Part shown: positions 1 to 64,000 of the stretch, in pieces | Layout: every line of letters begins with the position of its first letter | Numbering within the stretch: the stretch's first letter is position 1 | Source of the DNA: Ruegeria marina | GTDB taxonomy: Bacteria > Pseudomonadota > Alphaproteobacteria > Rhodobacterales > Rhodobacteraceae | NCBI RefSeq assembly: GCF_900101475.1 | Contig: NZ_FMZV01000007.1 | Coordinates: 62,001-126,000, forward strand | Length of the DNA stretch: 64,000 nucleotides | Direction: 5' to 3' | The notes under the pieces: model-generated | What the model was told of the DNA's origin: nothing | The model's database searches: none | Seen by the model: the letters and a program-made list of their open reading frames with translations, nothing else | Made by a program: the position numbers and the translations under genes

Positions 1-1
1 A

Positions 2-121
2 CTCACCCAGGGGCCGGTCGGGTTGATGACCCGGCCCGACCATCCCGAAACCCCGGTCCGGCAACTCTTTGCGCTGGCGGTGACCAACGTTTTGGCAGGA
101 AAATCGTCACACATGACCTAA
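2..121 (+). CDS. C-terminal end of an unidentified protein (partial, cut by window start)
   Basis: An open frame enters from the left edge and ends at TAA 119-121 (39 codons visible). The tail reads GPVGLMTRPDHPETPVRQLF, which resembles the last strand and helix of a LysR-type effector domain (typically PVGL-x-R-x-D-x-P-x-S/T-P). That is a resemblance, not an identification. Its stop lies inside the FNR-like site that precedes the nos operon. Confidence 0.35.
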   Translation, partial: LTQGPVGLMTRPDHPETPVRQLFALAVTNVLAGKSSHMT

Positions 122-126
122 GTCAA
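113..126. promoter_or_regulatory. FNR/NNR-type binding site upstream of the nos operon
   Basis: ATGACCTAAGTCAA is an inverted repeat with a 4-base spacer. It matches the Crp/Fnr-family denitrification consensus TTGAC-N4-GTCAA at every fixed position but the first. It is centred about 70 bases before the first start codon of the operon (189), which would place it near -41.5 of a promoter with a short leader. Control of nos by FNR, NNR or DNR proteins is established in relatives; the use of this site is inferred. Confidence 0.6.
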
Positions 127-188
127 GTCTATGTGCCGCCCCGGCTTCTAGAACTCGGAACAACCATAAACCCCGAGTCGGAGCCCCC

Positions 189-617
189 ATGTCCTGTCGG
201 CGCAAAATAGAAAACCTGCCCCACCGCGCCTTGCGCGCGCTGGCTGGTTGCGCCGCGATCCTGCTCCTGCTGCTGCAAATGGTGGCACCGCAACTGGCGC
301 AGGCCGGGCAGGGCAACTGGATCGAGATCTGTTCCGACGGCGGCGCGGTCTGGGTGCAGGTCACCGAGGGCGAAACCCCCGACCCGAACGCGCCCTGTCC
401 CCGGTGCGCTGACTGCGCGCTCTGCGCCTTGACCGCTGAAGCCCCGGTGCCCGACCTGTCCGGATGGGTCCCGTTCGTAGCGCTACAAAACGGTCAATCG
501 CCCCTGCGACGCCAGTACAAAACGGTCAATTCACCCCGTCTAAGGCCAGAAACCCGCGGTCCCCCGTGCGCGTATCCGGCGTCCATCCAAAATATCGGAG
601 AAGCGCCATGCTCCTGA
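189..617 (+). CDS. Small exported Cys-rich protein at the head of the nos operon (DUF2946-like)
   Basis: 142 aa. A hydrophobic stretch at about 17-38 ending AQA is a signal peptide or membrane anchor. A paired-cysteine segment CPRCADCALC (about 70-79) could bind metal. Short proteins of this build (DUF2946-like) occur next to copper genes, so a role in copper supply to NosZ is plausible but unproven. GGAG lies 6 bases before the ATG. The last 10 bases overlap the nosR start at 608, suggesting coupled translation. The 3' part carries a 15-base direct repeat (484-498 and 516-530), so its C-terminus may be altered. Confidence 0.6.
   Translation: MSCRRKIENLPHRALRALAGCAAILLLLLQMVAPQLAQAGQGNWIEICSDGGAVWVQVTEGETPDPNAPCPRCADCALCALTAEAPVPDLSGWVPFVALQNGQSPLRRQYKTVNSPRLRPETRGPPCAYPASIQNIGEAPCS
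484..530 (+). repeat. 15-base direct repeat just upstream of nosR
   Basis: TACAAAACGGTCAAT occurs at 484-498 and again at 516-530, 32 bases apart start to start. Because 32 is not a multiple of three the two copies are read in different frames of the small ORF. It could be a small tandem duplication or a pair of direct binding sites. Confidence 0.7.
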
Positions 618-2785
618 AACGCGCAGCTGAATTCCTGTTGGTCCTTACACTGTCCTGCTTGCTGGCTGTCACCGCCCGCGCCGACAGCCTGGCCAGTTTC
701 CTTCCCGAAATTTCCCCGGCCGATCTCGCCCCCGGCGCCGATGCTTTCGGTCCGGTCCGCGAAGATGTGATGGTGGCCCCCGTGCTCAAGGCCGGCGAAC
801 CCGTCGCCTGGGCCTTTCTGACCTCTGATTTTGTCGGCACGACCGGCTATTCGGGCAAGCCCATTCACGTGGTCGCCGCCATCGACGCGGATGCCGTCCT
901 GACCGGCGTCAAGCTGGTGGCGCACTCGGAACCCATTGTTCTGATTGGCATCCCCAATTCGAAAATGGTCGCACTCACCGAAGGCTACAAGGGGCTCGAC
1001 CTCAAGCGCGAGGCCGAGACCGGCGGCGAGGGGCATGATCTCGACATCATCTCGGGCGCCACGGTCACCATCATGGTGATCGACGACAGCCTCGTGCGCG
1101 CGGGTCTCAAGGTGGCGCGTGCGCTGGGTCTGGGCGGTTTGTCGCCCGCCGCCCCCGTAGGCCCCCGCCGCGAGATCGACATGACCCAGACCGGCAGCAG
1201 CGACTGGACCACGCTGTCGGGCGACGGCTCGATCCGCCGGATGACGCTGGACGTGGGCCAGATCAACGCCGCCTTCGAGGCAACTGGCGATGCCCGCGCC
1301 ATCAAACGCCCCGAAACCGGCGCGCCCGAAGACACGTTCATCGACATGAACCTGGCCCTCGTGTCAGTTCCCGAGATCGGCCGGACCCTGCTGGGCGAGG
1401 CGGAATATGAAAATCTTGTCAATTGGTTGGAGCCGGGCGAACACGCCATCCTCGTGCTTGGGCGCGGGACCTACAGCTTCAAGGGATCGGGCTATGTGCG
1501 CGGCGGAATCTTCGACCGGATCCAGCTGATCCAGGGCGACCGCTCGGTCCGCTTCTTCGACCGCCAGCAACGCCGGCTGGGTGCGGTTGCGGCGCCCGAC
1601 GCCCCCGCCTTTACCGAGCTCGACATCTTCAAGATCCCCGCCGATGCCGAATTCGACCCGGCCGCCCCCTTCCGCCTGCAACTGTTGGTACAGCGGGCGG
1701 TGGGCGCGGTGGAAAAGAGCTTCCTCACCTTCGATCTGGGCTACCGCCTGCCGGAACGCTTCCTGCTGCCTGCCGTTGCCCCTGCCGTTGTCGAGGACGC
1801 CACCGGCGAGGCTGCCGCCAAGGCCGCGCTGTGGCAGCGGATCTGGAAGGATCGCACCACGGAAATCGCCATCCTCTGCGCAATGCTACTGATCCTGACC
1901 GCGACTTTCTTCTTCCAGTTCCAGGCCACGATGAACGCCCGCGTGTTCTACTGGTTCCGCGTCGCCTATCTGTCCGCCACGCTGTTCTTCATCGGCTGGT
2001 ACGCCAATGCACAGCTGAGTGTCGTCAACCTGATGGCGCTTGCCGGCAGCCTGCGCACGGGCTTCACCTGGGATGCCTTTCTGCTCGACCCGCTGGTGTT
2101 CATCCAGTGGTTCGCGGTGGCCGCCGCGCTGATCTTCTGGGGCCGGGGCGCCTATTGCGGCTGGCTCTGCCCGTTCGGTGCGCTTCAGGAACTGACCAAC
2201 AAAATCGCCCGAGCCCTGCGCCTGCCGCAATGGAGCCTGCCCTGGGGGCTGAACGAACGCCTCTGGCCGGTGAAATACATGATCTTCCTCGGTCTTTTCG
2301 GGATCAGCTTTGTCTCGATCCCGCTGGCCGAAACCTATGCCGAGATCGAGCCCTTCAAGACCGCGATCATCCTGAAATTCATGCGCGACTGGCCTTTCGT
2401 GGTGTTTGCGCTGCTTCTGCTGCTGATCGGCCTCTTCATCGAACGGTTCTATTGCCGCTACCTCTGCCCGCTGGGCGCGGCATTGGCGATCCCGGCCCGC
2501 ATCCGCATGTTCGACTGGCTGCGCCGCTACAAGGACTGCGGCAACCCCTGCCAGACCTGCGCCAACGAATGCCCGGTTCAGGCGATCCACCCCACGGGCG
2601 AGATCAACCCGAACGAATGCATCACCTGCCTGCATTGCCAGGTGCTCTACCAGTCCGAGACCAAATGCCCCGTCGTCATCCGCCAGTTGAAGCGGCGGGC
2701 GCGGACCGGGTCGGTCGACCCGAAACTCAATCTCGGACACCCACCGGCGAACCATCCAAACGCCAAACCGCAAGAAGTTTCCTGA
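608..2785 (+). CDS. nosR: NosR, nitrous oxide reduction flavo-iron-sulfur membrane protein
   Basis: 725 aa, normal for NosR, which supplies electrons to NosZ from the quinol pool and is needed for nos expression and activity. It has a signal peptide (1-25) and a periplasmic FMN-binding domain with the flavinylation motif SGAT near 149-152. Several membrane helices start near 419. Two CxxxCP motifs, CGWLCPFG (about 517) and CRYLCPLG (about 616), are present. A ferredoxin-like cluster region [13 protein letters not shown]...CITCLHC lies at about 644-680. The ATG at 608 was chosen over an in-frame start at 464 because the signal peptide begins there. nosZ follows 14 bases later. Confidence 0.96.
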
Positions 2786-2799
2786 AAGGAGGAACGATC

Positions 2800-4707
2800 A
2801 TGTCGGACCACGATAAGAACCTGAGCGTTACCCGCCGCGGCCTGTTGGGCGCGACTGCCACCGGGGCCGTTCTCGCCAGCACCGGCCTGGGTGCCACGCT
2901 GATGACCGCGCGCGAGGCATCCGCCGCCGCCAAGGTCAACCTCGAACCCGGCGAGCTGGATGAATATTACGGCTTCTGGTCCTCGGGCCAGACCGGCGAG
3001 CTGCGCATCCTGGGCATCCCGTCCATGCGCGAGCTGATGCGGGTGCCGGTGTTCAACCGCTGCTCGGCCACCGGCTGGGGCCAGACCAACGAAAGCCTCA
3101 AGATCCTGACCGAGGGCCTGACCGAGGACACCAAACGCTACCTCGCCGCCAACGGCAAGGTCACCTATGACAACGGCGACCTGCACCACCCGCACATGTC
3201 GTTCACCGACGGCACCTATGACGGCCGCTACCTGTTCATGAACGACAAGGCCAACACCCGCGTCGCTCGCGTGCGCTGCGACGTGATGAAATGCGACAAG
3301 ATCATCGAGATCCCCAACGCGCATGACATCCACGGCCTGCGCCCGCAGAAATACCCGCGCACCGGCTATGTCTTTGCCAACGGCGAGCACGAGGCGCCTC
3401 TGGTCAACGATGGCCAGATCCTCGACGATCCGTCGCAATACGTGAACATCTTCACCGCCATCGACGGTGACAGCATGGAAATCGCCTGGCAGGTGATCGT
3501 GTCGGGCAACCTCGACAACACTGATTGCGACTATCAGGGCAAATACGCCTTCTCGACCTCGTACAACTCCGAAATGGGCATGAACCTGGCCGAGATGACC
3601 GAGAACGAGCTGGACCACGTGGTCGTCTTCAACCTCAAGGAAATCGAGGCCGGCATCGCCGCGGGCGACTACCAGGAGCTGAACGGCGTCAAGGTCGTGG
3701 ACGGGCGCAAGGGCTCGGGCAAGAACTACACCCGCTACATCCCGATCCCCAACAGCCCGCATGGCTGCAACGCCGCACCCGACAGGCGGCACATCATGAT
3801 CAACGGCAAGCTCAGCCCGACCGTGTCGGTGATCGACGTCGAGAAGGTGGACGCGCTGTTTTCCGACAACGCCGATCCGCGCTCGGCCATCGTGGCCGAA
3901 CCGCAGCTGGGCCTCGGGCCGCTCCACACCGCCTTCGACAACAAGGGCAACGCCTATACCACGCTGTTCCTCGACAGCCAGGTGGTGAAGTGGAACATCG
4001 CAAAGGCGATCGAGGCCTATGCCGGCGCCGATGTCGACCCGATCCTCGACAAGGTCGATGTGCAGTACCAGCCGGGCCACAACTCGACCTCGATGGGTGA
4101 AACCGCCGAGGCCGACGGCAAGTGGCTGATCTCGATGAACAAGTTCTCGAAGGACAGGTTCCTGAACGTTGGCCCCTTGAAGCCCGAGAACGAGCAGCTG
4201 ATCGACATTTCCGGCGACAAGATGAAAGTGGTGCACGACGGGCCGACCTTTGCCGAGCCGCACGATTCGATCATCGTGCACAGGTCCAAGGTGAACCCGC
4301 TCAGCGTCTGGAACCGGCAGGATCCGATGTGGGCCGAGGCCCGCAAGCAGGCCGAGGCCGATGGCGTCGATCTGGACGACTGGCAGGACACGATCATCCG
4401 TGACGGCAACAAGGTGCGGGTCTACATGTCCAGCCAGGCGCCGCAGTTCAGCATCGAGAAGTTCACGGTGAAACAGGGCGACGAGGTGACGATCTTTGTC
4501 ACCAACCTGGACGACGTGGACGATGTGACCCACGGCCTCTGCATGGCGAATTTCGGCATCGCCATGGAAGTGGGGCCGCAGGCCACCGCCTCGGTCACCT
4601 TCATTGCCGACCGTCCGGGCGTGCACTGGTACTATTGCCAGTGGTTCTGCCACGCGTTGCACATGGAAATGCGCGGCCGGATGCTTGTAGAACCCAGAGG
4701 AGCATGA
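2800..4707 (+). CDS. nosZ: NosZ, nitrous oxide reductase (clade I, Tat-exported)
   Basis: 635 aa. Reduces N2O to N2 in the periplasm. The N-terminal TRRGLLG motif (11-17) is a twin-arginine signal, the clade I hallmark. CuZ-ligand histidine motifs are intact: DLHHPHMSF (about 127), HDIHGL (about 175), [21 protein letters not shown] and AEPHDS. The C-terminal cupredoxin domain has the CuA motif [12 protein letters not shown] near 613-624. A strong ribosome-binding site AAAGGAGGAA precedes the ATG. No truncation is visible, so the enzyme should be functional. Confidence 0.98.
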
Positions 4708-4710
4708 CCC

Positions 4711-5967
4711 ATGCGCTGGCCCCTGCTGATACCGCTCCTGTTCGCGACGCCCCTGTGGGCGGCGGATTGGGACGTGCCCAACCGGGCGGGGGCCATCGCC
4801 GCGACCCTGGCCCGGGCGGCGGATGGCGACACCCTCCGCTTGGCGCCCGGCAGCTATGCCGAGACACTGGTGCTGGACCGGCCCGTCACGATCGACGGGC
4901 TGGGACAGGCCACAATCGACGGGCAGGGTGCGGGCAGCGTGATCACCGTGACCGGCCCGGATGTCATCCTGCGCGGGCTCACCGTGATCGGCTCGGGCTC
5001 GGACCATGACGGGATCGACAGCGGCATCAAGCTGACCAAGACCGCCCGTGCGCCTGTAGTCGAAGACAACGTGCTGATCGGCAACCTTTACGGGGTCGAT
5101 ATTCATGGCGCCAGGGATGCCCTTGTCAAGGGCAACCGGATCGAGGGCCGCACGGACCGCCACATGAATGCGCGCGGCAACGGTGTCTATGTCTGGAACG
5201 CGCCAGGTTCGGTGGTCGAGGGCAACGATATCCAGTACGGCCGCGACGGGATCTTCGTGAATTCCTCGCGCCGCAATGTTTTCCGCGACAACCTGTTCCG
5301 AGACCTGCGCTTTGCGGTCCACTACATGTACGCCGACAATTCCGAGGTTTCGGGCAATGTCTCGATCGGCAACGACCTGGGTTATGCGGTGATGTTCACC
5401 AGCCGGGTCAAGGTGCTGAACAATGTCTCGGTCGGCGACCGCGAACACGGGGTCATGCTGAACTATGCCAATGACAGCGTGATCTCGGGCAATGTGGTGA
5501 AGGGGGCAAAGGAGAAATGCACCTTCCTCTACAATGCCAACAAGAACGACTTCACCGACAACTGGTTCGAAGGCTGCGGCATCGGCATCCATTTCACCGC
5601 CGGGTCCGAACGCAACCGGATCGTCGGCAACGCCTTTGTCGGCAACCGGACCCAGGTGAAATACGTGTCGACCCGCTGGGTCGAATGGTCCGAGGACGGG
5701 CGCGGCAACTACTGGTCCGATTTTGCCGCCTATGATGTCAACGGCGACGGCATCGCCGACGCCCCCTATCGCCCCAACGACAGTATGGACCATGTGCTGT
5801 GGACCCAACCCGCAGCCAAGCTGTTGCTCGGCTCCCCCGCCGTGCAGCTGGTGCGCTGGTCGCAATCCGCCTTCCCGGCACTGCTGCCGGGCGGCGTGAT
5901 CGACAGCCACCCCCTGATCAAAGCCCCCAAACCCCCAGCAATGAAAAAGGTGCCTCATGACGGATAA
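4711..5967 (+). CDS. nosD: NosD, periplasmic copper-site maturation protein
   Basis: 418 aa with a signal peptide (MRWPLLIPLLFATPLWA, cleaved near 17). It is followed by right-handed beta-helix (CASH/parallel beta-helix) repeats, seen as recurrent G-N-V/x-D-N patterns. NosD works with the NosFY transporter in assembly of the CuZ centre of NosZ. It starts three bases after the nosZ stop and its 3' end overlaps nosF by 11 bases, so it is in the same operon. Confidence 0.95.
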   Translation: MRWPLLIPLLFATPLWAADWDVPNRAGAIAATLARAADGDTLRLAPGSYAETLVLDRPVTIDGLGQATIDGQGAGSVITVTGPDVILRGLTVIGSGSDHDGIDSGIKLTKTARAPVVEDNVLIGNLYGVDIHGARDALVKGNRIEGRTDRHMNARGNGVYVWNAPGSVVEGNDIQYGRDGIFVNSSRRNVFRDNLFRDLRFAVHYMYADNSEVSGNVSIGNDLGYAVMFTSRVKVLNNVSVGDREHGVMLNYANDSVISGNVVKGAKEKCTFLYNANKNDFTDNWFEGCGIGIHFTAGSERNRIVGNAFVGNRTQVKYVSTRWVEWSEDGRGNYWSDFAAYDVNGDGIADAPYRPNDSMDHVLWTQPAAKLLLGSPAVQLVRWSQSAFPALLPGGVIDSHPLIKAPKPPAMKKVPHDG

Positions 5968-6850
5968 GGCCCTGACCATCGAAACCCTCAGCAAGGACCG
6001 CGGGTTGACCCGCGTTCTCAACGATGTCTCGCTGCATCTTGCCCCTGGCGAGCGTGTGGCGCTTCTCGGCCACAACGGCGCCGGCAAGTCGACCCTGATC
6101 AAGGCCATTCTCGGCCTGACCCGGGTCGACAGCGGCACGATCCGCATCGGCGATGCGGCCCCCGGCAGCGCCCGGGCCCGCCGCGATACCGCCTATCTGC
6201 CCGAAGCAGTCTCGTTCCATCCGGCCCTGACCGGGCGCGAACAACTGACGCTCTTTGCCCGCCTGTCCGGTGAACGCCCCGACATCCCGGCGCTGCTCGA
6301 TCGTGTCGGCCTGGCCGACGCCCTGGACCGTCGCATTGGCACCTATTCCAAGGGGATGCGCCAGCGGCTTGGCCTTGCGCAGGTGCTGCTGGGCAAACCC
6401 CGCGTCGCCCTGCTGGACGAGCCCACCTCGGGCCTCGACCCGATCTCGCGGCAGGATCTCTATGCCATCATCGACGAGCTGGCGGGGCAGGGGGTGGCGG
6501 TGCTGATCGCCAGTCACGCCCTGACCGAGGTCGAAGCCCGCACCGACCGCATCGCCATCCTGCGCAAGGGGGTGAAGGTGGCCGATGACACGCTGGCCAA
6601 TCTGTCTGCGCTGGCCGGCCTGCCGATCCGCATGCGGGTGCGCGCGACCGAAAACGCCGATGCGCTCGCGGCCCGGCTGGGTGGCAACCGCGTCAACGGC
6701 GCCTCCGTCGAACTGCTCTGTTCACCGACCGACAAGATGGAGGCGCTGCGCCGCATCGCCGCCATGGGCGAGGCGGTGGCCGATCTGGAAATGACCCCGC
6801 CCAAGCTGGAAGACCTCTATCGCCACTATGCAAGGGAGACCGTGCAATGA
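5957..6850 (+). CDS. nosF: NosF, ABC transporter ATPase for NosZ maturation
   Basis: 297 aa. Walker A GHNGAGKST at 38-46, signature YSKGMRQRL near 130 and Walker B VALLDEPTSGLD near 150-161 are intact. The C-terminal extension is typical of NosF. It energises the NosFY complex that works with NosD on the CuZ site. It overlaps nosD at its start and nosY at its end. Confidence 0.96.
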   Translation: MTDKALTIETLSKDRGLTRVLNDVSLHLAPGERVALLGHNGAGKSTLIKAILGLTRVDSGTIRIGDAAPGSARARRDTAYLPEAVSFHPALTGREQLTLFARLSGERPDIPALLDRVGLADALDRRIGTYSKGMRQRLGLAQVLLGKPRVALLDEPTSGLDPISRQDLYAIIDELAGQGVAVLIASHALTEVEARTDRIAILRKGVKVADDTLANLSALAGLPIRMRVRATENADALAARLGGNRVNGASVELLCSPTDKMEALRRIAAMGEAVADLEMTPPKLEDLYRHYARETVQ

Positions 6851-7668
6851 CCCGTTTTCTTGCCATCACCCGCGCCGAAATGCTGGTCCTGCGCCGCAAC
6901 CGCTGGCTTCTGGTCGCGACGCTGATCATGGTGCTCTTCGCGCTGGCGCTGACCTTCGCCGGCAGCGCGCCCACGGGTACGCTGGGCGTCGACATGCTGA
7001 CCATCTCGGTTGCCTCGATGACGACGCTCAGCGTCTATCTGGCGCCTCTGCTGGCCCTGATGATCGCTTTTGACGCCATCGCGGGCGAAGTCGACCGGGG
7101 CAGCCTTGCGTTGCTCCTGTCCTATCCCTCGGGGCGGGGCGAGATCCTGTTGGGCAAATTCACTGCGCATCTGGCCGCGCTTGCCTTTGCCATGACTGTC
7201 GGGTTCGGGACCGCCGGCGCGGTGGCCGCCTGGTTCGGCGGGGCAGGCGCCGAAAGCCTGATGGCGCTGCTGCGTCTCATCCTGACCTCGATCCTGCTGG
7301 GCGCCGTGTTCCTGGCGCTTGGATACCTGTTGTCGGCCCTGGCACGGGGCGCCACGGCGGCAGCGGGTTTGTCGGCCGGGCTCTGGCTCGTCTTTGTCGT
7401 CCTCTATGACCTGGGGCTGTTGGGGGCCGTGGTCATGGATCAGGGCGGCACCTTCACCCGATCCGTCTTCCCTTGGGTGATGGTGGCCAACCCGGCCGAC
7501 GCATTCCGTCTGTGGAACATCGCCGCCACCGAAGGGGTCGCCATGGCCTCGGGCATGACCGGCGCGGCGCAGGCCCTGCCGGTCTGGGCGGCGCCCGCAT
7601 CGCTGCTGGTCTGGCCCGTTCTGGGCTTGATCCTGGCCCGCGCCGCGTTCCGGAGGGTCGAACCATGA
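6847..7668 (+). CDS. nosY: NosY, ABC transporter permease for NosZ maturation
   Basis: 273 aa with about six hydrophobic helices, matching ABC-2-type NosY. Its ATG overlaps the nosF stop (ATGA-type arrangement) and its TGA overlaps the nosL ATG at 7665. It is the membrane partner of NosF in transferring a sulfur species or similar component used with NosD and NosL in building the copper-sulfide cluster. Confidence 0.95.
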   Translation: MTRFLAITRAEMLVLRRNRWLLVATLIMVLFALALTFAGSAPTGTLGVDMLTISVASMTTLSVYLAPLLALMIAFDAIAGEVDRGSLALLLSYPSGRGEILLGKFTAHLAALAFAMTVGFGTAGAVAAWFGGAGAESLMALLRLILTSILLGAVFLALGYLLSALARGATAAAGLSAGLWLVFVVLYDLGLLGAVVMDQGGTFTRSVFPWVMVANPADAFRLWNIAATEGVAMASGMTGAAQALPVWAAPASLLVWPVLGLILARAAFRRVEP

Positions 7669-8183
7669 AACGTCTTGCCCTCATTGCCCTTGTGGCCCTT
7701 GCCGCCTGCAAGGAAGAAAAGGCGGCCATCGCGCCGGAACCGGTCGCGTTGACCGAGGCCGCCCTGAGCTATTTCTGCCAGATGAACGTCGCCGAGCATG
7801 GTGGTCCCAAGGGCCAGATCCATCTCCAGGGGTACCCGGCCCCGATCTTTTTCGCCCAGGTGCGTGATCTGGTGACTTATCTGAAAAGCCCCGAACGCGA
7901 AGCCGAGATCACTGCCGTCTATGTCAGCGACATGGGCGCGGCGGTCAGCTGGGCAGAACCCGGCACAACGAACTGGATCGCTGCGGACAAGGCGGTTTTC
8001 GTGGTCGGTGCAGGCGTGGCCGGCGGCATGGGCGCGCCCGAAGTCGTCCCCTTTGGCGATCCGTCGGCGGCTGACCGCTTCATTACGCGTTATGGCGGGC
8101 GGGCCTTGCAGCTCGACGCCATTCCCGATGCCGAGGTTCTGGGACCGGTCGACCTGAACCAGCCGCTGCAAAACCCGGCATGA
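7665..8183 (+). CDS. nosL: NosL, copper-binding lipoprotein
   Basis: 172 aa. A lipoprotein signal MKRLALIALVALAAC places the lipidated Cys at residue 15. The FCQMNVAEHGGPKGQI segment contains the C-x-M-type copper-binding motif of NosL, and the fold continues to the expected length. NosL delivers Cu(I) to apo-NosZ in the periplasm. A longer in-frame reading upstream (from 7473) lies inside nosY and lacks the lipobox, so it was rejected. Confidence 0.94.
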   Translation: MKRLALIALVALAACKEEKAAIAPEPVALTEAALSYFCQMNVAEHGGPKGQIHLQGYPAPIFFAQVRDLVTYLKSPEREAEITAVYVSDMGAAVSWAEPGTTNWIAADKAVFVVGAGVAGGMGAPEVVPFGDPSAADRFITRYGGRALQLDAIPDAEVLGPVDLNQPLQNPA

Positions 8184-8224
8184 GCAAGCAAAGACCAACC
8201 TCAACCAAGAAGGAGACAGAGATA

Positions 8225-8599
8225 ATGAAAGCCGGACTGATCCTGACCGCGCTTGCCGCCGCGCTGGCCGTGCCTGCGCTGGCCGATGGCGATGCAGCCA
8301 AGGGCGAAAAGGTGTTCAACAAGTGCAAGGCCTGCCACGCGGTGGGCGAGGGTGCCGCAAACAAGGTAGGGCCGCAGCTGAATGGCATCGTCGGCGCCCC
8401 CGCAGGCCAGGTCGACGGGTTCAAGTATTCAGACGCCCTGACCGAAGCCGCCGCCGGCGGGCTGGTCTGGGATGAGGAGAACCTGGCCGCCTTTCTCGCC
8501 AAGCCCAAGGATTTCATGAAGGGCACCAAGATGACCTTTGCCGGTCTCCGGAAGGAAGACGAGATCGAGAACGTGATTTCCTATCTGCAAGGGTTCTGA
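8225..8599 (+). CDS. Class I cytochrome c (c550/c2-type), likely periplasmic electron carrier
   Basis: 124 aa. Signal peptide 1-20 (cleavage after ALA). Haem motif CKACH at 34-38 and methionine ligand in KGTKMTFAG (Met103) fit a soluble monohaem cytochrome c2/c550. It follows nosL by 41 bases with a good AAGGAG-type site, and no nosX is seen. The likely role is donating electrons to NosZ or to other periplasmic reductases. The ATG at 8225 is preferred over 8180 because the signal peptide starts there. Confidence 0.9.
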   Translation: MKAGLILTALAAALAVPALADGDAAKGEKVFNKCKACHAVGEGAANKVGPQLNGIVGAPAGQVDGFKYSDALTEAAAGGLVWDEENLAAFLAKPKDFMKGTKMTFAGLRKEDEIENVISYLQGF

Positions 8600-8609
8600 T
8601 CTGCCGACG

Positions 8610-8633
8610 GCGCGGCAGGGAAACCTGCCGCGC
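8610..8633. terminator. Stem-loop between the nos operon and the XRE-cupin gene
   Basis: GCGCGGCAGG and CCTGCCGCGC form a perfect 10-bp GC-rich stem with a GAAA loop. It sits 10 bases after the cytochrome c stop and just before the convergent regulator's stop. No T-run follows, so it could act as a bidirectional transcription barrier or RNA-end stabiliser. Confidence 0.6.
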
Positions 8634-8636
8634 GCG

Positions 8637-9251
8637 TCAGCCATCCAGCGAAACCCACAGCACCCGAGCGTCTTCGGCGCTGGTCGAGACGCACCCGTGG
8701 CCCATGCCGCTGTCGTAATAGACGCTGTCGCCTGCCTTCATCTGCAAGGGGCGGTAGTGTTCGGTATAAAGCGTCACCTCGCCGCTGAGCACGAACATGA
8801 ACTCCTCGCCCCGGTGGCGCACCCAGGTGTCGAACTCGCTGACGTCGCGGGCCTTGATCGTACTGATATAGGGCAGCATGCGCTTGCTGGTCAGTTCGGT
8901 GCACAGCAGCTCGTGATCGTAGGTGCGGGTTTCCTGGTGTTCGCCCTGGCCCTTGCGGGTGAAATCGCGGCGGCCGGAAATGTCGCTCTTGCCCGATTGC
9001 ACGAAGAGCTGCGGCGTTTCCAGGTCCAGCGCCTGCATCAGGCGGCGGATGATGTCGAAACTGGCCCGTGTCTGGTTGTTTTCGATCTTCGAGAGGGTCG
9101 ATCGGCCGATTGCGGCGGCCCGCGCCACCTCTTCCAGCGTCATGCCCTTGTCCTTACGGGCATCGCGAATCATCCGGCCAAGCGTTTCGCCATCGGGTGC
9201 TTCCAACCCTTCGGCGCTCATCCCCTCGTCTTCTGTCAGAACCGGTTCCAT
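8637..9251 (-). CDS. XRE-family transcriptional regulator with C-terminal cupin domain
   Basis: 204 aa. An N-terminal helix-turn-helix (about 25-80; MTLEEVARAAAIGRSTLSKI) is joined to a cupin effector domain (about 130-200; RGEEFMFVLSGEVTLY and a DSVYYDSGMGHGC metal-box-like segment). HTH-cupin regulators often sense small amine or amino acid ligands. It is divergent from gcvTHP, and a TCCTATAGGA palindrome lies in the gap, so it may control gcv and itself. An internal Met11 (MSAEG) is an alternative start. Confidence 0.88.
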   Translation of the reverse strand: MEPVLTEDEGMSAEGLEAPDGETLGRMIRDARKDKGMTLEEVARAAAIGRSTLSKIENNQTRASFDIIRRLMQALDLETPQLFVQSGKSDISGRRDFTRKGQGEHQETRTYDHELLCTELTSKRMLPYISTIKARDVSEFDTWVRHRGEEFMFVLSGEVTLYTEHYRPLQMKAGDSVYYDSGMGHGCVSTSAEDARVLWVSLDG

Positions 9252-9561
9252 GCGCGCATCCCTTGGTTTTGTCGGAAAGTCCGGGTTTGATCATAGCGTG
9301 TTCCCATTTTCCTGATCAATTCTTTTGTTGCCAATAAGGGAAAAGTTTCCTATAGGAGAAAAATGATTGTGCGCCATGGAATACAGTCCGTGCGCGCCGC
9401 GACATTCAAGGGGTAAGCTGTGGAAGCGTCAGTTACGGCTCCGATCGGCAGAAATGGTCACCAGGACCCATCCTGTGACCCGCACGCCGGGCTGACCTCG
9501 ACACCGACCTGCTGTCCAGCCAGCGCATGGTCATGACCTAAGATCAAGGACGAACCAGATC
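9252..9561. other. Intergenic region between the XRE-cupin gene and gcvT
   Basis: 310 bases without a convincing gene. It holds the TCCTATAGGA palindrome (9348-9357) and a weak AAGGA ribosome-binding site before gcvT. I looked for the paired-aptamer glycine riboswitch common before gcv genes and saw no conserved core. Confidence 0.6.
9346..9361. promoter_or_regulatory. Candidate operator for the XRE-cupin regulator
   Basis: TTTCCTATAGGAGAAA has a perfect 10-base palindromic core TCCTATAGGA (9348-9357). An adjacent GGAAAAGTTTCC-like repeat lies immediately upstream. TTTCC-TATA-GGAAA-like boxes are typical of short HTH regulators. Its place between the regulator and gcvT suggests control of either promoter; this is an inference. 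Confidence 0.45.
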
Positions 9562-10659
9562 ATGTCAGACACGCCCAAACGCACACCGCTTTATGACCTG
9601 CATGTCGAACTTGGCGGCAAGATGGTGGATTTCGCCGGATGGGAAATGCCCGTCCAGTATCCCGCCGGCATCATGACCGAACACAGGCACTGCCGGGAAA
9701 AAGCCGCACTTTTTGACGTGTCGCACATGGGACAGGTGATCCTGCGCGGCGAAGATATCGGGGCGAAACTCGAAAAGTTGTGCCCGCAGGTGTTCACGAC
9801 CCTGCCCGTCGGCAAGGCGCGTTACGCCTTCTTCACAAACGAGGCCGGCGGCATCATGGACGACCTGATCGTGTCGAACGCGGGCGACTATTTCTTTGTC
9901 GTGGTCAACGCCGCGCTGCGCCATCAGGACATCCCGCACATGGCCGCACATCTGGATGGTGTAGAGGTGACCGAGATATTCGACCGTGCGCTTGTTGCCG
10001 TGCAGGGCCCCAGCGCCGAGGATGTGGTGGGTAGCCTCTGCCCCGCCGCACGCGACCTGAAATTCATGGAAACCACGCTGGGAGAGATCGACGGCGTCGA
10101 ATGCCGTATCTCGCGGCTGGGTTACACGGGTGAGGACGGCTACGAAATCTCGATCCCCGAGACCGAGGCCATCCGCCTCTCGAAACTGTTCCTCGCGCAT
10201 CCCGATTGCGAACCGGCCGGTCTCGGCGCACGTGACAGCCTGCGGCTGGAGGCGGGGCTTTGCCTGTATGGCAACGACATCGACCAGTCCACCTCGCCCG
10301 TCGAGGCCAGCCTGCTCTGGGCGATCCAGAAACGCCGCCGCGAAGAGGGCGGATTTCCCGGCGCGGACCGCATCCTGAAGGAAATCGCCGAAGGCGCCCC
10401 GCGCAAGCTGGTCGGCATTCAGCCCGAAGGCCGCGCGCCCGCCCGCCAACATGTCGAGATCCAGAGTTTCGAAGGCAATACGATCGGCGAGATCACCTCG
10501 GGCGGTTTCGGCCCCACCGTCGGCGGACCGGTCGCCATGGGCTATGTCTCGGCCGGCCACGGCACGCCCGGCGAAAAGGTCAACCTGATCATCCGCGGCA
10601 AGGCGCAACCGGCCGAGATCGTGGCGCTGCCCTTTGTACCCCAGAACTACAAACGCTGA
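9562..10659 (+). CDS. gcvT: GcvT, aminomethyltransferase (glycine cleavage T protein)
   Basis: 365 aa, normal length. Begins with PLYDLHVELGGKMVDFAGWEMP and DVSHMGQ, hallmarks of the T protein. It transfers the aminomethyl carbon from lipoyl-H protein to tetrahydrofolate, releasing ammonia. LGYTGEDGYEI and the C-terminal GEITSGGFGP-VGGPVAMGYV are conserved folate-domain motifs. First gene of gcvT-gcvH-gcvP, next to genes that can produce glycine by demethylation elsewhere in the window. Confidence 0.97.
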   Translation: MSDTPKRTPLYDLHVELGGKMVDFAGWEMPVQYPAGIMTEHRHCREKAALFDVSHMGQVILRGEDIGAKLEKLCPQVFTTLPVGKARYAFFTNEAGGIMDDLIVSNAGDYFFVVVNAALRHQDIPHMAAHLDGVEVTEIFDRALVAVQGPSAEDVVGSLCPAARDLKFMETTLGEIDGVECRISRLGYTGEDGYEISIPETEAIRLSKLFLAHPDCEPAGLGARDSLRLEAGLCLYGNDIDQSTSPVEASLLWAIQKRRREEGGFPGADRILKEIAEGAPRKLVGIQPEGRAPARQHVEIQSFEGNTIGEITSGGFGPTVGGPVAMGYVSAGHGTPGEKVNLIIRGKAQPAEIVALPFVPQNYKR

Positions 10660-10698
10660 CCTGGCATTCAAGCCCAGTCCAACAGAAGGCCCTCTCCC

Positions 10699-11064
10699 AT
10701 GAGCACCTATTACGCCGAAGAGCACGAGTGGATCACCGTCGAAGGCGACATCGCCATCCTTGGCATCACAAAGCACGCCGCCGAACAACTGGGCGAGGTC
10801 GTGTTCATCGAACAGAAAGAAGAAGGCGACGAGTTCGCGCAAGGCGACGAAATCGGCGTGATCGAATCGGTCAAGGCCGCGTCGGAAATCTATGCCCCCG
10901 TTGATGGAGAAATCGTCGAGGTCAACGAGACCCTGGCCGACAACCCCGGCGCGCTGAACGAAAGCCCCGAAGGCGACGCCTGGATCTACAAGATCAAGCT
11001 CAGCGACCCCTCGCAGCTTGACGGGCTGATGGATCTGGCTGCCTATAAGAACCTGATCGGCTAA
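10699..11064 (+). CDS. gcvH: GcvH, glycine cleavage H protein (lipoyl carrier)
   Basis: 121 aa. The lipoylation site is Lys59 in IESVKAASEIYAP. The barrel-sandwich hybrid fold and ending are standard. It carries the aminomethyl group between P and T proteins. It lies 39 bases after gcvT. Confidence 0.97.
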   Translation: MSTYYAEEHEWITVEGDIAILGITKHAAEQLGEVVFIEQKEEGDEFAQGDEIGVIESVKAASEIYAPVDGEIVEVNETLADNPGALNESPEGDAWIYKIKLSDPSQLDGLMDLAAYKNLIG

Positions 11065-11121
11065 ACCTGTTTCCCGCCGGACCCGCCGGCGGACACCTTC
11101 CGTTGACAAGGACCCGGACCC

Positions 11122-13977
11122 ATGGCCTTCAAGCTCACCGATTACGAAGCCTATGATTTCGCCAATCGCCGCCACATCGGCCCAAGCCCTCGCGAGATGG
11201 CCGACATGTTGCAGGTGATCGGATTCAAGACGCTGGATCAACTGATCGACGCCACCGTGCCGCCGTCGATCCGGCAGAAGGAACCGCTGGACTGGGGTCC
11301 GGCCATGACCGAGCGCGATGTGCTCTACCACATGAAACAGGTTGCATCGAAGAACAGGGTTCTCACCTCGCTGATCGGGCAGGGATACTACGGCACCACC
11401 ACCCCGGCGCCGATCCTGCGCAACATCCTGGAAAACCCGGCGTGGTACACTGCCTATACGCCCTATCAGCCGGAAATCAGCCAGGGCCGGCTCGAGGCGC
11501 TGCTCAATTACCAGACCATGGTCAGCGACCTGACCGGGCTGGACATTGCCAACGCCTCGCTGCTGGACGAGGCCACCGCCGCCGCCGAAGCCATGACCAT
11601 GGCACAGCGCGGCGGGCGGTCCAAGGCCAACAATGCCGCCTTCTTCGTCGACAGGAACTGCCACCCGCAGACCATCGCCGTGATCAAGACCCGCGCCGAA
11701 CCTTTGGGCATCGACGTGAAGGTCGCCGATCCTGACGAATTAGAAGCCGGCGCCGTCTTTGGCGCGATCTTCCAGTATCCGGGCACCTATGGACATGTGC
11801 GCGACTTCACCAGGGAAATCGCGGCGCTGCACGAACACAATGCCATCGCCATCGTCGCCGCCGATATCCTGTCGCTGGCGCTGCTCAAAAGCCCGGGCGA
11901 AATGGGCGCCGACATCGCCATCGGCTCGACCCAGCGGTTCGGCGTGCCGATGGGGTATGGCGGACCCCACGCCGCCTATATGGCCACAACCGACAAGCTC
12001 AAGCGCGCGATGCCGGGCCGGATCATCGGCGTGTCGATCGACGCGCGCGGCAACAAGGCGTACCGCCTTGCCTTGCAGACCCGCGAACAGCACATCCGCC
12101 GGGAAAAGGCCAACTCGAACGTCTGCACCGCGCAGGCGCTGCTGGCCGTGATCGCGTCGATGTACGCCGTGTATCACGGCCCCGACGGGATCAAGGCCAT
12201 CGCGCAATCGGTGCATCGCAAGACATCGCGGCTTGCCGCAGGGCTCGAGGAGCACGGCTTCAAGGTGGAACCGGAGGTCTTTTTCGATACCATCACCGTC
12301 GAGGTGGGCCCGCTCCAGAAGACCGTGATGGAAGCCGCCGTCGCCCACGGCGTCAACCTGCGTAAGGTCGGTAACGACCGCATCGGCATCAGTCTGGACG
12401 AACAGACCCGTTCGGAAACCATCGAAGCGGTCTGGGGCGCCTTCGGCATAGACAAGAAGGACGACAGTTCGATCAAGCACTACCGCCTGCCGGACTATGC
12501 GCTGCGCGAGACGCCCTATCTGACCCACCCGATCTTCCACAAGAACCGGGCCGAAGCCGAGATGACGCGCTACATGCGCCGCCTGGCCGACCGCGACCTC
12601 GCGCTCGACCGGGCGATGATCCCGCTGGGTTCGTGCACGATGAAGCTGAACGCCACCATCGAGATGATCCCGGTCACCTGGCCCGAATTCGGCAATCTGC
12701 ACCCGTTTGTCCCCGTGGATCAGGCGAGGGGCTATCACGAGATGATCGCGGACCTGAACGCGAAACTCTGCCAGATCACCGGTTACGATGCGATCAGCCA
12801 GCAGCCCAATTCGGGCGCGCAGGGCGAATATGCGGGTCTGCTGACCATCCGCAACTATCACCTCGCCAACGGGCAGGGACATCGCAACGTCTGTCTCATC
12901 CCGACTTCGGCCCATGGTACCAATCCTGCCTCGGCGCAGATGGTCGGCTGGAAGGTCGTGCCGATCAAGTCCGATGACAAGGGCAACATCGACGTCGAGG
13001 ATTTCCGCGCCCGCGCGACCGAGCATTCCGACAATCTCGCGGCCTGCATGATCACCTACCCCTCGACCCACGGCGTGTTCGAGACCACCGTGCAGGAGGT
13101 CTGCGACATCACCCATGAACATGGCGGCCAGGTCTATATCGACGGGGCCAACATGAACGCCATGGTCGGCCTATCGCGGCCGGGTGACATTGGCGGCGAC
13201 GTCAGCCACCTGAACCTGCACAAGACCTTCTGCATCCCGCATGGCGGCGGCGGCCCCGGCATGGGACCGATCGGGGTCAAGGCGCATCTGGCCGAACACC
13301 TGCCGGGCCATCCGGAATATGGCACCGCCGTCGGCCCGGTCTCGGCCGCGCCCTTCGGCTCGCCCTCGATCCTGCCGGTCAGCTGGGCCTATGTGCTGCT
13401 GATGGGCGGCGCAGGACTGACGCAAGCCACCAAGGTTGCGATCCTCAACGCCAACTACATCGCCGCCCGGCTCAAGGACGCCTACCCGATCCTCTACACC
13501 TCGGAAACCGGGCGGGTCGCGCATGAATGCATCCTCGACACCCGCCCGCTGAACGACGAGGGCGGCGTGACGGTGGATGACGTGGCCAAGCGCCTGATCG
13601 ACAGTGGCTTCCACGCCCCGACGATGAGCTGGCCGGTGGCGGGCACGCTTATGGTGGAACCAACCGAATCGGAACCAAAGGAAGAACTCGACCGCTTCTG
13701 CGAGGCGATGCTGTCGATCCGGGCCGAGGCGCAGGACATCATCGACGGCAAGATCGACCCGCAGAACAACCCGCTGAAACACGCCCCCCATACGGTGCGT
13801 GACCTGGTGGGCGAGTGGGACCGGCCCTATAGCCGCGAACAGGCCTGCTTCCCGCCGGGCAATCTGGGCGTCGACAAGTACTGGCCGGCGGTCAACCGGG
13901 TGGACAACGCTTACGGCGACCGTCACCTGGTCTGCACCTGTCCGCCGATGAGCGCCTATGAGGAAGCCGCCGAATAA
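11122..13977 (+). CDS. gcvP: GcvP, glycine dehydrogenase (decarboxylating), single-chain
   Basis: 951 aa, the fused P protein in which the N- and C-terminal halves are homologous. The PLP lysine lies in [18 protein letters not shown] near residue 701. [15 protein letters not shown] at the start and [13 protein letters not shown] in the second half are diagnostic. It decarboxylates glycine and loads the remainder on GcvH. It starts 57 bases after gcvH. L protein (lpd) is not in the window. Confidence 0.97.
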
Positions 13978-13993
13978 GGCGACTACCGACAAG

Positions 13994-14025
13994 GCGGCCG
14001 CGCTGTATCGAACCGGCGCGGCCGC
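13994..14025 (+). terminator. Stem-loop after gcvP
   Basis: GCGGCCGCGC pairs perfectly with GCGCGGCCGC around a 12-base loop, starting 17 bases after the gcvP stop. There is no T-run. Probable transcription end of the gcv operon. Confidence 0.55.
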
Positions 14026-14068
14026 AAACAATTGACAGCGGGCAGGTGGCGCACCACAACCTTGCGGC

Positions 14069-14920
14069 ATGACAAATGACCTCGACCTGACTGCCTGGAT
14101 CGGGCGGAGCGAGACGCGCAGCGAGCGCATTGCGCCTTTCCCTGCCAATGCCCTGGCAGCAACGCTGGATCGTGATGATCCCGAATATGCAGATGGCTCG
14201 GAATTGCCGCCGCTCTGGCACTGGATGCACTTCCTGCCGGTCTACAAACTGTCCGACGCAGGCTATGACGGGCATGCGGCGCTTGGCGGTTTCCTGCCGC
14301 CGGTGCCCTTGCCGCGCCGGATGTGGGCGGGCAGTCGGTTGCGGTTCCTCGAACCGCTCAGGATCGGACGCGCGCTGCGCAAGGTTTCCACCGTCCGCTC
14401 GGTCGTTCCGAAAGAGGGGCGAACAGGCCAGCTTGTCTTTGTCACCGTCGGGCATCAGGTGTTCGACGGCGAGACACTGTGCGTGGAGGAAGAACACGAC
14501 ATCGTCTACCGCGAGGCTGCCAAACCGGGCGATCCGGTGCCGCCGCCGCCCAAAGCCCCCGATAGCTGGGATTTCGCCCGCGATATACACCCTGACCCGG
14601 TCATGCTGTTCCGCTATTCAGCGCTTACTTTCAACGGCCACCGCATCCACTATGACCAGCCGTTCTGTGTCACCACCGAAGGGTATGAGGGGCTGGTCGT
14701 GCATGGCCCCCTGCTGGCCACGCTGCTGCTTGACCTGCTGCGCCGCGAGAAACCGCAAGCCACCGTGCAAAGCTTCGAGTTCCGCGCAGTCTCGACCGTG
14801 TTCGACACCACCGATTTCTCGGTGCATGGCGCCGCCGAACCGGATGGCCGGACCTTCCGGCTCTGGGCCCGGCGGCACGACGGAGCACTTGCGATGCAGG
14901 CGCGCGCCACGATCGCCTGA
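14069..14920 (+). CDS. MaoC/FAS1-like hot-dog acyl-CoA hydratase (mesaconyl-C4-CoA hydratase-type)
   Basis: 283 aa with two hot-dog halves. The N-terminal FAS1-like dehydratase half contains PPLWHWMHFLP. The C-terminal half contains FRYSALTFNGHRIHYD, the hydratase motif with active-site Asp and His. Proteins of this size and layout are mesaconyl-C4-CoA or itaconyl-CoA-type hydratases, and the exact substrate cannot be read here. It converges on the LysR gene at 14929. Confidence 0.75.
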   Translation: MTNDLDLTAWIGRSETRSERIAPFPANALAATLDRDDPEYADGSELPPLWHWMHFLPVYKLSDAGYDGHAALGGFLPPVPLPRRMWAGSRLRFLEPLRIGRALRKVSTVRSVVPKEGRTGQLVFVTVGHQVFDGETLCVEEEHDIVYREAAKPGDPVPPPPKAPDSWDFARDIHPDPVMLFRYSALTFNGHRIHYDQPFCVTTEGYEGLVVHGPLLATLLLDLLRREKPQATVQSFEFRAVSTVFDTTDFSVHGAAEPDGRTFRLWARRHDGALAMQARATIA

Positions 14921-14928
14921 ACCCTGGC

Positions 14929-15825
14929 CTAGTCCGACAACAGGTCGCGATAAAGCCCGGTGATCCACGCCGCGAACTGGCGCACCTCGTCACGCTGGGC
15001 CGCCTCGTCGCGGGTCACCAGGTAATGCGCCCGGCGTTTGGGCAGTTTGCACTCGACCGGCACGATCAGCTCGCCCCGTTCCAGATAGGGGCGGGCAAAG
15101 CTTTCCAGCACCATGGTTACGCCGGTACCGGCGCTGACGATCTGCAAGGCGCTCAGCGAACTGTCGGCAAACATCCAGTCGGCTGTCGGTCCGATGTTGA
15201 GCCCATGCAGGTCCGAAAGTTTGCGCCAGTCGGTTTCCGACCCGATGATCTGCACGACCTGCGACTGCGCCAGGGCCGCAACATCGGGCGCATTACCCAG
15301 GGCCGCGGCGAAGTCAGGATGGCAGACCGGCACCGCAGATTCGTGGCCCAGATGCTGAACCAATGGTTCGTCCCAGGTCCCCAGACCCCAGCGGATATCC
15401 AGATCGAGATTGTACAAATCGAACCGATCGGCCCAGATCGAGGTTACAAAACGGACAATCACGTCCGGATGTGCGTTCTGGAACTCTGCCAGACGCGGCG
15501 CGATCACCAGGGTCGCGCTGGAAATCGCCGCGCGCACCCGCACCTCTCTCTTGCGCTGTTTGCCGAACAGGCCATCGGTGGCGGCCGCCATCTCGTCAAA
15601 GCTTTTGCGGATCGTTTGCGCATAGGCCAACCCGATATCCGTCAACTTGACCCCGCGCGGCAAACGCTGGAACAGTTGCGCCTTGAGGTGCTGTTCCAGC
15701 AGACGGATTTGCTGGCTGACGGCGGCCGGCGTCAGGTTCAGTTCAGCCGCCGCAGAGGAAAAACTGTTGTGTCGTGCGGCCGCTTCGAATGCCTTGAGCC
15801 AGGTCACATGGGGCAGGGTGGGCAT
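14929..15825 (-). CDS. LysR-family transcriptional regulator (GcvA-like)
   Basis: 298 aa. N-terminal winged HTH (about 5-65; SFSSAAAELNLTPAAVSQQIRLLE) and a LysR effector domain. The start PTLPHVTWLKAFEAAARH resembles the GcvA branch. Divergent from the GMC oxidoreductase at 15928, with two inverted repeats in the gap, so it probably controls that gene. Ends in TAG, showing TAG is used as an ordinary stop in this genome. Confidence 0.88.
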   Translation of the reverse strand: MPTLPHVTWLKAFEAAARHNSFSSAAAELNLTPAAVSQQIRLLEQHLKAQLFQRLPRGVKLTDIGLAYAQTIRKSFDEMAAATDGLFGKQRKREVRVRAAISSATLVIAPRLAEFQNAHPDVIVRFVTSIWADRFDLYNLDLDIRWGLGTWDEPLVQHLGHESAVPVCHPDFAAALGNAPDVAALAQSQVVQIIGSETDWRKLSDLHGLNIGPTADWMFADSSLSALQIVSAGTGVTMVLESFARPYLERGELIVPVECKLPKRRAHYLVTRDEAAQRDEVRQFAAWITGLYRDLLSD

Positions 15826-15860
15826 GGTCGACCTTCAATCTCAGTTTGGTCATAGGCTTA

Positions 15861-15898
15861 AAACGCATCGTTTGATTTGTCCAATTTTCCTTTGGAAA
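15861..15898. promoter_or_regulatory. Two inverted repeats between the LysR gene and the GMC oxidoreductase
   Basis: AAACG-CAT-CGTTT (15861-15873) and TTTCC-TTT-GGAAA (15886-15898) are perfect 5-3-5 inverted repeats in the 102-base divergent gap. LysR regulators commonly use two such sites, one for recognition and one for activation. Confidence 0.4.
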
Positions 15899-15927
15899 GT
15901 GCCAGCAGATTTTCCGAAAGATCGATC

Positions 15928-17577
15928 ATGACTGAAGCGCCAGAATTTGATTTCATCGTCGTCGGCGCGGGCTCGGCAGGGTGTGTTCTTGCCGATAAAC
16001 TGTCTGAAAACGGGCGGTTCACCGTATTGGTAATCGAAGCCGGCGGCAGCGATCGCAAGTTTTCCATCAAGATGCCGATGGGCTATGGTCTGACCTTTTC
16101 GGATGGACGGGTGAACTGGAAATACCAGACCGAGCCGGATGCGGGGCTTGGCGGCAAGTCCGGATACTGGCCGCGCGGCAAGGTCATCGGCGGTTCTTCT
16201 TCGATCAACGCGATGGCCTACATGCGCGGTTTGCCGCACGACTTTGACGATTGGGAAAAAGCCGGGGCCACCGGGTGGGACTGGGAAGCCGTGCGCGCGA
16301 CATACGAGGAGCTCGAAACCGTCGTTGAAGCGGATGGAACGGTCCGCGGGTCGGGGCCCGTTATCGTCAGCGACCTCAAGAACGCCATGTCGCCCTTCAG
16401 CCGCCATTTCCTGGAAGCGGCCCGGGAGCTGAACTGGCCTGTCCTGGACGATCTGAACGATGCCGGGCAGCAAGGCATGAACCATCACCCCAATGAAGGG
16501 ATGGGCTATATGCGCGCGACCGTGCGGAACGGGCAAAGATGGTCCGCCGCCGACGCTTTCCTGCGACCGGCGCAGAAGCGTCGCAACCTGTCGATCATCA
16601 GCGGCGCTCTGGTCGAGCGGGTCCTGATGCGCGACAGGCAGGCCACCGGCGTGAGATACCGGTTGAACGGTTCGGTTCAGGAAGCACGGGCGCGGCGAGA
16701 GGTCATCCTGAGTGCGGGTGCAGTGGATTCGCCCAAGTTGCTGATGCTGTCCGGGATCGGCCCTGCGTCGGATCTCGGGAAACACGGTATCGATGTCGTC
16801 CTGAACCATCAGCAGGTTGGAAAGGGATTGCAGGACCATCTGGCGGTTTCCCATTTCTACTGGGCGACCGAACCGACGCTGAACAGCCTGCTTGGGCGAA
16901 GGACTGGACAAGTGCGGGCTGGAGTGGCCTATCTGCTGAACCGCAGCGGGCCGCTGTCTGTCCCGGTCAACCAGGTAAGCGGCTATCTTCGGACAGCCGG
17001 CGCGCCTGTTCCGGATGTTCAGGTTTACTGCAACCCTGCAAGCTATGCGATCCTGCCCGAAGGGACGCCGAAAGTCGATCGGGACAACGGTTTTCTCCTG
17101 TGCGTGCAACCCTGCCGGCCAACCAGCCGGGGGTGGATCGCCCTTAGCTCCGCCGATCCCTCGGCGCAGCCGCGTATCCAGCCTAATTCGCTTTCCACTC
17201 CCGAAGATCAGCAGATCGCTGTCGCTGCCAGCCGCCTGCTTCAACAGCTGGCGCAAACGTCAAGTCTGCGCAACGTGACACGGGCCCGGCGCGCGCCGGA
17301 TATTCTGGAGATGAACGATCCGGAACTGCTCGATAATTTTCGCCAGCGGTCCGGGACCGTTTATCACCCCAGCTGCACCTGCCGCATGGGGGATAGCCAG
17401 GATGTTTCTGTAACAGACAGCCGTTTACGCGTTCACGGGATCGGGCGGCTTCGTGTTATCGATGCCTCGGCATTTCCGAATGTCACCTCCGGCAACACCA
17501 ACGCTCCGACCATGATGCTGGCGGCCAGAGCGGCAAAAATGGTCATGGAAGACAACTCGGCCCAGGCTGCGGCGTAG
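15928..17577 (+). CDS. GMC-family FAD oxidoreductase (choline dehydrogenase-like)
   Basis: 549 aa. FAD motif VVGAGSAG near the start, GMC signature GKVIGGSSSINAMAYMRG (about 88-105) and second signature GAVDSPKLLMLSGIG. The catalytic-site region YHPSCTCRMG and the C-terminal NTNAPTMMLAARAA segment are present. The family oxidises alcohols such as choline and polyethylene glycols; substrate is unknown here. A TTG at 15877 could extend the frame by 17 codons, but the ATG matches the family start. Ends in TAG. Confidence 0.88.
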   Translation: MTEAPEFDFIVVGAGSAGCVLADKLSENGRFTVLVIEAGGSDRKFSIKMPMGYGLTFSDGRVNWKYQTEPDAGLGGKSGYWPRGKVIGGSSSINAMAYMRGLPHDFDDWEKAGATGWDWEAVRATYEELETVVEADGTVRGSGPVIVSDLKNAMSPFSRHFLEAARELNWPVLDDLNDAGQQGMNHHPNEGMGYMRATVRNGQRWSAADAFLRPAQKRRNLSIISGALVERVLMRDRQATGVRYRLNGSVQEARARREVILSAGAVDSPKLLMLSGIGPASDLGKHGIDVVLNHQQVGKGLQDHLAVSHFYWATEPTLNSLLGRRTGQVRAGVAYLLNRSGPLSVPVNQVSGYLRTAGAPVPDVQVYCNPASYAILPEGTPKVDRDNGFLLCVQPCRPTSRGWIALSSADPSAQPRIQPNSLSTPEDQQIAVAASRLLQQLAQTSSLRNVTRARRAPDILEMNDPELLDNFRQRSGTVYHPSCTCRMGDSQDVSVTDSRLRVHGIGRLRVIDASAFPNVTSGNTNAPTMMLAARAAKMVMEDNSAQAAA

Positions 17578-17629
17578 GAAGACCGGCATAAATTAACATA
17601 ACTATGATTATGTCACATGTATTGCTCGA

Positions 17630-17809
17630 TCAATGGCGCCGGTCCGGCGCAAGGCCTTGCTCCTCCTCGGCGGATTGATCTTCGTCACCCGTCGAGGGGA
17701 TCGCGTAGGAGCCGTTCAACCATCGTGCAAGATCCAGGTCCGAACACCGCTTTGAACAAAACGGTCGGTACTTGACGACGGTTTCAGCTCCACAGATTGG
17801 ACAAGTCAT
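17630..17809 (-). CDS. yacG: YacG, zinc-binding DNA gyrase inhibitor
   Basis: 59 aa. Read by hand on the minus strand: MTCPICG near the start and PFCSKRCSDLDLARWLNG, giving the four-cysteine zinc site C-x2-C...C-x3-C, then an acidic tail. The ATG overlaps the stop of the RNase E/G gene (ATGA), so the two are coupled. YacG binds gyrase in E. coli; its place after infA-maf-RNase G is the normal alphaproteobacterial location. Confidence 0.93.
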   Translation of the reverse strand: MTCPICGAETVVKYRPFCSKRCSDLDLARWLNGSYAIPSTGDEDQSAEEEQGLAPDRRH

Positions 17810-18828
17810 TTCAGCACCTCTGCCAGCGGCACGCGGCCACGTTTTCGCTGCAACTCGAAATGGCCAAGCGGTGTCCAGCCCGCAAGAGTGGTTTCTTCGG
17901 AATCGCCACGGAAACCGGCACGCAACGCGGATTCAAACCCGCGCCTGTCCTTCTTGGCCATCGGCGCCAGGTCGAGCGTGATCTGCCCGCCCAACCCGCG
18001 TACGCGCAAGGCCCGGGCCAGCAGTTTGGCGCAGGCGAAATTCGCCTTTTGCCCTGCCGCGAGCGATGTATCGGCGCCTGTATTTACATCGACTGCGACA
18101 AGTGCGCGGGTCGGTTGTATGTAGAGATGCCCGCCCCCCGGCAGTGGTTCGGCAATGCCGCGGGCCCGGTCCAGCGCATCCAGCACGCCATGTTCGGCAA
18201 ATCCGCCCGGTTCGGTCACCACCTCGGCCGGGTCGGTCCAGTCGCGCCAGGCCAGAACATGGGGACCGTCGCCTTCGGTCAAGGTCTCGGCTTCCTGCCC
18301 CGTGTCATCAAGAACCTGTCGGGCCTGATCGACGATCGCCACGATATCCTCGGCAATCTCATCGGCCTCCGTGCCCGCGCAGGACGAGCGCAGGATCAGG
18401 CCAAAGGCGCAGCCTTCCATCGCCTCATGCGCAATTTCCAAAAGCCGGTCGCGCTCGGCCTCGTCACGGATGTTGCGTGACAGGTTCAACCCGGGCGCAT
18501 CCGGCGTGACGATGGCATAGCGGCTTTTGAACAGCAGCTTGGACGTGACCGGGATCGCCTTGCCCGGTTCGGCATAGCCGGTGACCTGCACCAGAAGCCG
18601 CGCACCCTGTGCAAGACCGGACACCTGCCGCAGAAAGGCCGGGCCGTCGGGTGTTGTCAGAAACATCCCGCCCTGTCCCTTGACCGGCCGATCGGCGCGG
18701 GCGCGGTAGATGGTGCCGGGCGGCGGCGCATCGCCCGCGATCAGGAAATCGTCCAGCTGGCCATCAACCATAAGGGCCGCGGCTTCGCGTCCCTGAATGT
18801 GATCCAGAACGATGGTCCGGCCCTTCAT
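17806..18828 (-). CDS. Ribonuclease E/G family protein (short RNase G type)
   Basis: 340 aa, the compact alphaproteobacterial form. The conserved catalytic segment [11 protein letters not shown] (metal-binding Asp) and [11 protein letters not shown] are near the C-terminal third. It lacks the long N- and C-terminal extensions of RNase E. Probable role in rRNA and mRNA processing. Starts inside the maf stop (ATGA) and ends inside the yacG start. Confidence 0.9.
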
Positions 18829-19403
18829 GCGTCACCTCTGAACTTGGGATGGCCCGCCGCAGCCAGCAGGGTTGCGGTTTCGGCTAGCGGCAAGCCGACG
18901 ATGCCCGTGAAGGACCCGGAAATCCAAGGGATCAAGGCACCTGCCGGACCCTGGATCGCATAGCCGCCGGCCTTGCCGCGCCAGTCCTCGGTGGCAAGAT
19001 AGGCGTTCACCTCGGCGTCAGAGAGCCGCTTGACCTTGACCTGGCTCACCACGTCGCGCTCCCACACCTGGTCACCGCGTCGTACCGCGACAGCGGTGAT
19101 CACCCGATGGCGGCGTCCAGACAGGGCATAGAGGAAATCTGCGGCCTCGCCCGCGTCGGCAGGCTTGCCCAGAATGCGGCGACCAAGCGCGACCGTGGTA
19201 TCGGCGCAAAGCACGATATCGTCGGGCGCGGCTTCGACCGCAGCAACCTTCTCGCGCGCGATGCGGGCACAATAGGATCGCGGCAGTTCACCCGGCTTTG
19301 GGTCTTCGTCGATCTCGGGCGGGCGCACTGCATCGGGCGTAATGCCAAGCTGTGTCAACAGGTCCAGCCGTCGCGGGCTGCCCGATCCGAGAATGAACGC
19401 CAT
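18825..19403 (-). CDS. maf: Maf-family nucleoside triphosphate pyrophosphatase
   Basis: 192 aa. The start [18 protein letters not shown], the [15 protein letters not shown] segment and [13 protein letters not shown] are Maf motifs. Maf proteins hydrolyse non-canonical or modified nucleotides and are linked to septum control. It follows infA by 10 bases. Confidence 0.94.
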
Positions 19404-19413
19404 GACTGCGGCG

Positions 19414-19632
19414 TTACTTGAAGCGATAGTTGATCCGACCCTTGGTCAGATCATAGGGTGTCATCTCGACCTGAACGCGGTCGCCTGCCAGAACGCGGAT
19501 GCGGTTCTTGCGCATCTTGCCTGCCGTATGTGCGATGATCTCATGGCCGTTTTCAAGCTCGACCCGAAACGTCGCATTGGGCAGCAGTTCCTTCACGACA
19601 CCGGGAAATTCGAGCGTATCTTCCTTGGCCAT
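19414..19632 (-). CDS. infA: Translation initiation factor IF-1
   Basis: 72 aa, standard length. It begins [19 protein letters not shown] and has [25 protein letters not shown] (OB fold). The ATG at 19632 is the family start; the frame is open further upstream (to 19695) but that adds non-homologous residues. Confidence 0.98.
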
Positions 19633-19702
19633 GTTCTCTCCACTATTGCGTTTAGCCCGCGGAAACCGCAGGCTCATGCGACTAAATGCGCTCATTTCCC
19701 AC

Positions 19703-20599
19703 TCAGTTCAAGGCTTCTTTTGCCTTCATGCAACACATTGTGACCGATCCGACCCGGCTGTCCTGCTCGGCCCAGTGGCGCCGGTTCAGCACGACACCGT
19801 CGGCACGGACATCCGCGATCGCGTCAAGATCCACCTCGGCATAGGTCCAGCCGGGCTGGTTCAGCACGCCTTCGGCGATGACACCGGTCTGGGGAAAACC
19901 CCGGTCCGGAGGGCCGAATACCCCGCCCATGCCGGTATTGCTATCCACGGCCTCGGACCAGTCGTTGCACCCGACGACCGAGGACATGGCCGTTACGCAC
20001 TGGTTCTCCAACGCGCGCGCCATCGCACCGATCCGCACACGGCTGTAGCCAGAGAGTTTCTCGGTGCAGGAGGGCACCAGAAGAATCTCTGCCTCGGACA
20101 GCGCGCGTCCCAGGAGCGGGAATTCGCTGTCATAACAGATCAGTACACCGATCTTTCCAAGCGCCGTGTCGAAGAGTTTCAGGGGGCCGCCCGGGGCGAC
20201 GTCCCAATCCTCGCGTTCGAAACGGGTCATGATCTGTTTGTCCTGATGGTCGCGTTCGCCTGTCGGCGCATAGAACTCGGCGCGGTTGACCGGACGCCCC
20301 TCGCCCAGGTTGGCGGGTCCGGATGCGCCAAGGATGTGAACCCTGTATTCTGCCGCAAGCCTGAGATGCAGCGCCGCCGCGTCCTCCATCCGCTCGCTGA
20401 CCGCGTAAAGAGAACTCTCGAGATTCGCGGCCGTTGCCGCCCCTGCCAGGGTGCAAAGCTCCATGGCGCCATATTCGGGAAAGACGAGCAGATCGGCCCC
20501 CTGCCCTGCTGCTTCGCACACCCATCTGGCCAGCTTGTCCTCGTATTGCGCCCAGCTGTCGAGCCAGTCGAGCGGATAGGCGGCGGTGGCGATTTTCAT
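19703..20599 (-). CDS. Carbon-nitrogen hydrolase (nitrilase superfamily)
   Basis: 298 aa. Catalytic triad visible: Glu42 (VFPEYGAME), Lys121 ([11 protein letters not shown]) and Cys155 (LICYDSEFP). These enzymes hydrolyse amides or nitriles. A GGGAGACGG site lies just before the ATG at 20599; a TTG six codons earlier is less likely. It sits between infA and a GNAT gene, an insertion relative to the usual core order. Confidence 0.88.
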
Positions 20600-20623
20600 T
20601 TTCCGTCTCCCAGGCAAGACATC

Positions 20624-21217
20624 TCAGAGGTCACGAATCCAGAATTGAAGCGGTTTGCGGGTTTCCCTGTCCTGATCCAGATCCTTCCACGAAAACTGGG
20701 CAATCGCACCGGGCACCTTTTCGTAGCCGCGAGCGCGCCAGAAATCGTCGAGCGGTCGGTAGGCGGGGGGGCGCATCGGGTGATCCTCGGGGCGCTGAAC
20801 ACCACAGAAGGCGCATTTGTCGAACCCCAGCATGCGGGCATGTGCCTCGCGCAGGTCAAAGAACCGGTGCCCGACGCCATGGCCGCGATAGTCGGGCAAC
20901 AACACGGATTCGGCACAATAGAATATCCGATCCAGTTCCAGCCCGGTTCCTGCAAAAGCCGCGGCGAAATCATCGGCATGGTCGGACAGCGGCATGCCGG
21001 TCGAAGCGCCGATCAGCCGTTCGCCGTCAAATGCGCCGATCACGATGGCCCGGTCGCTGTCGCGATAGGATTGCAGATAGCTGTGCTCGTATTCAAGGTC
21101 GCCGTCGTATAGGTAAGGCCAGGCCCGGAACACAGCGATCCGCAGCCGGGCCACGTTGTCCAGCGCGGCGTCCAGCGCCGCGCCGGTCAGCGCCCGGACC
21201 TCTGTCACTTCAGCCAT
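20624..21217 (-). CDS. GNAT-family N-acetyltransferase
   Basis: 197 aa. The acetyl-CoA motif region is LLPDYRGHGVGHRFFDLREAHARMLGF, with the R/Q-x-x-G-x-G pattern. Substrate unknown. Overlaps the KSI-like gene by 8 bases and precedes the nitrilase by 24, so all three probably form one unit. Confidence 0.82.
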   Translation of the reverse strand: MAEVTEVRALTGAALDAALDNVARLRIAVFRAWPYLYDGDLEYEHSYLQSYRDSDRAIVIGAFDGERLIGASTGMPLSDHADDFAAAFAGTGLELDRIFYCAESVLLPDYRGHGVGHRFFDLREAHARMLGFDKCAFCGVQRPEDHPMRPPAYRPLDDFWRARGYEKVPGAIAQFSWKDLDQDRETRKPLQFWIRDL

Positions 21218-21611
21218 TCGAGACCTGTTTCACCCAATCGGCCAGGTTGTAGAAGGTGGTCACCCGCGAGATCTTGCCGTCGGTGAGCGTAAAGAACGAC
21301 CCGGCCGGCAGACGGTAGGTCTGTCCATGCGCCTCGGGAAGACCCTCGTCGGTTTGCAGATAGGTGCCGTTGACGATGAATTCAGCCGCTGCGCGGGTGC
21401 CGCCTTCGGCGTTGAACACGACGATGTCGGTCAAGAGTTCCTTGTAGCAGCGGTTCATGTGGGCACAGAACGCGGCGAATTTTTCCTTGCCGACGCGAAT
21501 TTGCCCTTCGTTCACATGATGCGCCACATCGTCAGTCAGGCAGTCCAGCATACCCTCGACATCGCCTGCGTTGAAGGCATCGAAATAGCGTCTTACGGTC
21601 TCGTTCATCAT
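21210..21611 (-). CDS. SnoaL/ketosteroid isomerase-like small protein
   Basis: 133 aa. MMNETVRRYFDAFNAGDVEGMLDCLTDDV and the later FNAEGG and TLTDGKISRVTTFYNLADW segments match the NTF2-like SnoaL/KSI fold. Function unknown. The first ATG overlaps the stop of the phosphatase gene (ATGA). The frame remains open upstream to 21902, but that part is antisense-frame shadow of the phosphatase gene. Confidence 0.82.
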   Translation of the reverse strand: MMNETVRRYFDAFNAGDVEGMLDCLTDDVAHHVNEGQIRVGKEKFAAFCAHMNRCYKELLTDIVVFNAEGGTRAAAEFIVNGTYLQTDEGLPEAHGQTYRLPAGSFFTLTDGKISRVTTFYNLADWVKQVSNG

Positions 21612-22066
21612 ATCTCCGTTGGTTCTCCCCAGCGTTCCTTCAGATGCTTGATGATCTGGTCGCGGGTCTGACGGTAGTGATGTAGCTTCTCTTCCCGCGT
21701 CTCGCCCAGTCCGGTAGGGTCCATTATTGGCCAATATTCGACATCGAGGTGGAAAAAGCGGGTCAGTTCCAGCGCCCGGCGCTGGCTGGCGGGCGACAGC
21801 GCCACCACCAGGTCGAACGAACTGAGATCGTCGCCCCAATCCTGCATCATGTCGAACGAACGCGAGCGGTGGCGCGCCAGTTCGACGTTGATCTCCTTGC
21901 ACACGGCGATGCAGAACCCGTCGATTTCCATGTCGTTGTGAACACCGACCGACTGCACATAGGTGCCCGTGCCATAGAATTTCTTCATGATGCCTTCCGC
22001 CATGGGCGAGCGGACCGCGTTATGGTCGCAGCAAAACAGGACCGACTGCGGAAGCGGCTTGTCCAT
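21608..22066 (-). CDS. Low-molecular-weight protein tyrosine phosphatase / arsenate reductase family
   Basis: 152 aa. The P-loop CDHNAVRS gives the C-x5-R motif (Cys13, Arg19). The general-acid Asp region is IMDPTG. Acts on phosphotyrosine or arsenate in the family. In alphaproteobacteria this gene sits between UPF0262 and infA, as here, but infA is now separated by three genes. Abuts UPF0262. Confidence 0.9.
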   Translation of the reverse strand: MDKPLPQSVLFCCDHNAVRSPMAEGIMKKFYGTGTYVQSVGVHNDMEIDGFCIAVCKEINVELARHRSRSFDMMQDWGDDLSSFDLVVALSPASQRRALELTRFFHLDVEYWPIMDPTGLGETREEKLHHYRQTRDQIIKHLKERWGEPTEI

Positions 22067-22546
22067 TCAGCCCCCGAAATGCAGAACGCAGATCAGGGTG
22101 AACAGGCGCCGTGCGGTATCGGTGTCGATTTCGGCCTTGCCGTCCAGCCGCTCCTGCAAGACCCGGCTTCCCTCGTTGTGGATGCCGCGGCGGGCCATGT
22201 CGATGGTCTCGATCTGGCTGGGCGGCAACGTCTTTACCGCGTTGAAATAGCTTTCGCAAATGTGGAAATAGTCTTTGACCACCTGCCGGAACGGTCCGAG
22301 CGACAGGTGGAATTCCGCCGCCTTCTGTTCGTCTTCGGTCTGGATATCAAAGACCAGCCTCTTGTCCCGGATCGAAAGGTTCAGGCGATAGGGGCCTTCG
22401 GGAACCGCACGGCCGTCGCGCTCGGGCAGGGCAAAGCTGTTGTCTTCGAGAAGGTCATAGATCGCCACCCGGCGCTCTTGCTCGATCTCGGGCGTGGGCG
22501 CTGGCAGATTGCTGTCATCCAGTTCAATATGCGAGATGCGGCTCAT
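22067..22546 (-). CDS. UPF0262 family protein
   Basis: 159 aa. Matches UPF0262 in length and in segments such as RVAIYDLLEDNSF, PYRLNLSIRDKRLVFDI, FRQVVKDYFHICESYF and DMARRGIHNEGS. Function not known. In relatives it follows hisD directly; here hisD is 36 kb away on the other strand, making this the left edge of the rearranged segment. Confidence 0.92.
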   Translation of the reverse strand: MSRISHIELDDSNLPAPTPEIEQERRVAIYDLLEDNSFALPERDGRAVPEGPYRLNLSIRDKRLVFDIQTEDEQKAAEFHLSLGPFRQVVKDYFHICESYFNAVKTLPPSQIETIDMARRGIHNEGSRVLQERLDGKAEIDTDTARRLFTLICVLHFGG

Positions 22547-22626
22547 CGGCTCGGTTCTTGTTGAAAAGGTTGCCCGAGACGTACACTAGGAATTTCCGGA
22601 CGGCAACGCATCGCGGCCCAGGAGAG

Positions 22627-23415
22627 TCAGGCCCCTGGACGATGGGTCGGAACCCGGCTTTCCAGCCAGCGGAACCCCAGCGCGATGATCCCGGCAATCA
22701 CCATGTAGACCAGCGCCAGAAGAAGGAGCGGCTCGTAAATGACGAAAGTGTCCTGACGCACCCGTGACGAGACCGCGAAGATTTCGACCACAGTGATCGT
22801 GGCGACCAGCGGCGTCGCCTTCAGTTGAAGAATGGTTTCTCCACCCAGCGTGGGCAACACGTTGCGAACGGCCTGAGGCAACCAGACCCGCCGGAAGATC
22901 GTGAACCGCGGCATGCCAAAGGATTGCGCCGCCTCCAGCTGGCCTCGGTTCACACCGGAGAATGCGCCGCGCATCACCTCACCCTCATATCCGGCAAAGG
23001 ACAGCGTCAGCGCCAGCAGCGCATAGGGCCAGGCCTGCCGCAAATAGGGCCACAGCGCACTGTCTCGTATGCCGTCGATCTGTGGAAAGACCGACCCGAG
23101 ACCGTAGTAGAGCAGCCAGATCTGCAACAGGAGTGGCGTGCCCCGGATCAGCGTGCAGAACACCCGTGCCGGTGCCGAGAGGTACCATGGTCCCACAGCC
23201 TGGGCGAGGCCGAGAGGAACCGCCAGCAGGAAACCGAGCACCGAACTCACGACCAGCAGCCAGATCGTGCGCCACAAGCCCTGCATCGCAAGCGGCAAAT
23301 ACTTGGGCAGCCAGTCCCACCGCAGCGAAAAGATGCACCAGATGACCAGCGCGACGAACAGGCCCAGCAGCACCAGCCGATGCGGCAGCAGAAAGGGGCG
23401 GATCAGCTTCATCAT
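22627..23415 (-). CDS. ABC transporter permease, polar amino acid type (HisM/ArtM-like)
   Basis: 262 aa with about five hydrophobic helices and the permease EAA-like motif GQLEAAQSFGMPRFTIFRRVWLPQA. Second membrane subunit of the amino acid importer encoded at 22627-25780. Its ATG overlaps the stop of the other permease (ATGA). Given the divergent arginine genes, arginine or methylarginines are likely substrates. Confidence 0.87.
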   Translation of the reverse strand: MMKLIRPFLLPHRLVLLGLFVALVIWCIFSLRWDWLPKYLPLAMQGLWRTIWLLVVSSVLGFLLAVPLGLAQAVGPWYLSAPARVFCTLIRGTPLLLQIWLLYYGLGSVFPQIDGIRDSALWPYLRQAWPYALLALTLSFAGYEGEVMRGAFSGVNRGQLEAAQSFGMPRFTIFRRVWLPQAVRNVLPTLGGETILQLKATPLVATITVVEIFAVSSRVRQDTFVIYEPLLLLALVYMVIAGIIALGFRWLESRVPTHRPGA

Positions 23416-24164
23416 CGGCTCGCTCCCCTGATCGACGGCTGGCCGCGCCGCGCCCATCTTTCCAGTCGCTGGAAAAACACGCCAGACAGCAGCGTGACGA
23501 TCAGATAGAGCGCGCCCGCGGCCAGGAAGAAGGTGAAATAGGCCCGCGTGCTGGAGGCCGCCTGCCGGGTTTCCAACGTCAGTTCGCTGAACCCGACCAC
23601 GGCCAGAAGGGCGGTGTCCTTGGTTGCGATCAGCCACAGGTTGGCGAGGCCGGGAATGGCAAAGGACATCATCGCCGGAATGGTCACCCGCCGCATCAGC
23701 ATGACCGGCGGCATGCCAAAGGCGCGGGCCGCCTCGATCTGTCCTTGTGGCACGGCCAGGATGGCGCCGCGCAGGATCTCCGTCGAATAGGCACCCTGCA
23801 CCACGCCCAGCACCCAGATGCCGGCCGCGACGCCGCTGATTTCGACCCGTCCGTATCCCAGTGCCTCGGCCGCCTGGTTGATCAGGTCGGTGCCCACGAA
23901 ATAGAGGATCAGGATCAGCACCAGTTCCGGCACCGCGCGAACCACGGTTGTGTAAATGGCGAGCAGGTCACGGATCACCGGCCCGCCATAGAGTTTGCCA
24001 TAGGCCCCGAACAGTCCGATCACGAGACCGAACCCGAACGCCCCGATCGCGATCTGGAGCGATTTGCTCAGACCGCGCAGCAGGTTCATGCCCCAGCCCG
24101 GCGGTGACAGCGACAGGAGTTCCGCGCTTTTAGCCAGACCCAGCGCGTTCAGGACCCATTCCAT
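23412..24164 (-). CDS. ABC transporter permease, polar amino acid type (HisQ/ArtQ-like)
   Basis: 250 aa. Hydrophobic helices plus RAVPELVLILILYF and the cytoplasmic-loop motif GQIEAARAFGMPPVMLMRRVTIPAM, typical of the His/Arg/Lys/ornithine/octopine permease group. It pairs with the 22627 permease. Ten bases after the binding-protein gene. Confidence 0.88.
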   Translation of the reverse strand: MEWVLNALGLAKSAELLSLSPPGWGMNLLRGLSKSLQIAIGAFGFGLVIGLFGAYGKLYGGPVIRDLLAIYTTVVRAVPELVLILILYFVGTDLINQAAEALGYGRVEISGVAAGIWVLGVVQGAYSTEILRGAILAVPQGQIEAARAFGMPPVMLMRRVTIPAMMSFAIPGLANLWLIATKDTALLAVVGFSELTLETRQAASSTRAYFTFFLAAGALYLIVTLLSGVFFQRLERWARRGQPSIRGASR

Positions 24165-24174
24165 CCGTCAGCGC

Positions 24175-24945
24175 TTATTCGCTGTAGATGGGCGCGCTGA
24201 AGTACCGCGCGGTGATCGCGGCATGGGTCCCGTCGGCGAGGATCGCGGCGATGCCCTTGTTCAGCGCCTCGCGCAGCGCGTCATCGCCCTTGCGGACACC
24301 CGCACCGACGCCCTTGCCCAGGATCGCCTCGTCATTGGCGACGGCGCCCTTGATCTCACAGCACTGGCCAGAGTCGGTCGCAACAAAATCGGCCATCGCG
24401 ATGCTGTCGGCCTGGGTTGCGTCGATGCGACCGGCATAAAGGTCCTGATTGGCCTCGTCCTGAGTCTGGTAGACACGGATTTCAGAGTTGCCGAAATACT
24501 GGTTGGCATATGCCTGATGGATGGTCGACGCCTGCACACCGATGATCTTGCCGGCCAGCGACTCGGGCGTTGCATCAAGATCGAGCGACTTGTCGGCCAC
24601 GATCACGGCGGGCGTGTTGTAATAGGGGTTCGAGAAGTCGATGGACTGCATCCGCTCTTCGGTAATCGACATCGAGGCCATGATGGCGTCGATCTGCTTG
24701 CCGGTCAGCGACGGGATGATGCCGTCCCAAGCAACGGGTGTCAGCACGCAATCCAGTTCGGCGGCCTTGCAGACGGCGTCGATAACCTCGATCTCCCAGC
24801 CGACCCAGTTGCCCGAGGAATCGGGCGATGCAAACGGCGGATAGGGTTCGGCGGCGATGCCGATCTTGACCTGCTCGGCAACGGCCGCACCTGCCATCAG
24901 CGCAAAAGTGGCCAGACCGGCCAGAAGAGATGTCTTGAAGTTCAT
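24175..24945 (-). CDS. Periplasmic amino acid-binding protein of an ABC importer
   Basis: 256 aa. Signal peptide to about residue 23 (ALMAGAAVAEQ). The family 3 binding-protein core includes YPPFASPDSSGNWVGWEIEVIDAVC and DAIMASMSITEERMQSIDFSNPYYNTPAV. The closest familiar group is lysine/arginine/ornithine/histidine-binding proteins. GGGAGACC precedes the ATG. Confidence 0.9.
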   Translation of the reverse strand: MNFKTSLLAGLATFALMAGAAVAEQVKIGIAAEPYPPFASPDSSGNWVGWEIEVIDAVCKAAELDCVLTPVAWDGIIPSLTGKQIDAIMASMSITEERMQSIDFSNPYYNTPAVIVADKSLDLDATPESLAGKIIGVQASTIHQAYANQYFGNSEIRVYQTQDEANQDLYAGRIDATQADSIAMADFVATDSGQCCEIKGAVANDEAILGKGVGAGVRKGDDALREALNKGIAAILADGTHAAITARYFSAPIYSE

Positions 24946-24979
24946 TTTTGGTCTCCCTGTTTTCATGGTTCTTTGTTGG

Positions 24980-25780
24980 TCAGTTGATGGATTTCAGAAA
25001 CTGTTTCAGGCGTTCCGATTGCGGATTCCCAAAGATCTGTGAGGGCGGGCCCTGCTCCTCGATCCGGCCCTGGTAGAGATAGACGACATGGTCGGCGACC
25101 TCTCGGGCAAAGTTCATCTCATGCGTGACGACCAGCATGGTACGGCCCTCGGCCGCCAGGTCACGCATGACGTTCAGCACCTCGCCCACCAGTTCAGGAT
25201 CGAGCGCCGAGGTCGGTTCGTCGAACAGCATCACCGCCGGGTCTACGGCCAGAGCGCGGGCAATGGCGGCGCGTTGCTGTTGTCCGCCCGACAGGAACAG
25301 CGGATAGGTGTTCTCCTTTTCCTCCAGGCCCACACGTTTCAACAGGCTCCGCGCCTTCTCGATGGCTTGCGCACGCGGCACCCTGAGCACGTGGACCGGG
25401 ACCTCGATCACGTTTTCCAGCAGGGTGCGATGGGTCCACAGGTTGAACGACTGGAACACCATGGCCAGCCGGGTGCGGACACGTTCCAGCTGCTTGCGGT
25501 CGGCGGCGGACCCGTCCGGACGCATCCGGATTTCCTCGCCCCCGATGACGATGCGGCCCGATGTCGGTGTTTCCAGAAAGTTGATGCAGCGCAGCATGGT
25601 GGACTTGCCGGACCCCGAGCCGCCGATGATCGCGATCACGTCGCCCCGCTTCGCGGTCAGCGAAACACCCTTGAGAACCTCGAGATCACCGAAGGACTTG
25701 TGCAGATCCTCGATTACCAGAGAGCCGCTGGCATCCGTCGCCGCGCCCGCTTGAGGCGTCGCTTGCTGCGCTGTGGTCAC
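24980..25780 (-). CDS. ABC transporter ATPase, polar amino acid type (HisP/ArtP-like)
   Basis: 266 aa from a GTG start. Walker A GGSGSGKS at 53-60, Q-loop in VFQSFNLW, signature LSGGQQQRAAIARAL and Walker B VMLFDEPTSALD are intact. An AGGGAGAG site lies a few bases before the GTG; an earlier in-frame start at 25846 would place the N-terminus across the operator palindrome. First gene of the importer operon. Confidence 0.9.
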   Translation of the reverse strand: MTTAQQATPQAGAATDASGSLVIEDLHKSFGDLEVLKGVSLTAKRGDVIAIIGGSGSGKSTMLRCINFLETPTSGRIVIGGEEIRMRPDGSAADRKQLERVRTRLAMVFQSFNLWTHRTLLENVIEVPVHVLRVPRAQAIEKARSLLKRVGLEEKENTYPLFLSGGQQQRAAIARALAVDPAVMLFDEPTSALDPELVGEVLNVMRDLAAEGRTMLVVTHEMNFAREVADHVVYLYQGRIEEQGPPSQIFGNPQSERLKQFLKSIN

Positions 25781-25827
25781 GCGTCTCTCCCTGTTTTTCG
25801 GTTGCCGTGGCTTCAGGTTCCGATTAT

Positions 25828-25843
25828 TTATACAAACGTATAA
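25828..25843. promoter_or_regulatory. Palindromic operator between the importer and the arginine catabolic genes
   Basis: TTATACAAACGTATAA is a perfect 6-base inverted repeat with a 4-base spacer, in the 120-base gap between divergent transcription units. TATAC-N4-GTATA sites are typical TetR-family operators, and a TetR gene starts at 25901. Probably controls both directions. Confidence 0.6.
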
Positions 25844-25900
25844 CAACGCGAAATTCGCAAATCAAGCCTGCATTCACACGGCCCGGGAGGCAAGGAAATC

Positions 25901-26548
25901 TTGGACAACGCGCGCCGCAGTTTCACCCGCGAGTCGGCCGAGAATCGTCGCGAGGCGCTGATTCTGGCGACGCTGTCCCTGATCGGCAAGAAGGGCGTTC
26001 AGGCAGCGACCGTGCGCGGCATCGCCGAAGAGGCCGGCGTGACACTGGGGCTGATCCGGCATTATTTCGACGGCAAGGATGCGCTGATCAACTCAGCCTA
26101 CCAGTTTCACATGAACCGGCTGACGACCGAAACGATGGACCTGCCGTTCAACCGGACCGAGCCGGCCTCGGTACAACTGGCGCGAATTGTCCGGGCCAGC
26201 CTTACCCCGCCCGTGAGCGAACCCGAGGCGGTCGGCCTCTGGGCCGGATTCGTAACCATGGTGCGCCAGGACGCCAGCATGGCAGAAGTGCACAGGCGCA
26301 CCTACTTCGAATTTCGCGACCGCTTGCAGGCACTTATCGATGTGGCGCTGCACGAAGCGGGCAGGACGCCAACGCCAAAGGATCTGCGCGAACTCGCCAT
26401 CGCCTGCAATGCGGTGATCGACGGGCTTTGGCTGGAAGGCGGCGCTTTGCCCGATGCCTTCGAACCTGACGAACTGGTGCGGATCGGGTTGGTATCGGTC
26501 GGCGCGATCCTTGGGCTGGAATTGAGTGATCCGGGAGAACAGATATGA
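25901..26548 (+). CDS. TetR-family regulator of the arginine/methylarginine locus (BetI-like)
   Basis: 215 aa from a TTG start with GGGAGG upstream. Helix-turn-helix at about 30-55 (TVRGIAEEAGVTLGLIRHYFDGKDALI). The C-terminal domain resembles the BetI group. First gene of an operon whose stops and starts overlap (TGA inside the next ATG). Likely binds the palindrome at 25828-25843. Confidence 0.86.
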   Translation: MDNARRSFTRESAENRREALILATLSLIGKKGVQAATVRGIAEEAGVTLGLIRHYFDGKDALINSAYQFHMNRLTTETMDLPFNRTEPASVQLARIVRASLTPPVSEPEAVGLWAGFVTMVRQDASMAEVHRRTYFEFRDRLQALIDVALHEAGRTPTPKDLRELAIACNAVIDGLWLEGGALPDAFEPDELVRIGLVSVGAILGLELSDPGEQI

Positions 26549-27732
26549 AGACAACCGCCCTTACCCACCGGCTGGCCAACCTTGGCGGCGCAAAATGGGG
26601 CATTTACCTGCGGGCCAAGGCGATGATCGCAGCCGGCAAGGATGTGATCAGCCTCACCATCGGAGAACCCGACGTTCCGCCGCCGTCCGACCTGATGGAC
26701 CTGGCGGAACAGGCGATGCGCGCCGGGCGGACCGGATATTCCGATGGTGCCGGAGAGGCCGGGCTGCGCCAGGCATTGGCCGGCAGGTACAGTCACCGCA
26801 CCGGCCGTACGATCACTCCCGCCCAGGTCATGTGCTTTCCGGGAACCCAGACCGCGCTCTATGCCGTGATGATGGGGGTGGCCGAAGCGGGCGACGAAGT
26901 GCTGGTCGGCGACCCGATGTACGCCACCTATGCCGGGGTCATCCGCGCCACGGACGCCGATGTTGTTCCGGTTCCCCTGCGCCCCGAAAACGGGTTTCGC
27001 ATTTCGGCCGAGGATATCGCGGCCCGTATCACGCCGCGAACGCGGGCGGTACTGCTGACCACGCCTCATAACCCGACCGGCGCGGTTCTCGGGGACGGGG
27101 ATATTGCCGCGATCGGCGATCTGGCGCTGAAACATGATCTGTGGATCATCTCGGACGAAGTTTATGAGGACCTTGTGTTCGACGGTCACCAATTCGCGTC
27201 CCCGCTGGCGCAAGAGGAGTTGGCGGATCGCGTGATCGTTGTCTCGTCGATATCCAAGTCACATGCCGCGCCAGGCTTTCGCAGCGGTTGGTGCGTCGGG
27301 CCCGAGGCATTCACCGCCGCCTTGCTGCCGCTGTCCGAAACGATGCTGTTCGGCAACCAGCCGTTCATTGCCGACATGACCGAGGCCGCGGTGCGCGACG
27401 GCTCCACGGTCGCGCCGGGCATGCGGGCGCGGTTTGCGGCAAGGGCCGCGCGCATGGCCGGCCGGCTGAACGGCAGAACCTGCCTGCGGGTGCTCGAACC
27501 CCAGGCCGGGATGTTCGCCATGGTCGAGGTTTCGGCCACAGGCATGGACGGGGAAGCCTATGCCGCACATCTGCTGGAACACGCCGGGGTTGCGGTTATG
27601 CCGGGCGCCTCGTTCGGAGACACCATCTCGGGTTGGGTGCGGGTGGCGTTGACAGCCGATGATGCGGCTTTCGATGCGGCGTGCGACCGTATCGTCGCCC
27701 ATTCCGCGCAGTTCCAGAAAGAGGCGGTCTGA
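26545..27732 (+). CDS. Class I/II aminotransferase, probable arginine:pyruvate transaminase
   Basis: 395 aa. Fold type I PLP enzyme: PHNPTGAVL, SDEVYEDLVF and the lysine motif SSISKSHAAPGFRSGW (Lys near 238). Position directly before a TPP-dependent decarboxylase reproduces the aruH-aruI pair of the Pseudomonas arginine transaminase pathway, so arginine to 2-ketoarginine is the best guess. From sequence alone only the aminotransferase activity is sure. Confidence 0.82.
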   Translation: MKTTALTHRLANLGGAKWGIYLRAKAMIAAGKDVISLTIGEPDVPPPSDLMDLAEQAMRAGRTGYSDGAGEAGLRQALAGRYSHRTGRTITPAQVMCFPGTQTALYAVMMGVAEAGDEVLVGDPMYATYAGVIRATDADVVPVPLRPENGFRISAEDIAARITPRTRAVLLTTPHNPTGAVLGDGDIAAIGDLALKHDLWIISDEVYEDLVFDGHQFASPLAQEELADRVIVVSSISKSHAAPGFRSGWCVGPEAFTAALLPLSETMLFGNQPFIADMTEAAVRDGSTVAPGMRARFAARAARMAGRLNGRTCLRVLEPQAGMFAMVEVSATGMDGEAYAAHLLEHAGVAVMPGASFGDTISGWVRVALTADDAAFDAACDRIVAHSAQFQKEAV

Positions 27733-29339
27733 TGCCGACGATTGGCGAAGCCCTGGTGTCCGGGCTGGCGACGCGTGGGGTCGAATGCGTTTTCGGCATT
27801 CCGGGGGTGCACACGATCGAACTCTACCGCGGACTCGCCGCATCTGGGATCCGGCATGTCACGCCGCGCCACGAACAGGGTGCGGGGTTCATGGCGGATG
27901 GCTATGCACGGGTCTCCGGCAAGCCGGGCGTGGCCTTCGTGATCACCGGGCCGGGGGTGACCAATACGCTGACGGCGATGGGACAGGCGCGCGCCGACAG
28001 TGTGCCCATCCTGACCGTATCAGGTGTCAATGCAAGGGCGAGCCTTGGCAGGGGACAGGGGCACTTGCACGAATTGCCGGACCAGTTGGGAATGGTGTCG
28101 AAGGTGGCGCTGGAGGCGCGGCAGGTAGTGACCGCCAGCCAACTTGCGCCGGCACTGGACGCGGTCTTCGCCCGGTTGACCACGGGCCGGAAAGGCCCCT
28201 GCCATATCGAGATCCCGCTGGATGTCGCCGGAGCCAAAGGGACATCGGGCGGCCAATCCCATGTGGTTGCGCCGGAGCCGGATCCCACGCTGCTGGCCGA
28301 AGCGGCCCGCAGATTGGTGGCGGCCGAACGCCCGGTGATCCTCGCCGGGGGCGGCGCGCGCCGAGCAGGCGACCCGCTGCGGCTCCTGGCCGAACGGCTT
28401 GACGCGCCGGTCGTGCAGACCACCAATGCCCGTGGCCTGATGCACGGTCATCCTCTGGGCGTTGCCGCCAGCCCAAGCCTGACGGCGGTTCGCAAGTTGA
28501 TCGAAGATGCCGATGTCGTTCTGGCGGTCGGCACAGAACTTGGCCCGACCGACTACGACATGTACGCGACCGGCCGGATGGCACGCATGCCCGGTTTGAT
28601 TCGCATCGACGTCTGTTCCGACCAGTTGTCCCGTCACCCGGCGGAACTCGGGATACACGGCGAGTCGACACGCTGCATGGCGTCCCTGCTTGCGCAGCTC
28701 ACAGGAGCCAACCGGACCGGCGATGGCGCCGCACGGGCCGGACGGGCGCGGCAAGACGCCTGGGCAGAGATCGGTCCCTATATGCAGGGCATGGTTCGGA
28801 TGCTCGACGCCGCACGAGATGCGGTACCCGATGCGATCATGGTGGGAGACTCCACCCAACCGGTTTATGCGGGCAACCTGTATTACGATCATGACCGGCC
28901 CGGCGGCTGGTTCAACGCGGCCACCGGCTTTGGCGCGTTGGGCTATGGTATTCCGGCGGCCGTAGGTGCCGCCATCGCGGCACCGGATGCGCAAGTGATC
29001 TGCATTGCCGGTGACGGCGGTGCACAATTCAGCCTGGCCGAGATGATGGTTGCCCGAGACGAGAATCTGTCGGTGACATTCGTGATCTGGAACAGCAACG
29101 GCTACCGCGAAATAGACATGGCAATGCGGGACGCGGATATCGAAGTGGTGGGCTGCGATCCGTCGCCCCCTGATTTTCATGCAATCGCGGCCGCATTCGG
29201 AATGGCCTATGCAAGCTGCGCCGAGGATGACCCGAAAAGCCTGGCCGCCCTTCTGACCACGGCCACTGCCCGTGGCGGTCCTTCGATCATCGAAGTGGCC
29301 GCGCCCTATTTCCCCGATAAACCCCGAGAACGAAAATGA
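27732..29339 (+). CDS. TPP-dependent decarboxylase, probable 2-ketoarginine decarboxylase (AruI-like)
   Basis: 535 aa. Three-domain acetolactate synthase-like enzyme. The catalytic Glu is in HEQGAGFMADGYAR (about 49-62), and the TPP motif is CIAGDGGAQFSLAEMMVARDENL...NSNGY near 435. With the preceding transaminase it fits conversion of 2-ketoarginine to 4-guanidinobutyraldehyde and CO2. Generic annotation would be acetolactate synthase-like; no small regulatory subunit is nearby, against a biosynthetic role. Starts at the last base of the transaminase stop. Confidence 0.82.
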   Translation: MPTIGEALVSGLATRGVECVFGIPGVHTIELYRGLAASGIRHVTPRHEQGAGFMADGYARVSGKPGVAFVITGPGVTNTLTAMGQARADSVPILTVSGVNARASLGRGQGHLHELPDQLGMVSKVALEARQVVTASQLAPALDAVFARLTTGRKGPCHIEIPLDVAGAKGTSGGQSHVVAPEPDPTLLAEAARRLVAAERPVILAGGGARRAGDPLRLLAERLDAPVVQTTNARGLMHGHPLGVAASPSLTAVRKLIEDADVVLAVGTELGPTDYDMYATGRMARMPGLIRIDVCSDQLSRHPAELGIHGESTRCMASLLAQLTGANRTGDGAARAGRARQDAWAEIGPYMQGMVRMLDAARDAVPDAIMVGDSTQPVYAGNLYYDHDRPGGWFNAATGFGALGYGIPAAVGAAIAAPDAQVICIAGDGGAQFSLAEMMVARDENLSVTFVIWNSNGYREIDMAMRDADIEVVGCDPSPPDFHAIAAAFGMAYASCAEDDPKSLAALLTTATARGGPSIIEVAAPYFPDKPRERK

Positions 29340-30118
29340 CCGATTCCACCTATCAATTCACCCGTGCCATCACCCGCCGCCCTGCGGCCAGTGTCGTAAA
29401 CGGGCTGCGTGCCGAGGACATCGGAACGCCGGACCTGGAACAGATGCTGAAGGATCATGCACACTATGTAGCGACGCTGAAAAGCACCGGTGCCGATGTG
29501 ATCGAATTGCCACCGCTCGACGGCTTTCCCGACGCCCTGTTCGTCGAGGACACGGCCCTCTGTCTGCCCAAGGGCGCTGTCCTGATGCGACCCGGCGCGC
29601 CTAGCCGCATGGGCGAAGTGGCGCAAATGGCCCCTACCCTGCGCAGCACATATTCCGAGGTTCGCGAAATCACCGGCCCGGGTCATATAGAGGGCGGCGA
29701 TATCCTGGTCACCGGGCGCGAAATCCTGGTCGGACGATCGGCCCGGACCGATGCCGAAGGTGTGCGGGAACTGACGGCAATTGTCAGCGACTGGGGTTAC
29801 AGGCTGCGCGAGGTGTTCACCCCCGAAGGCGTTCTGCATTTCAAGACCGACTGTTCGCTGCTCGATGGCGAAACCATCCTGTCCACCGAGCGTCTGGACG
29901 CCTCGGGCTGTTTCGAGGGCTACCGGGTGATCCACACGGCACCCGGCGAAGAGGCATGCGCCAACACGATACGGTTCAACAATCTGGTGCTGATGCCTGC
30001 CGGATTCCCGAAGACCGCCGATATCCTGGGCAAGGCCGGATTCGAGGTCGTCGAGATCAATAACGGAGAATGCGCCAAGCTGGACGGCGGCATGTCCTGC
30101 CTGTCGCTTCGATTCTGA
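29336..30118 (+). CDS. Dimethylarginine dimethylaminohydrolase family protein (DDAH)
   Basis: 260 aa, DDAH length. Guanidine-modifying fold with the LFVEDTAL segment, GHIEGGDIL carrying the active-site His (about 117) and catalytic Cys255 in GGMSCLSL near the C-terminus. DDAH hydrolyses N-methylated arginines to citrulline and methylamines. Its overlap with the AruI-like gene (ATGA) puts methylarginine and arginine breakdown in one operon. An arginine deiminase-like substrate range cannot be excluded. Confidence 0.88.
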   Translation: MTDSTYQFTRAITRRPAASVVNGLRAEDIGTPDLEQMLKDHAHYVATLKSTGADVIELPPLDGFPDALFVEDTALCLPKGAVLMRPGAPSRMGEVAQMAPTLRSTYSEVREITGPGHIEGGDILVTGREILVGRSARTDAEGVRELTAIVSDWGYRLREVFTPEGVLHFKTDCSLLDGETILSTERLDASGCFEGYRVIHTAPGEEACANTIRFNNLVLMPAGFPKTADILGKAGFEVVEINNGECAKLDGGMSCLSLRF

Positions 30119-30141
30119 CGCATCGGGGCAGGCCCTGCTCC

Positions 30142-31947
30142 CTAGATCTTGCCGACCGCTTCCTGCACCGCGTGCAGGAACTCGTGGGCGGCGGCGGGAT
30201 CGCCGAGGAAGGGAAGGATCCGCAAGCGGCCCTCCCTTTCCGTCTTGTCAGCCTCGTAGATCACCTGATCGTCCTTGATCGTGACCTTGACACGAAGATC
30301 CGCCAGCGTTTTCGGGTCCACGGCCAGCGGATTGTCGGAGAGGACAACGAAATCGGCTCGCTTTCCGGGTTCGATCGAACCCTTGCTGCTTTCTTCGAAA
30401 TGCTGCCAGGCGGGCCAGATCGTCATCGCTTTTAGCGCGGTCATGACATCCACGCGCTGCGACGGGCCCAGAATATCGCCCGACCGGGTTCGGCGCGTTA
30501 CCGTGGCCGACAGGATGCGCATGCTGTCGGGGAACGCCACTGGCGCGTCATGATGGCTTCCGAACATCATGCCACGCTGATGGACCCAACCGGTGGGCGA
30601 GATATTCTCTCCGTTGACCGGACCGACCGTGTGGTCGCGGTGCCAATCCCCCCAATAGAACGTGTGCATGGGAAAGAGTGAAGGAAACACCCCCAGGCGC
30701 TGAAAGCTGTCCACCTGATCCTCGCGCAGGAACTGGCCGTGAATAAGCACCGGGCGGTTGCCCGGATCGCCAAACTTCCGCTGTGCCGCGCCCAGGGCGG
30801 CGATCAGCATGTCCGAGGCCCCCTCGCCGTTCGAATGCGTGAGAATCTGGAAGCCGTGTTGATAACACCAGTCCACGGCCTCCTGGGTCTGTTCCATGGT
30901 GATCGCGGAATAGCCCTTGTAGCCGGGCGGATAATTTCCCACCGGGTCGTAATAGGGCCGGTCGCGCAAGGCGGTGAACCCCTGGGGCGAGCCGTCGATG
31001 GTCAGTTTGCAGCCGCCAACCCGCACCCTCCCGGCATAGTCTTGCGAGGTATTGGCCGCGATATAGTCCCTGCTTTCCAGAACGTCGGGAAAGGCGACCA
31101 CGTCTATCGGCAGTTTCCCTTGCGCGTCGAGCGCCTTGAGCGCCTCAACCACCGGGCCCGAGGAACGGCCATCCTGCCCGGTCGTATAACCGAAACGCGC
31201 CCAAAGCTCGCTACCCGCTTGGGCAAAGGTCAGCATGCCTTCGGGACCGATCTTCGACAGCATCGGTATCAAGGCGGTAAAGAACGCATATTCCTCGAGC
31301 ACACCGTTCGGCACGCCGGTCGCATCGCGCTGAATGACGCCGCCGGGCGGGTTCGGCGTACCGGCAGCAATCCCGGCCTCTTCGAGCGCCTTGGAATTGG
31401 CGACGCCAAGATGGCCCGACTGATGCACGATGATGATCGGAATATCCCGCGATACTGCATCCAGATCGGCTCGGGTGGGATGGCGCAACTCTGCCAGTTG
31501 CGCATTGTCGTATCCGAAACCCATGATCAGCCCGACCTTGTCGACCGCTTCCTGGTTGGCAGCGGTCCAGTCCCTGAGAACCTGCTGCAGGCTGGCAATG
31601 TCGCGAACCTCGCCATCGGGTGGCGCCAGCAGGTTGGCGGACAAGGCCTGCAACCCGCCCAGGACCACATGTCCATGGCTGTCGACGAAACCGGGCAGCA
31701 TCGTGCGGCCGGCAAGATCGAAGATTCGGGTTTTCTCCCCCTTGTAAGAGATGATCTCGGACAATGGACCGACCGACAGGATGCGACCGTCCTTGACCGC
31801 GACCGCTTCGACGATGGGGTGTGCATCATCGACCGTGATGATCGGACCGCCCTGATAGATCGTGTCGGCAACATCCTGCGCCCATGCAGTCGCGGACCAT
31901 GAAAACGCTGCGATGCAAAGCCCAATTATCGAGAATGTTCTCTGCAT
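30142..31947 (-). CDS. Exported amidohydrolase family protein (YtcJ/N-substituted formamide deformylase-like)
   Basis: 601 aa. Signal peptide 1-23 (SATAWAQD). Metal-dependent amidohydrolase of the YtcJ type: PGFVDSHGHVVLGG with the H-x-H pair, a later HSNGEGASD, and the C-terminal IEPGKRADFVVLSDNPLAVD strand segment. The substrate is unknown; the family removes acyl or formyl groups or acts on hydantoin-like amides. Convergent with the DDAH operon and divergent from the 32209 operon. Ends in TAG. Confidence 0.82.
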   Translation of the reverse strand: MQRTFSIIGLCIAAFSWSATAWAQDVADTIYQGGPIITVDDAHPIVEAVAVKDGRILSVGPLSEIISYKGEKTRIFDLAGRTMLPGFVDSHGHVVLGGLQALSANLLAPPDGEVRDIASLQQVLRDWTAANQEAVDKVGLIMGFGYDNAQLAELRHPTRADLDAVSRDIPIIIVHQSGHLGVANSKALEEAGIAAGTPNPPGGVIQRDATGVPNGVLEEYAFFTALIPMLSKIGPEGMLTFAQAGSELWARFGYTTGQDGRSSGPVVEALKALDAQGKLPIDVVAFPDVLESRDYIAANTSQDYAGRVRVGGCKLTIDGSPQGFTALRDRPYYDPVGNYPPGYKGYSAITMEQTQEAVDWCYQHGFQILTHSNGEGASDMLIAALGAAQRKFGDPGNRPVLIHGQFLREDQVDSFQRLGVFPSLFPMHTFYWGDWHRDHTVGPVNGENISPTGWVHQRGMMFGSHHDAPVAFPDSMRILSATVTRRTRSGDILGPSQRVDVMTALKAMTIWPAWQHFEESSKGSIEPGKRADFVVLSDNPLAVDPKTLADLRVKVTIKDDQVIYEADKTEREGRLRILPFLGDPAAAHEFLHAVQEAVGKI

Positions 31948-32138
31948 AATCCAATCCTCCGAAATCGCGCGCCCCGCCCAGAGGAGGCAAATTGCGCGTC
32001 AGCAACAATACCGACAATCTATCCTTGAAGGATCGCAGATCAACGATCCTTGGTGACCGGGATGAACTGGTTCAACGAAAGCCTGCACGGTCGAGTACCG
32101 GGGGGGTGCCCGCATGAAAAAGCGTGTTCGCAACACTA

Positions 32139-32158
32139 TGGACACTTGTGTCTAGACA
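32139..32158. promoter_or_regulatory. Operator-like site upstream of the 32209 catabolic operon (copy 1)
   Basis: TGGACACTTGTGTCTAGACA contains GACAC-TT-GTGTC and the perfect palindrome TGTCTAGACA, that is, three overlapping TRGACA/TGTCYA half-sites. It ends 50 bases before the ATG at 32209. An 18/20 identical copy precedes the binding protein gene at 45536. The likely ligand is the TetR protein at 36168. Confidence 0.72.
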
Positions 32159-32208
32159 TGAGCGAAAGGCCACGCTAGCCTCTTGCAATGCACGGCAGGG
32201 AGGCTGCA

Positions 32209-34617
32209 ATGAAAAGTCATTATCGGGCAGTGGTCATAGGCGGGGGCGTTGTTGGAGCTTCGGTTCTCTACCACCTGGCGAAATTCGGTTGGACCGATGT
32301 CTGCCTGATCGAACGCAAGATACTGACCGCCGGATCCAGCTGGCATGCCGCAGGCGGTTTCCATGCGCTCAATGCCGACCCGAATATCGCCAGTCTACAG
32401 GCCTACACGATCGACCTGCTATCCGAGATAGAGAAGGAATCCGGTCAATCTGTCGGGATGCACATGACGGGGGGCCTGTCTCTGGCCGGGACACCCGACC
32501 GCTGGGAATGGTTGCAATCGGCCTATCGCACCTTCCAGTCCATCGGGATCGAGGATGTGCGGCTTGTCACCCCCGAAGAAGCCGCCGCGCTCTGCCCGAT
32601 CATGTCGCCGCATGACATTCTGGGCGGCATGTGGGCCGACCGCGAAGGCTATATCGACACCACCGGCACCGTGCATGCCTATGCCGGAGCGGCGAAGAAA
32701 CGCGGGGCCGATATTGTCGAGAACAACCGCGTTCTGGAACTGCACCAGACCGCAGACGGCTGGAAAGTGGTGACGGAAAAGGGCACCGTCACCTGCGAAC
32801 ATGTCGTCAATGCCGCGGGTCTCTGGGCCAAGCAGGTGGGGCGCATGGCCGGGATCGAACTGCCGGTTTCTCCGCTCAACCACCACTACCTTATTTCGGA
32901 CACGATCCCCGAGGTGGCCGCGCTTGACCGCGAATTGCCGCTGGTCGTGGACCTGGAGGGGTTTACCTACATGCGGCAGGATCAGAAGGGTATCCTGCTG
33001 GGCATCTACGAGATCGACCGTGACCACTGGATGATGGACGGGGCCCCTTGGGAATATGGCTTTGAACTTCAGAAGGAGGATCCGGACCGCATCGAACGCG
33101 AGCTTACTCTCGGCTTTCAGCGATACCCGGCACTGCAAGAGGTGGGCGTCAAGACATGGGTCAACGGCGCCTTTACGTTCTCACCCGATGGCAATCCCCT
33201 TATGGGGCCGGTACGCGGCAAGCGCGGCTATTGGTGCGCCTGCGCCGTGATGGCGGGGTTCCTGCAAGGTGGCGGTGTCGGCAAGTCTTTGGCTGAATGG
33301 ATGATCCGTGGCGAGCCCGAGGCGGATGTCTTCGGCATGGACGTGGCGCGTTATGGTGACTTCGCAGGCAACAAGCGGTTCATCAAGGAAACCACGGGAC
33401 AGTTCTACACTCGCCGTTTCGTGATGACCTATCCGAACGAACAGCTACCTGCCGGGCGCCCGTTGAAGATGGCGCCGGCGCATTCCGAGATGACCGCCGC
33501 GGGCTGCCGCTGGGGCGCGAGTTATGGCCTCGAAGTACCGCTGTATTTTGCGCCTTCCGAGGATTTCGCCGAAAAGCCCACGCTGAAACGATCCAACGCC
33601 TTCGACATCGTCGCGGGCGAATGCAAGGCGGTGCGTGGCGGTGTCGGCCTGCTGGACATCTCGGGCTTTTCCCGGTTCGAAGTATCCGGCGACGGGGCCG
33701 AGGCCTGGCTGGACCGGGTCATGGCATCGAAACTGCCCGCACCCGGCCGCGCCCGCCTGGCACCCATGCTGTCCGAAACCGGCAAGCTCAAGGGCGATCT
33801 GACCCTGTTCAACTGGGGCGATGGCACCTGGTGGATCATGGGCAGCTACTACCTTCGGGAATGGCACATGCGCTGGTTCCATGACCATATGGACCCGGAT
33901 GTGATCCTGCGCGACATCTCGGATGCGACCGTCGGCTTCGCTCTTTCCGGGCCGAACGCGCGCAAGGTGATCGAAAGGCTGACCGATGGCCCGGTGGGCA
34001 CGTTGCCCTTCATGGGCTGCGGGTCCTTCGATATCGGGCTCTACCGATGCAAGGTCGGCCGTCTGTCGGTTTCAGGAGAACTGGGATACGAGATTCATTG
34101 CGCGGCAGCCGAGCACATCGGCTTGCGGTGCGCGCTGCTCGAGGCTGGCGCCGATCTTGGCATCTGCGAATACGGGTTCAACGCGCTGCTCAGCCTGCGG
34201 CTGGAAAAATCGTTTGGAATATGGTCGGCGGAGTTTACCCAGGGCTACACGCCCGCCCAGACAGGCATGGATCGCTGGATAGATTGGGACAAGGGCGATT
34301 TCGTGGGCCGTCAGGCAGCCTTGGCCGAACGCGATGGCGCAGGTCCGGCTCAGGTTGTTGCGATGCTGGAGGTCGAGGATGCCGGCGCCGACGCCAGCGG
34401 CTTTGAACCGATTTGGCAAAACGGCCGGCGGGTCGGGTTCGTGACCTCGGGCGGATACGGGCACACGGTAGGCAAGTCGCTGGCGCTGGCCATGGTCGAC
34501 AGGGATATGGCCAGCCCGGGAACGGAATTGTCCGTGCATATCGTGGGCCAGGAACGCAAGGCAAAGGTCATTCCTGTCTCACCCTATGACCCCGAAGGAA
34601 AGGCGATGCGCGCATGA
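32209..34617 (+). CDS. FAD-dependent dimethylglycine dehydrogenase-like oxidoreductase with GcvT domain
   Basis: 802 aa. DAO domain with VIGGGVVG (9-16) and AGSSWHAAGG, in which His46 matches the covalent-FAD histidine of dimethylglycine dehydrogenases. The C-terminal half (about 430-800) is a folate-binding GcvT domain (FEVSGDGAEAWLD, GELGYEIH, YGFNALLSLRLEKSF). It should oxidatively demethylate an N-methyl compound and pass formaldehyde to tetrahydrofolate. GGGAGG precedes the ATG at 32209; an upstream ATG at 32188 has no such site. First gene of the seven-gene operon. Confidence 0.88.
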   Translation: MKSHYRAVVIGGGVVGASVLYHLAKFGWTDVCLIERKILTAGSSWHAAGGFHALNADPNIASLQAYTIDLLSEIEKESGQSVGMHMTGGLSLAGTPDRWEWLQSAYRTFQSIGIEDVRLVTPEEAAALCPIMSPHDILGGMWADREGYIDTTGTVHAYAGAAKKRGADIVENNRVLELHQTADGWKVVTEKGTVTCEHVVNAAGLWAKQVGRMAGIELPVSPLNHHYLISDTIPEVAALDRELPLVVDLEGFTYMRQDQKGILLGIYEIDRDHWMMDGAPWEYGFELQKEDPDRIERELTLGFQRYPALQEVGVKTWVNGAFTFSPDGNPLMGPVRGKRGYWCACAVMAGFLQGGGVGKSLAEWMIRGEPEADVFGMDVARYGDFAGNKRFIKETTGQFYTRRFVMTYPNEQLPAGRPLKMAPAHSEMTAAGCRWGASYGLEVPLYFAPSEDFAEKPTLKRSNAFDIVAGECKAVRGGVGLLDISGFSRFEVSGDGAEAWLDRVMASKLPAPGRARLAPMLSETGKLKGDLTLFNWGDGTWWIMGSYYLREWHMRWFHDHMDPDVILRDISDATVGFALSGPNARKVIERLTDGPVGTLPFMGCGSFDIGLYRCKVGRLSVSGELGYEIHCAAAEHIGLRCALLEAGADLGICEYGFNALLSLRLEKSFGIWSAEFTQGYTPAQTGMDRWIDWDKGDFVGRQAALAERDGAGPAQVVAMLEVEDAGADASGFEPIWQNGRRVGFVTSGGYGHTVGKSLALAMVDRDMASPGTELSVHIVGQERKAKVIPVSPYDPEGKAMRA

Positions 34618-36164
34618 CGGGGAATGAGTCCGAAGCCGCCCTTCAGCGGCGTTCGAAAAACCGACGCTCGGGCACGGCCCCGGTCAGCCAGCGCAAAACC
34701 AACTATCGGCAGTTACGCAACCCGTTCCCCGTCATGTCGGTCTTTTCCGACGACGAAGCGGTGAACATGCACGAGACCGCATTGCGGATGTTGGAAGAGC
34801 TGGGCATGAAGGTGCTTTTGCCCGAGGCCGTACAGATCTATCGCGCCGCTGGCGCGCGCGTGGAAGGGGACATGGTCTATCTCGGGCGCGAGATCGTGCA
34901 GGCCGCGCTGGCCAGTGCGCCCAGGTCCATTCATTGCCGTGGCGGCAATGCGGAACGCGACATCGTGCTGGAGCTTGGCGCGCTCGCCTTCCAGCCCGGG
35001 GCCGGTGCGCCGCATGCCACGGACCTGAAGCGTGGGCGTCGACCGGGCAGTGCGCGGGATTACGAGGAATACACACGGATCGGGCACCATTTCGACGTGT
35101 TCCAGATGATGTCCCCCTCGGTTGAACCGCAGGACGTACCCGTCCATTTGCGGCACTATTTCACCACGCTGACCCAGCTGGACCTGACCGACAAGCTGCC
35201 ATTTCTGTTTGCGCGGGGCACACCGCAGACTCGCGACAACTTCGAAATGCTCAAGATCGCGCGTGGCCTGGACGATGACATGTTTCAGGCTGGCGTGTAT
35301 GCCTTTACCATCATCAACACGAATTCACCGCGAACGCTGGACATCCCCATGGCGCAAGGTCTCATAGACTTTGCCCGACAGGGACAATTGTCCATTGTGA
35401 CACCGTTCACGTTGATGGGAGCCATGGCGCCGATCACGGTGGCCGGCGCAATTACACTGAGCCATGCCGAGTGCCTTGCCGCGATCACACTTGCACAACT
35501 CACCAGACCGGGCGCCCCGGTCTGCTACGGCACATTCACCTCGAATGTCGACATGAAATCCGGCGCGCCCGCTTTCGGCACACCGGAACATTTCCAGGCT
35601 TCGCTGGCAGCCGGGCAGATGGCGCGCCTTCTGGGTCTGCCCTGGCGGTCCGCCGCCGGATCGGCCGCGAATCTCAACGACGTACAAGCGGCGAACGAGA
35701 ACCAATTGGGACTTTGGGGTTGCCTGCTGTCGGGGGCCACCATCATCATCCATTCGGCCGGTTGGCTCGAAGGCGGGCTTTCGGTCAGCTACGAAAAGAT
35801 CGTTACCGATGTCGAGGTGCTCAACATGGTGGCCGAGCTTTGTGCCGGAAGAAAGGCCGGAGTCAACGAGATCGGGTTTGCCAATGCCCTGGCACATGTC
35901 GCGCCATCGGGTCACTTCTTTTCCGCGCCGCAAACCATGGAGCGATATTCGACCGAATTCTATGAACCGATCGTACATGACTATGCCAATTTCGGAACCT
36001 GGACGGAACGTGGTGGAAAAGATGCCACCATCCGTGCAACCGATGTATGGGAAGCCATACTGGCGAGCCCGCGCAAATCCGCCATTTCGTCGGACCGGCT
36101 GGATGCATTGCGGGCATTCATCGACAAACGCACCATGGAGGGTGGCGCCCCTCCGGAAAGCTGA
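34614..36164 (+). CDS. MttB-family methyltransferase, non-pyrrolysine (trimethylamine/betaine methyltransferase-like)
   Basis: 516 aa, full family length, no internal stop. The TIM-barrel core of the MttB family is recognisable (RSIHCRGGNAERDIVLE, QPGAGAPHATDLKRGRRPGSARDYEEYTR, SAAGSAANLNDVQAANENQLGLWGCLLSGATIIIHSAGWLEGGLSVSYEKIV is the conserved C-terminal stretch). Known relatives without pyrrolysine demethylate glycine betaine, proline betaine or carnitine with a corrinoid protein. No corrinoid protein or its activase is in the window. Overlaps the preceding gene (ATGA). Confidence 0.85.
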   Translation: MTGNESEAALQRRSKNRRSGTAPVSQRKTNYRQLRNPFPVMSVFSDDEAVNMHETALRMLEELGMKVLLPEAVQIYRAAGARVEGDMVYLGREIVQAALASAPRSIHCRGGNAERDIVLELGALAFQPGAGAPHATDLKRGRRPGSARDYEEYTRIGHHFDVFQMMSPSVEPQDVPVHLRHYFTTLTQLDLTDKLPFLFARGTPQTRDNFEMLKIARGLDDDMFQAGVYAFTIINTNSPRTLDIPMAQGLIDFARQGQLSIVTPFTLMGAMAPITVAGAITLSHAECLAAITLAQLTRPGAPVCYGTFTSNVDMKSGAPAFGTPEHFQASLAAGQMARLLGLPWRSAAGSAANLNDVQAANENQLGLWGCLLSGATIIIHSAGWLEGGLSVSYEKIVTDVEVLNMVAELCAGRKAGVNEIGFANALAHVAPSGHFFSAPQTMERYSTEFYEPIVHDYANFGTWTERGGKDATIRATDVWEAILASPRKSAISSDRLDALRAFIDKRTMEGGAPPES

Positions 36165-36167
36165 CAT

Positions 36168-36839
36168 ATGGCGACAGAACGCACGGCAAATCAGATCAAG
36201 GATGGCATCGACCGGGAGGATTTGCCCGGCTATGTCAAGGTCACGCGTGATGACTGGCTTCGCGTCGCCATGGACCTGCTGGTGTCCGATGGTGTCTCCG
36301 AGGTCAAGGTGCTGACCATCGGCAACCGTCTCGGGGTTTCGAGGTCATCGTTTTATTGGTATTTCAAGAGCCACAAAGACCTGCTCGACCAGCTTCTGCA
36401 TGAATGGGAGCGGACCAACACCGGGATCCTGGTCCGAGCCGCCCAGACACCGGCGCCAACCATAACTGCGGCGTTGAACAACTTTTTCCGATGCATTGTG
36501 GATCCCAACGGGTTCAATCATCCGTTGGACTTTGCCGTTCGCGAATGGGCGCGCCGGGATGGCGGGGTACGTCGGGTTATCGACAGATCCGACGAAATAC
36601 GCACCTCGGCGTTGATGAAAATGTTCGAAGCACACGGTTACGACCCTTCCGAGGCCGACATTCGCGCCCGTGTTCTCTATTATCAGCAGATCGGGTATTA
36701 TGCGCTGGATCTGAAGGAGACCCTTGAAGAGCGGCTTTCGCGCGCGGCGCTGTATCTTTACGCGTTCACAGGCGTTCATCCTTTGCCGGAAGAGGTTGAG
36801 GATTTCAAGGTCTTTGCCCGGCAGGTTGCTTCCCAATGA
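36168..36839 (+). CDS. TetR-family regulator inside the demethylation operon
   Basis: 223 aa. HTH at about 45-70 (VLTIGNRLGVSRSSFYWYFKSHKDLL) followed by an alpha-helical ligand domain. It lies three bases after the MttB-like gene and its stop overlaps the soxB start. Being the only DNA-binding protein in the operon, it is the best candidate to bind the sites at 32139-32158 and 45464-45483 and to autoregulate. Confidence 0.85.
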   Translation: MATERTANQIKDGIDREDLPGYVKVTRDDWLRVAMDLLVSDGVSEVKVLTIGNRLGVSRSSFYWYFKSHKDLLDQLLHEWERTNTGILVRAAQTPAPTITAALNNFFRCIVDPNGFNHPLDFAVREWARRDGGVRRVIDRSDEIRTSALMKMFEAHGYDPSEADIRARVLYYQQIGYYALDLKETLEERLSRAALYLYAFTGVHPLPEEVEDFKVFARQVASQ

Positions 36840-38086
36840 AACGGTATTCGGCACTTTCCCTTTTCCGCGAAGGCTTGCGCGCTCATCGGGGCTGGCAGCC
36901 CGCATGGACAAAGGCGCGTCCGAAACCCGCCTATGACGCGGTTGTGGTGGGCGGCGGCGGTCATGGGCTGGCCACGGCATACTACCTGGCCAGGATCCAT
37001 GGGATCAATCGGGTCGCCGTGCTGGAAAAGGGTTGGATCGGCGGCGGCAACACGGGGCGAAACACGACCGTCTGCCGGTCGAATTATTTCTACCCCGAAA
37101 GCGTAGCCCTCTATGACCTTGCCCTGCGCCTCTACGAAGGGCTGAGCCGAGAATTGAACTACAACATCATGCTGTCGCAACGTGGCATGCTGATCGCCGC
37201 CCACACGCCGGCGCAGATGGAGATTTGCAACCGCATCGCAAACGCGATGCAACTCAACAATGTCGACGGCAAACTGATGGGGCCGGAGGAAGCGGCCGCA
37301 CGTGTACCGTTGATCAACACCGGCCCGGATGCGCGCTACAAGTTGATGGGCGGCATCTGGCAAGGACGGGCCGGGACCGCACGACATGACGCCGTAGCCT
37401 GGGCATATGCCCGTGCTGCCAGCGCCCTCGGCGTCGATATCATCGAAGGCTGCGAGGTGGCGGGTATAGATGTCCAAAACGGTGCGGTCGCCGGTGTCGA
37501 GACGACGTTTGGCCCGATCCGCACCGAAAGGCTGGGGCTGGCGGCGGCTGGTGCCACCCCCGGACTGACCGCGCATGTGGGTGTGGACCTGCCGATCCAT
37601 GACTACGCGCTTCAGGCCTTCGTTTCGGAACCCGTCAAACCCTGTCTGGACACGGTTCTGCTGTATCTCGGCACTGGCACCTATGTCAGCCAGTCCGACA
37701 AGGGCGAACTGGTGTTTGGCGGCGGGTTGGACCGTGTGCCCACGCATGGACAGCGCGGCAACCTGCCGGTGCAGGAGGCCGTAACGGCAGGCTTGCTCGA
37801 AATGTTCCCCGCCTTCGGCCAATTGAGACTCCTGCGCCAGTGGGCAGGCGTTGTGGATGTCGTGCCGGACAGTTCGCCTCTGATCGGGCCTGTCGGTCCG
37901 TCCGGACTGCATATCAACTGCGGCTGGGGGACCGGCGGGTTCAAGGCAATTCCAGCCGGCGGCTGGCTCCTCTCGCATCTCATGGCGAAAGGCGAACATC
38001 ACGAGATCAGCCGCCCATTCGATCTGGACCGTTTCGCGCGCGGCCGCCTGATCGACGAGGCAGCGGGTTCCGGGATCGCGCATTAG
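36836..38086 (+). CDS. soxB: Sarcosine oxidase beta subunit
   Basis: 416 aa. FAD motif VVVGGGGHGLATAYYLARIHG (about 33) and NTGRNTTVCRSNYFYPES. The covalent-FMN histidine motif is ARHDAVAW (about 182-189). It is the catalytic DAO-type subunit of the heterotetrameric enzyme that oxidises sarcosine to glycine, with formaldehyde going to tetrahydrofolate. soxD, soxA and soxG follow in order. Ends in TAG. These genes are the sarcosine oxidase sox set, not sulfur oxidation. Confidence 0.95.
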   Translation: MKRYSALSLFREGLRAHRGWQPAWTKARPKPAYDAVVVGGGGHGLATAYYLARIHGINRVAVLEKGWIGGGNTGRNTTVCRSNYFYPESVALYDLALRLYEGLSRELNYNIMLSQRGMLIAAHTPAQMEICNRIANAMQLNNVDGKLMGPEEAAARVPLINTGPDARYKLMGGIWQGRAGTARHDAVAWAYARAASALGVDIIEGCEVAGIDVQNGAVAGVETTFGPIRTERLGLAAAGATPGLTAHVGVDLPIHDYALQAFVSEPVKPCLDTVLLYLGTGTYVSQSDKGELVFGGGLDRVPTHGQRGNLPVQEAVTAGLLEMFPAFGQLRLLRQWAGVVDVVPDSSPLIGPVGPSGLHINCGWGTGGFKAIPAGGWLLSHLMAKGEHHEISRPFDLDRFARGRLIDEAAGSGIAH

Positions 38087-38096
38087 GAGGTTCAAG

Positions 38097-38363
38097 ATGC
38101 AACATTTTCCCTGCCCCTTCTGCGGTTTGCGTAACGAGACAGAGTTTCATTTCGCGGTCGAGGCCGGTCACAGCCGCCCCGAACCCGCCGAACGCGTGTC
38201 AGACGCCGAATGGGCGGCCTATCTTTATGCAAACAAGTCGCCCAAGGGTGAGTCCCGGGAAGTCTGGTTGCACCTCAGTTGCGGCGAGTACTTCATCCTG
38301 TCGCGCGATACCGTCACCCGCGCGGTTCTTGGATCGGTGACATTACCGGGGGTGACCCGATGA
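38097..38363 (+). CDS. soxD: Sarcosine oxidase delta subunit
   Basis: 88 aa. Zinc-site residues Cys6 and Cys9 (CPFCG), His59 and Cys62 (HLSCGEYF) are all present, as in structurally known SoxD. An AGGAGG site lies before the ATG. Overlaps soxA by four bases. Confidence 0.95.
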   Translation: MQHFPCPFCGLRNETEFHFAVEAGHSRPEPAERVSDAEWAAYLYANKSPKGESREVWLHLSCGEYFILSRDTVTRAVLGSVTLPGVTR

Positions 38364-41185
38364 CTGGCTGGCGGCACCAGACCCTGGGTAGAAACATAGA
38401 TCGGTCGAAACCCTTGCGGTTTTCCTTTGACGGACAAGACGTCGACGGTTTTGCAGGCGACACCCTGGCCTCGGCGCTGATCGCATCCGGGCAACGTATC
38501 CTGGGTCGCAGTTTCAAGTACCACCGGCCCCGCGGACTATGGGGGATGGGTGCGGAAGAACCCAATGCCGTTCTCGACGTGCGGCATGGATCGGAACATT
38601 GGCCCAACACCAGGGCAACGCTGGCAAGGGCGCAGGACGGGATGACCGTGACATCGGTCAATGCATGGCCAACGGCGCGCGGCGACATGTTCCGGCTGAT
38701 GGACCTTGCGCATCGCTTTCTGCCGGCAGGGTTCTACTACAAGACGTTCATGGCCCTTCCCTGGCGGTTCTATGAACCGATGATCCGCCGCATGGCCGGG
38801 CTTGGGCGGGTCGATCCCTCTTGCGCGCCGCGGGCCGATGTGGCTCAGGTGTCGGCGGAATGCGACGTGCTGGTGATCGGAGCCGGCCCTGCCGGGATTG
38901 CTGCGGCCAAAGCGGCGGCGGAAACCGGCAAGAGGGTCTGGCTGGTCGAAGAGTCAAGCCAGCTTGGCGGCACGTTGCGCTGGCGCGGCGGTGAAATCGG
39001 CGGTACCCCCTGGCAGGAATTCGCAGCTGCAACGCGCGAAATCGTGTTGGCGGCCGGCGGGCGCATCCTGACCGAAACGACGCTCTGGGGCGCTTTCGAT
39101 CATGGCAGTTTCGCCGCGTGGGAGCGTGGGGTCCCTGAAAGGCATTGGCGTATCCGATCGACCAGGACGATCCTGGCTTCGGGCGGAATCGAACGGCCCG
39201 TCTGGTTTGCGAACAATGACCTGCCGGGCGTGATGTCGGCCGAAGCCGCGTTTCACCATTTAATCCTCTACGGTGCCGCACCCGGGCGACGGGTTCTTTT
39301 GGCGATGGCCAGCGACCGCGGCGTTCCGGTCGCCCGTGCACTGACCGACGCCGGTGTCGAGGTGACCCTGGTGGATGCCAGAAAGACCCCGGTGGATTGC
39401 GGCGTGCCCAGGGTGACGGGCCGCATCGAGGCAGCCCACGGACGGCGGGGCGTCGACAGCGCCACGGTCAATGGAAAACGCATTGCCTGTGATACGATCC
39501 TTTGCGCCGGCGGCACCACCCCGACCCTGCATATCTGGTGTCAGGCGGGCGGCAAGCTGGATTGGGACGCCTCCCGCGATATGCTGGTGCCGCGCCCAGG
39601 TACTGCGCCGATGACCGTGGTCGGCGCGGCGGCCGGCGTACTCGATCTGGAAACCGCCGTTGAGGATGGGTGGGCCGCCGGATCGGAGATCGAGGCGACG
39701 AACCGCCCTGCCCCGAAATCGCCCCCGGACCACGTTTTCCGTCCCGATCCATCTCTGCCCGGACGGCAATGGATCGACCTGCAAAACGATGTCACGCTCA
39801 AGGATGTAACGCTGGCCGCGCGCGAGGGCTTTTCCTCGGTCGAGCACCTCAAGCGCTACACGACCCTGGGCATGGCAACCGATCAGGGCCGCACATCGAA
39901 TTTTGCGGGCCTTACCGCCATGGCCGCGGTAACCGACCGCACGATCCCGGCCACGGGAACAACCACCTATCGTCCCCCCTTCCAGCCTGTTCCGCTGCGT
40001 GCAATAGCCGGACCGGCCCGCGGCGCACTTTACCATGCGCCAAAGCGCTTGACACTGGAGGACATGCATCGTGCTGCCGGGGCGCGGTTCCGCGAATATG
40101 GCGGATGGCTGCGTCCTGCAACCTATGGCGCGGGCGATGAAACGACGGTGGCTCGGATCGAGGCACAGACAGCCCGCCAGTCTGTCGGGGTTTTCGACGC
40201 CTCTCCGTTGGGCAAGCTGGACGTGATCGGGCCGGGTGCTGCGGACCTGCTGGATTTTACCGGTTATGTCCGCATGTCGACGCTGAAACCGGGCCGTGCC
40301 CGATATGGTTTCATGCTGTCCGAGACCGGCATCGTCTATGACGACGGGGTCGTCCTTCGGCTGGCGGAGGATCATTTTTTGGTTTCCACGTCATCCAGCC
40401 ATGTCGAAGGAGTCCGCTATCGCCTGGAAGATGCACGGCAGGACAGGATTGGACGCGGCCGGGTGTTCATTCACGACATTACGCAAGGCTTCACAACACT
40501 TACGGTAACAGGACCCAAGGCCCGTGAAATGTGCCGGAAGGCGGGGATCGAACTGCCGGACCTGCCGCACATGGGCGTCGGCCAGACCAGCTTTGAAGGT
40601 TCGCCAATGCGCGTGGCCCGGATCAGCTTTACCGGCGACCTGAGCTATGAACTCAGCGTCCCGGCAAATCTGGCGCATGCTCTGCATGACCGACTGGATA
40701 CCGCCCTGCCGGAGGTCGGTGGATGCTGGATAGGTCTTGAAGCCGTGCTGATCCTGCGAGCCGAAAAAGGATTTATTCTCATCGGCAAGGACACCGATGG
40801 CGCGACGATGCCCCATGATCTGGGCTGGGGAGGACCTCGGACCAGACGCGAGGACGAGTATATTGGCAAACGTTCGCTGTTCACTCCGGAAGCTCAAGGC
40901 GACAAGCGCCGGCAACTGGTTGGCCTGCGTGTGCGTGACGGCGATGCCGTCATCGCAACCGGTTCGCACCTGATCGAGGATCAGGGCGCGCGCCGGTCCT
41001 TGGGCTTTGTCACGTCAAGCTGTTTCAGCCCCACGCTGAAGCGTCCGATTGCCCTTGCCTTGCTGGAAAACGGACGCGACAGGATCGGCGGTTCCGTGCA
41101 GGTGTTCAACGACGGAGAGGTACGCTCAGCCGAAGTCACCATGGCTTGCGCCTTTGATCCCAAGGGGGAGTATCTCGATGGATGA
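38360..41185 (+). CDS. soxA: Sarcosine oxidase alpha subunit
   Basis: 941 aa. N-terminal ferredoxin-like fold (SFKYHRPRGLWGMGAEEPNA), NAD-binding motif VIGAGPAGIAAAKAA near 172, then a C-terminal GcvT-like folate domain from about 570 (GVFDASPLGKLDVIGPGA, GDLSYELSVP, EAVLILRAEKGFILIGKDTDG). The frame is open upstream to 38279 but the ATG at 38360 overlaps the soxD stop and fits the family start. Confidence 0.94.
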   Translation: MTGWRHQTLGRNIDRSKPLRFSFDGQDVDGFAGDTLASALIASGQRILGRSFKYHRPRGLWGMGAEEPNAVLDVRHGSEHWPNTRATLARAQDGMTVTSVNAWPTARGDMFRLMDLAHRFLPAGFYYKTFMALPWRFYEPMIRRMAGLGRVDPSCAPRADVAQVSAECDVLVIGAGPAGIAAAKAAAETGKRVWLVEESSQLGGTLRWRGGEIGGTPWQEFAAATREIVLAAGGRILTETTLWGAFDHGSFAAWERGVPERHWRIRSTRTILASGGIERPVWFANNDLPGVMSAEAAFHHLILYGAAPGRRVLLAMASDRGVPVARALTDAGVEVTLVDARKTPVDCGVPRVTGRIEAAHGRRGVDSATVNGKRIACDTILCAGGTTPTLHIWCQAGGKLDWDASRDMLVPRPGTAPMTVVGAAAGVLDLETAVEDGWAAGSEIEATNRPAPKSPPDHVFRPDPSLPGRQWIDLQNDVTLKDVTLAAREGFSSVEHLKRYTTLGMATDQGRTSNFAGLTAMAAVTDRTIPATGTTTYRPPFQPVPLRAIAGPARGALYHAPKRLTLEDMHRAAGARFREYGGWLRPATYGAGDETTVARIEAQTARQSVGVFDASPLGKLDVIGPGAADLLDFTGYVRMSTLKPGRARYGFMLSETGIVYDDGVVLRLAEDHFLVSTSSSHVEGVRYRLEDARQDRIGRGRVFIHDITQGFTTLTVTGPKAREMCRKAGIELPDLPHMGVGQTSFEGSPMRVARISFTGDLSYELSVPANLAHALHDRLDTALPEVGGCWIGLEAVLILRAEKGFILIGKDTDGATMPHDLGWGGPRTRREDEYIGKRSLFTPEAQGDKRRQLVGLRVRDGDAVIATGSHLIEDQGARRSLGFVTSSCFSPTLKRPIALALLENGRDRIGGSVQVFNDGEVRSAEVTMACAFDPKGEYLDG

Positions 41186-41711
41186 GCGTCTTTGGACAGA
41201 CCGGGCACTGGCCGATGGAGAAGCCATTGCGGCCGCAGGATGCCGGATTTCGCGTTCCGGGACCGGTCATCAAACTCTTGTTTCCGGTGACCTGACGGCG
41301 GCAATTTCCATGTTGGCGCCGGATGCCCCGTTGCTCGGGTTTGCCGAGGTGTCCGATACACCCGAGCAAGCGATCCGGATAGCACGCGATCACGCCCTGT
41401 TGGTCACGTCAAATCCCGTTCAAGAGGACCCGGGCTGGCACAGCGCCGGCTTTGCGCTGAGCGATGCGGGCAACCGGTTCGCCTGTCTCGACCTTGCCGG
41501 ACACGGTGCAATGGACGTTTTGGCGCATGGGTTGGCCTCTGCTGCTCCGGTCGGTTCCCCGTCAGCCGCCCTGTATTTCGTCGGGTTGCCTGTGCTGGTA
41601 ACCGGAACGAGAACGGGCCTGAAGCTCTGGGTTGACCAGGCCCACCTGACTTATCTCACGGGTTTCATTGCCCGTATTGGTCGGAACGCGGGCCCTGCGT
41701 TCGACAGCTGA
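41178..41711 (+). CDS. soxG: Sarcosine oxidase gamma subunit
   Basis: 177 aa. The least conserved subunit, recognised by position after soxA, length and the C-terminal LWVDQAHLTYLTGFIARIG-like ending. The ATG overlaps the end of soxA. Last gene of the operon; it is followed after 30 bases by the convergent damaged LysR gene. The usual downstream folate genes (purU, folD, glyA) are absent. Confidence 0.85.
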   Translation: MDERLWTDRALADGEAIAAAGCRISRSGTGHQTLVSGDLTAAISMLAPDAPLLGFAEVSDTPEQAIRIARDHALLVTSNPVQEDPGWHSAGFALSDAGNRFACLDLAGHGAMDVLAHGLASAAPVGSPSAALYFVGLPVLVTGTRTGLKLWVDQAHLTYLTGFIARIGRNAGPAFDS

Positions 41712-41740
41712 GGGCGGTGGCGATATGGCGGAACCGCATG

Positions 41741-42718
41741 TCATGCCCCATGACCTGCCCAGAATCGGCGAAAGAAGGCGGCATGTTCCTCGGCCTCGTG
41801 CCGAAGCCAATCCGTAAACAGCGTTACAGGTGGCTGGCGACCCGCGCCTTCGGGATAGACCAGAAAATACGCATCCGGGGACGGCAGCACAGTATCGAAC
41901 GGGCATACCAGTGTGCCGCTTTGCAGGTGTGACCGGGTCGTCACTTCGTCGCCTATGGTTACGCCATCTCCGCGCGCGGCGGCGACAAGACAAAGGACAG
42001 TCCTGTTGTAGATCCGACCGGAACCCGGATCCATGACACGATCGCCGGTCGCTTCCTGAAATGCGCGCCACCAGAACCGTGTCTGGTCATGGATCAGGTG
42101 CCGTTCCGGGATGTCGGACAGCCGGGGTGGGCGGCCAAGAGACTAGAAATAGCTGGGCGCGGCGACCGGGAACACCCGGTTTGTCATCAGCGCCTCGAAC
42201 CGGCAGCCGTTCCAGCCCCCGCGCCCCCAGATCACGGCACAGTCCCATTCGCCCTCGGGCGGGTTGTTCATTCCGATATTCGCTGTGATCGAAATCCGGA
42301 TCGTCGGATGGAGCGCCTCGAACTCGGGCAGCCGGGGAAACAGCCATTGTTCCAGGAAATCGGCATCCCCGAACAACCTGATCTGGTCTGGTGCGGGAAC
42401 GTCCATCTCGCGCAAACCGGTTTCGATCTGCGCGAATGCGGATCCGGCCAGATCCGCCACACGCTGCCCGAACGACGTGATTTCGATCCTCCGGTGATAT
42501 CGACGGAACAGAGCTTGCCCAAACTCGACTTCAAGCGCCGAAATCTGTTTGCTTACAGCCGATTGGGTCACACCCAAGGCATCAGCCGCCAGGGTAAAGC
42601 TGTTATTCCGCGCGACGGCGACGAGAACCCTCAAGCCATTCAGATTGGGAAGGCGATTTGTCGTGAGTTTTTCGAGTTCTATGCCGGATTTATTCGAATT
42701 TGACTGACTTTTTCGCAT
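41741..42718 (-). pseudogene. LysR-family regulator interrupted by an in-frame TAG
   Basis: Reads as a 325-codon LysR protein with one stop, TAG at codon 192 (42143-42145). Before it: HTH NSFTLAADALGVTQSAVSKQISALE and effector-domain strand PVAAPSYF. After it, in the same frame: SLGRPPRLSDIPERHLIHDQ, then FWWRAFQEATG and DAYFLVYPEG, the normal GcvA-like continuation. No frameshift is involved, so a single base substitution or a sequencing error explains it. Divergent from the aminotransferase at 42755, its probable former target. Confidence 0.85.
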
Positions 42719-42754
42719 CCGTAAAGCTGAACCAGATTTATTGGGCAGTCTCAT

Positions 42755-44038
42755 ATGGCGCAGCTCTATCCATTCAATGATCCGGTGACAGTTGAGTCCG
42801 AGCCGCCGGTTCGCTTTGAACGCGGCGATGGCATCCGGGTTTCCGATACGCAAGGAAACACCTATATCGACGCGGTTTCCGCGCTTTGGTGCTCGAATCT
42901 GGGGTTCTCTCCGCAACGACTGACCCGCGCCGCGGCCGAGCAGATGCAGCGGTTGGCCTATTACCATTCCTTCATGGGACGTACCCCTTCGCAGTCCGAC
43001 AGGCTTGCCGACCGGCTGGTCGCAAGACTTCCCGGCATGGCGCGGGTGTTCTATGGCACTTCGGGATCCGAGGCGGTCGAAACAACCGCCAAATTCGTGC
43101 GCTACTACTGGTCGGCCAGGGGAAATCCCGGTCGGCACAGGATCATCGCGCGTGAAGGCGCTTATCATGGCTCCGAGCAGATGAGTGCGGCGCTCACCGG
43201 ACTGGGCTATTGTCACGACGGGTTCAACTTGCCGCTGTCCGCGGTTCCGCGTGCCGGTCGCCCACATTATCTGCGCGATGCCGAACCCGGAGAAAGCGAA
43301 GCCGCATTTTCCAGGCGCCGGGCGCGCGAGTTGGACGACCTGATCCAACGGGAAGACCCTGGCACCATCGGCGCATTCATCGGCGAGCCTGCCATGGGTG
43401 CGGGCGGGGTCATTCTGCCACCGGACGGGTATTGGGACGCGGTCCAGGACGTGCTGTCGAAACACGGTATCCTGCTGATCGCGGACGAAATCATATCCGG
43501 TTTCGGACGAACCGGCGAATGGTTCGCCTGCGAAACCTACGGCATTCGGCCGCACATGATGACCCTGGCCAAACAGTTGACCGCATCGGTCTTCCCGATG
43601 TCCGCCGTCGCGATGACGGCCGAGGTCTATGAAACGATGAAGAGCCTCGCGCATGAGAAAGGGATTTTCGGCCATGGTGTCACCTATGGCGGGCACCCCG
43701 TGGGCGCTGCCGTGGCGCTGGAATGCCTCGATATCTACGAAGAGATGAACTTGCCGCTGCTTGTGGGCCGGCTTGGGAAAGAAATCGAAAAAGGCTTCGA
43801 ACCGTTCCGTGACCGTCCCGAGGTGCTGAAGTGCCGTCGCGTTGGCATGCTCGCCGCCGTGGAGTTCGAGACAGAAGCATAGGCAAGGGCTGTTGGAGAC
43901 GAGGCCGTTCGACGGGGCGTGTTCTTCCGGATAATTGGCCCGGTCGTTGCGATCGCGCCGCCCTACATCTGCACCGAGGCGGACATAGCAAAGATCATGG
44001 CGGTTCTCGCGGATGCCACAGACGCCGCAATGCCCTGA
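42755..44038 (+). pseudogene. Class III aminotransferase interrupted by an in-frame TAG
   Basis: 427 codons with TAG at codon 376 (43880-43882). The first 375 residues form a class III (omega) aminotransferase: GTSGSEAVETTAK, the PLP Asp in LLIADEIISGFGRTGEW and PLP Lys273 in TLAKQLTAS. After the TAG the same frame continues with ARAVGDEAVRRGVFFR, then AIAPPYICTEADIAKIM and a TGA, which is the expected C-terminal domain. The truncated protein would lack the last helix and strand region of the small domain. Substrates of this family include omega-amino acids and diamines. Confidence 0.85.
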
Positions 44039-45456
44039 AACTTTGTTATCTCTCCGCGACAGAGGTACTTGCGAAATTCCGCAGCCGGGAGATTTCTCCC
44101 GTGGATCTTGCAAGGGCTATCATCGACCGGGCAGAAGCCGTGGAACCGGTCATCGGCGCTTTCACCTACAGGTATTTCGAAACCGCACTCGACGCGGCCC
44201 GAGACGCCGAAGCACGCTATTCGGGACAGGGCGGTGAATCCCGCGCTCTTGACGGTCTGTTCGTAGCGATCAAGGATGCAGGTCACGTTGCGGGCCAACC
44301 AACCTCGGCAGGTTCTCTCCTGACGAATGTTGACCCACAGCCGGTGACATCGCCGATCAATACTCGGATCCTCGAGGCAGGCGGTATCGTACATGCGCGC
44401 AGCGCCACCCCTGAATTCTCCTGTTCATCCGTCACCTGGTCACGCCGCTGGGGTGTGACGCGCAATCCCTGGAACATCAAAATGACACCGGGCGGGTCTT
44501 CGGGTGGTGCTGCCGCCTCGCTGGCGGCGGGAACGGCAACGCTGGCCACGGGGTCCGACATCGCGGGGTCAATCCGCATTCCTGCCGCATGCTGCGGCAT
44601 TGTCGGATACAAGCCGCCGCGCGGGCGCAACCCGGTGGACCCTCCATTCAACCTGGACTTCTATTGCCACACAGGACCGATGGCCCGGACGGTGGCAGAC
44701 ACACTGCTGTTTCAGAATGTATTATGCGGGCTGCATCCGGCGGACCCGACAGGCCTGCCACGCCATCGGATTTCTGCCGAACCGGATGCCCAAGGGCTGC
44801 GAATAGCCATGTCGCGAAACCTCGGGTTCTACGCCGTGGATGCCGAAGTCGAGCGGGCGATGGAAGATGCAGCACGCAGGTTTCGCGACCTTGGCGCAAT
44901 CGTCGAGGAAATCGACCTGCCGTGGGGCTGGGACGTGATCGACGCCGCCATGGCTCACCTGCATACAATTTTCGGAACTTCGATCGCGCCGGAGAATTCA
45001 ACGGATTGGGAGTTGATGAGTCCCTATGCCCGCGATTTCGCAGCCGCTGGTCTAAGGATCACACCAAGAGAATTTCTCGCTGCGTTGACCCGCGCTGGCC
45101 GCATGGGTGTCGAACTGAATGCCGCGATGGCAGGATACGACCTGCTGATCTGTCCCACCAACGCCTTGCCCTCTGTCCCGGCCGATCTGGATGTTTCAAA
45201 CGGCACGGTCGAGATCGGGGGAACCAGCGTGCCTGCATTGCTAGGCTGGGTCATGACCGTTCCCTTCAACATGCTGTCAACCCGGCCAGCCATCTCAATC
45301 CCTTTCGGACAAGCTGCGAATGGAGTGCCGATCGGGATGCAGATCGTCGGGCGCTCCTATGATGATGACACGGTTTTCGCTGCGGCCTTGGCTTTCGAAT
45401 CTGCTGCGGCACGACCCGCGTGGCCTGACCCATCAATTCAGTTGACGCAGGCATGA
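44035..45456 (+). CDS. Amidase signature enzyme with no ordinary start codon
   Basis: About 473 aa if read from CTG 44035. Amidase signature motifs are intact: catalytic Lys in FVAIKDAGHVAGQPTSAGS, cis-Ser and nucleophile Ser in TPGGSSGGAAASLA and SDIAGSIRIPAA. The family-typical N-terminus CYLSATEVLAKFRSREISPVDL is present, but no ATG, GTG or TTG lies in frame just before it. The first GTG (44101) would remove about 22 conserved residues. A CTG start or an N-terminal lesion are both possible. The 4-base overlap with the aminotransferase TGA suggests former coupling. Confidence 0.7.
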   Translation: MKLCYLSATEVLAKFRSREISPVDLARAIIDRAEAVEPVIGAFTYRYFETALDAARDAEARYSGQGGESRALDGLFVAIKDAGHVAGQPTSAGSLLTNVDPQPVTSPINTRILEAGGIVHARSATPEFSCSSVTWSRRWGVTRNPWNIKMTPGGSSGGAAASLAAGTATLATGSDIAGSIRIPAACCGIVGYKPPRGRNPVDPPFNLDFYCHTGPMARTVADTLLFQNVLCGLHPADPTGLPRHRISAEPDAQGLRIAMSRNLGFYAVDAEVERAMEDAARRFRDLGAIVEEIDLPWGWDVIDAAMAHLHTIFGTSIAPENSTDWELMSPYARDFAAAGLRITPREFLAALTRAGRMGVELNAAMAGYDLLICPTNALPSVPADLDVSNGTVEIGGTSVPALLGWVMTVPFNMLSTRPAISIPFGQAANGVPIGMQIVGRSYDDDTVFAAALAFESAAARPAWPDPSIQLTQA

Positions 45457-45463
45457 GAAGATG

Positions 45464-45483
45464 TGGACACTCATGTCTAGACA
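45464..45483. promoter_or_regulatory. Operator-like site upstream of the orphan binding protein (copy 2)
   Basis: TGGACACTCATGTCTAGACA matches copy 1 (32139-32158) at 18 of 20 bases, keeps the perfect palindrome TGTCTAGACA and ends 52 bases before the ATG at 45536. Begins 8 bases after the amidase stop, marking a new promoter. Confidence 0.72.
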
Positions 45484-45535
45484 GTTCTGTCCACGAATCG
45501 CTTTGAAAGCGCGAAACTTCGTCAGGGAGAGGAAA

Positions 45536-47161
45536 ATGACAGAGAAAAGACTGCATCCGGCCGCAGAGATGTACGCTGCCGAATACCACGCAGGAGAGTT
45601 GAGCCGCCGAGAATTCCTGAGCCGCGCCACCATGCTTGGGGTTTCGGCTACGGCTGCCTATGCGCTGATCGGCGCCATTGCGCCGTCAAAGGTGAATGCC
45701 GCGGCCGCCAAAGGCGGCACTCTGCGTGTCAATATGGAAACCAAGGCGATGAAAGACCCTCGCCTTTGGGACTGGACGGAATATGCCAACTTCTGCCGGG
45801 GGTGGCTCGACTATATGACGCAATTCAACCGTGACGGCAGCGTCACCGGAAGCCTAATCGAGTCATGGGAGGCGAACGACGACGCCACGCAATACACGCT
45901 GAACCTGCGTCGGGGCGTCAAGTGGAACAACGGTGATGACTTCACGGCGGTTGACGTGCTGCACAATTTCGACCGCTGGGCCGATGGTACCGTCGAAGGT
46001 AACTCGATGGCCTCGCGCGTCGCGGCTTTGCAGGACCCGGACACGAAAAAGCTGCGCGAAGGATCCGTTGTCGCCATCGACGATCACACGGTGCAACTCA
46101 ACCTGAATACATCCGACATCAGCGTCATGGCCGCGCTGTCGGATTACCCCGCCGCGGTCGTACACCGCAGCTACGCTGGAGAAGACCCCGTTGCCAGCCC
46201 GATCGGCACCGGCGTCTATCTGCCGGAAAGCTACGAGGTCGGTGTCAAGGCGGTTCTCGTTCGCAACCCCGACCACAACTATTGGCGCGAGGGTGGCTGG
46301 CTGGACCGGATCGAGTTCATCGACCTCGGCACGGACCAGGCGTCGCTTGCGGCCGCCGCAGAAGGTGACGAGATCGATCTGACCTACCGGACGGATGGCG
46401 ATTTCGTGGCGCTCTTTGACGGGATCGGCTGGCAATCGAGCGAGGTTGTCACCGCCAATACCCTGGCTGTCCGGTTCAACCAGCTTTCCGCCCCTTATGA
46501 CAACCGCGAGGTTCGGCGGGGCATTCAGCTTATGGTAGACAACGCAAAAGTGCTCGAACTGGGCATCGGCGGTCTGGGACTGCCCGGTGAAAACCACCAT
46601 GTCTGCCCCATTCATCCCGAATATGCGAAATTGCCGCCCCTGGAAGTCGATCCCGCAAAAGGCGCAGAGATGATTGCGGCTGCCGGGCATTCCGATACCG
46701 AAATCGAGTTGATTTCGCTCGATACCGGCTGGCAGCGGAATACCTGTGACGCGGTCGCCTCACAGATCAGAGATGCCGGAATGAACGTCAAGCGCACGAT
46801 CCTGCCCGGCGCCACCTTCTGGAACGACTGGACCAAATACCCGTTTTCGGCAACCGAATGGGGTCCGAGACCGCTGGGCATCCAGATCATGTCCCTTGCC
46901 TACAAGAGTGGCGCGGCGTGGAACGAAAGCGCATTCTCGAACGCCGAATTCGACAGCCTGCTGGAACAGGGTCTTTCCGTCGCTGATGCAGACGCGCGTC
47001 GGGAGATCATGGCCAAGATGGAAAAGATCATGCAGGACGAAGGCGTGCTGATCCAGTCCTACTGGCGTTCCGTGTTCAACCACTCGAACGGCAAGTTCGC
47101 AAATGTCGATGTGCATCCGTTCTACGAACTGGCCCTGCACGACATTCATCTGAAAGCCTGA
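45536..47161 (+). CDS. Tat-exported ABC solute-binding protein, family 5 (oligopeptide/dipeptide type), without transporter
   Basis: 541 aa. Twin-arginine signal LSRREFLSRATMLGVSA (Arg24-Arg25), then the family 5 core ([55 protein letters not shown]). No permease or ATPase of this class is in the window. A close paralogue lies at 52857. The strong GGGAGAGG site fixes the start. Because of the shared operator it should be expressed together with the 32209 operon, so its ligand is probably the operon's methylated amine. Confidence 0.88.
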   Translation: MTEKRLHPAAEMYAAEYHAGELSRREFLSRATMLGVSATAAYALIGAIAPSKVNAAAAKGGTLRVNMETKAMKDPRLWDWTEYANFCRGWLDYMTQFNRDGSVTGSLIESWEANDDATQYTLNLRRGVKWNNGDDFTAVDVLHNFDRWADGTVEGNSMASRVAALQDPDTKKLREGSVVAIDDHTVQLNLNTSDISVMAALSDYPAAVVHRSYAGEDPVASPIGTGVYLPESYEVGVKAVLVRNPDHNYWREGGWLDRIEFIDLGTDQASLAAAAEGDEIDLTYRTDGDFVALFDGIGWQSSEVVTANTLAVRFNQLSAPYDNREVRRGIQLMVDNAKVLELGIGGLGLPGENHHVCPIHPEYAKLPPLEVDPAKGAEMIAAAGHSDTEIELISLDTGWQRNTCDAVASQIRDAGMNVKRTILPGATFWNDWTKYPFSATEWGPRPLGIQIMSLAYKSGAAWNESAFSNAEFDSLLEQGLSVADADARREIMAKMEKIMQDEGVLIQSYWRSVFNHSNGKFANVDVHPFYELALHDIHLKA

Positions 47162-47168
47162 CAGATGC

Positions 47169-47193
47169 GGGAGTGCCGTTTTACGGCACTCCC
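47169..47193 (+). terminator. Stem-loop after the binding protein gene
   Basis: GGGAGTGCCG and CGGCACTCCC form a perfect 10-bp stem with a TTTTA loop, 8 bases after the stop. No T-run follows. Probable end of the transcript. Confidence 0.65.
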
Positions 47194-47271
47194 TGCAATT
47201 CCGCTATCGGTCCAAAGTCTTTTGCGCCGCCGCCTGTGAGCCAGGCTGAGAGCATCTTTCAGTACTGGGTC

Positions 47272-47664
47272 TCATTCAGGCTTTGCTGCCCAGACCTCGA
47301 CCTCGACCTTGAACTCTTCGCGGGTGAACCCCGATACGATCAGCAGGGTCGAACCGGGCAGGCGATCCGTTTGGCCGATGAACCTGTCCCGCGCCTGCAT
47401 GTAGCCGGCCATGTGTTCACGCGCCGTGACATAACCGGTGACATGGGCCACATCCGCAGGGGTCATGCCCGCCTCGGCCAGGATCGCGCGGATATTCTCG
47501 AAGCAGATCGCGGCCTGATCGAAGGCGCTGTCCGGGATCGAATCATCGGCCCGAATCCCCAGCTGACCAGAGGTACGGACCAGCCGGGATCCGCCCGGAA
47601 TCTCGGTGCCGTGAGAATAGGCGGCAAAGGGCTTTCGCAGGATTTCAGGATTTAACGCTCTCAT
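47272..47664 (-). CDS. RidA/YjgF-family protein
   Basis: 130 aa. Typical Rid features: YSHGTEIPGG, TSGQLGI, the long FENIRAILAEAGMTPADVAHVTGYV helix and the terminal VEVEVWAAKPE strand. RidA proteins hydrolyse reactive enamine/imine intermediates made by PLP enzymes and amino acid oxidases. Divergent from the GATase operon, so it may serve that pathway. The arginine usually found in the C-terminal RidA motif is not obvious, so a Rid2-7-type role is possible. Confidence 0.86.
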   Translation of the reverse strand: MRALNPEILRKPFAAYSHGTEIPGGSRLVRTSGQLGIRADDSIPDSAFDQAAICFENIRAILAEAGMTPADVAHVTGYVTAREHMAGYMQARDRFIGQTDRLPGSTLLIVSGFTREEFKVEVEVWAAKPE

Positions 47665-47791
47665 TTCTCTTCACTTTCTCTGCCTGATAAAAAGCCTTGC
47701 CAGAAGGGGCACATTCTGGAAACATTTTTCTCACATCTCTGGCACGGATCATTCTCAGGGCCACGCAAACCAGTTTCTCATGGGGGAAAAC

Positions 47792-48490
47792 ATGGCATCG
47801 CGTGTGCTTTCGGTGCGCCATGGCGACGAGCCTCTGGATGATCGTGCAACGGCCTGGCTTGGACAGGCCGGTTACGATGTACAAACTCTTCGTCCGTTTC
47901 GTGGCGACCTGCTGGGCGAACCCGACGAGGGTATTGCCGCGACCATCATCTACGGCGGCCCCTTTAACGTGTACGAGACGGACCGCCACCCGTTCCTGAA
48001 CGAGGAGTACCGCTGGATCGACGCCTGCCTGACTGCGGGCATCCCGGTCCTCGGCATTTGCCAGGGCTGCCAGATGATCGCGCACCACCTCGGCGCCTGG
48101 GCCGGCCCGCGCGATGTCGAGATCTTCGAATTCGGCTATTACCCGATCACGCCCACGCCCGAGGCCGCCGGCTTCCTCGACGCCCCCCTGGTCGTGACCC
48201 AGGCGCATTACCACACTTTCGACCTGCCGCAGGGCGCGGTCCGGTTGGCCGGCAATTCCAACTACGAGAACCAGGCCTTCCGCTACGGCGACCGCACCTT
48301 TGGACTCCAGTTCCACGCCGAGGTGACCAAGACCGGTTTCCGCCGCTGGCAGGAGCAGAAGCGCGACGCCTACACCCGCCCCGGCGTGCAGACCAGACAG
48401 GAACAGGACCGCCTGATGGAGCAGCACGATGCCGCGCAAGAGGCGTGGTTTCACGGCTTTCTGGCAAGTTTCATGGGGGACGTCCGATGA
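47792..48490 (+). CDS. Class I glutamine amidotransferase-like protein
   Basis: 232 aa. Nucleophile Cys90 in VLGICQGCQMIAHHLG; catalytic His175 and Glu177 in GLQFHAEVTK. Stand-alone GATases of this kind can be gamma-glutamyl hydrolases or amide transfer partners. The ATG at 47792 has a GGGGGA site 6-11 bases upstream; the ATG at 47780 is in frame but precedes that site. First gene of a tightly overlapping operon to 52804. Confidence 0.84.
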   Translation: MASRVLSVRHGDEPLDDRATAWLGQAGYDVQTLRPFRGDLLGEPDEGIAATIIYGGPFNVYETDRHPFLNEEYRWIDACLTAGIPVLGICQGCQMIAHHLGAWAGPRDVEIFEFGYYPITPTPEAAGFLDAPLVVTQAHYHTFDLPQGAVRLAGNSNYENQAFRYGDRTFGLQFHAEVTKTGFRRWQEQKRDAYTRPGVQTRQEQDRLMEQHDAAQEAWFHGFLASFMGDVR

Positions 48491-49281
48491 GTGTTCGGGG
48501 CTTCTGGGCCGACCTTCCGTCCCCCGCATTCCGCGATCTGCCCGCAGACACCATCGCCGTCCTGCCGCTGGGCGCAACCGAGCAGCACGGCCCGCACCTG
48601 CCGCTGGCGGTTGACAGCGACCTGATCGAGGCGGTGACCGCCGGCATGCTGGGCGCGCTCACCCCGGAGCAGTCGGTGCTGGTGCTGCCCACCCTGCGCG
48701 TCACCAAGAGCGACGAACATATTGCCTTTCCCGGCACCCTGACACTCGGGGCCGAAACGCTGCTGGCGGTGCTGCGCGACATCGGCGCCTCGGTGGCGCG
48801 TGCGGGGGTCGAACGGCTGGTGCTGTTCAACGGGCATGGCGGCAACAGCGCGATGTTGCAGGTCGCCGCACGCGATCTGCGTATCGACCATGACCTGGTC
48901 GCCATTGTCTGCTCCTGGAGCGGCTTTGCCGAGTGGCACGGGCTCTTTGATCCGGTCGACTATGCCAATGACATCCACGCGGGCGACAGCGAGACATCGG
49001 CGATGCTGGCCATTCGGCCGGATCGGGTGATCATGGAAAACGCGCGCGATTTTCGCCCGGCGATGGCGGATTGGCAGGACGCGTTTCCGCAGATCGGGCT
49101 GGGCGGGAAACCTGCCAATCCCGGCTGGATGGCGCAGGATTTACATCCGCAGGGCGCCTGCGGCAACGCCGCCGCGGCGACCGCGGAAAAGGGTGCGCAG
49201 CTGCTGGACAGCGCCGGGCGCAACTTTGCCCGGTTCCTTGCCGATTTCGCCCGGTTCGATCACCGGAAGGATGCGCAATGA
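48487..49281 (+). CDS. Creatininase-family hydrolase
   Basis: 264 aa. Metal-ligand motif GATEQHGPHLPLAVDSD (Glu32, His34, Asp43), NGHGGN and a D-x-HAG-x-SET segment are intact. The family includes creatinine amidohydrolase and other cyclic amide or formamide hydrolases; which one this is cannot be told. Overlaps the preceding GATase gene (ATGA). Confidence 0.86.
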   Translation: MSVRGFWADLPSPAFRDLPADTIAVLPLGATEQHGPHLPLAVDSDLIEAVTAGMLGALTPEQSVLVLPTLRVTKSDEHIAFPGTLTLGAETLLAVLRDIGASVARAGVERLVLFNGHGGNSAMLQVAARDLRIDHDLVAIVCSWSGFAEWHGLFDPVDYANDIHAGDSETSAMLAIRPDRVIMENARDFRPAMADWQDAFPQIGLGGKPANPGWMAQDLHPQGACGNAAAATAEKGAQLLDSAGRNFARFLADFARFDHRKDAQ

Positions 49282-50531
49282 CCCTGGCCGGAGGCAAAAC
49301 AGGGCGCATTCCCGGCGTGCTGGTGCCGCGCGCCATGATCGCGCAGCCGGGCCGGTTCGGCGGCGCCCCCATTGGCGATTGCCTGTCCGGCGACCTCGTG
49401 CTGCGGAACGGCCGCGCGGTGGCGCTCTCCCCCTCCGGGCAGGCACCTGACTGCCTGGTGATGCCCCGCCTCACCGATCCTCACGTGCATCTCGACAAAT
49501 GCCACAGCATGGACCGGCTGGCAGGAGTTGGCGGTGATCTCGACACCGCCATCCGGGCGCAACTGGCCGACAAGGCGCGATGGGACACGGCCGACATTCG
49601 CCACCGGGCCTCGCGCGGCCTGCGCGAACTGTCCGAGGCCGGCTGCGCCACCGTGCGCAGCCATGTCGACTGGGGCGACGATCGCGACCCCGACAGGGTT
49701 CCCCTGGCCTGGGAGGTGCTGGGCGAGTTGATCGCGACGGCGCCGCAAGGCTTCACCCTGCAACGCGCCGCCCTTACCGATATCGTCCGGCTTGCCGATG
49801 CCCCGTATGCCGAAAGCTGCGCCGCCCGTATCGCCCGCGACAAGGGCGTGCTGGGTGCCTTCGTGTTCGACCAGGCAGAACGGGATTCGGGCCTCGCGAA
49901 CGCGTTTCGCGCCGCCGACCGCTACGGTCTGGCGCTTGATTTTCACGTAGACGAGGGGTTGAGCGCAACGCTCGACGGTCTGGAACGGATCGCCGATGCC
50001 GCGCTTGCGGCGCGGTTTCAGGGGCCGGTTCTCTGTGGCCATGCCTGTAGCCTCGCCAACCTCGGCCAGGCAGACACGGCCCGCATCGCCGACAAGCTGG
50101 CCCGAGCCGGTATCTCGGTCGCCGCCTTGCCGCAAACCAATCTCTACCTGCAAGGCCGCACGACGGGCACACCCGACCGCCGCGGCCTCACCCGGCTGCA
50201 CGAGCTTCGCGCCGCCGGGGTGAACGTGGTTCTCGGGGCCGACAACGTGCGCGACGGGTTCTGCCCGATCGGCCGTCACGACCCGCTGCACACGCTGGCG
50301 CTGGCGGTGCTGGCGGCGCACCTCGACCCGCCCTTCGACAGGCATCTGCCCATGATCACCACCGGCGCCCGGCAGGCGCTGGGACTGGCGCCCCAAACCG
50401 TCGACGGGGCCGCCACCGGGGATCTTCTTCTGTTCGACGTGACGTCGACATCCGAGCTGCTGTGCGGTCCCGCCCGCCCGCGCCCGTTGTCCGAACACAC
50501 AGGATGTGCCCATGACTGCCCTGCACAATAA
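49278..50531 (+). CDS. Cytosine deaminase-like amidohydrolase (CodA group)
   Basis: 417 aa. Metal site H-x-H at 69-71 (DPHVHLDKCH), His in DFHVDEG, His in LCGHACSL and the Asp of VVLGADNVRD all match the CodA group. Enzymes here deaminate cytosine, creatinine or related cyclic ureas and guanidines. Overlaps the creatininase-family gene by 4 bases and the next gene by 20. Confidence 0.84.
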   Translation: MTLAGGKTGRIPGVLVPRAMIAQPGRFGGAPIGDCLSGDLVLRNGRAVALSPSGQAPDCLVMPRLTDPHVHLDKCHSMDRLAGVGGDLDTAIRAQLADKARWDTADIRHRASRGLRELSEAGCATVRSHVDWGDDRDPDRVPLAWEVLGELIATAPQGFTLQRAALTDIVRLADAPYAESCAARIARDKGVLGAFVFDQAERDSGLANAFRAADRYGLALDFHVDEGLSATLDGLERIADAALAARFQGPVLCGHACSLANLGQADTARIADKLARAGISVAALPQTNLYLQGRTTGTPDRRGLTRLHELRAAGVNVVLGADNVRDGFCPIGRHDPLHTLALAVLAAHLDPPFDRHLPMITTGARQALGLAPQTVDGAATGDLLLFDVTSTSELLCGPARPRPLSEHTGCAHDCPAQ

Positions 50532-51918
50532 GACCAAAACCGACTGGACCCGGATCGCGCAGGAGCTTTCCCCCGTTGCCATCATCGACGAACCGGTGCT
50601 GGTCAAGAAACGCTCTCGCGACTTCTTCTGGTATTCCCCCATACTGAACGCCCAGCTCAAGGGATGTTTCGGCGATCTCGTCGCGCAACCGGAAACCCGC
50701 GCGGAACTGGCCCATTGCCTGTCGGTGGCGCATGCCCATGACCTGCCGGTCGTGCTGCGCGGCGGCGGCACCGGCAACTACGGCCAGGCGGTCCCGCTGC
50801 ATGGCGGGCTGATCGTCGAGACGACGGGCATGAACCGCATCCTCGAAATCGGCGAGGGGTTCGTGCGGGTCGAGGCGGGTGCGCTGATGGCCGACATCAA
50901 CGCGGCGCTGAAACCGCATGGCTGGGAAATGGCCATGTTCCCCTCGACCCAGGACATCGCCACCATCGGCGGCTTTGTCGCCGGGGGCAGCGCCGGCATC
51001 GGCTCGATCGCCAACGGGGCGCTGCGCGAAAAGGGCAATATCATCAGTCTGAAAGCGCTTTCGGTCGAAGCAGAGCCGCAAGAGCATGTTTTTGACGCCG
51101 AACAGGCGCTGCAACTGCACCATGCCTGGGGTCTGAACGGCGCGATCACCGAAGTCACGTTGCGCACCGTGCCGACCCGCGACTGGATCGGCTGCATGGC
51201 AACCTTCGACAGCTATCGCGACTGTTACGCCGCGGGTTACGCCCTTGCCACCAGCGAGACGATCGGGCGCAAGCTCTGCTCGGCGGTCGAGGCGCGGATC
51301 GTCTCCTATTTTCCACGGCTCGAAGGCCACTTGCCGGCGGGGCGGCACCTTTTGGTTTCGCTGGTCCCACGCGAGGACATGGACGCCTATCGCGCCCTGA
51401 TGGAGGCGCAGGGCGGCACGGTGGACCTTGCGTTGAGCGAGGAAGAACGCAAGGCCAGAGGCATCCCGCATGTGTTCGAATTCGCCTACAACCACACCAC
51501 GCTTCAGGTGCTCAAGGCAGACCGTTCCGCCACCTACCAGCAATACGGGGTCAGCGACCCGGCAGATGTCGATGCCGTGGCGCGACTTGGGGCCGAGGTG
51601 GGTGATGACGTCTGGCAGCACCATGAATTCGCGCGGTTGGACGGCAAGATCGTCGCTTTCGACCTGCCGATCATCTGGTTCACCGACGAGGCGCGCCTGC
51701 GCGAGATCGACGACACCTATCGCGCGCACGGCTTCTCGGTGGCTGACGCCCATACCTACCATGTCGAAGGGGGTGGACTGAAGAACGCCGACTATCGCCA
51801 CCTCGCGTGGAAAAAGCGGATGGACCCCAAGGGACTGCTGAACCCCGGCAAGTCACGGGCCTGGGAGGCGGTCCGCCACCTCTCTGCACCTGAAATCGAA
51901 GCAATGGCCAAGGATTGA
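50512..51918 (+). CDS. FAD-binding oxidase (glycolate oxidase GlcD/PCMH type)
   Basis: 468 aa. PCMH FAD-binding segment VVLRGGGTGNYGQAVPLHGGLIVETTGMNRI and AMFPSTQDIATIGGFVAGGSAGIGS. The C-terminal KKRMDPKGLLNPGKSRAW ending is typical of alpha-hydroxy acid or lactone oxidases. Substrate unknown. ATG at 50512 with an AGGA site; GTG at 50506 is an alternative. Confidence 0.85.
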   Translation: MTALHNKTKTDWTRIAQELSPVAIIDEPVLVKKRSRDFFWYSPILNAQLKGCFGDLVAQPETRAELAHCLSVAHAHDLPVVLRGGGTGNYGQAVPLHGGLIVETTGMNRILEIGEGFVRVEAGALMADINAALKPHGWEMAMFPSTQDIATIGGFVAGGSAGIGSIANGALREKGNIISLKALSVEAEPQEHVFDAEQALQLHHAWGLNGAITEVTLRTVPTRDWIGCMATFDSYRDCYAAGYALATSETIGRKLCSAVEARIVSYFPRLEGHLPAGRHLLVSLVPREDMDAYRALMEAQGGTVDLALSEEERKARGIPHVFEFAYNHTTLQVLKADRSATYQQYGVSDPADVDAVARLGAEVGDDVWQHHEFARLDGKIVAFDLPIIWFTDEARLREIDDTYRAHGFSVADAHTYHVEGGGLKNADYRHLAWKKRMDPKGLLNPGKSRAWEAVRHLSAPEIEAMAKD

Positions 51919-51922
51919 CCAG

Positions 51923-52804
51923 ATGACGATCGCCACCAAACCCCTGAACCCCCATTTCGGTGTGGACGTGACAGGCATCGACCTGAACACCGTCACCGCC
52001 GAACACCTGTTCCCGCAACTGCGCGCCCTGTTCGAGGAACATTCCGCGCTGCTGTTTCGCGCCCAGGACATGACCGACGAAACCCATCTGCGCATCGCCG
52101 GCCTTTTCGGCCCAATCGAGGACCGCCAGTCCGACGAACGCAAACCCGGTGAAACCTTCCAGATTCCCAAGGTGTCCAACGTCATGGATGATGGAACCAC
52201 CAGTGGCGAGATGGATCTCAAGACGCTGAACCTGAAATCCAACTTCCTCTGGCATTCGGACAGCACCTTTCTGCCGGTGCCGGCGCTGGTCAATATCCTT
52301 GTCGGACGCGTCGTCACCACGACAGGCGGCGCGACCGAACTCGCCTCGACCCGCGCCGCCTGGGCGATGATGCCCGAACCGCTGAAGGCGCGCATTCGCG
52401 GGCGCGGCATCTGGCACCGCTACAGCCATTCGCGGCGCAAGATATCGCCGGAACTGGCCGCCCTGCCAATGTTCAACAAATGGCCCGATACCCATTGGAA
52501 AGCGATCTGGACCAACCCGGTCAACGGGCGCGAGGCGCTGTACCTCGCCTCGCACGCCTGCAAGGTCGACGGCTATGACGAGGCCGAAAGCGAGGCGCTG
52601 CTTGAAGAACTGACAGCCTTCTGCACCCAGTCGGCGTTTGTCTATTCCCATAACTGGAATGTCGGCGACGTGCTGATCTGGGACCAGCGCGCCGTGATGC
52701 ATCGCGGCACGCCCTGGCCCTATGACCAGCCCCGGACCCTGTCCAGCATCTGCAGTTCCGTCACCGAGGCCGACGGCATCGGCCGGATGCGCCTGCCCGC
52801 CTGA
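51923..52804 (+). CDS. Fe(II)/2-oxoglutarate dioxygenase, TauD/TfdA family
   Basis: 293 aa. Iron triad His111-x-Asp113 (FLWHSDSTF) and distal His near 260 ([10 protein letters not shown]), and the 2OG arginine region further on (QPRTLSS). Members hydroxylate taurine, 2,4-D, gamma-butyrobetaine-like and other substrates, often to release amine or sulfite. Four bases after the FAD oxidase gene. Confidence 0.9.
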
Positions 52805-52856
52805 AAATCCGGCGGACAGAACCGCCACCTCGCCCCAACCGACAGAGAGTGTATCC

Positions 52857-54521
52857 ATGACCTACCTGACACGAACCGGCAAACCCCTGCCCGATGTCCT
52901 CTTGAACGCGGCCCCTGACACGCCCCGCGATCCCATCAGCCGCCGCGAGTTTCTGGCGACCGCCTGTTCCTTTGGCGCCTCGGCGGCAACCGCCTATGCG
53001 ATGCTGGGCCTGCCCTCCCCGGCGCAGGCCGCAAGCCACGCGCAGGCGGGCGGCACCGTCCGCATCCAGCAGCAGCTGGTGACCATGCGCGACCCGCGCA
53101 AGTTCGACTTCAACAGCCTTGCCACCTTTACCCGGGGCTGGCTGGAATACCTCGTCCAGTACAACTCGGACGGCACCTTCACTCCGATCCTGCTGGAAAG
53201 CTGGGAGATCAACGCCGATGCCACCCAATACACACTGAACCTCCGCAAAGGGGTGAAATGGAACAATGGCGACGATTTCACCGCCGATGACGTGGCCTTC
53301 AACATCGCCCGGTTCTGCGACAGCGGCGTCGAAGGCAACGCCATGTCCGGCAAGTTCGGCGTGATCATCGACGAGGCAACAGGCAAGGCGATGGACGGCA
53401 CGATCGAGATCGTGGACACGCACACCGTGCGGCTGAACCTGCCGCGCCCCGATATCTCGCTGATCGCCGGTCTGGCGGACTATCCCGCCGCCATCGTTCA
53501 CCCGAGCTTCGACGAGCTCAACATGCTTGAAAATCCGGTCGGCACCGGCCCCTACCTGCCGGAAAGCTATTCGGTCGGGGAAAGCGCGGCGCTGGTCCGC
53601 AACGAGACCCATAATTGGTGGAACGCCGGTAACGGCGCTTTCATGGACCGGATCGAGTTCATCGATTTCGGCGCCGACCCGGGCGCGCATTTTGCCGGGG
53701 CCGAAGCCGATGAGTTCGACGTTACCTATGATACCGAGGGCGATTTCATCATAGCCTTCGACGCTCTCGACGGCTGGACCAAACATTCGGTCGATACCGC
53801 CGCAACCGTTCTTGCCCGCTGCAACCAGCTGGCCGAGGAAAATGGCAAGGCGATCTATGCCGATGTGCGCGTCCGGCGCGCGCTGGCGCTCGCCGTCGAC
53901 AACGCCACCATTCTCGAACTTGCCTACAACGACCAGGGCAGCGTGGCGCAGAACCATCATGTCTCGCCCAAGCACCCGGAATATGCCGACATCGGATCGC
54001 CCGTGCGCGATGCCGGCGCCGCCCTGGCCTTGCTCGAAGAGGCCGGGATGAAGGATTACGAGTTCGAGTTGATCTCGCTCGACGCCGCCTTCTGGAAGGC
54101 CACCGGAGACGCGATCGCCGGGCAGTTGCGTGATGCGGGGATCAAGGTCAAGCGCACGGTCTACCCCTCGTCGACCTTCTGGAACGACTGGGCGAAATAC
54201 CCGTTCTCGGTCACCAACTGGAACCACCGGCCCTTTGGCATCCAGACCTATGCGCTGGCCTACAAGTCCGGCGCGGTCTGGAGCGAGACCGGATTTTCCA
54301 ACGCCGATTTCGACGCGCTGGTCGATCAGGCGCTGGCGACGCCGGATGCCGATGCCCGCCGCGAGATCATGGCCAGGCTCGAACGGATCATGGTCGACGA
54401 GGGGGTGATCATCCAGCCCTACTGGCGCGCGCTCTACAACCATTCCAAAAGCAACCTGAAAGGTGCCGAAATCCATATCTCGAACGAGATGTACCCGCAG
54501 TACATGTACTGGGAAGCCTGA
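52857..54521 (+). CDS. Tat-exported ABC solute-binding protein, family 5, second paralogue
   Basis: 554 aa. Twin-arginine motif ISRREFLA (Arg29-Arg30). The core closely parallels the 45536 protein ([40 protein letters not shown]-like [25 protein letters not shown]). Last gene of the GATase operon, 52 bases after the dioxygenase gene. No permeases nearby, so it must use a transporter encoded elsewhere. Confidence 0.88.
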
Positions 54522-54529
54522 CATCCCCG

Positions 54530-54554
54530 GCCCGTCCGGGACTCCCGGACGGGC
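54530..54554 (+). terminator. Stem-loop after the second binding protein gene
   Basis: GCCCGTCCGGG pairs with CCCGGACGGGC (11 bp, loop ACT), followed by GTTTCA. It starts 9 bases after the stop. Likely the end of the 47792-54521 operon. Confidence 0.68.
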
Positions 54555-54576
54555 GTTTCACAGCGCTAAATGACCC

Positions 54577-55080
54577 ATGCTCGATCAAATCCTTCTCGTC
54601 ACCTGTGCGGTGAACCTTGCCTTCATGGCGGCCTGGCTGACCGTGGGCGCAATCGAGAACCTGTTTCATTCCTTCCTGAACGAAACTTACACCGCCGAGG
54701 TAATGGACATGCTGCGCATGCGCGAAGACTACCCCGAGGCCTACGCGCATGTCTCGTATCGCAGGCTCACCAACCCCAGGCTGCGCAAGGGCCTGTTTGC
54801 CTTCATCGTGGCCTGGGAACTGCTCGCCACCCTGGTCCTGTGGCTGGGGGCGGGCGCGGCCGCAGGGGCGGCCTTGAGCCTGGTCGCCGTTGCCACCGCC
54901 CTGTCGCTGGCCCTGGTCGGCGTCTTGCTGTTCTGCTCGGTCTGGGCGGGTTTCCTGATCGCGGGGAACTACTTCTGCTATTGGTTCGGCCACGAAGGCG
55001 GGCAGAACACGCATTTCCATATGCTGCTCTGGGGATTGGGCAACACCCTGCTGATCGCGGCACTTGCAATTCATTTTTAA
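54577..55080 (+). CDS. DUF2165 family small integral membrane protein
   Basis: 167 aa with four hydrophobic helices. NLAFMAAWLTVGAIENLFHSFLNETY, MREDYPEAYAHVSYRRLTNP and GNYFCYWFGHEGGQNTHFHM match DUF2165. Function unknown. Separate from the preceding operon by a stem-loop. Confidence 0.82.
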   Translation: MLDQILLVTCAVNLAFMAAWLTVGAIENLFHSFLNETYTAEVMDMLRMREDYPEAYAHVSYRRLTNPRLRKGLFAFIVAWELLATLVLWLGAGAAAGAALSLVAVATALSLALVGVLLFCSVWAGFLIAGNYFCYWFGHEGGQNTHFHMLLWGLGNTLLIAALAIHF

Positions 55081-55465
55081 TGTCGGGAGCCGGTGCTTTC
55101 AGTCCCGAAGCGTGATTCATCCTTCGACAACCGCGGCGGCTTGTCCGATCTTTTCTGGCAGAGCGACGTGCACATGGCGCCGCTTCAACCCTGTTTGCCG
55201 AAGCCCCACGGCGAGCCTGACCTTGAGGACCGGCGTGTTCTGACCGGCATTATATTGATCAATCGCAACGGCTTGCCTTGGTGCGGCGCGACCAAGGCAT
55301 TTGCCTCGCGCAAGACATACTACAGGCCAAAGGACTGACCGCGCGTGATGACCCGAAACGACAGACGTCCAAAGGTCTTCCCGTGCGCAATCGCTCTCGA
55401 GGCTACCATCATCTAATGGCCACAAGGTCCGAGCTCGAGCGCGAAAACTTGGTGATGCAGGGATA
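55081..55465. other. Gene-poor stretch between the DUF2165 gene and tRNA-Thr
   Basis: Contains the IS5-family relic (55141-55416) and nothing else that I can recognise. Confidence 0.7.
55141..55416 (+). mobile_element. IS5-family transposase relic, internally deleted
   Basis: The frame LSDLFWQSDVHMAPLQPCLP then GEPDLEDRRVLTGIILINRNGL matches the N-terminus of IS5-family transposases (usually SDLFWLS...RRVLSGIIF-NRNGLRW). It then jumps from KTYYR to PKD-stop-PRVMTRNDRRPKVF and AIALEATII, the extreme C-terminus (usually LKDWRRVATRYDR-PK-F-SAIALAA). The middle, including the DDE catalytic core, is deleted. A TGA (55336-55338) stands where Trp is expected. Non-functional. It lies 50 bases from tRNA-Thr. 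Confidence 0.78.
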
Positions 55466-55540
<75 letters not shown>

Positions 55541-55624
55541 GAGGGTGAGCGGGTGATTAGACTCAAACGGAACGGCGCGCAAGGGCATCTGGACGGTTTT
55601 TTTCACCTGCTGTAGAGAAAGGCC

Positions 55625-55780
55625 ATGACAGTGCAAAAAACCCCTCAAAAGCCAAAACCAGCGCGCGAAAATCGCGAAGACAGGCTGAAGACCGCTCTCA
55701 AGGCCAACCTGGCGCGCCGCAAGGCGCAAGCGCGGGCACGGTCGTCTGGCGAACAGGCAAAAGCGACCGACAAGGACTGA
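55625..55780 (+). CDS. Small Lys/Arg-rich protein beside tRNA-Thr
   Basis: 51 aa, MTVQKTPQKPKPARENREDR at the start and an ARRKAQARARSS segment; no membrane helix, strongly basic. A GAGAAAGG site precedes the ATG. Very similar short proteins occur between tRNA-Thr and murA in Rhodobacteraceae, as far as I recall. murA does not follow here. Function unknown. Confidence 0.7.
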   Translation: MTVQKTPQKPKPARENREDRLKTALKANLARRKAQARARSSGEQAKATDKD

Positions 55781-55975
55781 AACGGCTCTGCACGATTGCT
55801 TTCCCGGACGGCCAGCAACAGCCTCGCGCACACCAACCGCAATGGTCGGAAACCGAACACGCCACGAGAGGTGAAACTTTCTTGCGTGCGGGCTATCATC
55901 CGGGCCGGGAATGTGAGCATTTGGTGGCACAATTGCCGCAGGGGCCGCATGGGTCGATCAGTTCAGGGGCAGGTG

Positions 55976-56449
55976 ATGGACGCAACATTCGAAGACGGGC
56001 GCGAGGCGCCATTGAACATCGGGGCCGAGGATGCGGACGACCTGGAAATTCTTTCCGCGTTGATCCAGGATTCGGTTTTCCCGATAACCGAAATGTCCTG
56101 GCGATCGGCCGAACGACGCTTTGCCCTTTTGCTCAACAGGTTCAGATGGGAAGATCGCGAGGCTGCCGAACGGCGCGGGCGCGGCTATGAGCGGGTACAG
56201 TCGCTCCTCGTGATCGACAATGTGCTGGGCGTGGCCAGCCAGGGAATCGACCGCTCCGACAGGGACACGGTCCTCTCGCTGCTTTCCGTGACGTTCGAGG
56301 CGGGCGAGGAAGGAGCCGGCCAGATTTTGCTGACCCTTGCCGGCGATGGCGCGATACGCCTGTCGGTCGAGGCGATCGAAGCTACGCTCAAGGATGTCAC
56401 ACGCCCTTACCTGGCGCCTTCGCGCCAGGCACCGCGACATTCCGACTGA
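55976..56449 (+). CDS. DUF2948 family protein
   Basis: 157 aa. APLNIGAEDADDLEILSALIQDSVFPITEMSW and RRFALLLNRFRWEDRE match DUF2948, which sits between murA and hisD in alphaproteobacteria. Function unknown. The frame is open to 55796, but the family start is the ATG at 55976. Its TGA overlaps the GNAT start (TGATG pattern ATG/TGA). Confidence 0.9.
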   Translation: MDATFEDGREAPLNIGAEDADDLEILSALIQDSVFPITEMSWRSAERRFALLLNRFRWEDREAAERRGRGYERVQSLLVIDNVLGVASQGIDRSDRDTVLSLLSVTFEAGEEGAGQILLTLAGDGAIRLSVEAIEATLKDVTRPYLAPSRQAPRHSD

Positions 56450-56994
56450 TGCAGAACAAGCGGGGAATCTCTCAGGCATTCTCGCCCGCTTCAACCGAAC
56501 ACAGGCTGCGTCCGGCCACGCCATTCGACGTTTTCGAAATGTCAGGCGTGCTGATCCGGTCGATTTCCAGCCTTTGTGCCACCGATCACCGGAACGATCC
56601 CGAGGCCGTTTCCAGGTGGTGTGCCGACAAGTCGCCGCAGGCGCTGCGCGACCGGATGGCAGCGGGAGACACCGAATACTGGGTATCGATCCTATCCGGA
56701 CGGATTGCGGCCGTTGGCGCCCTGTCCGATGTCGGCGATGAACCCGGGACCGGCCGGATCGTTCTCAACTATGTCGATCCGGCCTTTCGCAATCAGGGGG
56801 TCAGCAGCAACATGCTGGACAGGCTCGAAGCACTGCTGGCCGAACGTCGTGTTTCCCGTGCGTTGCTGACCAGCACGGCGACGGCGCGCGACTTTTATCT
56901 GCGTCGAGGCTGGCAGATGGCAGGACCGCCGCGTCAGGGTCGGTGGATCCTGGGCCATCCGCTGGAAAAGACGCTGCCGGCCGGGACAGGCTGA
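56449..56994 (+). CDS. GNAT-family N-acetyltransferase
   Basis: 181 aa. The acetyl-CoA-binding region is LNYVDPAFRNQGVSSNMLDRLEALLAERRV, with R-x-Q-G-V-S. STATARDFYLRRGWQMAG is the usual C-terminal motif. Target unknown. It sits between DUF2948 and hisD, coupled to the former. Confidence 0.84.
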   Translation: MQNKRGISQAFSPASTEHRLRPATPFDVFEMSGVLIRSISSLCATDHRNDPEAVSRWCADKSPQALRDRMAAGDTEYWVSILSGRIAAVGALSDVGDEPGTGRIVLNYVDPAFRNQGVSSNMLDRLEALLAERRVSRALLTSTATARDFYLRRGWQMAGPPRQGRWILGHPLEKTLPAGTG

Positions 56995-57082
56995 TCCTCG
57001 CCTCGACGCGGTGCAGCGCCGCAGCCTACGGTGCTTGAGGCGCGGGGATACTCCGGCTATGTCACGGCCAAAGGAGTACCCG

Positions 57083-58384
57083 ATGCCCCAGTTTCTCGAT
57101 ACCGCAGACCCGGATTTCGAAACAGATTTCGTCGCGCTTCTGGCGGCCAAGCGCGAGGACAGCCCGGATGTCGATGCCGTGGTGGCCGAGATCATCGCCG
57201 ACGTGCGCGCACGTGGCGATGACGCGGTGATCGAACTGACGCAACGGTTCGACCGGGTCACGCTGACGCCGGACAGTTTGCGGTTTTCACCCGACGAGAT
57301 CGCTCGGGCAATGGAGCAGGTCACTCCCGATGATCGTACCGCGCTGGAACTCGCAGCGGAACGCATTCGCGCCTATCATGTCCGCCAGATGCCGCAGGAC
57401 GAAGAATGGACCGACGCCTCCGGCGCAACGCTGGGCTGGCGGTGGTCAGCGGTATCGGCGGCAGGACTTTATGTGCCGGGCGGGCTCGCCTCGTACCCGT
57501 CCTCGGTGCTGATGAATGCAATCCCGGCCAAGGTCGCAGGCGTCGGCCGCCTAGCCATCGCGGTGCCGACACCTGATGGACAGGTCAATCCCTTGGTGCT
57601 GATGGCGGCGCACCTGTCCGGCGTTGACGAGGTTTACCGGATCGGTGGCGCACAGGCGATTGCCGCGCTCGCCTATGGTACGCGGTCCGTTGCCCCGGTG
57701 GACAAGATCACCGGCCCGGGCAATGCTTTCGTTGCCGCTGCCAAGCGGCGCGTGTTCGGCAAGGTCGGGATCGACATGATCGCGGGACCATCTGAAATCC
57801 TGGTGATCGCCGATCGGGACAATGACCCGGACTGGATCGCGCTGGACCTGCTCAGCCAGGCGGAACACGATGAAAGCGCCCAGTCGATCCTGATCACCGA
57901 TGACGTCGGATTTGGCCGCGCGGTGGCCGATGCCGTGTCAAAGCGGCTGGAAACACTGGAACGCCGTGCCATCGCCGGGGCCAGTTGGCGCGACTTCGGC
58001 GCCATCATCACCGTGCGCGACATGGACGAGGCGGCCGCCTTGTCGAACCGGATTGCACCCGAGCATCTGGAGCTGTGCGTGGCCGACCCCGCCGCGCTTT
58101 CACAAAAGACGGTGCACGCAGGCGCGATCTTCCTGGGTCAGTACACGCCCGAGGCCATTGGCGATTATGTCGGCGGCCCGAACCACGTACTGCCCACGGC
58201 GCGCTCCGCGCGATTTTCCTCCGGCTTGAGCGTGATGGATTTCCTCAAGCGGACCACGCTTTCGCAAATGACCCCAAAAGCGTTGCGCGCAATCGGACCA
58301 GCGGCAGCGCAACTGGCCCGGTCGGAAAGCCTCGAGGCGCACGGCCTTTCTGTCCTGGCCCGGCTCGAACGGTTGAACGACTGA
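57083..58384 (+). CDS. hisD: Histidinol dehydrogenase
   Basis: 433 aa, standard length. AGLYVPGGLASYPSSVLMNAIPA, DKITGPGNAFVAAAKR, IDMIAGPSEILVIAD and LLSQAEHDESAQS (zinc-site Gln/His region) are present, and GDYVGGPNHVLPT near the end. Last two steps of histidine biosynthesis. AAGGAG lies 7-12 bases before the ATG. Its 3' end is the right edge of the rearranged segment: UPF0262, its usual neighbour, is at 22067-22546. Confidence 0.97.
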   Translation: MPQFLDTADPDFETDFVALLAAKREDSPDVDAVVAEIIADVRARGDDAVIELTQRFDRVTLTPDSLRFSPDEIARAMEQVTPDDRTALELAAERIRAYHVRQMPQDEEWTDASGATLGWRWSAVSAAGLYVPGGLASYPSSVLMNAIPAKVAGVGRLAIAVPTPDGQVNPLVLMAAHLSGVDEVYRIGGAQAIAALAYGTRSVAPVDKITGPGNAFVAAAKRRVFGKVGIDMIAGPSEILVIADRDNDPDWIALDLLSQAEHDESAQSILITDDVGFGRAVADAVSKRLETLERRAIAGASWRDFGAIITVRDMDEAAALSNRIAPEHLELCVADPAALSQKTVHAGAIFLGQYTPEAIGDYVGGPNHVLPTARSARFSSGLSVMDFLKRTTLSQMTPKALRAIGPAAAQLARSESLEAHGLSVLARLERLND

Positions 58385-58730
58385 CGCGGTCCGGGGCAGA
58401 CCGGGAAGGGTCCAATCCGCCAACTCGCGCGCGAATGGAAGGAACCGGTCTGAGAGGCCGTTGTACATCTCGGCGACCACGGCCGGTCATCGCCCTCACG
58501 GAAGTGCCGATAGAGAGCCGCGATATCCAGGGTGCCAACCTCGCCCTGCGCCCAGAATACAGCGCCCCGGGGTGACGGAACGATTTGCGCGCGGCCTTTG
58601 GTGCCCCTTGTTTCGGCCAGCGTAAATTCATCCTGTCGATCCAACCAGTCATCCAGCCGGCTCGCTGACATCCGGCAGAAATCATGTACGGGCAGAACGG
58701 TGCAAGGCGGGCCGACTCCACCGCATCGCG
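58385..58730 (-). pseudogene. Remnant of an unidentified gene, frameshifted and cut at the hisD junction
   Basis: Minus strand. One frame reads SASRLDDWLDRQDEFTLAE, TRGTKGRAQIVPSPRGAVFW and DIAALYRHFREGDDRP (about 58720-58480). A second frame then continues VVAEMYNGLSDRFLPFARELADWTLPG into the hisD 3' end. The two join naturally by a single-base frameshift near 58480, and the protein has no proper end before hisD. I do not recognise the family. It looks like a gene broken by the rearrangement. Confidence 0.55.
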
Positions 58731-59047
58731 ATCATCCAGACCGCAGCGTAGTGAGTTAAAGGTGACGGCTGCGACTGCGGATCGCCCGCCGGCGCACACT
58801 GATGTATTTCACCCCTCAGCTATTCACCATAAAGCTCGCCGAGATGCGCCCATTGCGAGCATCTGGTGTCGCTGCAACATCATGAGCTGAAAACCGGAAA
58901 GCTTCAGCCAAACGTCGGCAATCCCGGCGAGAATGCCGAAAGACTTGGCAATCAAAGGATCAGGCGATAGTTCTCGTCGCAATAGTATGGGTTCTCAGTT
59001 GCTTGTCGAAAGGCCCAGCAAGACCACGAAGTAAAGGAACCTTGTCC
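58731..59047. other. Gap before the Crp-type regulator
   Basis: About 317 bases with no convincing gene or structured RNA. No FNR-like TTGAT-N4-ATCAA site was found in it. Confidence 0.5.
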
Positions 59048-59749
59048 TTGCGCTTGACCAAACTGAAAGCGGCCCGACAGGTCGAGACCATCCTGAGCCA
59101 GGTGTCGCTGCTGTCGGGCTTGGAAAGCGAACAGATCCGACGTTTCGGAGACGATCTGGAACCGGTGACCGTGCATACAGGGCAAACCGTTGTTGAACAG
59201 GGGGAGACATCGAACGAGATGTATGTGGTCCTGTCAGGCCGGCTTGTCGGCCTGCTGCTGTCGCCGAACGGCAAGGAAGTGGCCTTTACCGAAATAACCG
59301 CGGGCCGGTATTTCGGCGAGTTGTCGGCTCTGGACAACCGCCCGCGCTCTCTGACGATTTCTGCTGTCGAGACCACTGAACTGGGTCGCATGCCGGCGGT
59401 CAAACTGCTGGAATGGATGGCCGAGGTGCCTCGATTGTCGCGCAACCTTGCCATTGATCTGGCCGAGCGCAACCGGGTACTGACCGAGCGGGTTTTTGGC
59501 CTGGTCGTGCATGATGTCGATAAACGCGTGCGCGCCCTGCTGATCCAGCAGGCGCAGGAAGCCCAGCAACTCAAGCCGGGCGGCGCGCTGGATCCAAGCC
59601 CGACCCACGACCAGATTGCGAATTATATCGGTGCAACGCGCGAGGCCGTCAGCCGCGTCTTGGCCCGGCTCAGCGCGTCAGGCGTTATCGAAACCGGCCG
59701 CAGACGGCTGGAAATTCTCGATATCGAACAGCTCTTCGAAGGGCTATGA
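59048..59749 (+). CDS. Crp/Fnr-family transcriptional regulator (cyclic-nucleotide-binding type)
   Basis: About 233 aa. N-terminal cNMP-binding domain with the phosphate-binding cassette RYFGELSALDNRPRSLTI, and C-terminal HTH PTHDQIANYIGATREAVSRVL. It lacks the N-terminal cysteine cluster of FNR, so it is not an oxygen sensor of that kind; Crp, or a DNR-like NO sensor, are possible, and the intact cassette favours Crp-like cyclic nucleotide binding. Only TTG starts are available (59003, 59042, 59048); 59048 has AGGAA at the best distance. Confidence 0.82.
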   Translation: MRLTKLKAARQVETILSQVSLLSGLESEQIRRFGDDLEPVTVHTGQTVVEQGETSNEMYVVLSGRLVGLLLSPNGKEVAFTEITAGRYFGELSALDNRPRSLTISAVETTELGRMPAVKLLEWMAEVPRLSRNLAIDLAERNRVLTERVFGLVVHDVDKRVRALLIQQAQEAQQLKPGGALDPSPTHDQIANYIGATREAVSRVLARLSASGVIETGRRRLEILDIEQLFEGL

Positions 59750-59994
59750 AACCGGTTCCGATGATGTTCCCATGCTCCGATGTGGATCGTTGCGGCCGTC
59801 AGGGCCCCGTCATCAACGCTAGTTTCTCACCGGACTGATTTTTCGCGCTAAACGGCACTGCACCATCATTCCCGAATGCATGTTTTTCCTGGTTGTCGAA
59901 ACGGCGCCAGGCGCCCGAGTGAGCGTTGCTTTGCATTCCGGTTTTCCTTCTCGTCAATTAAGGGACAGAATTTTGGAATTGGTCTTTCAGGAGA

Positions 59995-61296
59995 TCAAAG
60001 CTTGTCGCGGAGACTGAACCACAACATGGCCAGGATCAGAAGCGGTGTGCGCAGCGCCGGACCTCCTGGGAAGGGGGTCGTGGGCACATTTGCCATCACG
60101 TCGAAACGTTCTGCCTGACCGGCAATCGTCTCGGCCGCGATCTGGCCCGACAGGGTTGCCAATGCTACCCCGTGCCCGGAAAACCCGGAAAGACTCAGGA
60201 TGTTTCCCGCCAACCGCTCGTAATGCGGCATCCGGTTCATTGTGATACCCAGTGTTCCGCCCCAAGCATGGTCGATCCGGACATCCGCCAGCTGCGGAAA
60301 TATTTCCAGCATCGGTCTGCGGACCTTGGTCGCGATATCCGCCGGAAAGCGGTAACCGTAGCTTTCGGTCCCTCCGAACAACAGGCGATGGTCGTCGGAG
60401 AACCGGAAATAATTTATGACGAACTTGCTGTCGGCAACCGCCCGATTTTCACGGATCAGGCTCTCCTGTCGGTCCGGAGACAACGGTTCGGTTGCGACGA
60501 TATAGTTGTTTATGGGCATGACACGTGCCGCCACCCGCTCATTCAAGCGGCCAAGATAGCCGTTGCATCCCATGACCACGAAGCGGGCGGTGATCTCGGC
60601 CTTCTCCGTCCGTACTTGGGCGGGGTCGGTTTCGGTCAGCGCATGAACCTTGGAACCTTCAAAAATGCGGACACCTGCCGCGACTGCCATCCGGGCAAGG
60701 CCAAGGGCGAATTGCAGCGGATCGATATGACCTGCGTCCTCGTAGATGCATCCGCCATGATAGGCATCCGAGGCCACCATGTACCGGATCTCGTCGCGGT
60801 CGAGGGCGCGGATGCCTTCGTAGCCATAAGTCTCCCGCAGGTGCCGGGCATGATCGTGGCTGTGGCGCACGAACCGTTCTCGGTGATCGGCATGAATGAT
60901 ACCGGAATGAAAATCGGCATGCACAAGATCCGATGCTGACAGTTCCCGCACCAGATCGACGGATTGCCTTGCAATCTGCCAGAGCGCACGCGCGTGCTCG
61001 TGCCCGACTATCTTTTCCAGCTCTTCCTGCTCAAGCCGCTGCCCCTGCCCGACCTGTCCACCATTGCGGCCCGAGGCGCCAAACCCTACACGCTGTGCTT
61101 CAAGAAGGATGACGTCATAGCCGCGCTGCGCCAGATGCAGCGCGGCAGACAGGCCGGTAAACCCGCCACCGATGACGCAGACATCGCAATCAAGCGTGCC
61201 CGCCGCCTCCGGGAACGGCTTCAGATGCTCTGCATTGGCGGCGTAGTACGAGGGCGGGTACTGTCCCGGACGGTCGTTGATGGTCAGCAGGTCCAT
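59995..61296 (-). CDS. FAD-dependent oxidase, gamma-glutamylputrescine oxidase-like (PuuB/OrdL type)
   Basis: 433 aa. DAO fold with DVCVIGGGFTGLSAALHLAQRGYDVILLEA near 37-66 and GFGASGRNGGQVGQG. The C-terminal GGTLGITMNRMPHYERLAGNILSLSGFSGHGVALA is the PuuB-type ending. Would deaminate a gamma-glutamyl amine or other secondary amine. AGGAAG precedes the ATG at 61296. Follows norD on the same strand after 185 bases. Confidence 0.85.
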   Translation of the reverse strand: MDLLTINDRPGQYPPSYYAANAEHLKPFPEAAGTLDCDVCVIGGGFTGLSAALHLAQRGYDVILLEAQRVGFGASGRNGGQVGQGQRLEQEELEKIVGHEHARALWQIARQSVDLVRELSASDLVHADFHSGIIHADHRERFVRHSHDHARHLRETYGYEGIRALDRDEIRYMVASDAYHGGCIYEDAGHIDPLQFALGLARMAVAAGVRIFEGSKVHALTETDPAQVRTEKAEITARFVVMGCNGYLGRLNERVAARVMPINNYIVATEPLSPDRQESLIRENRAVADSKFVINYFRFSDDHRLLFGGTESYGYRFPADIATKVRRPMLEIFPQLADVRIDHAWGGTLGITMNRMPHYERLAGNILSLSGFSGHGVALATLSGQIAAETIAGQAERFDVMANVPTTPFPGGPALRTPLLILAMLWFSLRDKL

Positions 61297-61441
61297 GAGT
61301 GTCTTCCTGTCTTTTGCCGCCAGACATAGCAGCAAAGACCAGCTCCTGCCAGATATGATCAAATTATTGAAAGGCTGAAACCGTCACGCGCCGGTGCCGA
61401 TCAGAGCCACGCCGACCGCCGCCGAACCCGCCCTGCCCGTT

Positions 61442-61465
61442 CCGACCCGGATCGTCCGGGTTCGG
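61442..61465 (-). terminator. Stem-loop after norD
   Basis: CCGACCCGGA-TCG-TCCGGGTTCGG forms a stem with one bulge, about 17 bases beyond the norD stop on the minus strand. No clear T-run. Confidence 0.5.
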
Positions 61466-61481
61466 CATCGGGCAAGCGAGG

Positions 61482-63404
61482 TCACGCGCCTACCAATTGC
61501 CGATAGATCTCGGGCAAGGCCATGGTCAGGCGGTTCGGGTCGGGGATAACAGCGAAACCGCCCCGCCCGAACATGCGGGGAAACCAGCTCTTGCCGGTCT
61601 TGTCGATAGTCACACCAAACACGGCTTGCCCCGCACGACGCGCCTCTCGGACGGCTTGCCGCGTGTCCTCGATCCCGTGGCGGCCTTCGTAATGGTCGAG
61701 ATCATTGGGCTTTCCGTCAGTGATGACCAAAAGCAGGCGTCGCTTGCGCGTTTGCGACGCCAGATCCGTCGAAACATGGCGGATCGCGGCGCCTAGCCGG
61801 GTGTAGTGCCCCGGTCGCAGCGAGGCGATGCGCTTTTCGACCTGTTGCCCCATTGGTTCGTCAAAACGCTTGCAGCGTTGCAAATAGACGCGATGGCGCT
61901 TCAGCGAACTGAAGGCGTGAATGGCAAAATCATCGCCGCAGGCGTTCAGACCCCAGGCAAGCGCCGCCAGGGCTTCGCGTTCTATGTCGATGACCGCGCG
62001 GCCTGTCACGGCGCTTTCGGTGGACCGACTGACATCCAGCAGGATCGAAACCGCCAGATCGCGCGCTTCGGGACGGGACTGCATCCAGATGCGCTCATTT
62101 CCTTCACCGCTCGCCAGACGGTCGGTTTCGGCGCGCACGGCGGCTTCGATATCCAGCTGGTCGCCATCGAGATGGCCACGGGTCATGATGCGGCCCGGGC
62201 GCAGCGCTTCGAACTGGCGTTTGACCGCACGGATGCGGCGGGCGGCGGCCGGATCGTCACCGAACCCGGCGGCGTCCTCGCGTATTTCGGCGTCAGACAG
62301 CAGGACACTCACATGGTCCGGCAGGTACTGGCCCAGACGCACGTCCCATTCAGGGTACAGGAGCCGGTCCGACAGCCGCTCGCGGTCGACATCCTCCGGC
62401 GCAAGGTCGAGATGCAGTTTCAACCGCGTTGGCGGGGCTTTGGATATCTGGCCCAGACCTATTTCTTCCTGATCGTCAGCCGCTTTCCTGGCGTTGTCGG
62501 GATCGTCGTCGTCAATGCGTCGGTTGATGTTCAGGAACTCGGCCCAGCTGAGGATCGCTTCGAATTTGTGCAGGATGAAACTGTCATTGCGTTCGGCCTG
62601 ATCCGACTTGCGTCGGCGGGCACGGCGGGTCTTTTCATCGGAATCCTCAGGCGGACCTTCGGTTTCGGGATTTTCGACCTCGTGGTGCTCGGAAACCCCG
62701 ACCGCACGCAACTCCGGCCACAGGGGAACAGGGCGGAAATGCTGGTAGCCGCGCGGGGCCGCAAGGTCGCCATCCATGGCGAGCATCTGCCTGCCCGCCT
62801 GCGACAGCGGAGCGGGATCTCCCAGCATGTGACGTACAATCTCTTCGACCGCTGCCTCTGCAGGAGGCAGGTTCGGAGTATCGCGGTGATGCAATACTCC
62901 CTTGCACAGTTCCATGTAGAGCGGGCGCAGCCCCGGGGCATCTTCCAGCGTTGCCTCGACCATCGCCTGCGTTGCCATCAGCGCGCGCAGATCCGCCCGA
63001 AGATGATCATTTTCTTCAACCCGGCTGCCTGCATGGGCGGCGGCCGCAGCCAGCCAGACATACAGTGCCCCGTTCGCTTCGCGTGCTGGGAAAACCGCGA
63101 GGCTGTCGGGCAGGCGCAGAACTTCACCGTCAAAGGACGTGCGCGGCAACAGTTCCGCTTCGGTCGCCAGCCGGCGGCGCCAGCCCAGCCGGTGGCGGGA
63201 AAGCTCGGGCGAGACCGGGCGCAATTCGACACCCGCCTTGCCCCCCAGCCCCCGGAAAAGAACGGCCAGCCGCCCTGCGACCTCTGACAGGTCGACCGCG
63301 GCTCCTTCGTGCACCAGGGGTGCATCCAGGCGGCTGGCCAGGCTGTGCCACAGTTTCCCGATTGTCTCTTCGGGTTCCCATGGCTCGAAGTCGATCTTGA
63401 CCAT
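61482..63404 (-). CDS. norD: NorD, nitric oxide reductase activation protein with VWA domain
   Basis: 640 aa. Begins VKIDFEPWEPEETIGKLWHSLASRL, typical of NorD. The C-terminal von Willebrand A domain has the MIDAS motif LLDVSRSTES and TDGKPNDLDHYEGRHGIEDT. It works with the AAA ATPase NorQ to mature NorCB. The GTG at 63416 overlaps the norQ stop and could add four residues. Confidence 0.92.
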   Translation of the reverse strand: MVKIDFEPWEPEETIGKLWHSLASRLDAPLVHEGAAVDLSEVAGRLAVLFRGLGGKAGVELRPVSPELSRHRLGWRRRLATEAELLPRTSFDGEVLRLPDSLAVFPAREANGALYVWLAAAAAHAGSRVEENDHLRADLRALMATQAMVEATLEDAPGLRPLYMELCKGVLHHRDTPNLPPAEAAVEEIVRHMLGDPAPLSQAGRQMLAMDGDLAAPRGYQHFRPVPLWPELRAVGVSEHHEVENPETEGPPEDSDEKTRRARRRKSDQAERNDSFILHKFEAILSWAEFLNINRRIDDDDPDNARKAADDQEEIGLGQISKAPPTRLKLHLDLAPEDVDRERLSDRLLYPEWDVRLGQYLPDHVSVLLSDAEIREDAAGFGDDPAAARRIRAVKRQFEALRPGRIMTRGHLDGDQLDIEAAVRAETDRLASGEGNERIWMQSRPEARDLAVSILLDVSRSTESAVTGRAVIDIEREALAALAWGLNACGDDFAIHAFSSLKRHRVYLQRCKRFDEPMGQQVEKRIASLRPGHYTRLGAAIRHVSTDLASQTRKRRLLLVITDGKPNDLDHYEGRHGIEDTRQAVREARRAGQAVFGVTIDKTGKSWFPRMFGRGGFAVIPDPNRLTMALPEIYRQLVGA

Positions 63405-63412
63405 CGCCGGCC

Positions 63413-64000
63413 TCACCCAAAGACGGCGGTGGTCAGATCGAGGAGTCCGCGTTTGGTATCCTCGTCGTCGGTCAGAGGTTCGATCATTGCAGCGCGAATG
63501 GCGCGTTCGGTCGGCATGCCTTGTGCGATCAGGGTCGCGGCATAGACGACCAGACGGGTCGAGACCCCCTCCTCCAGATCCTGACCCTTGAGCCCGCGCA
63601 ACTTGCCCGCCAGCCGGATCAGCGGCTTGCAGCGCTCGGGCGCCAGCCCGCTTTCCTCGGACACGACACGCGCCTCCAGTTCGGGTGTCGGGAAATCGAA
63701 CTCCAGCGAGATGAAGCGTTGCCGGGTCGAGGGTTTCAGGGTCTTGAGAATGTTCTGGTAACCGGGGTTGTAAGAGGCCACCAGCATGAAGCCGGGCGCG
63801 GCCTCCAGTTCTTCGCCGGTGCGGTCGATGGGAAGGATGCGGCGATCGTCTGTCAAAGGGTGCAGCACTACGGTCACGTCCTTGCGCGCCTCGACCACTT
63901 CGTCAAGGTAGCAGATCGCGCCTTCGCGCACCGCCCGTGTCAACGGCCCGTCGACCCAGACCGTTTCGCCCCCCTTGAGCAGATAGCGCCCGATCAGGTC
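63413..64000 (-). CDS. norQ: NorQ, MoxR/CbbQ-type AAA+ ATPase (partial, runs off window end)
   Basis: 196 codons visible, missing the N-terminus. Visible parts: DLIGRYLLKGGETVWVDGPLTRAV, the Walker B region AICYLDEVVEAR, sensor-1 VASYNPGYQN and arginine-finger STRQRFISLEF. NorQ uses ATP to insert the non-haem iron of nitric oxide reductase with NorD. norCB are expected just beyond the right edge. Confidence 0.93.
   Translation of the reverse strand, partial: DLIGRYLLKGGETVWVDGPLTRAVREGAICYLDEVVEARKDVTVVLHPLTDDRRILPIDRTGEELEAAPGFMLVASYNPGYQNILKTLKPSTRQRFISLEFDFPTPELEARVVSEESGLAPERCKPLIRLAGKLRGLKGQDLEEGVSTRLVVYAATLIAQGMPTERAIRAAMIEPLTDDEDTKRGLLDLTTAVFG

What the first reader, a model, noticed from the sequence alone, without database searches (positions are those of the whole stretch)
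32139..45483. Two promoters 13 kb apart share a 20-base operator, suggesting a demethylation operon and an orphan binding protein form one regulon
TGGACACTTGTGTCTAGACA (32139-32158) and TGGACACTCATGTCTAGACA (45464-45483) agree at 18/20. They keep the same overlapping half-sites and end 50 and 52 bases before the ATG of the dimethylglycine dehydrogenase-like gene and of the Tat-exported family 5 binding protein. I noticed no other copy. The TetR gene at 36168 sits within the first operon. This links an unassigned binding protein to a methylated-amine pathway and predicts the ligand class.
Basis: partly seen in the sequence, partly recalled or inferred. Interest (0 to 1): 0.82.

Follow-up and report, generated by a model that had tools for sequence, protein, structure and literature searches.

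The report
TetR-linked demethylation and uptake regulon
A short DNA switch found in front of both a methyl-removing enzyme operon and a separate nutrient-binding protein recurs in many related bacteria, mostly together with one particular TetR-type regulator, so uptake and breakdown of a methylated amine are probably controlled together.

Summary
The 20-mers are where stated. An 18/20 match alone means little (89 such pairs in the window); comparison decides it. The core is a 16-bp dyad, TRGACA-N4-TGTCYA. It lies upstream of the dimethylglycine-dehydrogenase-like gene in 104 of 111 distinct promoters linked to an orthologue of this TetR gene, but in 2 of 21 from genomes without a full-length orthologue. 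All 105 perfect dyads in 2.6 Mb of TetR-bearing loci precede a demethylation gene, a family-5 binding-protein gene or a TRAP transporter. Close orthologues of the binding protein carry it in 5 of 5 loci, distant homologues in 0 of 25. In one relative, operon and binding protein diverge around a shared perfect dyad; others have a TRAP transporter under the same operator. The genome also has the operator at a paralogous operon and a complete ABC transporter. Against: 11 further TetR loci stand apart from the dehydrogenase, 9 of them with no dyad. In promoter 1 the "overlapping half-site" is probably a -35 box, suggesting repression. A betaine-type ligand is inferred; TetR binding and induction are untested.

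The parts
32139..32154 (+). operator dyad TGGACA-N4-TGTCTA of the dehydrogenase operon
   Evidence: conserved across relatives
32153..32158 (+). probable -35 element TAGACA, overlapping the 3' half of the operator
   Evidence: 17 bp upstream of a conserved -10-like element in 102 aligned promoter contexts; inference
32176..32181 (+). probable -10 element TAGCCT
   Evidence: columns +38 to +43 most often TAGC(G/C)T
32209..34617 (+). dimethylglycine dehydrogenase-like flavoprotein (DAO + FAO_M + GCV_T domains)
   Evidence: Pfam; best solved relative human mitochondrial-type dimethylglycine dehydrogenase 5l46, E 7e-145 over residues 5-795 of the frame begun at 32188
34614..36164 (+). MttB-superfamily methyltransferase without pyrrolysine (MtgB-like)
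   Evidence: PF06253 E 7e-190; solved relatives 2qne, 9yce (glycine betaine methyltransferase), 4yyc; NCBIfam trimeth_pyl far below its cut-off
36168..36839 (+). TetR-family regulator, proposed to bind the operator
   Evidence: PF00440; AlphaFold model mean pLDDT 88.9 with TetR-fold matches; co-occurrence with operator
36836..38086 (+). SoxB-like beta subunit
   Evidence: TIGR01373 over cut-off
38097..38363 (+). small SoxD-like ORF (88 aa), named by position and cysteine-containing start only
38360..41185 (+). SoxA-like alpha subunit
   Evidence: TIGR01372 E 2e-300 but below its cut-off; Pfam
41178..41711 (+). SoxG-like gamma subunit, named by position
   Evidence: no Pfam hit for the longer frame tried; orthologous stretches of 39-55% in related operons
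45464..45479 (+). first operator dyad of the binding-protein promoter
45478..45493 (+). second, overlapping operator dyad TAGACA-N4-TGTCCA
45536..47161 (+). SBP1, family-5 solute-binding protein with a twin-arginine-type start (SRREFL, by eye), no permease gene recognised beside it
   Evidence: PF00496; neighbours

Best explanation
The two sites are operators of one TetR-family regulon that couples uptake of a methylated amine to its stepwise demethylation. Shown by comparison: the dyad TRGACA-N4-TGTCYA is a conserved promoter element of the dehydrogenase/MttB operon that usually carries the tetR gene, of the orphan binding protein SBP1, and in relatives of a TRAP transporter. Inferred: a dimer of the operon's own TetR protein (and probably its paralogue on contig 8) binds the dyad. 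In promoter 1 the dyad overlaps the probable -35 box (TAGACA, 17 bp, TAGCCT), so binding should block RNA polymerase. A methylated substrate or intermediate taken up with the help of SBP1 releases the repressor, raising both uptake and the enzymes, and, as tetR is inside the operon, more repressor for a quick reset. The enzyme set (MtgB-like corrinoid methyltransferase, human-like dimethylglycine dehydrogenase, SoxBDAG) fits removal of three N-methyl groups from a betaine. SBP1 has no permease beside it and may dock on the ABC transporter on contig 17 that carries the same operator (speculative).
For: Operator (at least 11/12) within 300 bp of the ATG in 104 of 111 distinct TetR-linked dehydrogenase promoters (102 within 150 bp) against 2 of 21 in genomes without a full-length TetR orthologue at E 1e-50 (Fisher p 3e-15; 3e-14 at 150 bp). 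Where TetR lies elsewhere in the genome, 6 of 7. 105 of 105 perfect dyads in 2,597,928 bases of TetR-bearing loci lie upstream of the dehydrogenase (93), a family-5 binding protein (13, some shared), MttB-first operons (4) or TRAP DctP genes (5). SBP1 orthologues of 73% identity or more: 5 of 5 with a site, against 0 of 25 more distant homologues. In G031 (L057) the operon and an 84% partial SBP1 orthologue diverge from one intergenic region with a perfect dyad and an 11/12 dyad 33 bp away. TRAP DctP orthologues: 7 of 7 found in 195 loci have a site 78-92 bp upstream of the matched start, scores 12 (five), 11 and 10. Own-genus transporter SBP3 (93% identical orthologues): a perfect dyad 230-232 bp upstream in 5 of 5 genomes with differing spacers. 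Conserved -35/-10 register. Enzyme relatives; separate corrinoid protein on contig 17.
Against: No binding or expression data. 7 of 111 distinct TetR-linked promoters lack a site of 11/12 (L160, L177, L178, L225, L271, L279, L291). G212 has an 11/12 site but no TetR match at E 1e-5. SBP3 carries a site in only 3 of 30 orthologues across the family, so that membership is genus-level. Operator variants do not covary with the recognition helix, which is nearly invariant, so TetR assignment rests on co-occurrence. Promoter 2 has no clear -10 at 17 bp (by eye). Perfect dyads in ten whole genomes (15) do not outnumber the reversed control (27).
Confidence: 0.8

Rival explanations
1. The sites bind a GntR-family (HutC-type) regulator, whose operators can also read TGTCTAGACA (recalled), and the TetR gene is a passenger.
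For: A paper on the pneumococcal GntR regulator BguR holds the string TGTCTAGACA (search listing only). Other regulator-like genes, named by eye, lie near: AraC-type upstream of SBP3, LysR-type upstream of SBP1.
Against: TGTCTAGACA is not the conserved unit: 22 of 101 sites are TGGACA/TGGACA pairs without it. Operator presence tracks the TetR gene, linked or not. I did not scan the relatives for GntR genes.
Confidence: 0.07
2. TetR controls only the dehydrogenase operon; the sites at SBP1 and the other transporters are bound by a different regulator of similar specificity, or by the contig-8 paralogue only.
For: The genome has two TetR paralogues 55% identical and a third at 38%. The four genus relatives examined have the contig-8 type operon and a perfect dyad at SBP3.
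Against: The recognition helix is nearly invariant in 60 relatives. In G031 one intergenic region serves both the operon and SBP1. This is cross-talk inside one regulon rather than a different story.
Confidence: 0.1
3. TetR acts as an activator at these dyads rather than a repressor.
For: A few TetR-family proteins activate (recalled); the distance from dyad start to start codon varies from 165 to 29 bp.
Against: In the modal arrangement the dyad overlaps the probable -35 box with a 17-bp spacer to a conserved -10, the usual place of a repressor; the nearest sites, starting 29 bp before the start codon, suit repression better.
Confidence: 0.08
4. Chance similarity of two 20-mers.
For: 89 same-strand pairs reach 18/20 in the window.
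Against: The comparative results above; of 359 permuted palindromic half-sites, three one-swap neighbours of the real one reach 66, 54 and 54 of 111 promoters and the next best 3 (which used a limit of 171 bp from the ATG).
Confidence: 0.01

Closest known systems
Local TetR-family repressor regulons (the family of TetR, AcrR, QacR, BetI)
   Same: TetR_N domain and TetR fold; palindromic operator overlapping the promoter; regulator usually encoded with its targets
   Different: No curated NCBIfam model reaches its cut-off; half-sites, targets and operon content differ from BetI (choline to betaine), whose details I recall and did not compare by sequence
Roseobacter MtgBCD glycine betaine demethylation (Ruegeria pomeroyi, PNAS 2025, PMC12478193; passages seen)
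   Same: pfam06253 methyltransferase with separately encoded corrinoid protein; later steps by predicted dimethylglycine and sarcosine demethylation; the paper reports up to seven pfam06253 ORFs per genome and suggests further methylated substrates
   Different: The passages seen name a BCCT-type transporter (OpuD) for betaine and give no operator; here uptake is by family-5 ABC or TRAP proteins and control by a TetR-linked operator
bhmt-dgcA-soxBDAG betaine degradation in Rhodobacteraceae (PMC7574528, passages seen)
   Same: dimethylglycine demethylase plus soxBDAG in one pathway
   Different: First step there is assigned to Bhmt; no such gene was recognised in this operon
Family-5 (Dpp/Opp/nickel type) solute-binding proteins
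   Same: PF00496; best solved relative 8upi
   Different: All NCBIfam matches far below cut-off; predicted ligand is a methylated amine rather than a peptide, opine or metal

Membership tests
TetR family of transcriptional regulators | N-terminal TetR_N helix-turn-helix domain | tested here: met
   PF00440 E 8e-11, 41.9 bits against cut-off 24, residues 31-75
TetR family of transcriptional regulators | all-helical fold like solved TetR proteins | tested here: met
   model mean pLDDT 88.9; Foldseek matches include FasR, SmcR and QacR, probability 1.00, best E 1.7e-4, modest TM-scores
TetR family of transcriptional regulators | binds a palindromic operator and is released by a ligand | not testable with these tools
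   palindrome and co-occurrence shown; binding and ligand untested
Dimethylglycine dehydrogenase family | DAO flavin domain, FAO central domain, GCV_T folate domains along the whole length | tested here: met
   PF01266, PF16350, PF01571, PF08669; aligns with the human enzyme over residues 5-795
Dimethylglycine dehydrogenase family | oxidises dimethylglycine | not testable with these tools
   activity assay needed; the genome gave 42 first-look candidates for this query, so paralogue specificity is open
MttB superfamily, MtgB-type | MTTB domain without an in-frame pyrrolysine stop | tested here: met
   PF06253 over 499 residues of an uninterrupted frame
MttB superfamily, MtgB-type | corrinoid partner protein available | tested here: met
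   213-aa ORF with B12-binding_2 on contig 17 of the same genome; not in this operon; that it is the partner is inferred
MttB superfamily, MtgB-type | glycine betaine as substrate | not testable with these tools
   three solved relatives score alike
Family-5 ABC solute-binding protein | SBP_bac_5 domain | tested here: met
   PF00496 E 1e-55
Family-5 ABC solute-binding protein | cognate permease and ATPase genes adjacent | tested here: not met
   no permease recognised among neighbouring ORFs; a complete related system is on contig 17
HutC-type GntR operator | GTCTAGAC-type palindrome as the conserved unit (recalled) | tested here: not met
   the conserved unit is TRGACA-N4-TGTCYA; 22 of 101 sites lack the inner palindrome through having TGTCCA

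The most novel reading that the evidence does not exclude
A widespread, so far unnamed TetR regulon of Rhodobacteraceae and relatives controls a corrinoid-dependent demethylation route for a betaine other than, or besides, glycine betaine, and its operator marks the cognate importer even when that importer is swapped between unrelated families (family-5 ABC binding protein or DctP-type TRAP). SBP1 would then be a family-5 binding protein that captures a quaternary or N-methylated amine, and the operator could be used to assign substrates to unassigned MttB paralogues and transporters of marine bacteria.
Probability: 0.5. Interest if true: 0.65.

Novelty: new member of a known kind. Interest (0 to 1): 0.52.

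Why it matters
Bacteria of this family carry several MttB-like methyltransferases, many dimethylglycine-dehydrogenase-like flavoproteins and many binding proteins of unknown substrate. A DNA signature that ties one such operon to its importer across genera, with transporter families exchanged under the same operator, turns a vague set of paralogues into a testable uptake-and-demethylation system and offers a sensor protein for finding the substrate.

Tried and rejected
Chance: the 18/20 match alone was weak, so I moved to comparative tests. The 16-mer with one mismatch is not distinctive genome-wide (22 places against 52 in the reversed control), and perfect dyads in ten genomes do not outnumber the reversed control (15 against 27); only position makes them meaningful. 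More distant TetR homologues (35-44%, 11 loci L062-L072) lie among other genes, some near distant MttB homologues of 30-42%, and have no exact dyad. Covariation of operator variants with TetR residues gave only what looks like a phylogenetic signal. The homarine idea could not be followed: the paper on that pathway is not held. Paper searches for such a regulon listed none; only open-licence papers are held, so this is no proof of absence in print.

Mended on re-check: measured distances from a start 21 bp upstream of the true ATG, so the dyad starts 72 bp (not 51) before it in the median; counts were redone. One search read minus-strand loci unflipped and is replaced. I lowered confidence from 0.83 to 0.80 for the TetR loci without a dehydrogenase or dyad.

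Rows set aside: in the 21-promoter control I left out L202 (G111) and L206 (G146), both with sites (11 and 12), because a TetR fragment lies beside the gene or at the contig end. I kept L218 (G272), though a TetR C-terminal fragment exists elsewhere in that fragmented assembly. The TetR-linked set of 123 (124 with the window) was reduced to 111 by dropping identical 100-bp ends. TetR neighbourhoods were fetched for 61 of the 63 matches; the dehydrogenase regions of the other two genomes (G125, G223) came. One search kept the best 80 of 535 relatives. SBP tests used the best 30 loci of each search. Some named loci are the same contigs as unnamed ones, so raw counts contain duplicates.
Full report
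What was claimed and what is there. In the window the degenerate pattern with up to 3 mismatches occurs three times (the two sites and the overlapping minus-strand copy at the second) against 0.01 expected in shuffles; but the pattern was derived from the sites. A fairer test of bare similarity, counting all 20-mer pairs on one strand that agree at 18 or more positions, gives 89. So the match alone proves little.

Anatomy. Site 1 holds one dyad, TGGACA-N4-TGTCTA (32139-32154). Site 2 holds two dyads that overlap by two bases, TGGACA-N4-TGTCTA (45464-45479) and TAGACA-N4-TGTCCA (45478-45493), together a 30-base palindrome with 22 of 30 positions symmetric. Both sites contain the perfect 10-base palindrome TGTCTAGACA.

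The rest of the genome. The 20-mer is exact only at these two places. The next site, with two mismatches, is on contig 8; its dyad starts about 70 bp before the ATG of a paralogous dehydrogenase gene (74% identical), which is followed by an MttB paralogue and a TetR paralogue of 53-55% identity. A perfect 16-bp dyad on contig 17 lies 230 bp upstream of a third family-5 binding protein followed by two permease genes and a double ATPase gene (profiles for the first permease and the ATPase).

Footprinting the dehydrogenase operon. Of 295 family genomes, 294 genera, 62 have a TetR match at E 1e-50. I took neighbourhoods of 61 of those 63 matches and of three same-genus relatives, and the best 80 of 535 named GTDB relatives. 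Of 123 TetR-linked dehydrogenase promoters long enough to score, 116 have a dyad of at least 11 of 12 defined positions within 300 bp of the ATG; after removal of identical ends it is 104 of 111, or 102 within 150 bp. The seven without are L160, L177, L178, L225, L271, L279 and L291. Of 359 permuted palindromic half-sites only three one-swap neighbours of the real one score high (66, 54, 54 of 111); the next best reaches 3. Dehydrogenase orthologues from genomes without a TetR match at E 1e-50 have it in 2 of 21 promoters (G212, G272), Fisher p 3e-15; genomes with TetR elsewhere have it in 6 of 7. A later, more permissive search found TetR fragments in G272 and in the set-aside G111 and G146, and none in G212.

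Results that do not fit neatly. Of the 63 TetR neighbourhoods L053-L061 and L128-L181, 13 have no dehydrogenase gene. Two are MttB-first operons with a perfect dyad (L061, L139). Of the other 11, nine have no dyad of 11/12 and two have one (L166, far from TetR; L173, beside it). Five of those 11 genomes have the dehydrogenase elsewhere, four of them with the dyad; six have no dehydrogenase match at E 1e-250. TetR orthologues may serve other targets there.

The orphan binding protein. In the family-wide search the top 30 loci were examined: SBP1 orthologues at 73% identity or more (5 loci) all have a site of 11/12 or better, the nearest starting 52-65 bp upstream of the matched start, and all five genomes have the TetR; none of the 25 homologues at 66% or less has one. 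G031 adds a partial orthologue (84%) at a contig end, divergent from the operon, with a perfect dyad and an 11/12 dyad between them. G213, Nioella and Rhodosalinus loci have divergent SBP1 and operon with one dyad (12/12, or 11/12 in Rhodosalinus) near each start. G024 has an MttB-first operon and SBP1 convergent, each with its own perfect dyad. Rearrangements that keep the dyad are the strongest evidence that SBP1 is a member.

Other transporters. In Paracoccus and Roseovarius loci a perfect dyad 78-81 bp upstream precedes a DctP-type TRAP binding protein; in the two loci read, two ORFs that look by eye like the TRAP membrane subunits follow. Of 195 loci searched, seven hold this DctP; all seven have a site, scores 12 in five, 11 in L295 and a symmetric 10 in L266. 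In the window's genus a perfect dyad stands 230-232 bp upstream of the contig-17 type binding protein in 5 of 5 genomes (orthologues 93% identical), with differing spacers, and is the only perfect dyad of the genome in three of the four relatives. Outside the genus only 1 of 28 examined orthologues has a site (11/12, G320), so this membership is local. In all, 105 perfect dyads in 2,597,928 bases of TetR-bearing loci fall upstream of the dehydrogenase (93), a family-5 binding protein (13, some shared), an MttB-first operon (4) or the TRAP gene (5); none is elsewhere (duplicates of one contig included).

Promoter logic. Aligned on the dyad, 102 promoter contexts show a second conserved element, CTAGC(G/C)T at +37 to +43, 17 bp after YAGACA at +15 to +20. 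This fits a -35 box formed by the 3' half of the operator and a -10 box. In the window it reads TAGACA (32153-32158), 17 bp, TAGCCT (32176-32181). So the TGTCTAGACA palindrome at site 1 is best read as operator half plus -35 box. The median dyad start is 72 bp before the start codon, range 165 to 29. At site 2 the second dyad lies where that spacer would be, and no clear -10 is seen at 17 bp (by eye). Repression is the natural reading, not proven.

What the operon does. The flavoprotein matches human dimethylglycine dehydrogenase along its whole length. The second gene is an MttB-superfamily protein without pyrrolysine whose solved relatives include a glycine betaine methyltransferase. The sox genes follow. 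A separate corrinoid protein exists on contig 17. In Ruegeria pomeroyi pfam06253 proteins are proposed to work with separately encoded MtgC and MtgD in glycine betaine demethylation, and the authors suggest that further paralogues serve other methylated compounds (PMC12478193, passages). The window genome is probably of that genus: the contig of same-genus relative G001 has the length and, within 3 bases, the TetR position of a Ruegeria sp. XHP0148 contig (inference). A betaine-type substrate is the best guess; the exact one is open.

Which regulator. The TetR gene is inside the operon, its recognition helix is nearly invariant in 60 sequences, and operator presence tracks it. The AlphaFold model (mean pLDDT 88.9) has a TetR fold; no match is close enough to suggest the ligand. 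A GntR-type rival remains possible on motif resemblance alone (listing only).

Verdict. The finding is right in substance, its weak statistical basis has been replaced by strong comparative evidence, and the regulon is larger than proposed. It is a new instance of a familiar kind of control, with an unusual and useful exchange of transporter families.

Noticed in passing
window 42143-42145, minus-strand gene about 42.7-41.7 kb: A LysR-type regulator frame (by eye) upstream of the aminotransferase is interrupted by an in-frame stop; it looks decayed.
   Followed up: partly
window 42755-43882 and 43831-45456: A class-III aminotransferase frame ends early (375 aa, family profiles about 460) and the amidase frame overlaps its end; the gene may be disrupted.
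   Followed up: no
window 52857-54521: A second family-5 binding protein with a twin-arginine-type start, 51% identical to SBP1, with no operator upstream and no permease gene recognised beside it.
   Followed up: partly
window 48487-52804: A run of creatininase-, amidohydrolase-, FAD_binding_4- and (by eye) TauD-like genes between the two binding proteins, possibly another small-amine pathway.
   Followed up: no
window 26545-29339: A PLP aminotransferase next to a 5-guanidino-2-oxopentanoate decarboxylase-like gene, suggestive of arginine breakdown.
   Followed up: no
L202 (G111), beside the dehydrogenase gene: Only a C-terminal TetR remnant was found next to the dehydrogenase, yet an 11/12 operator persists.
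   Followed up: partly
L266, 81 bp upstream of DctP: The TRAP operator reads TGGGCA-N4-TGCCCA: both halves changed in step, as expected of a dimer-binding site.
   Followed up: no
L255 position 2068: An 11/12 dyad 0.4 kb after the TetR gene of Roseovarius amoyensis with no recognised target gene.
   Followed up: partly
L151, L157, L166, L175, L179, L180: TetR orthologues of 45-56% identity in genomes without a dehydrogenase match at E 1e-250 and mostly without a dyad nearby; their targets are unknown.
   Followed up: no
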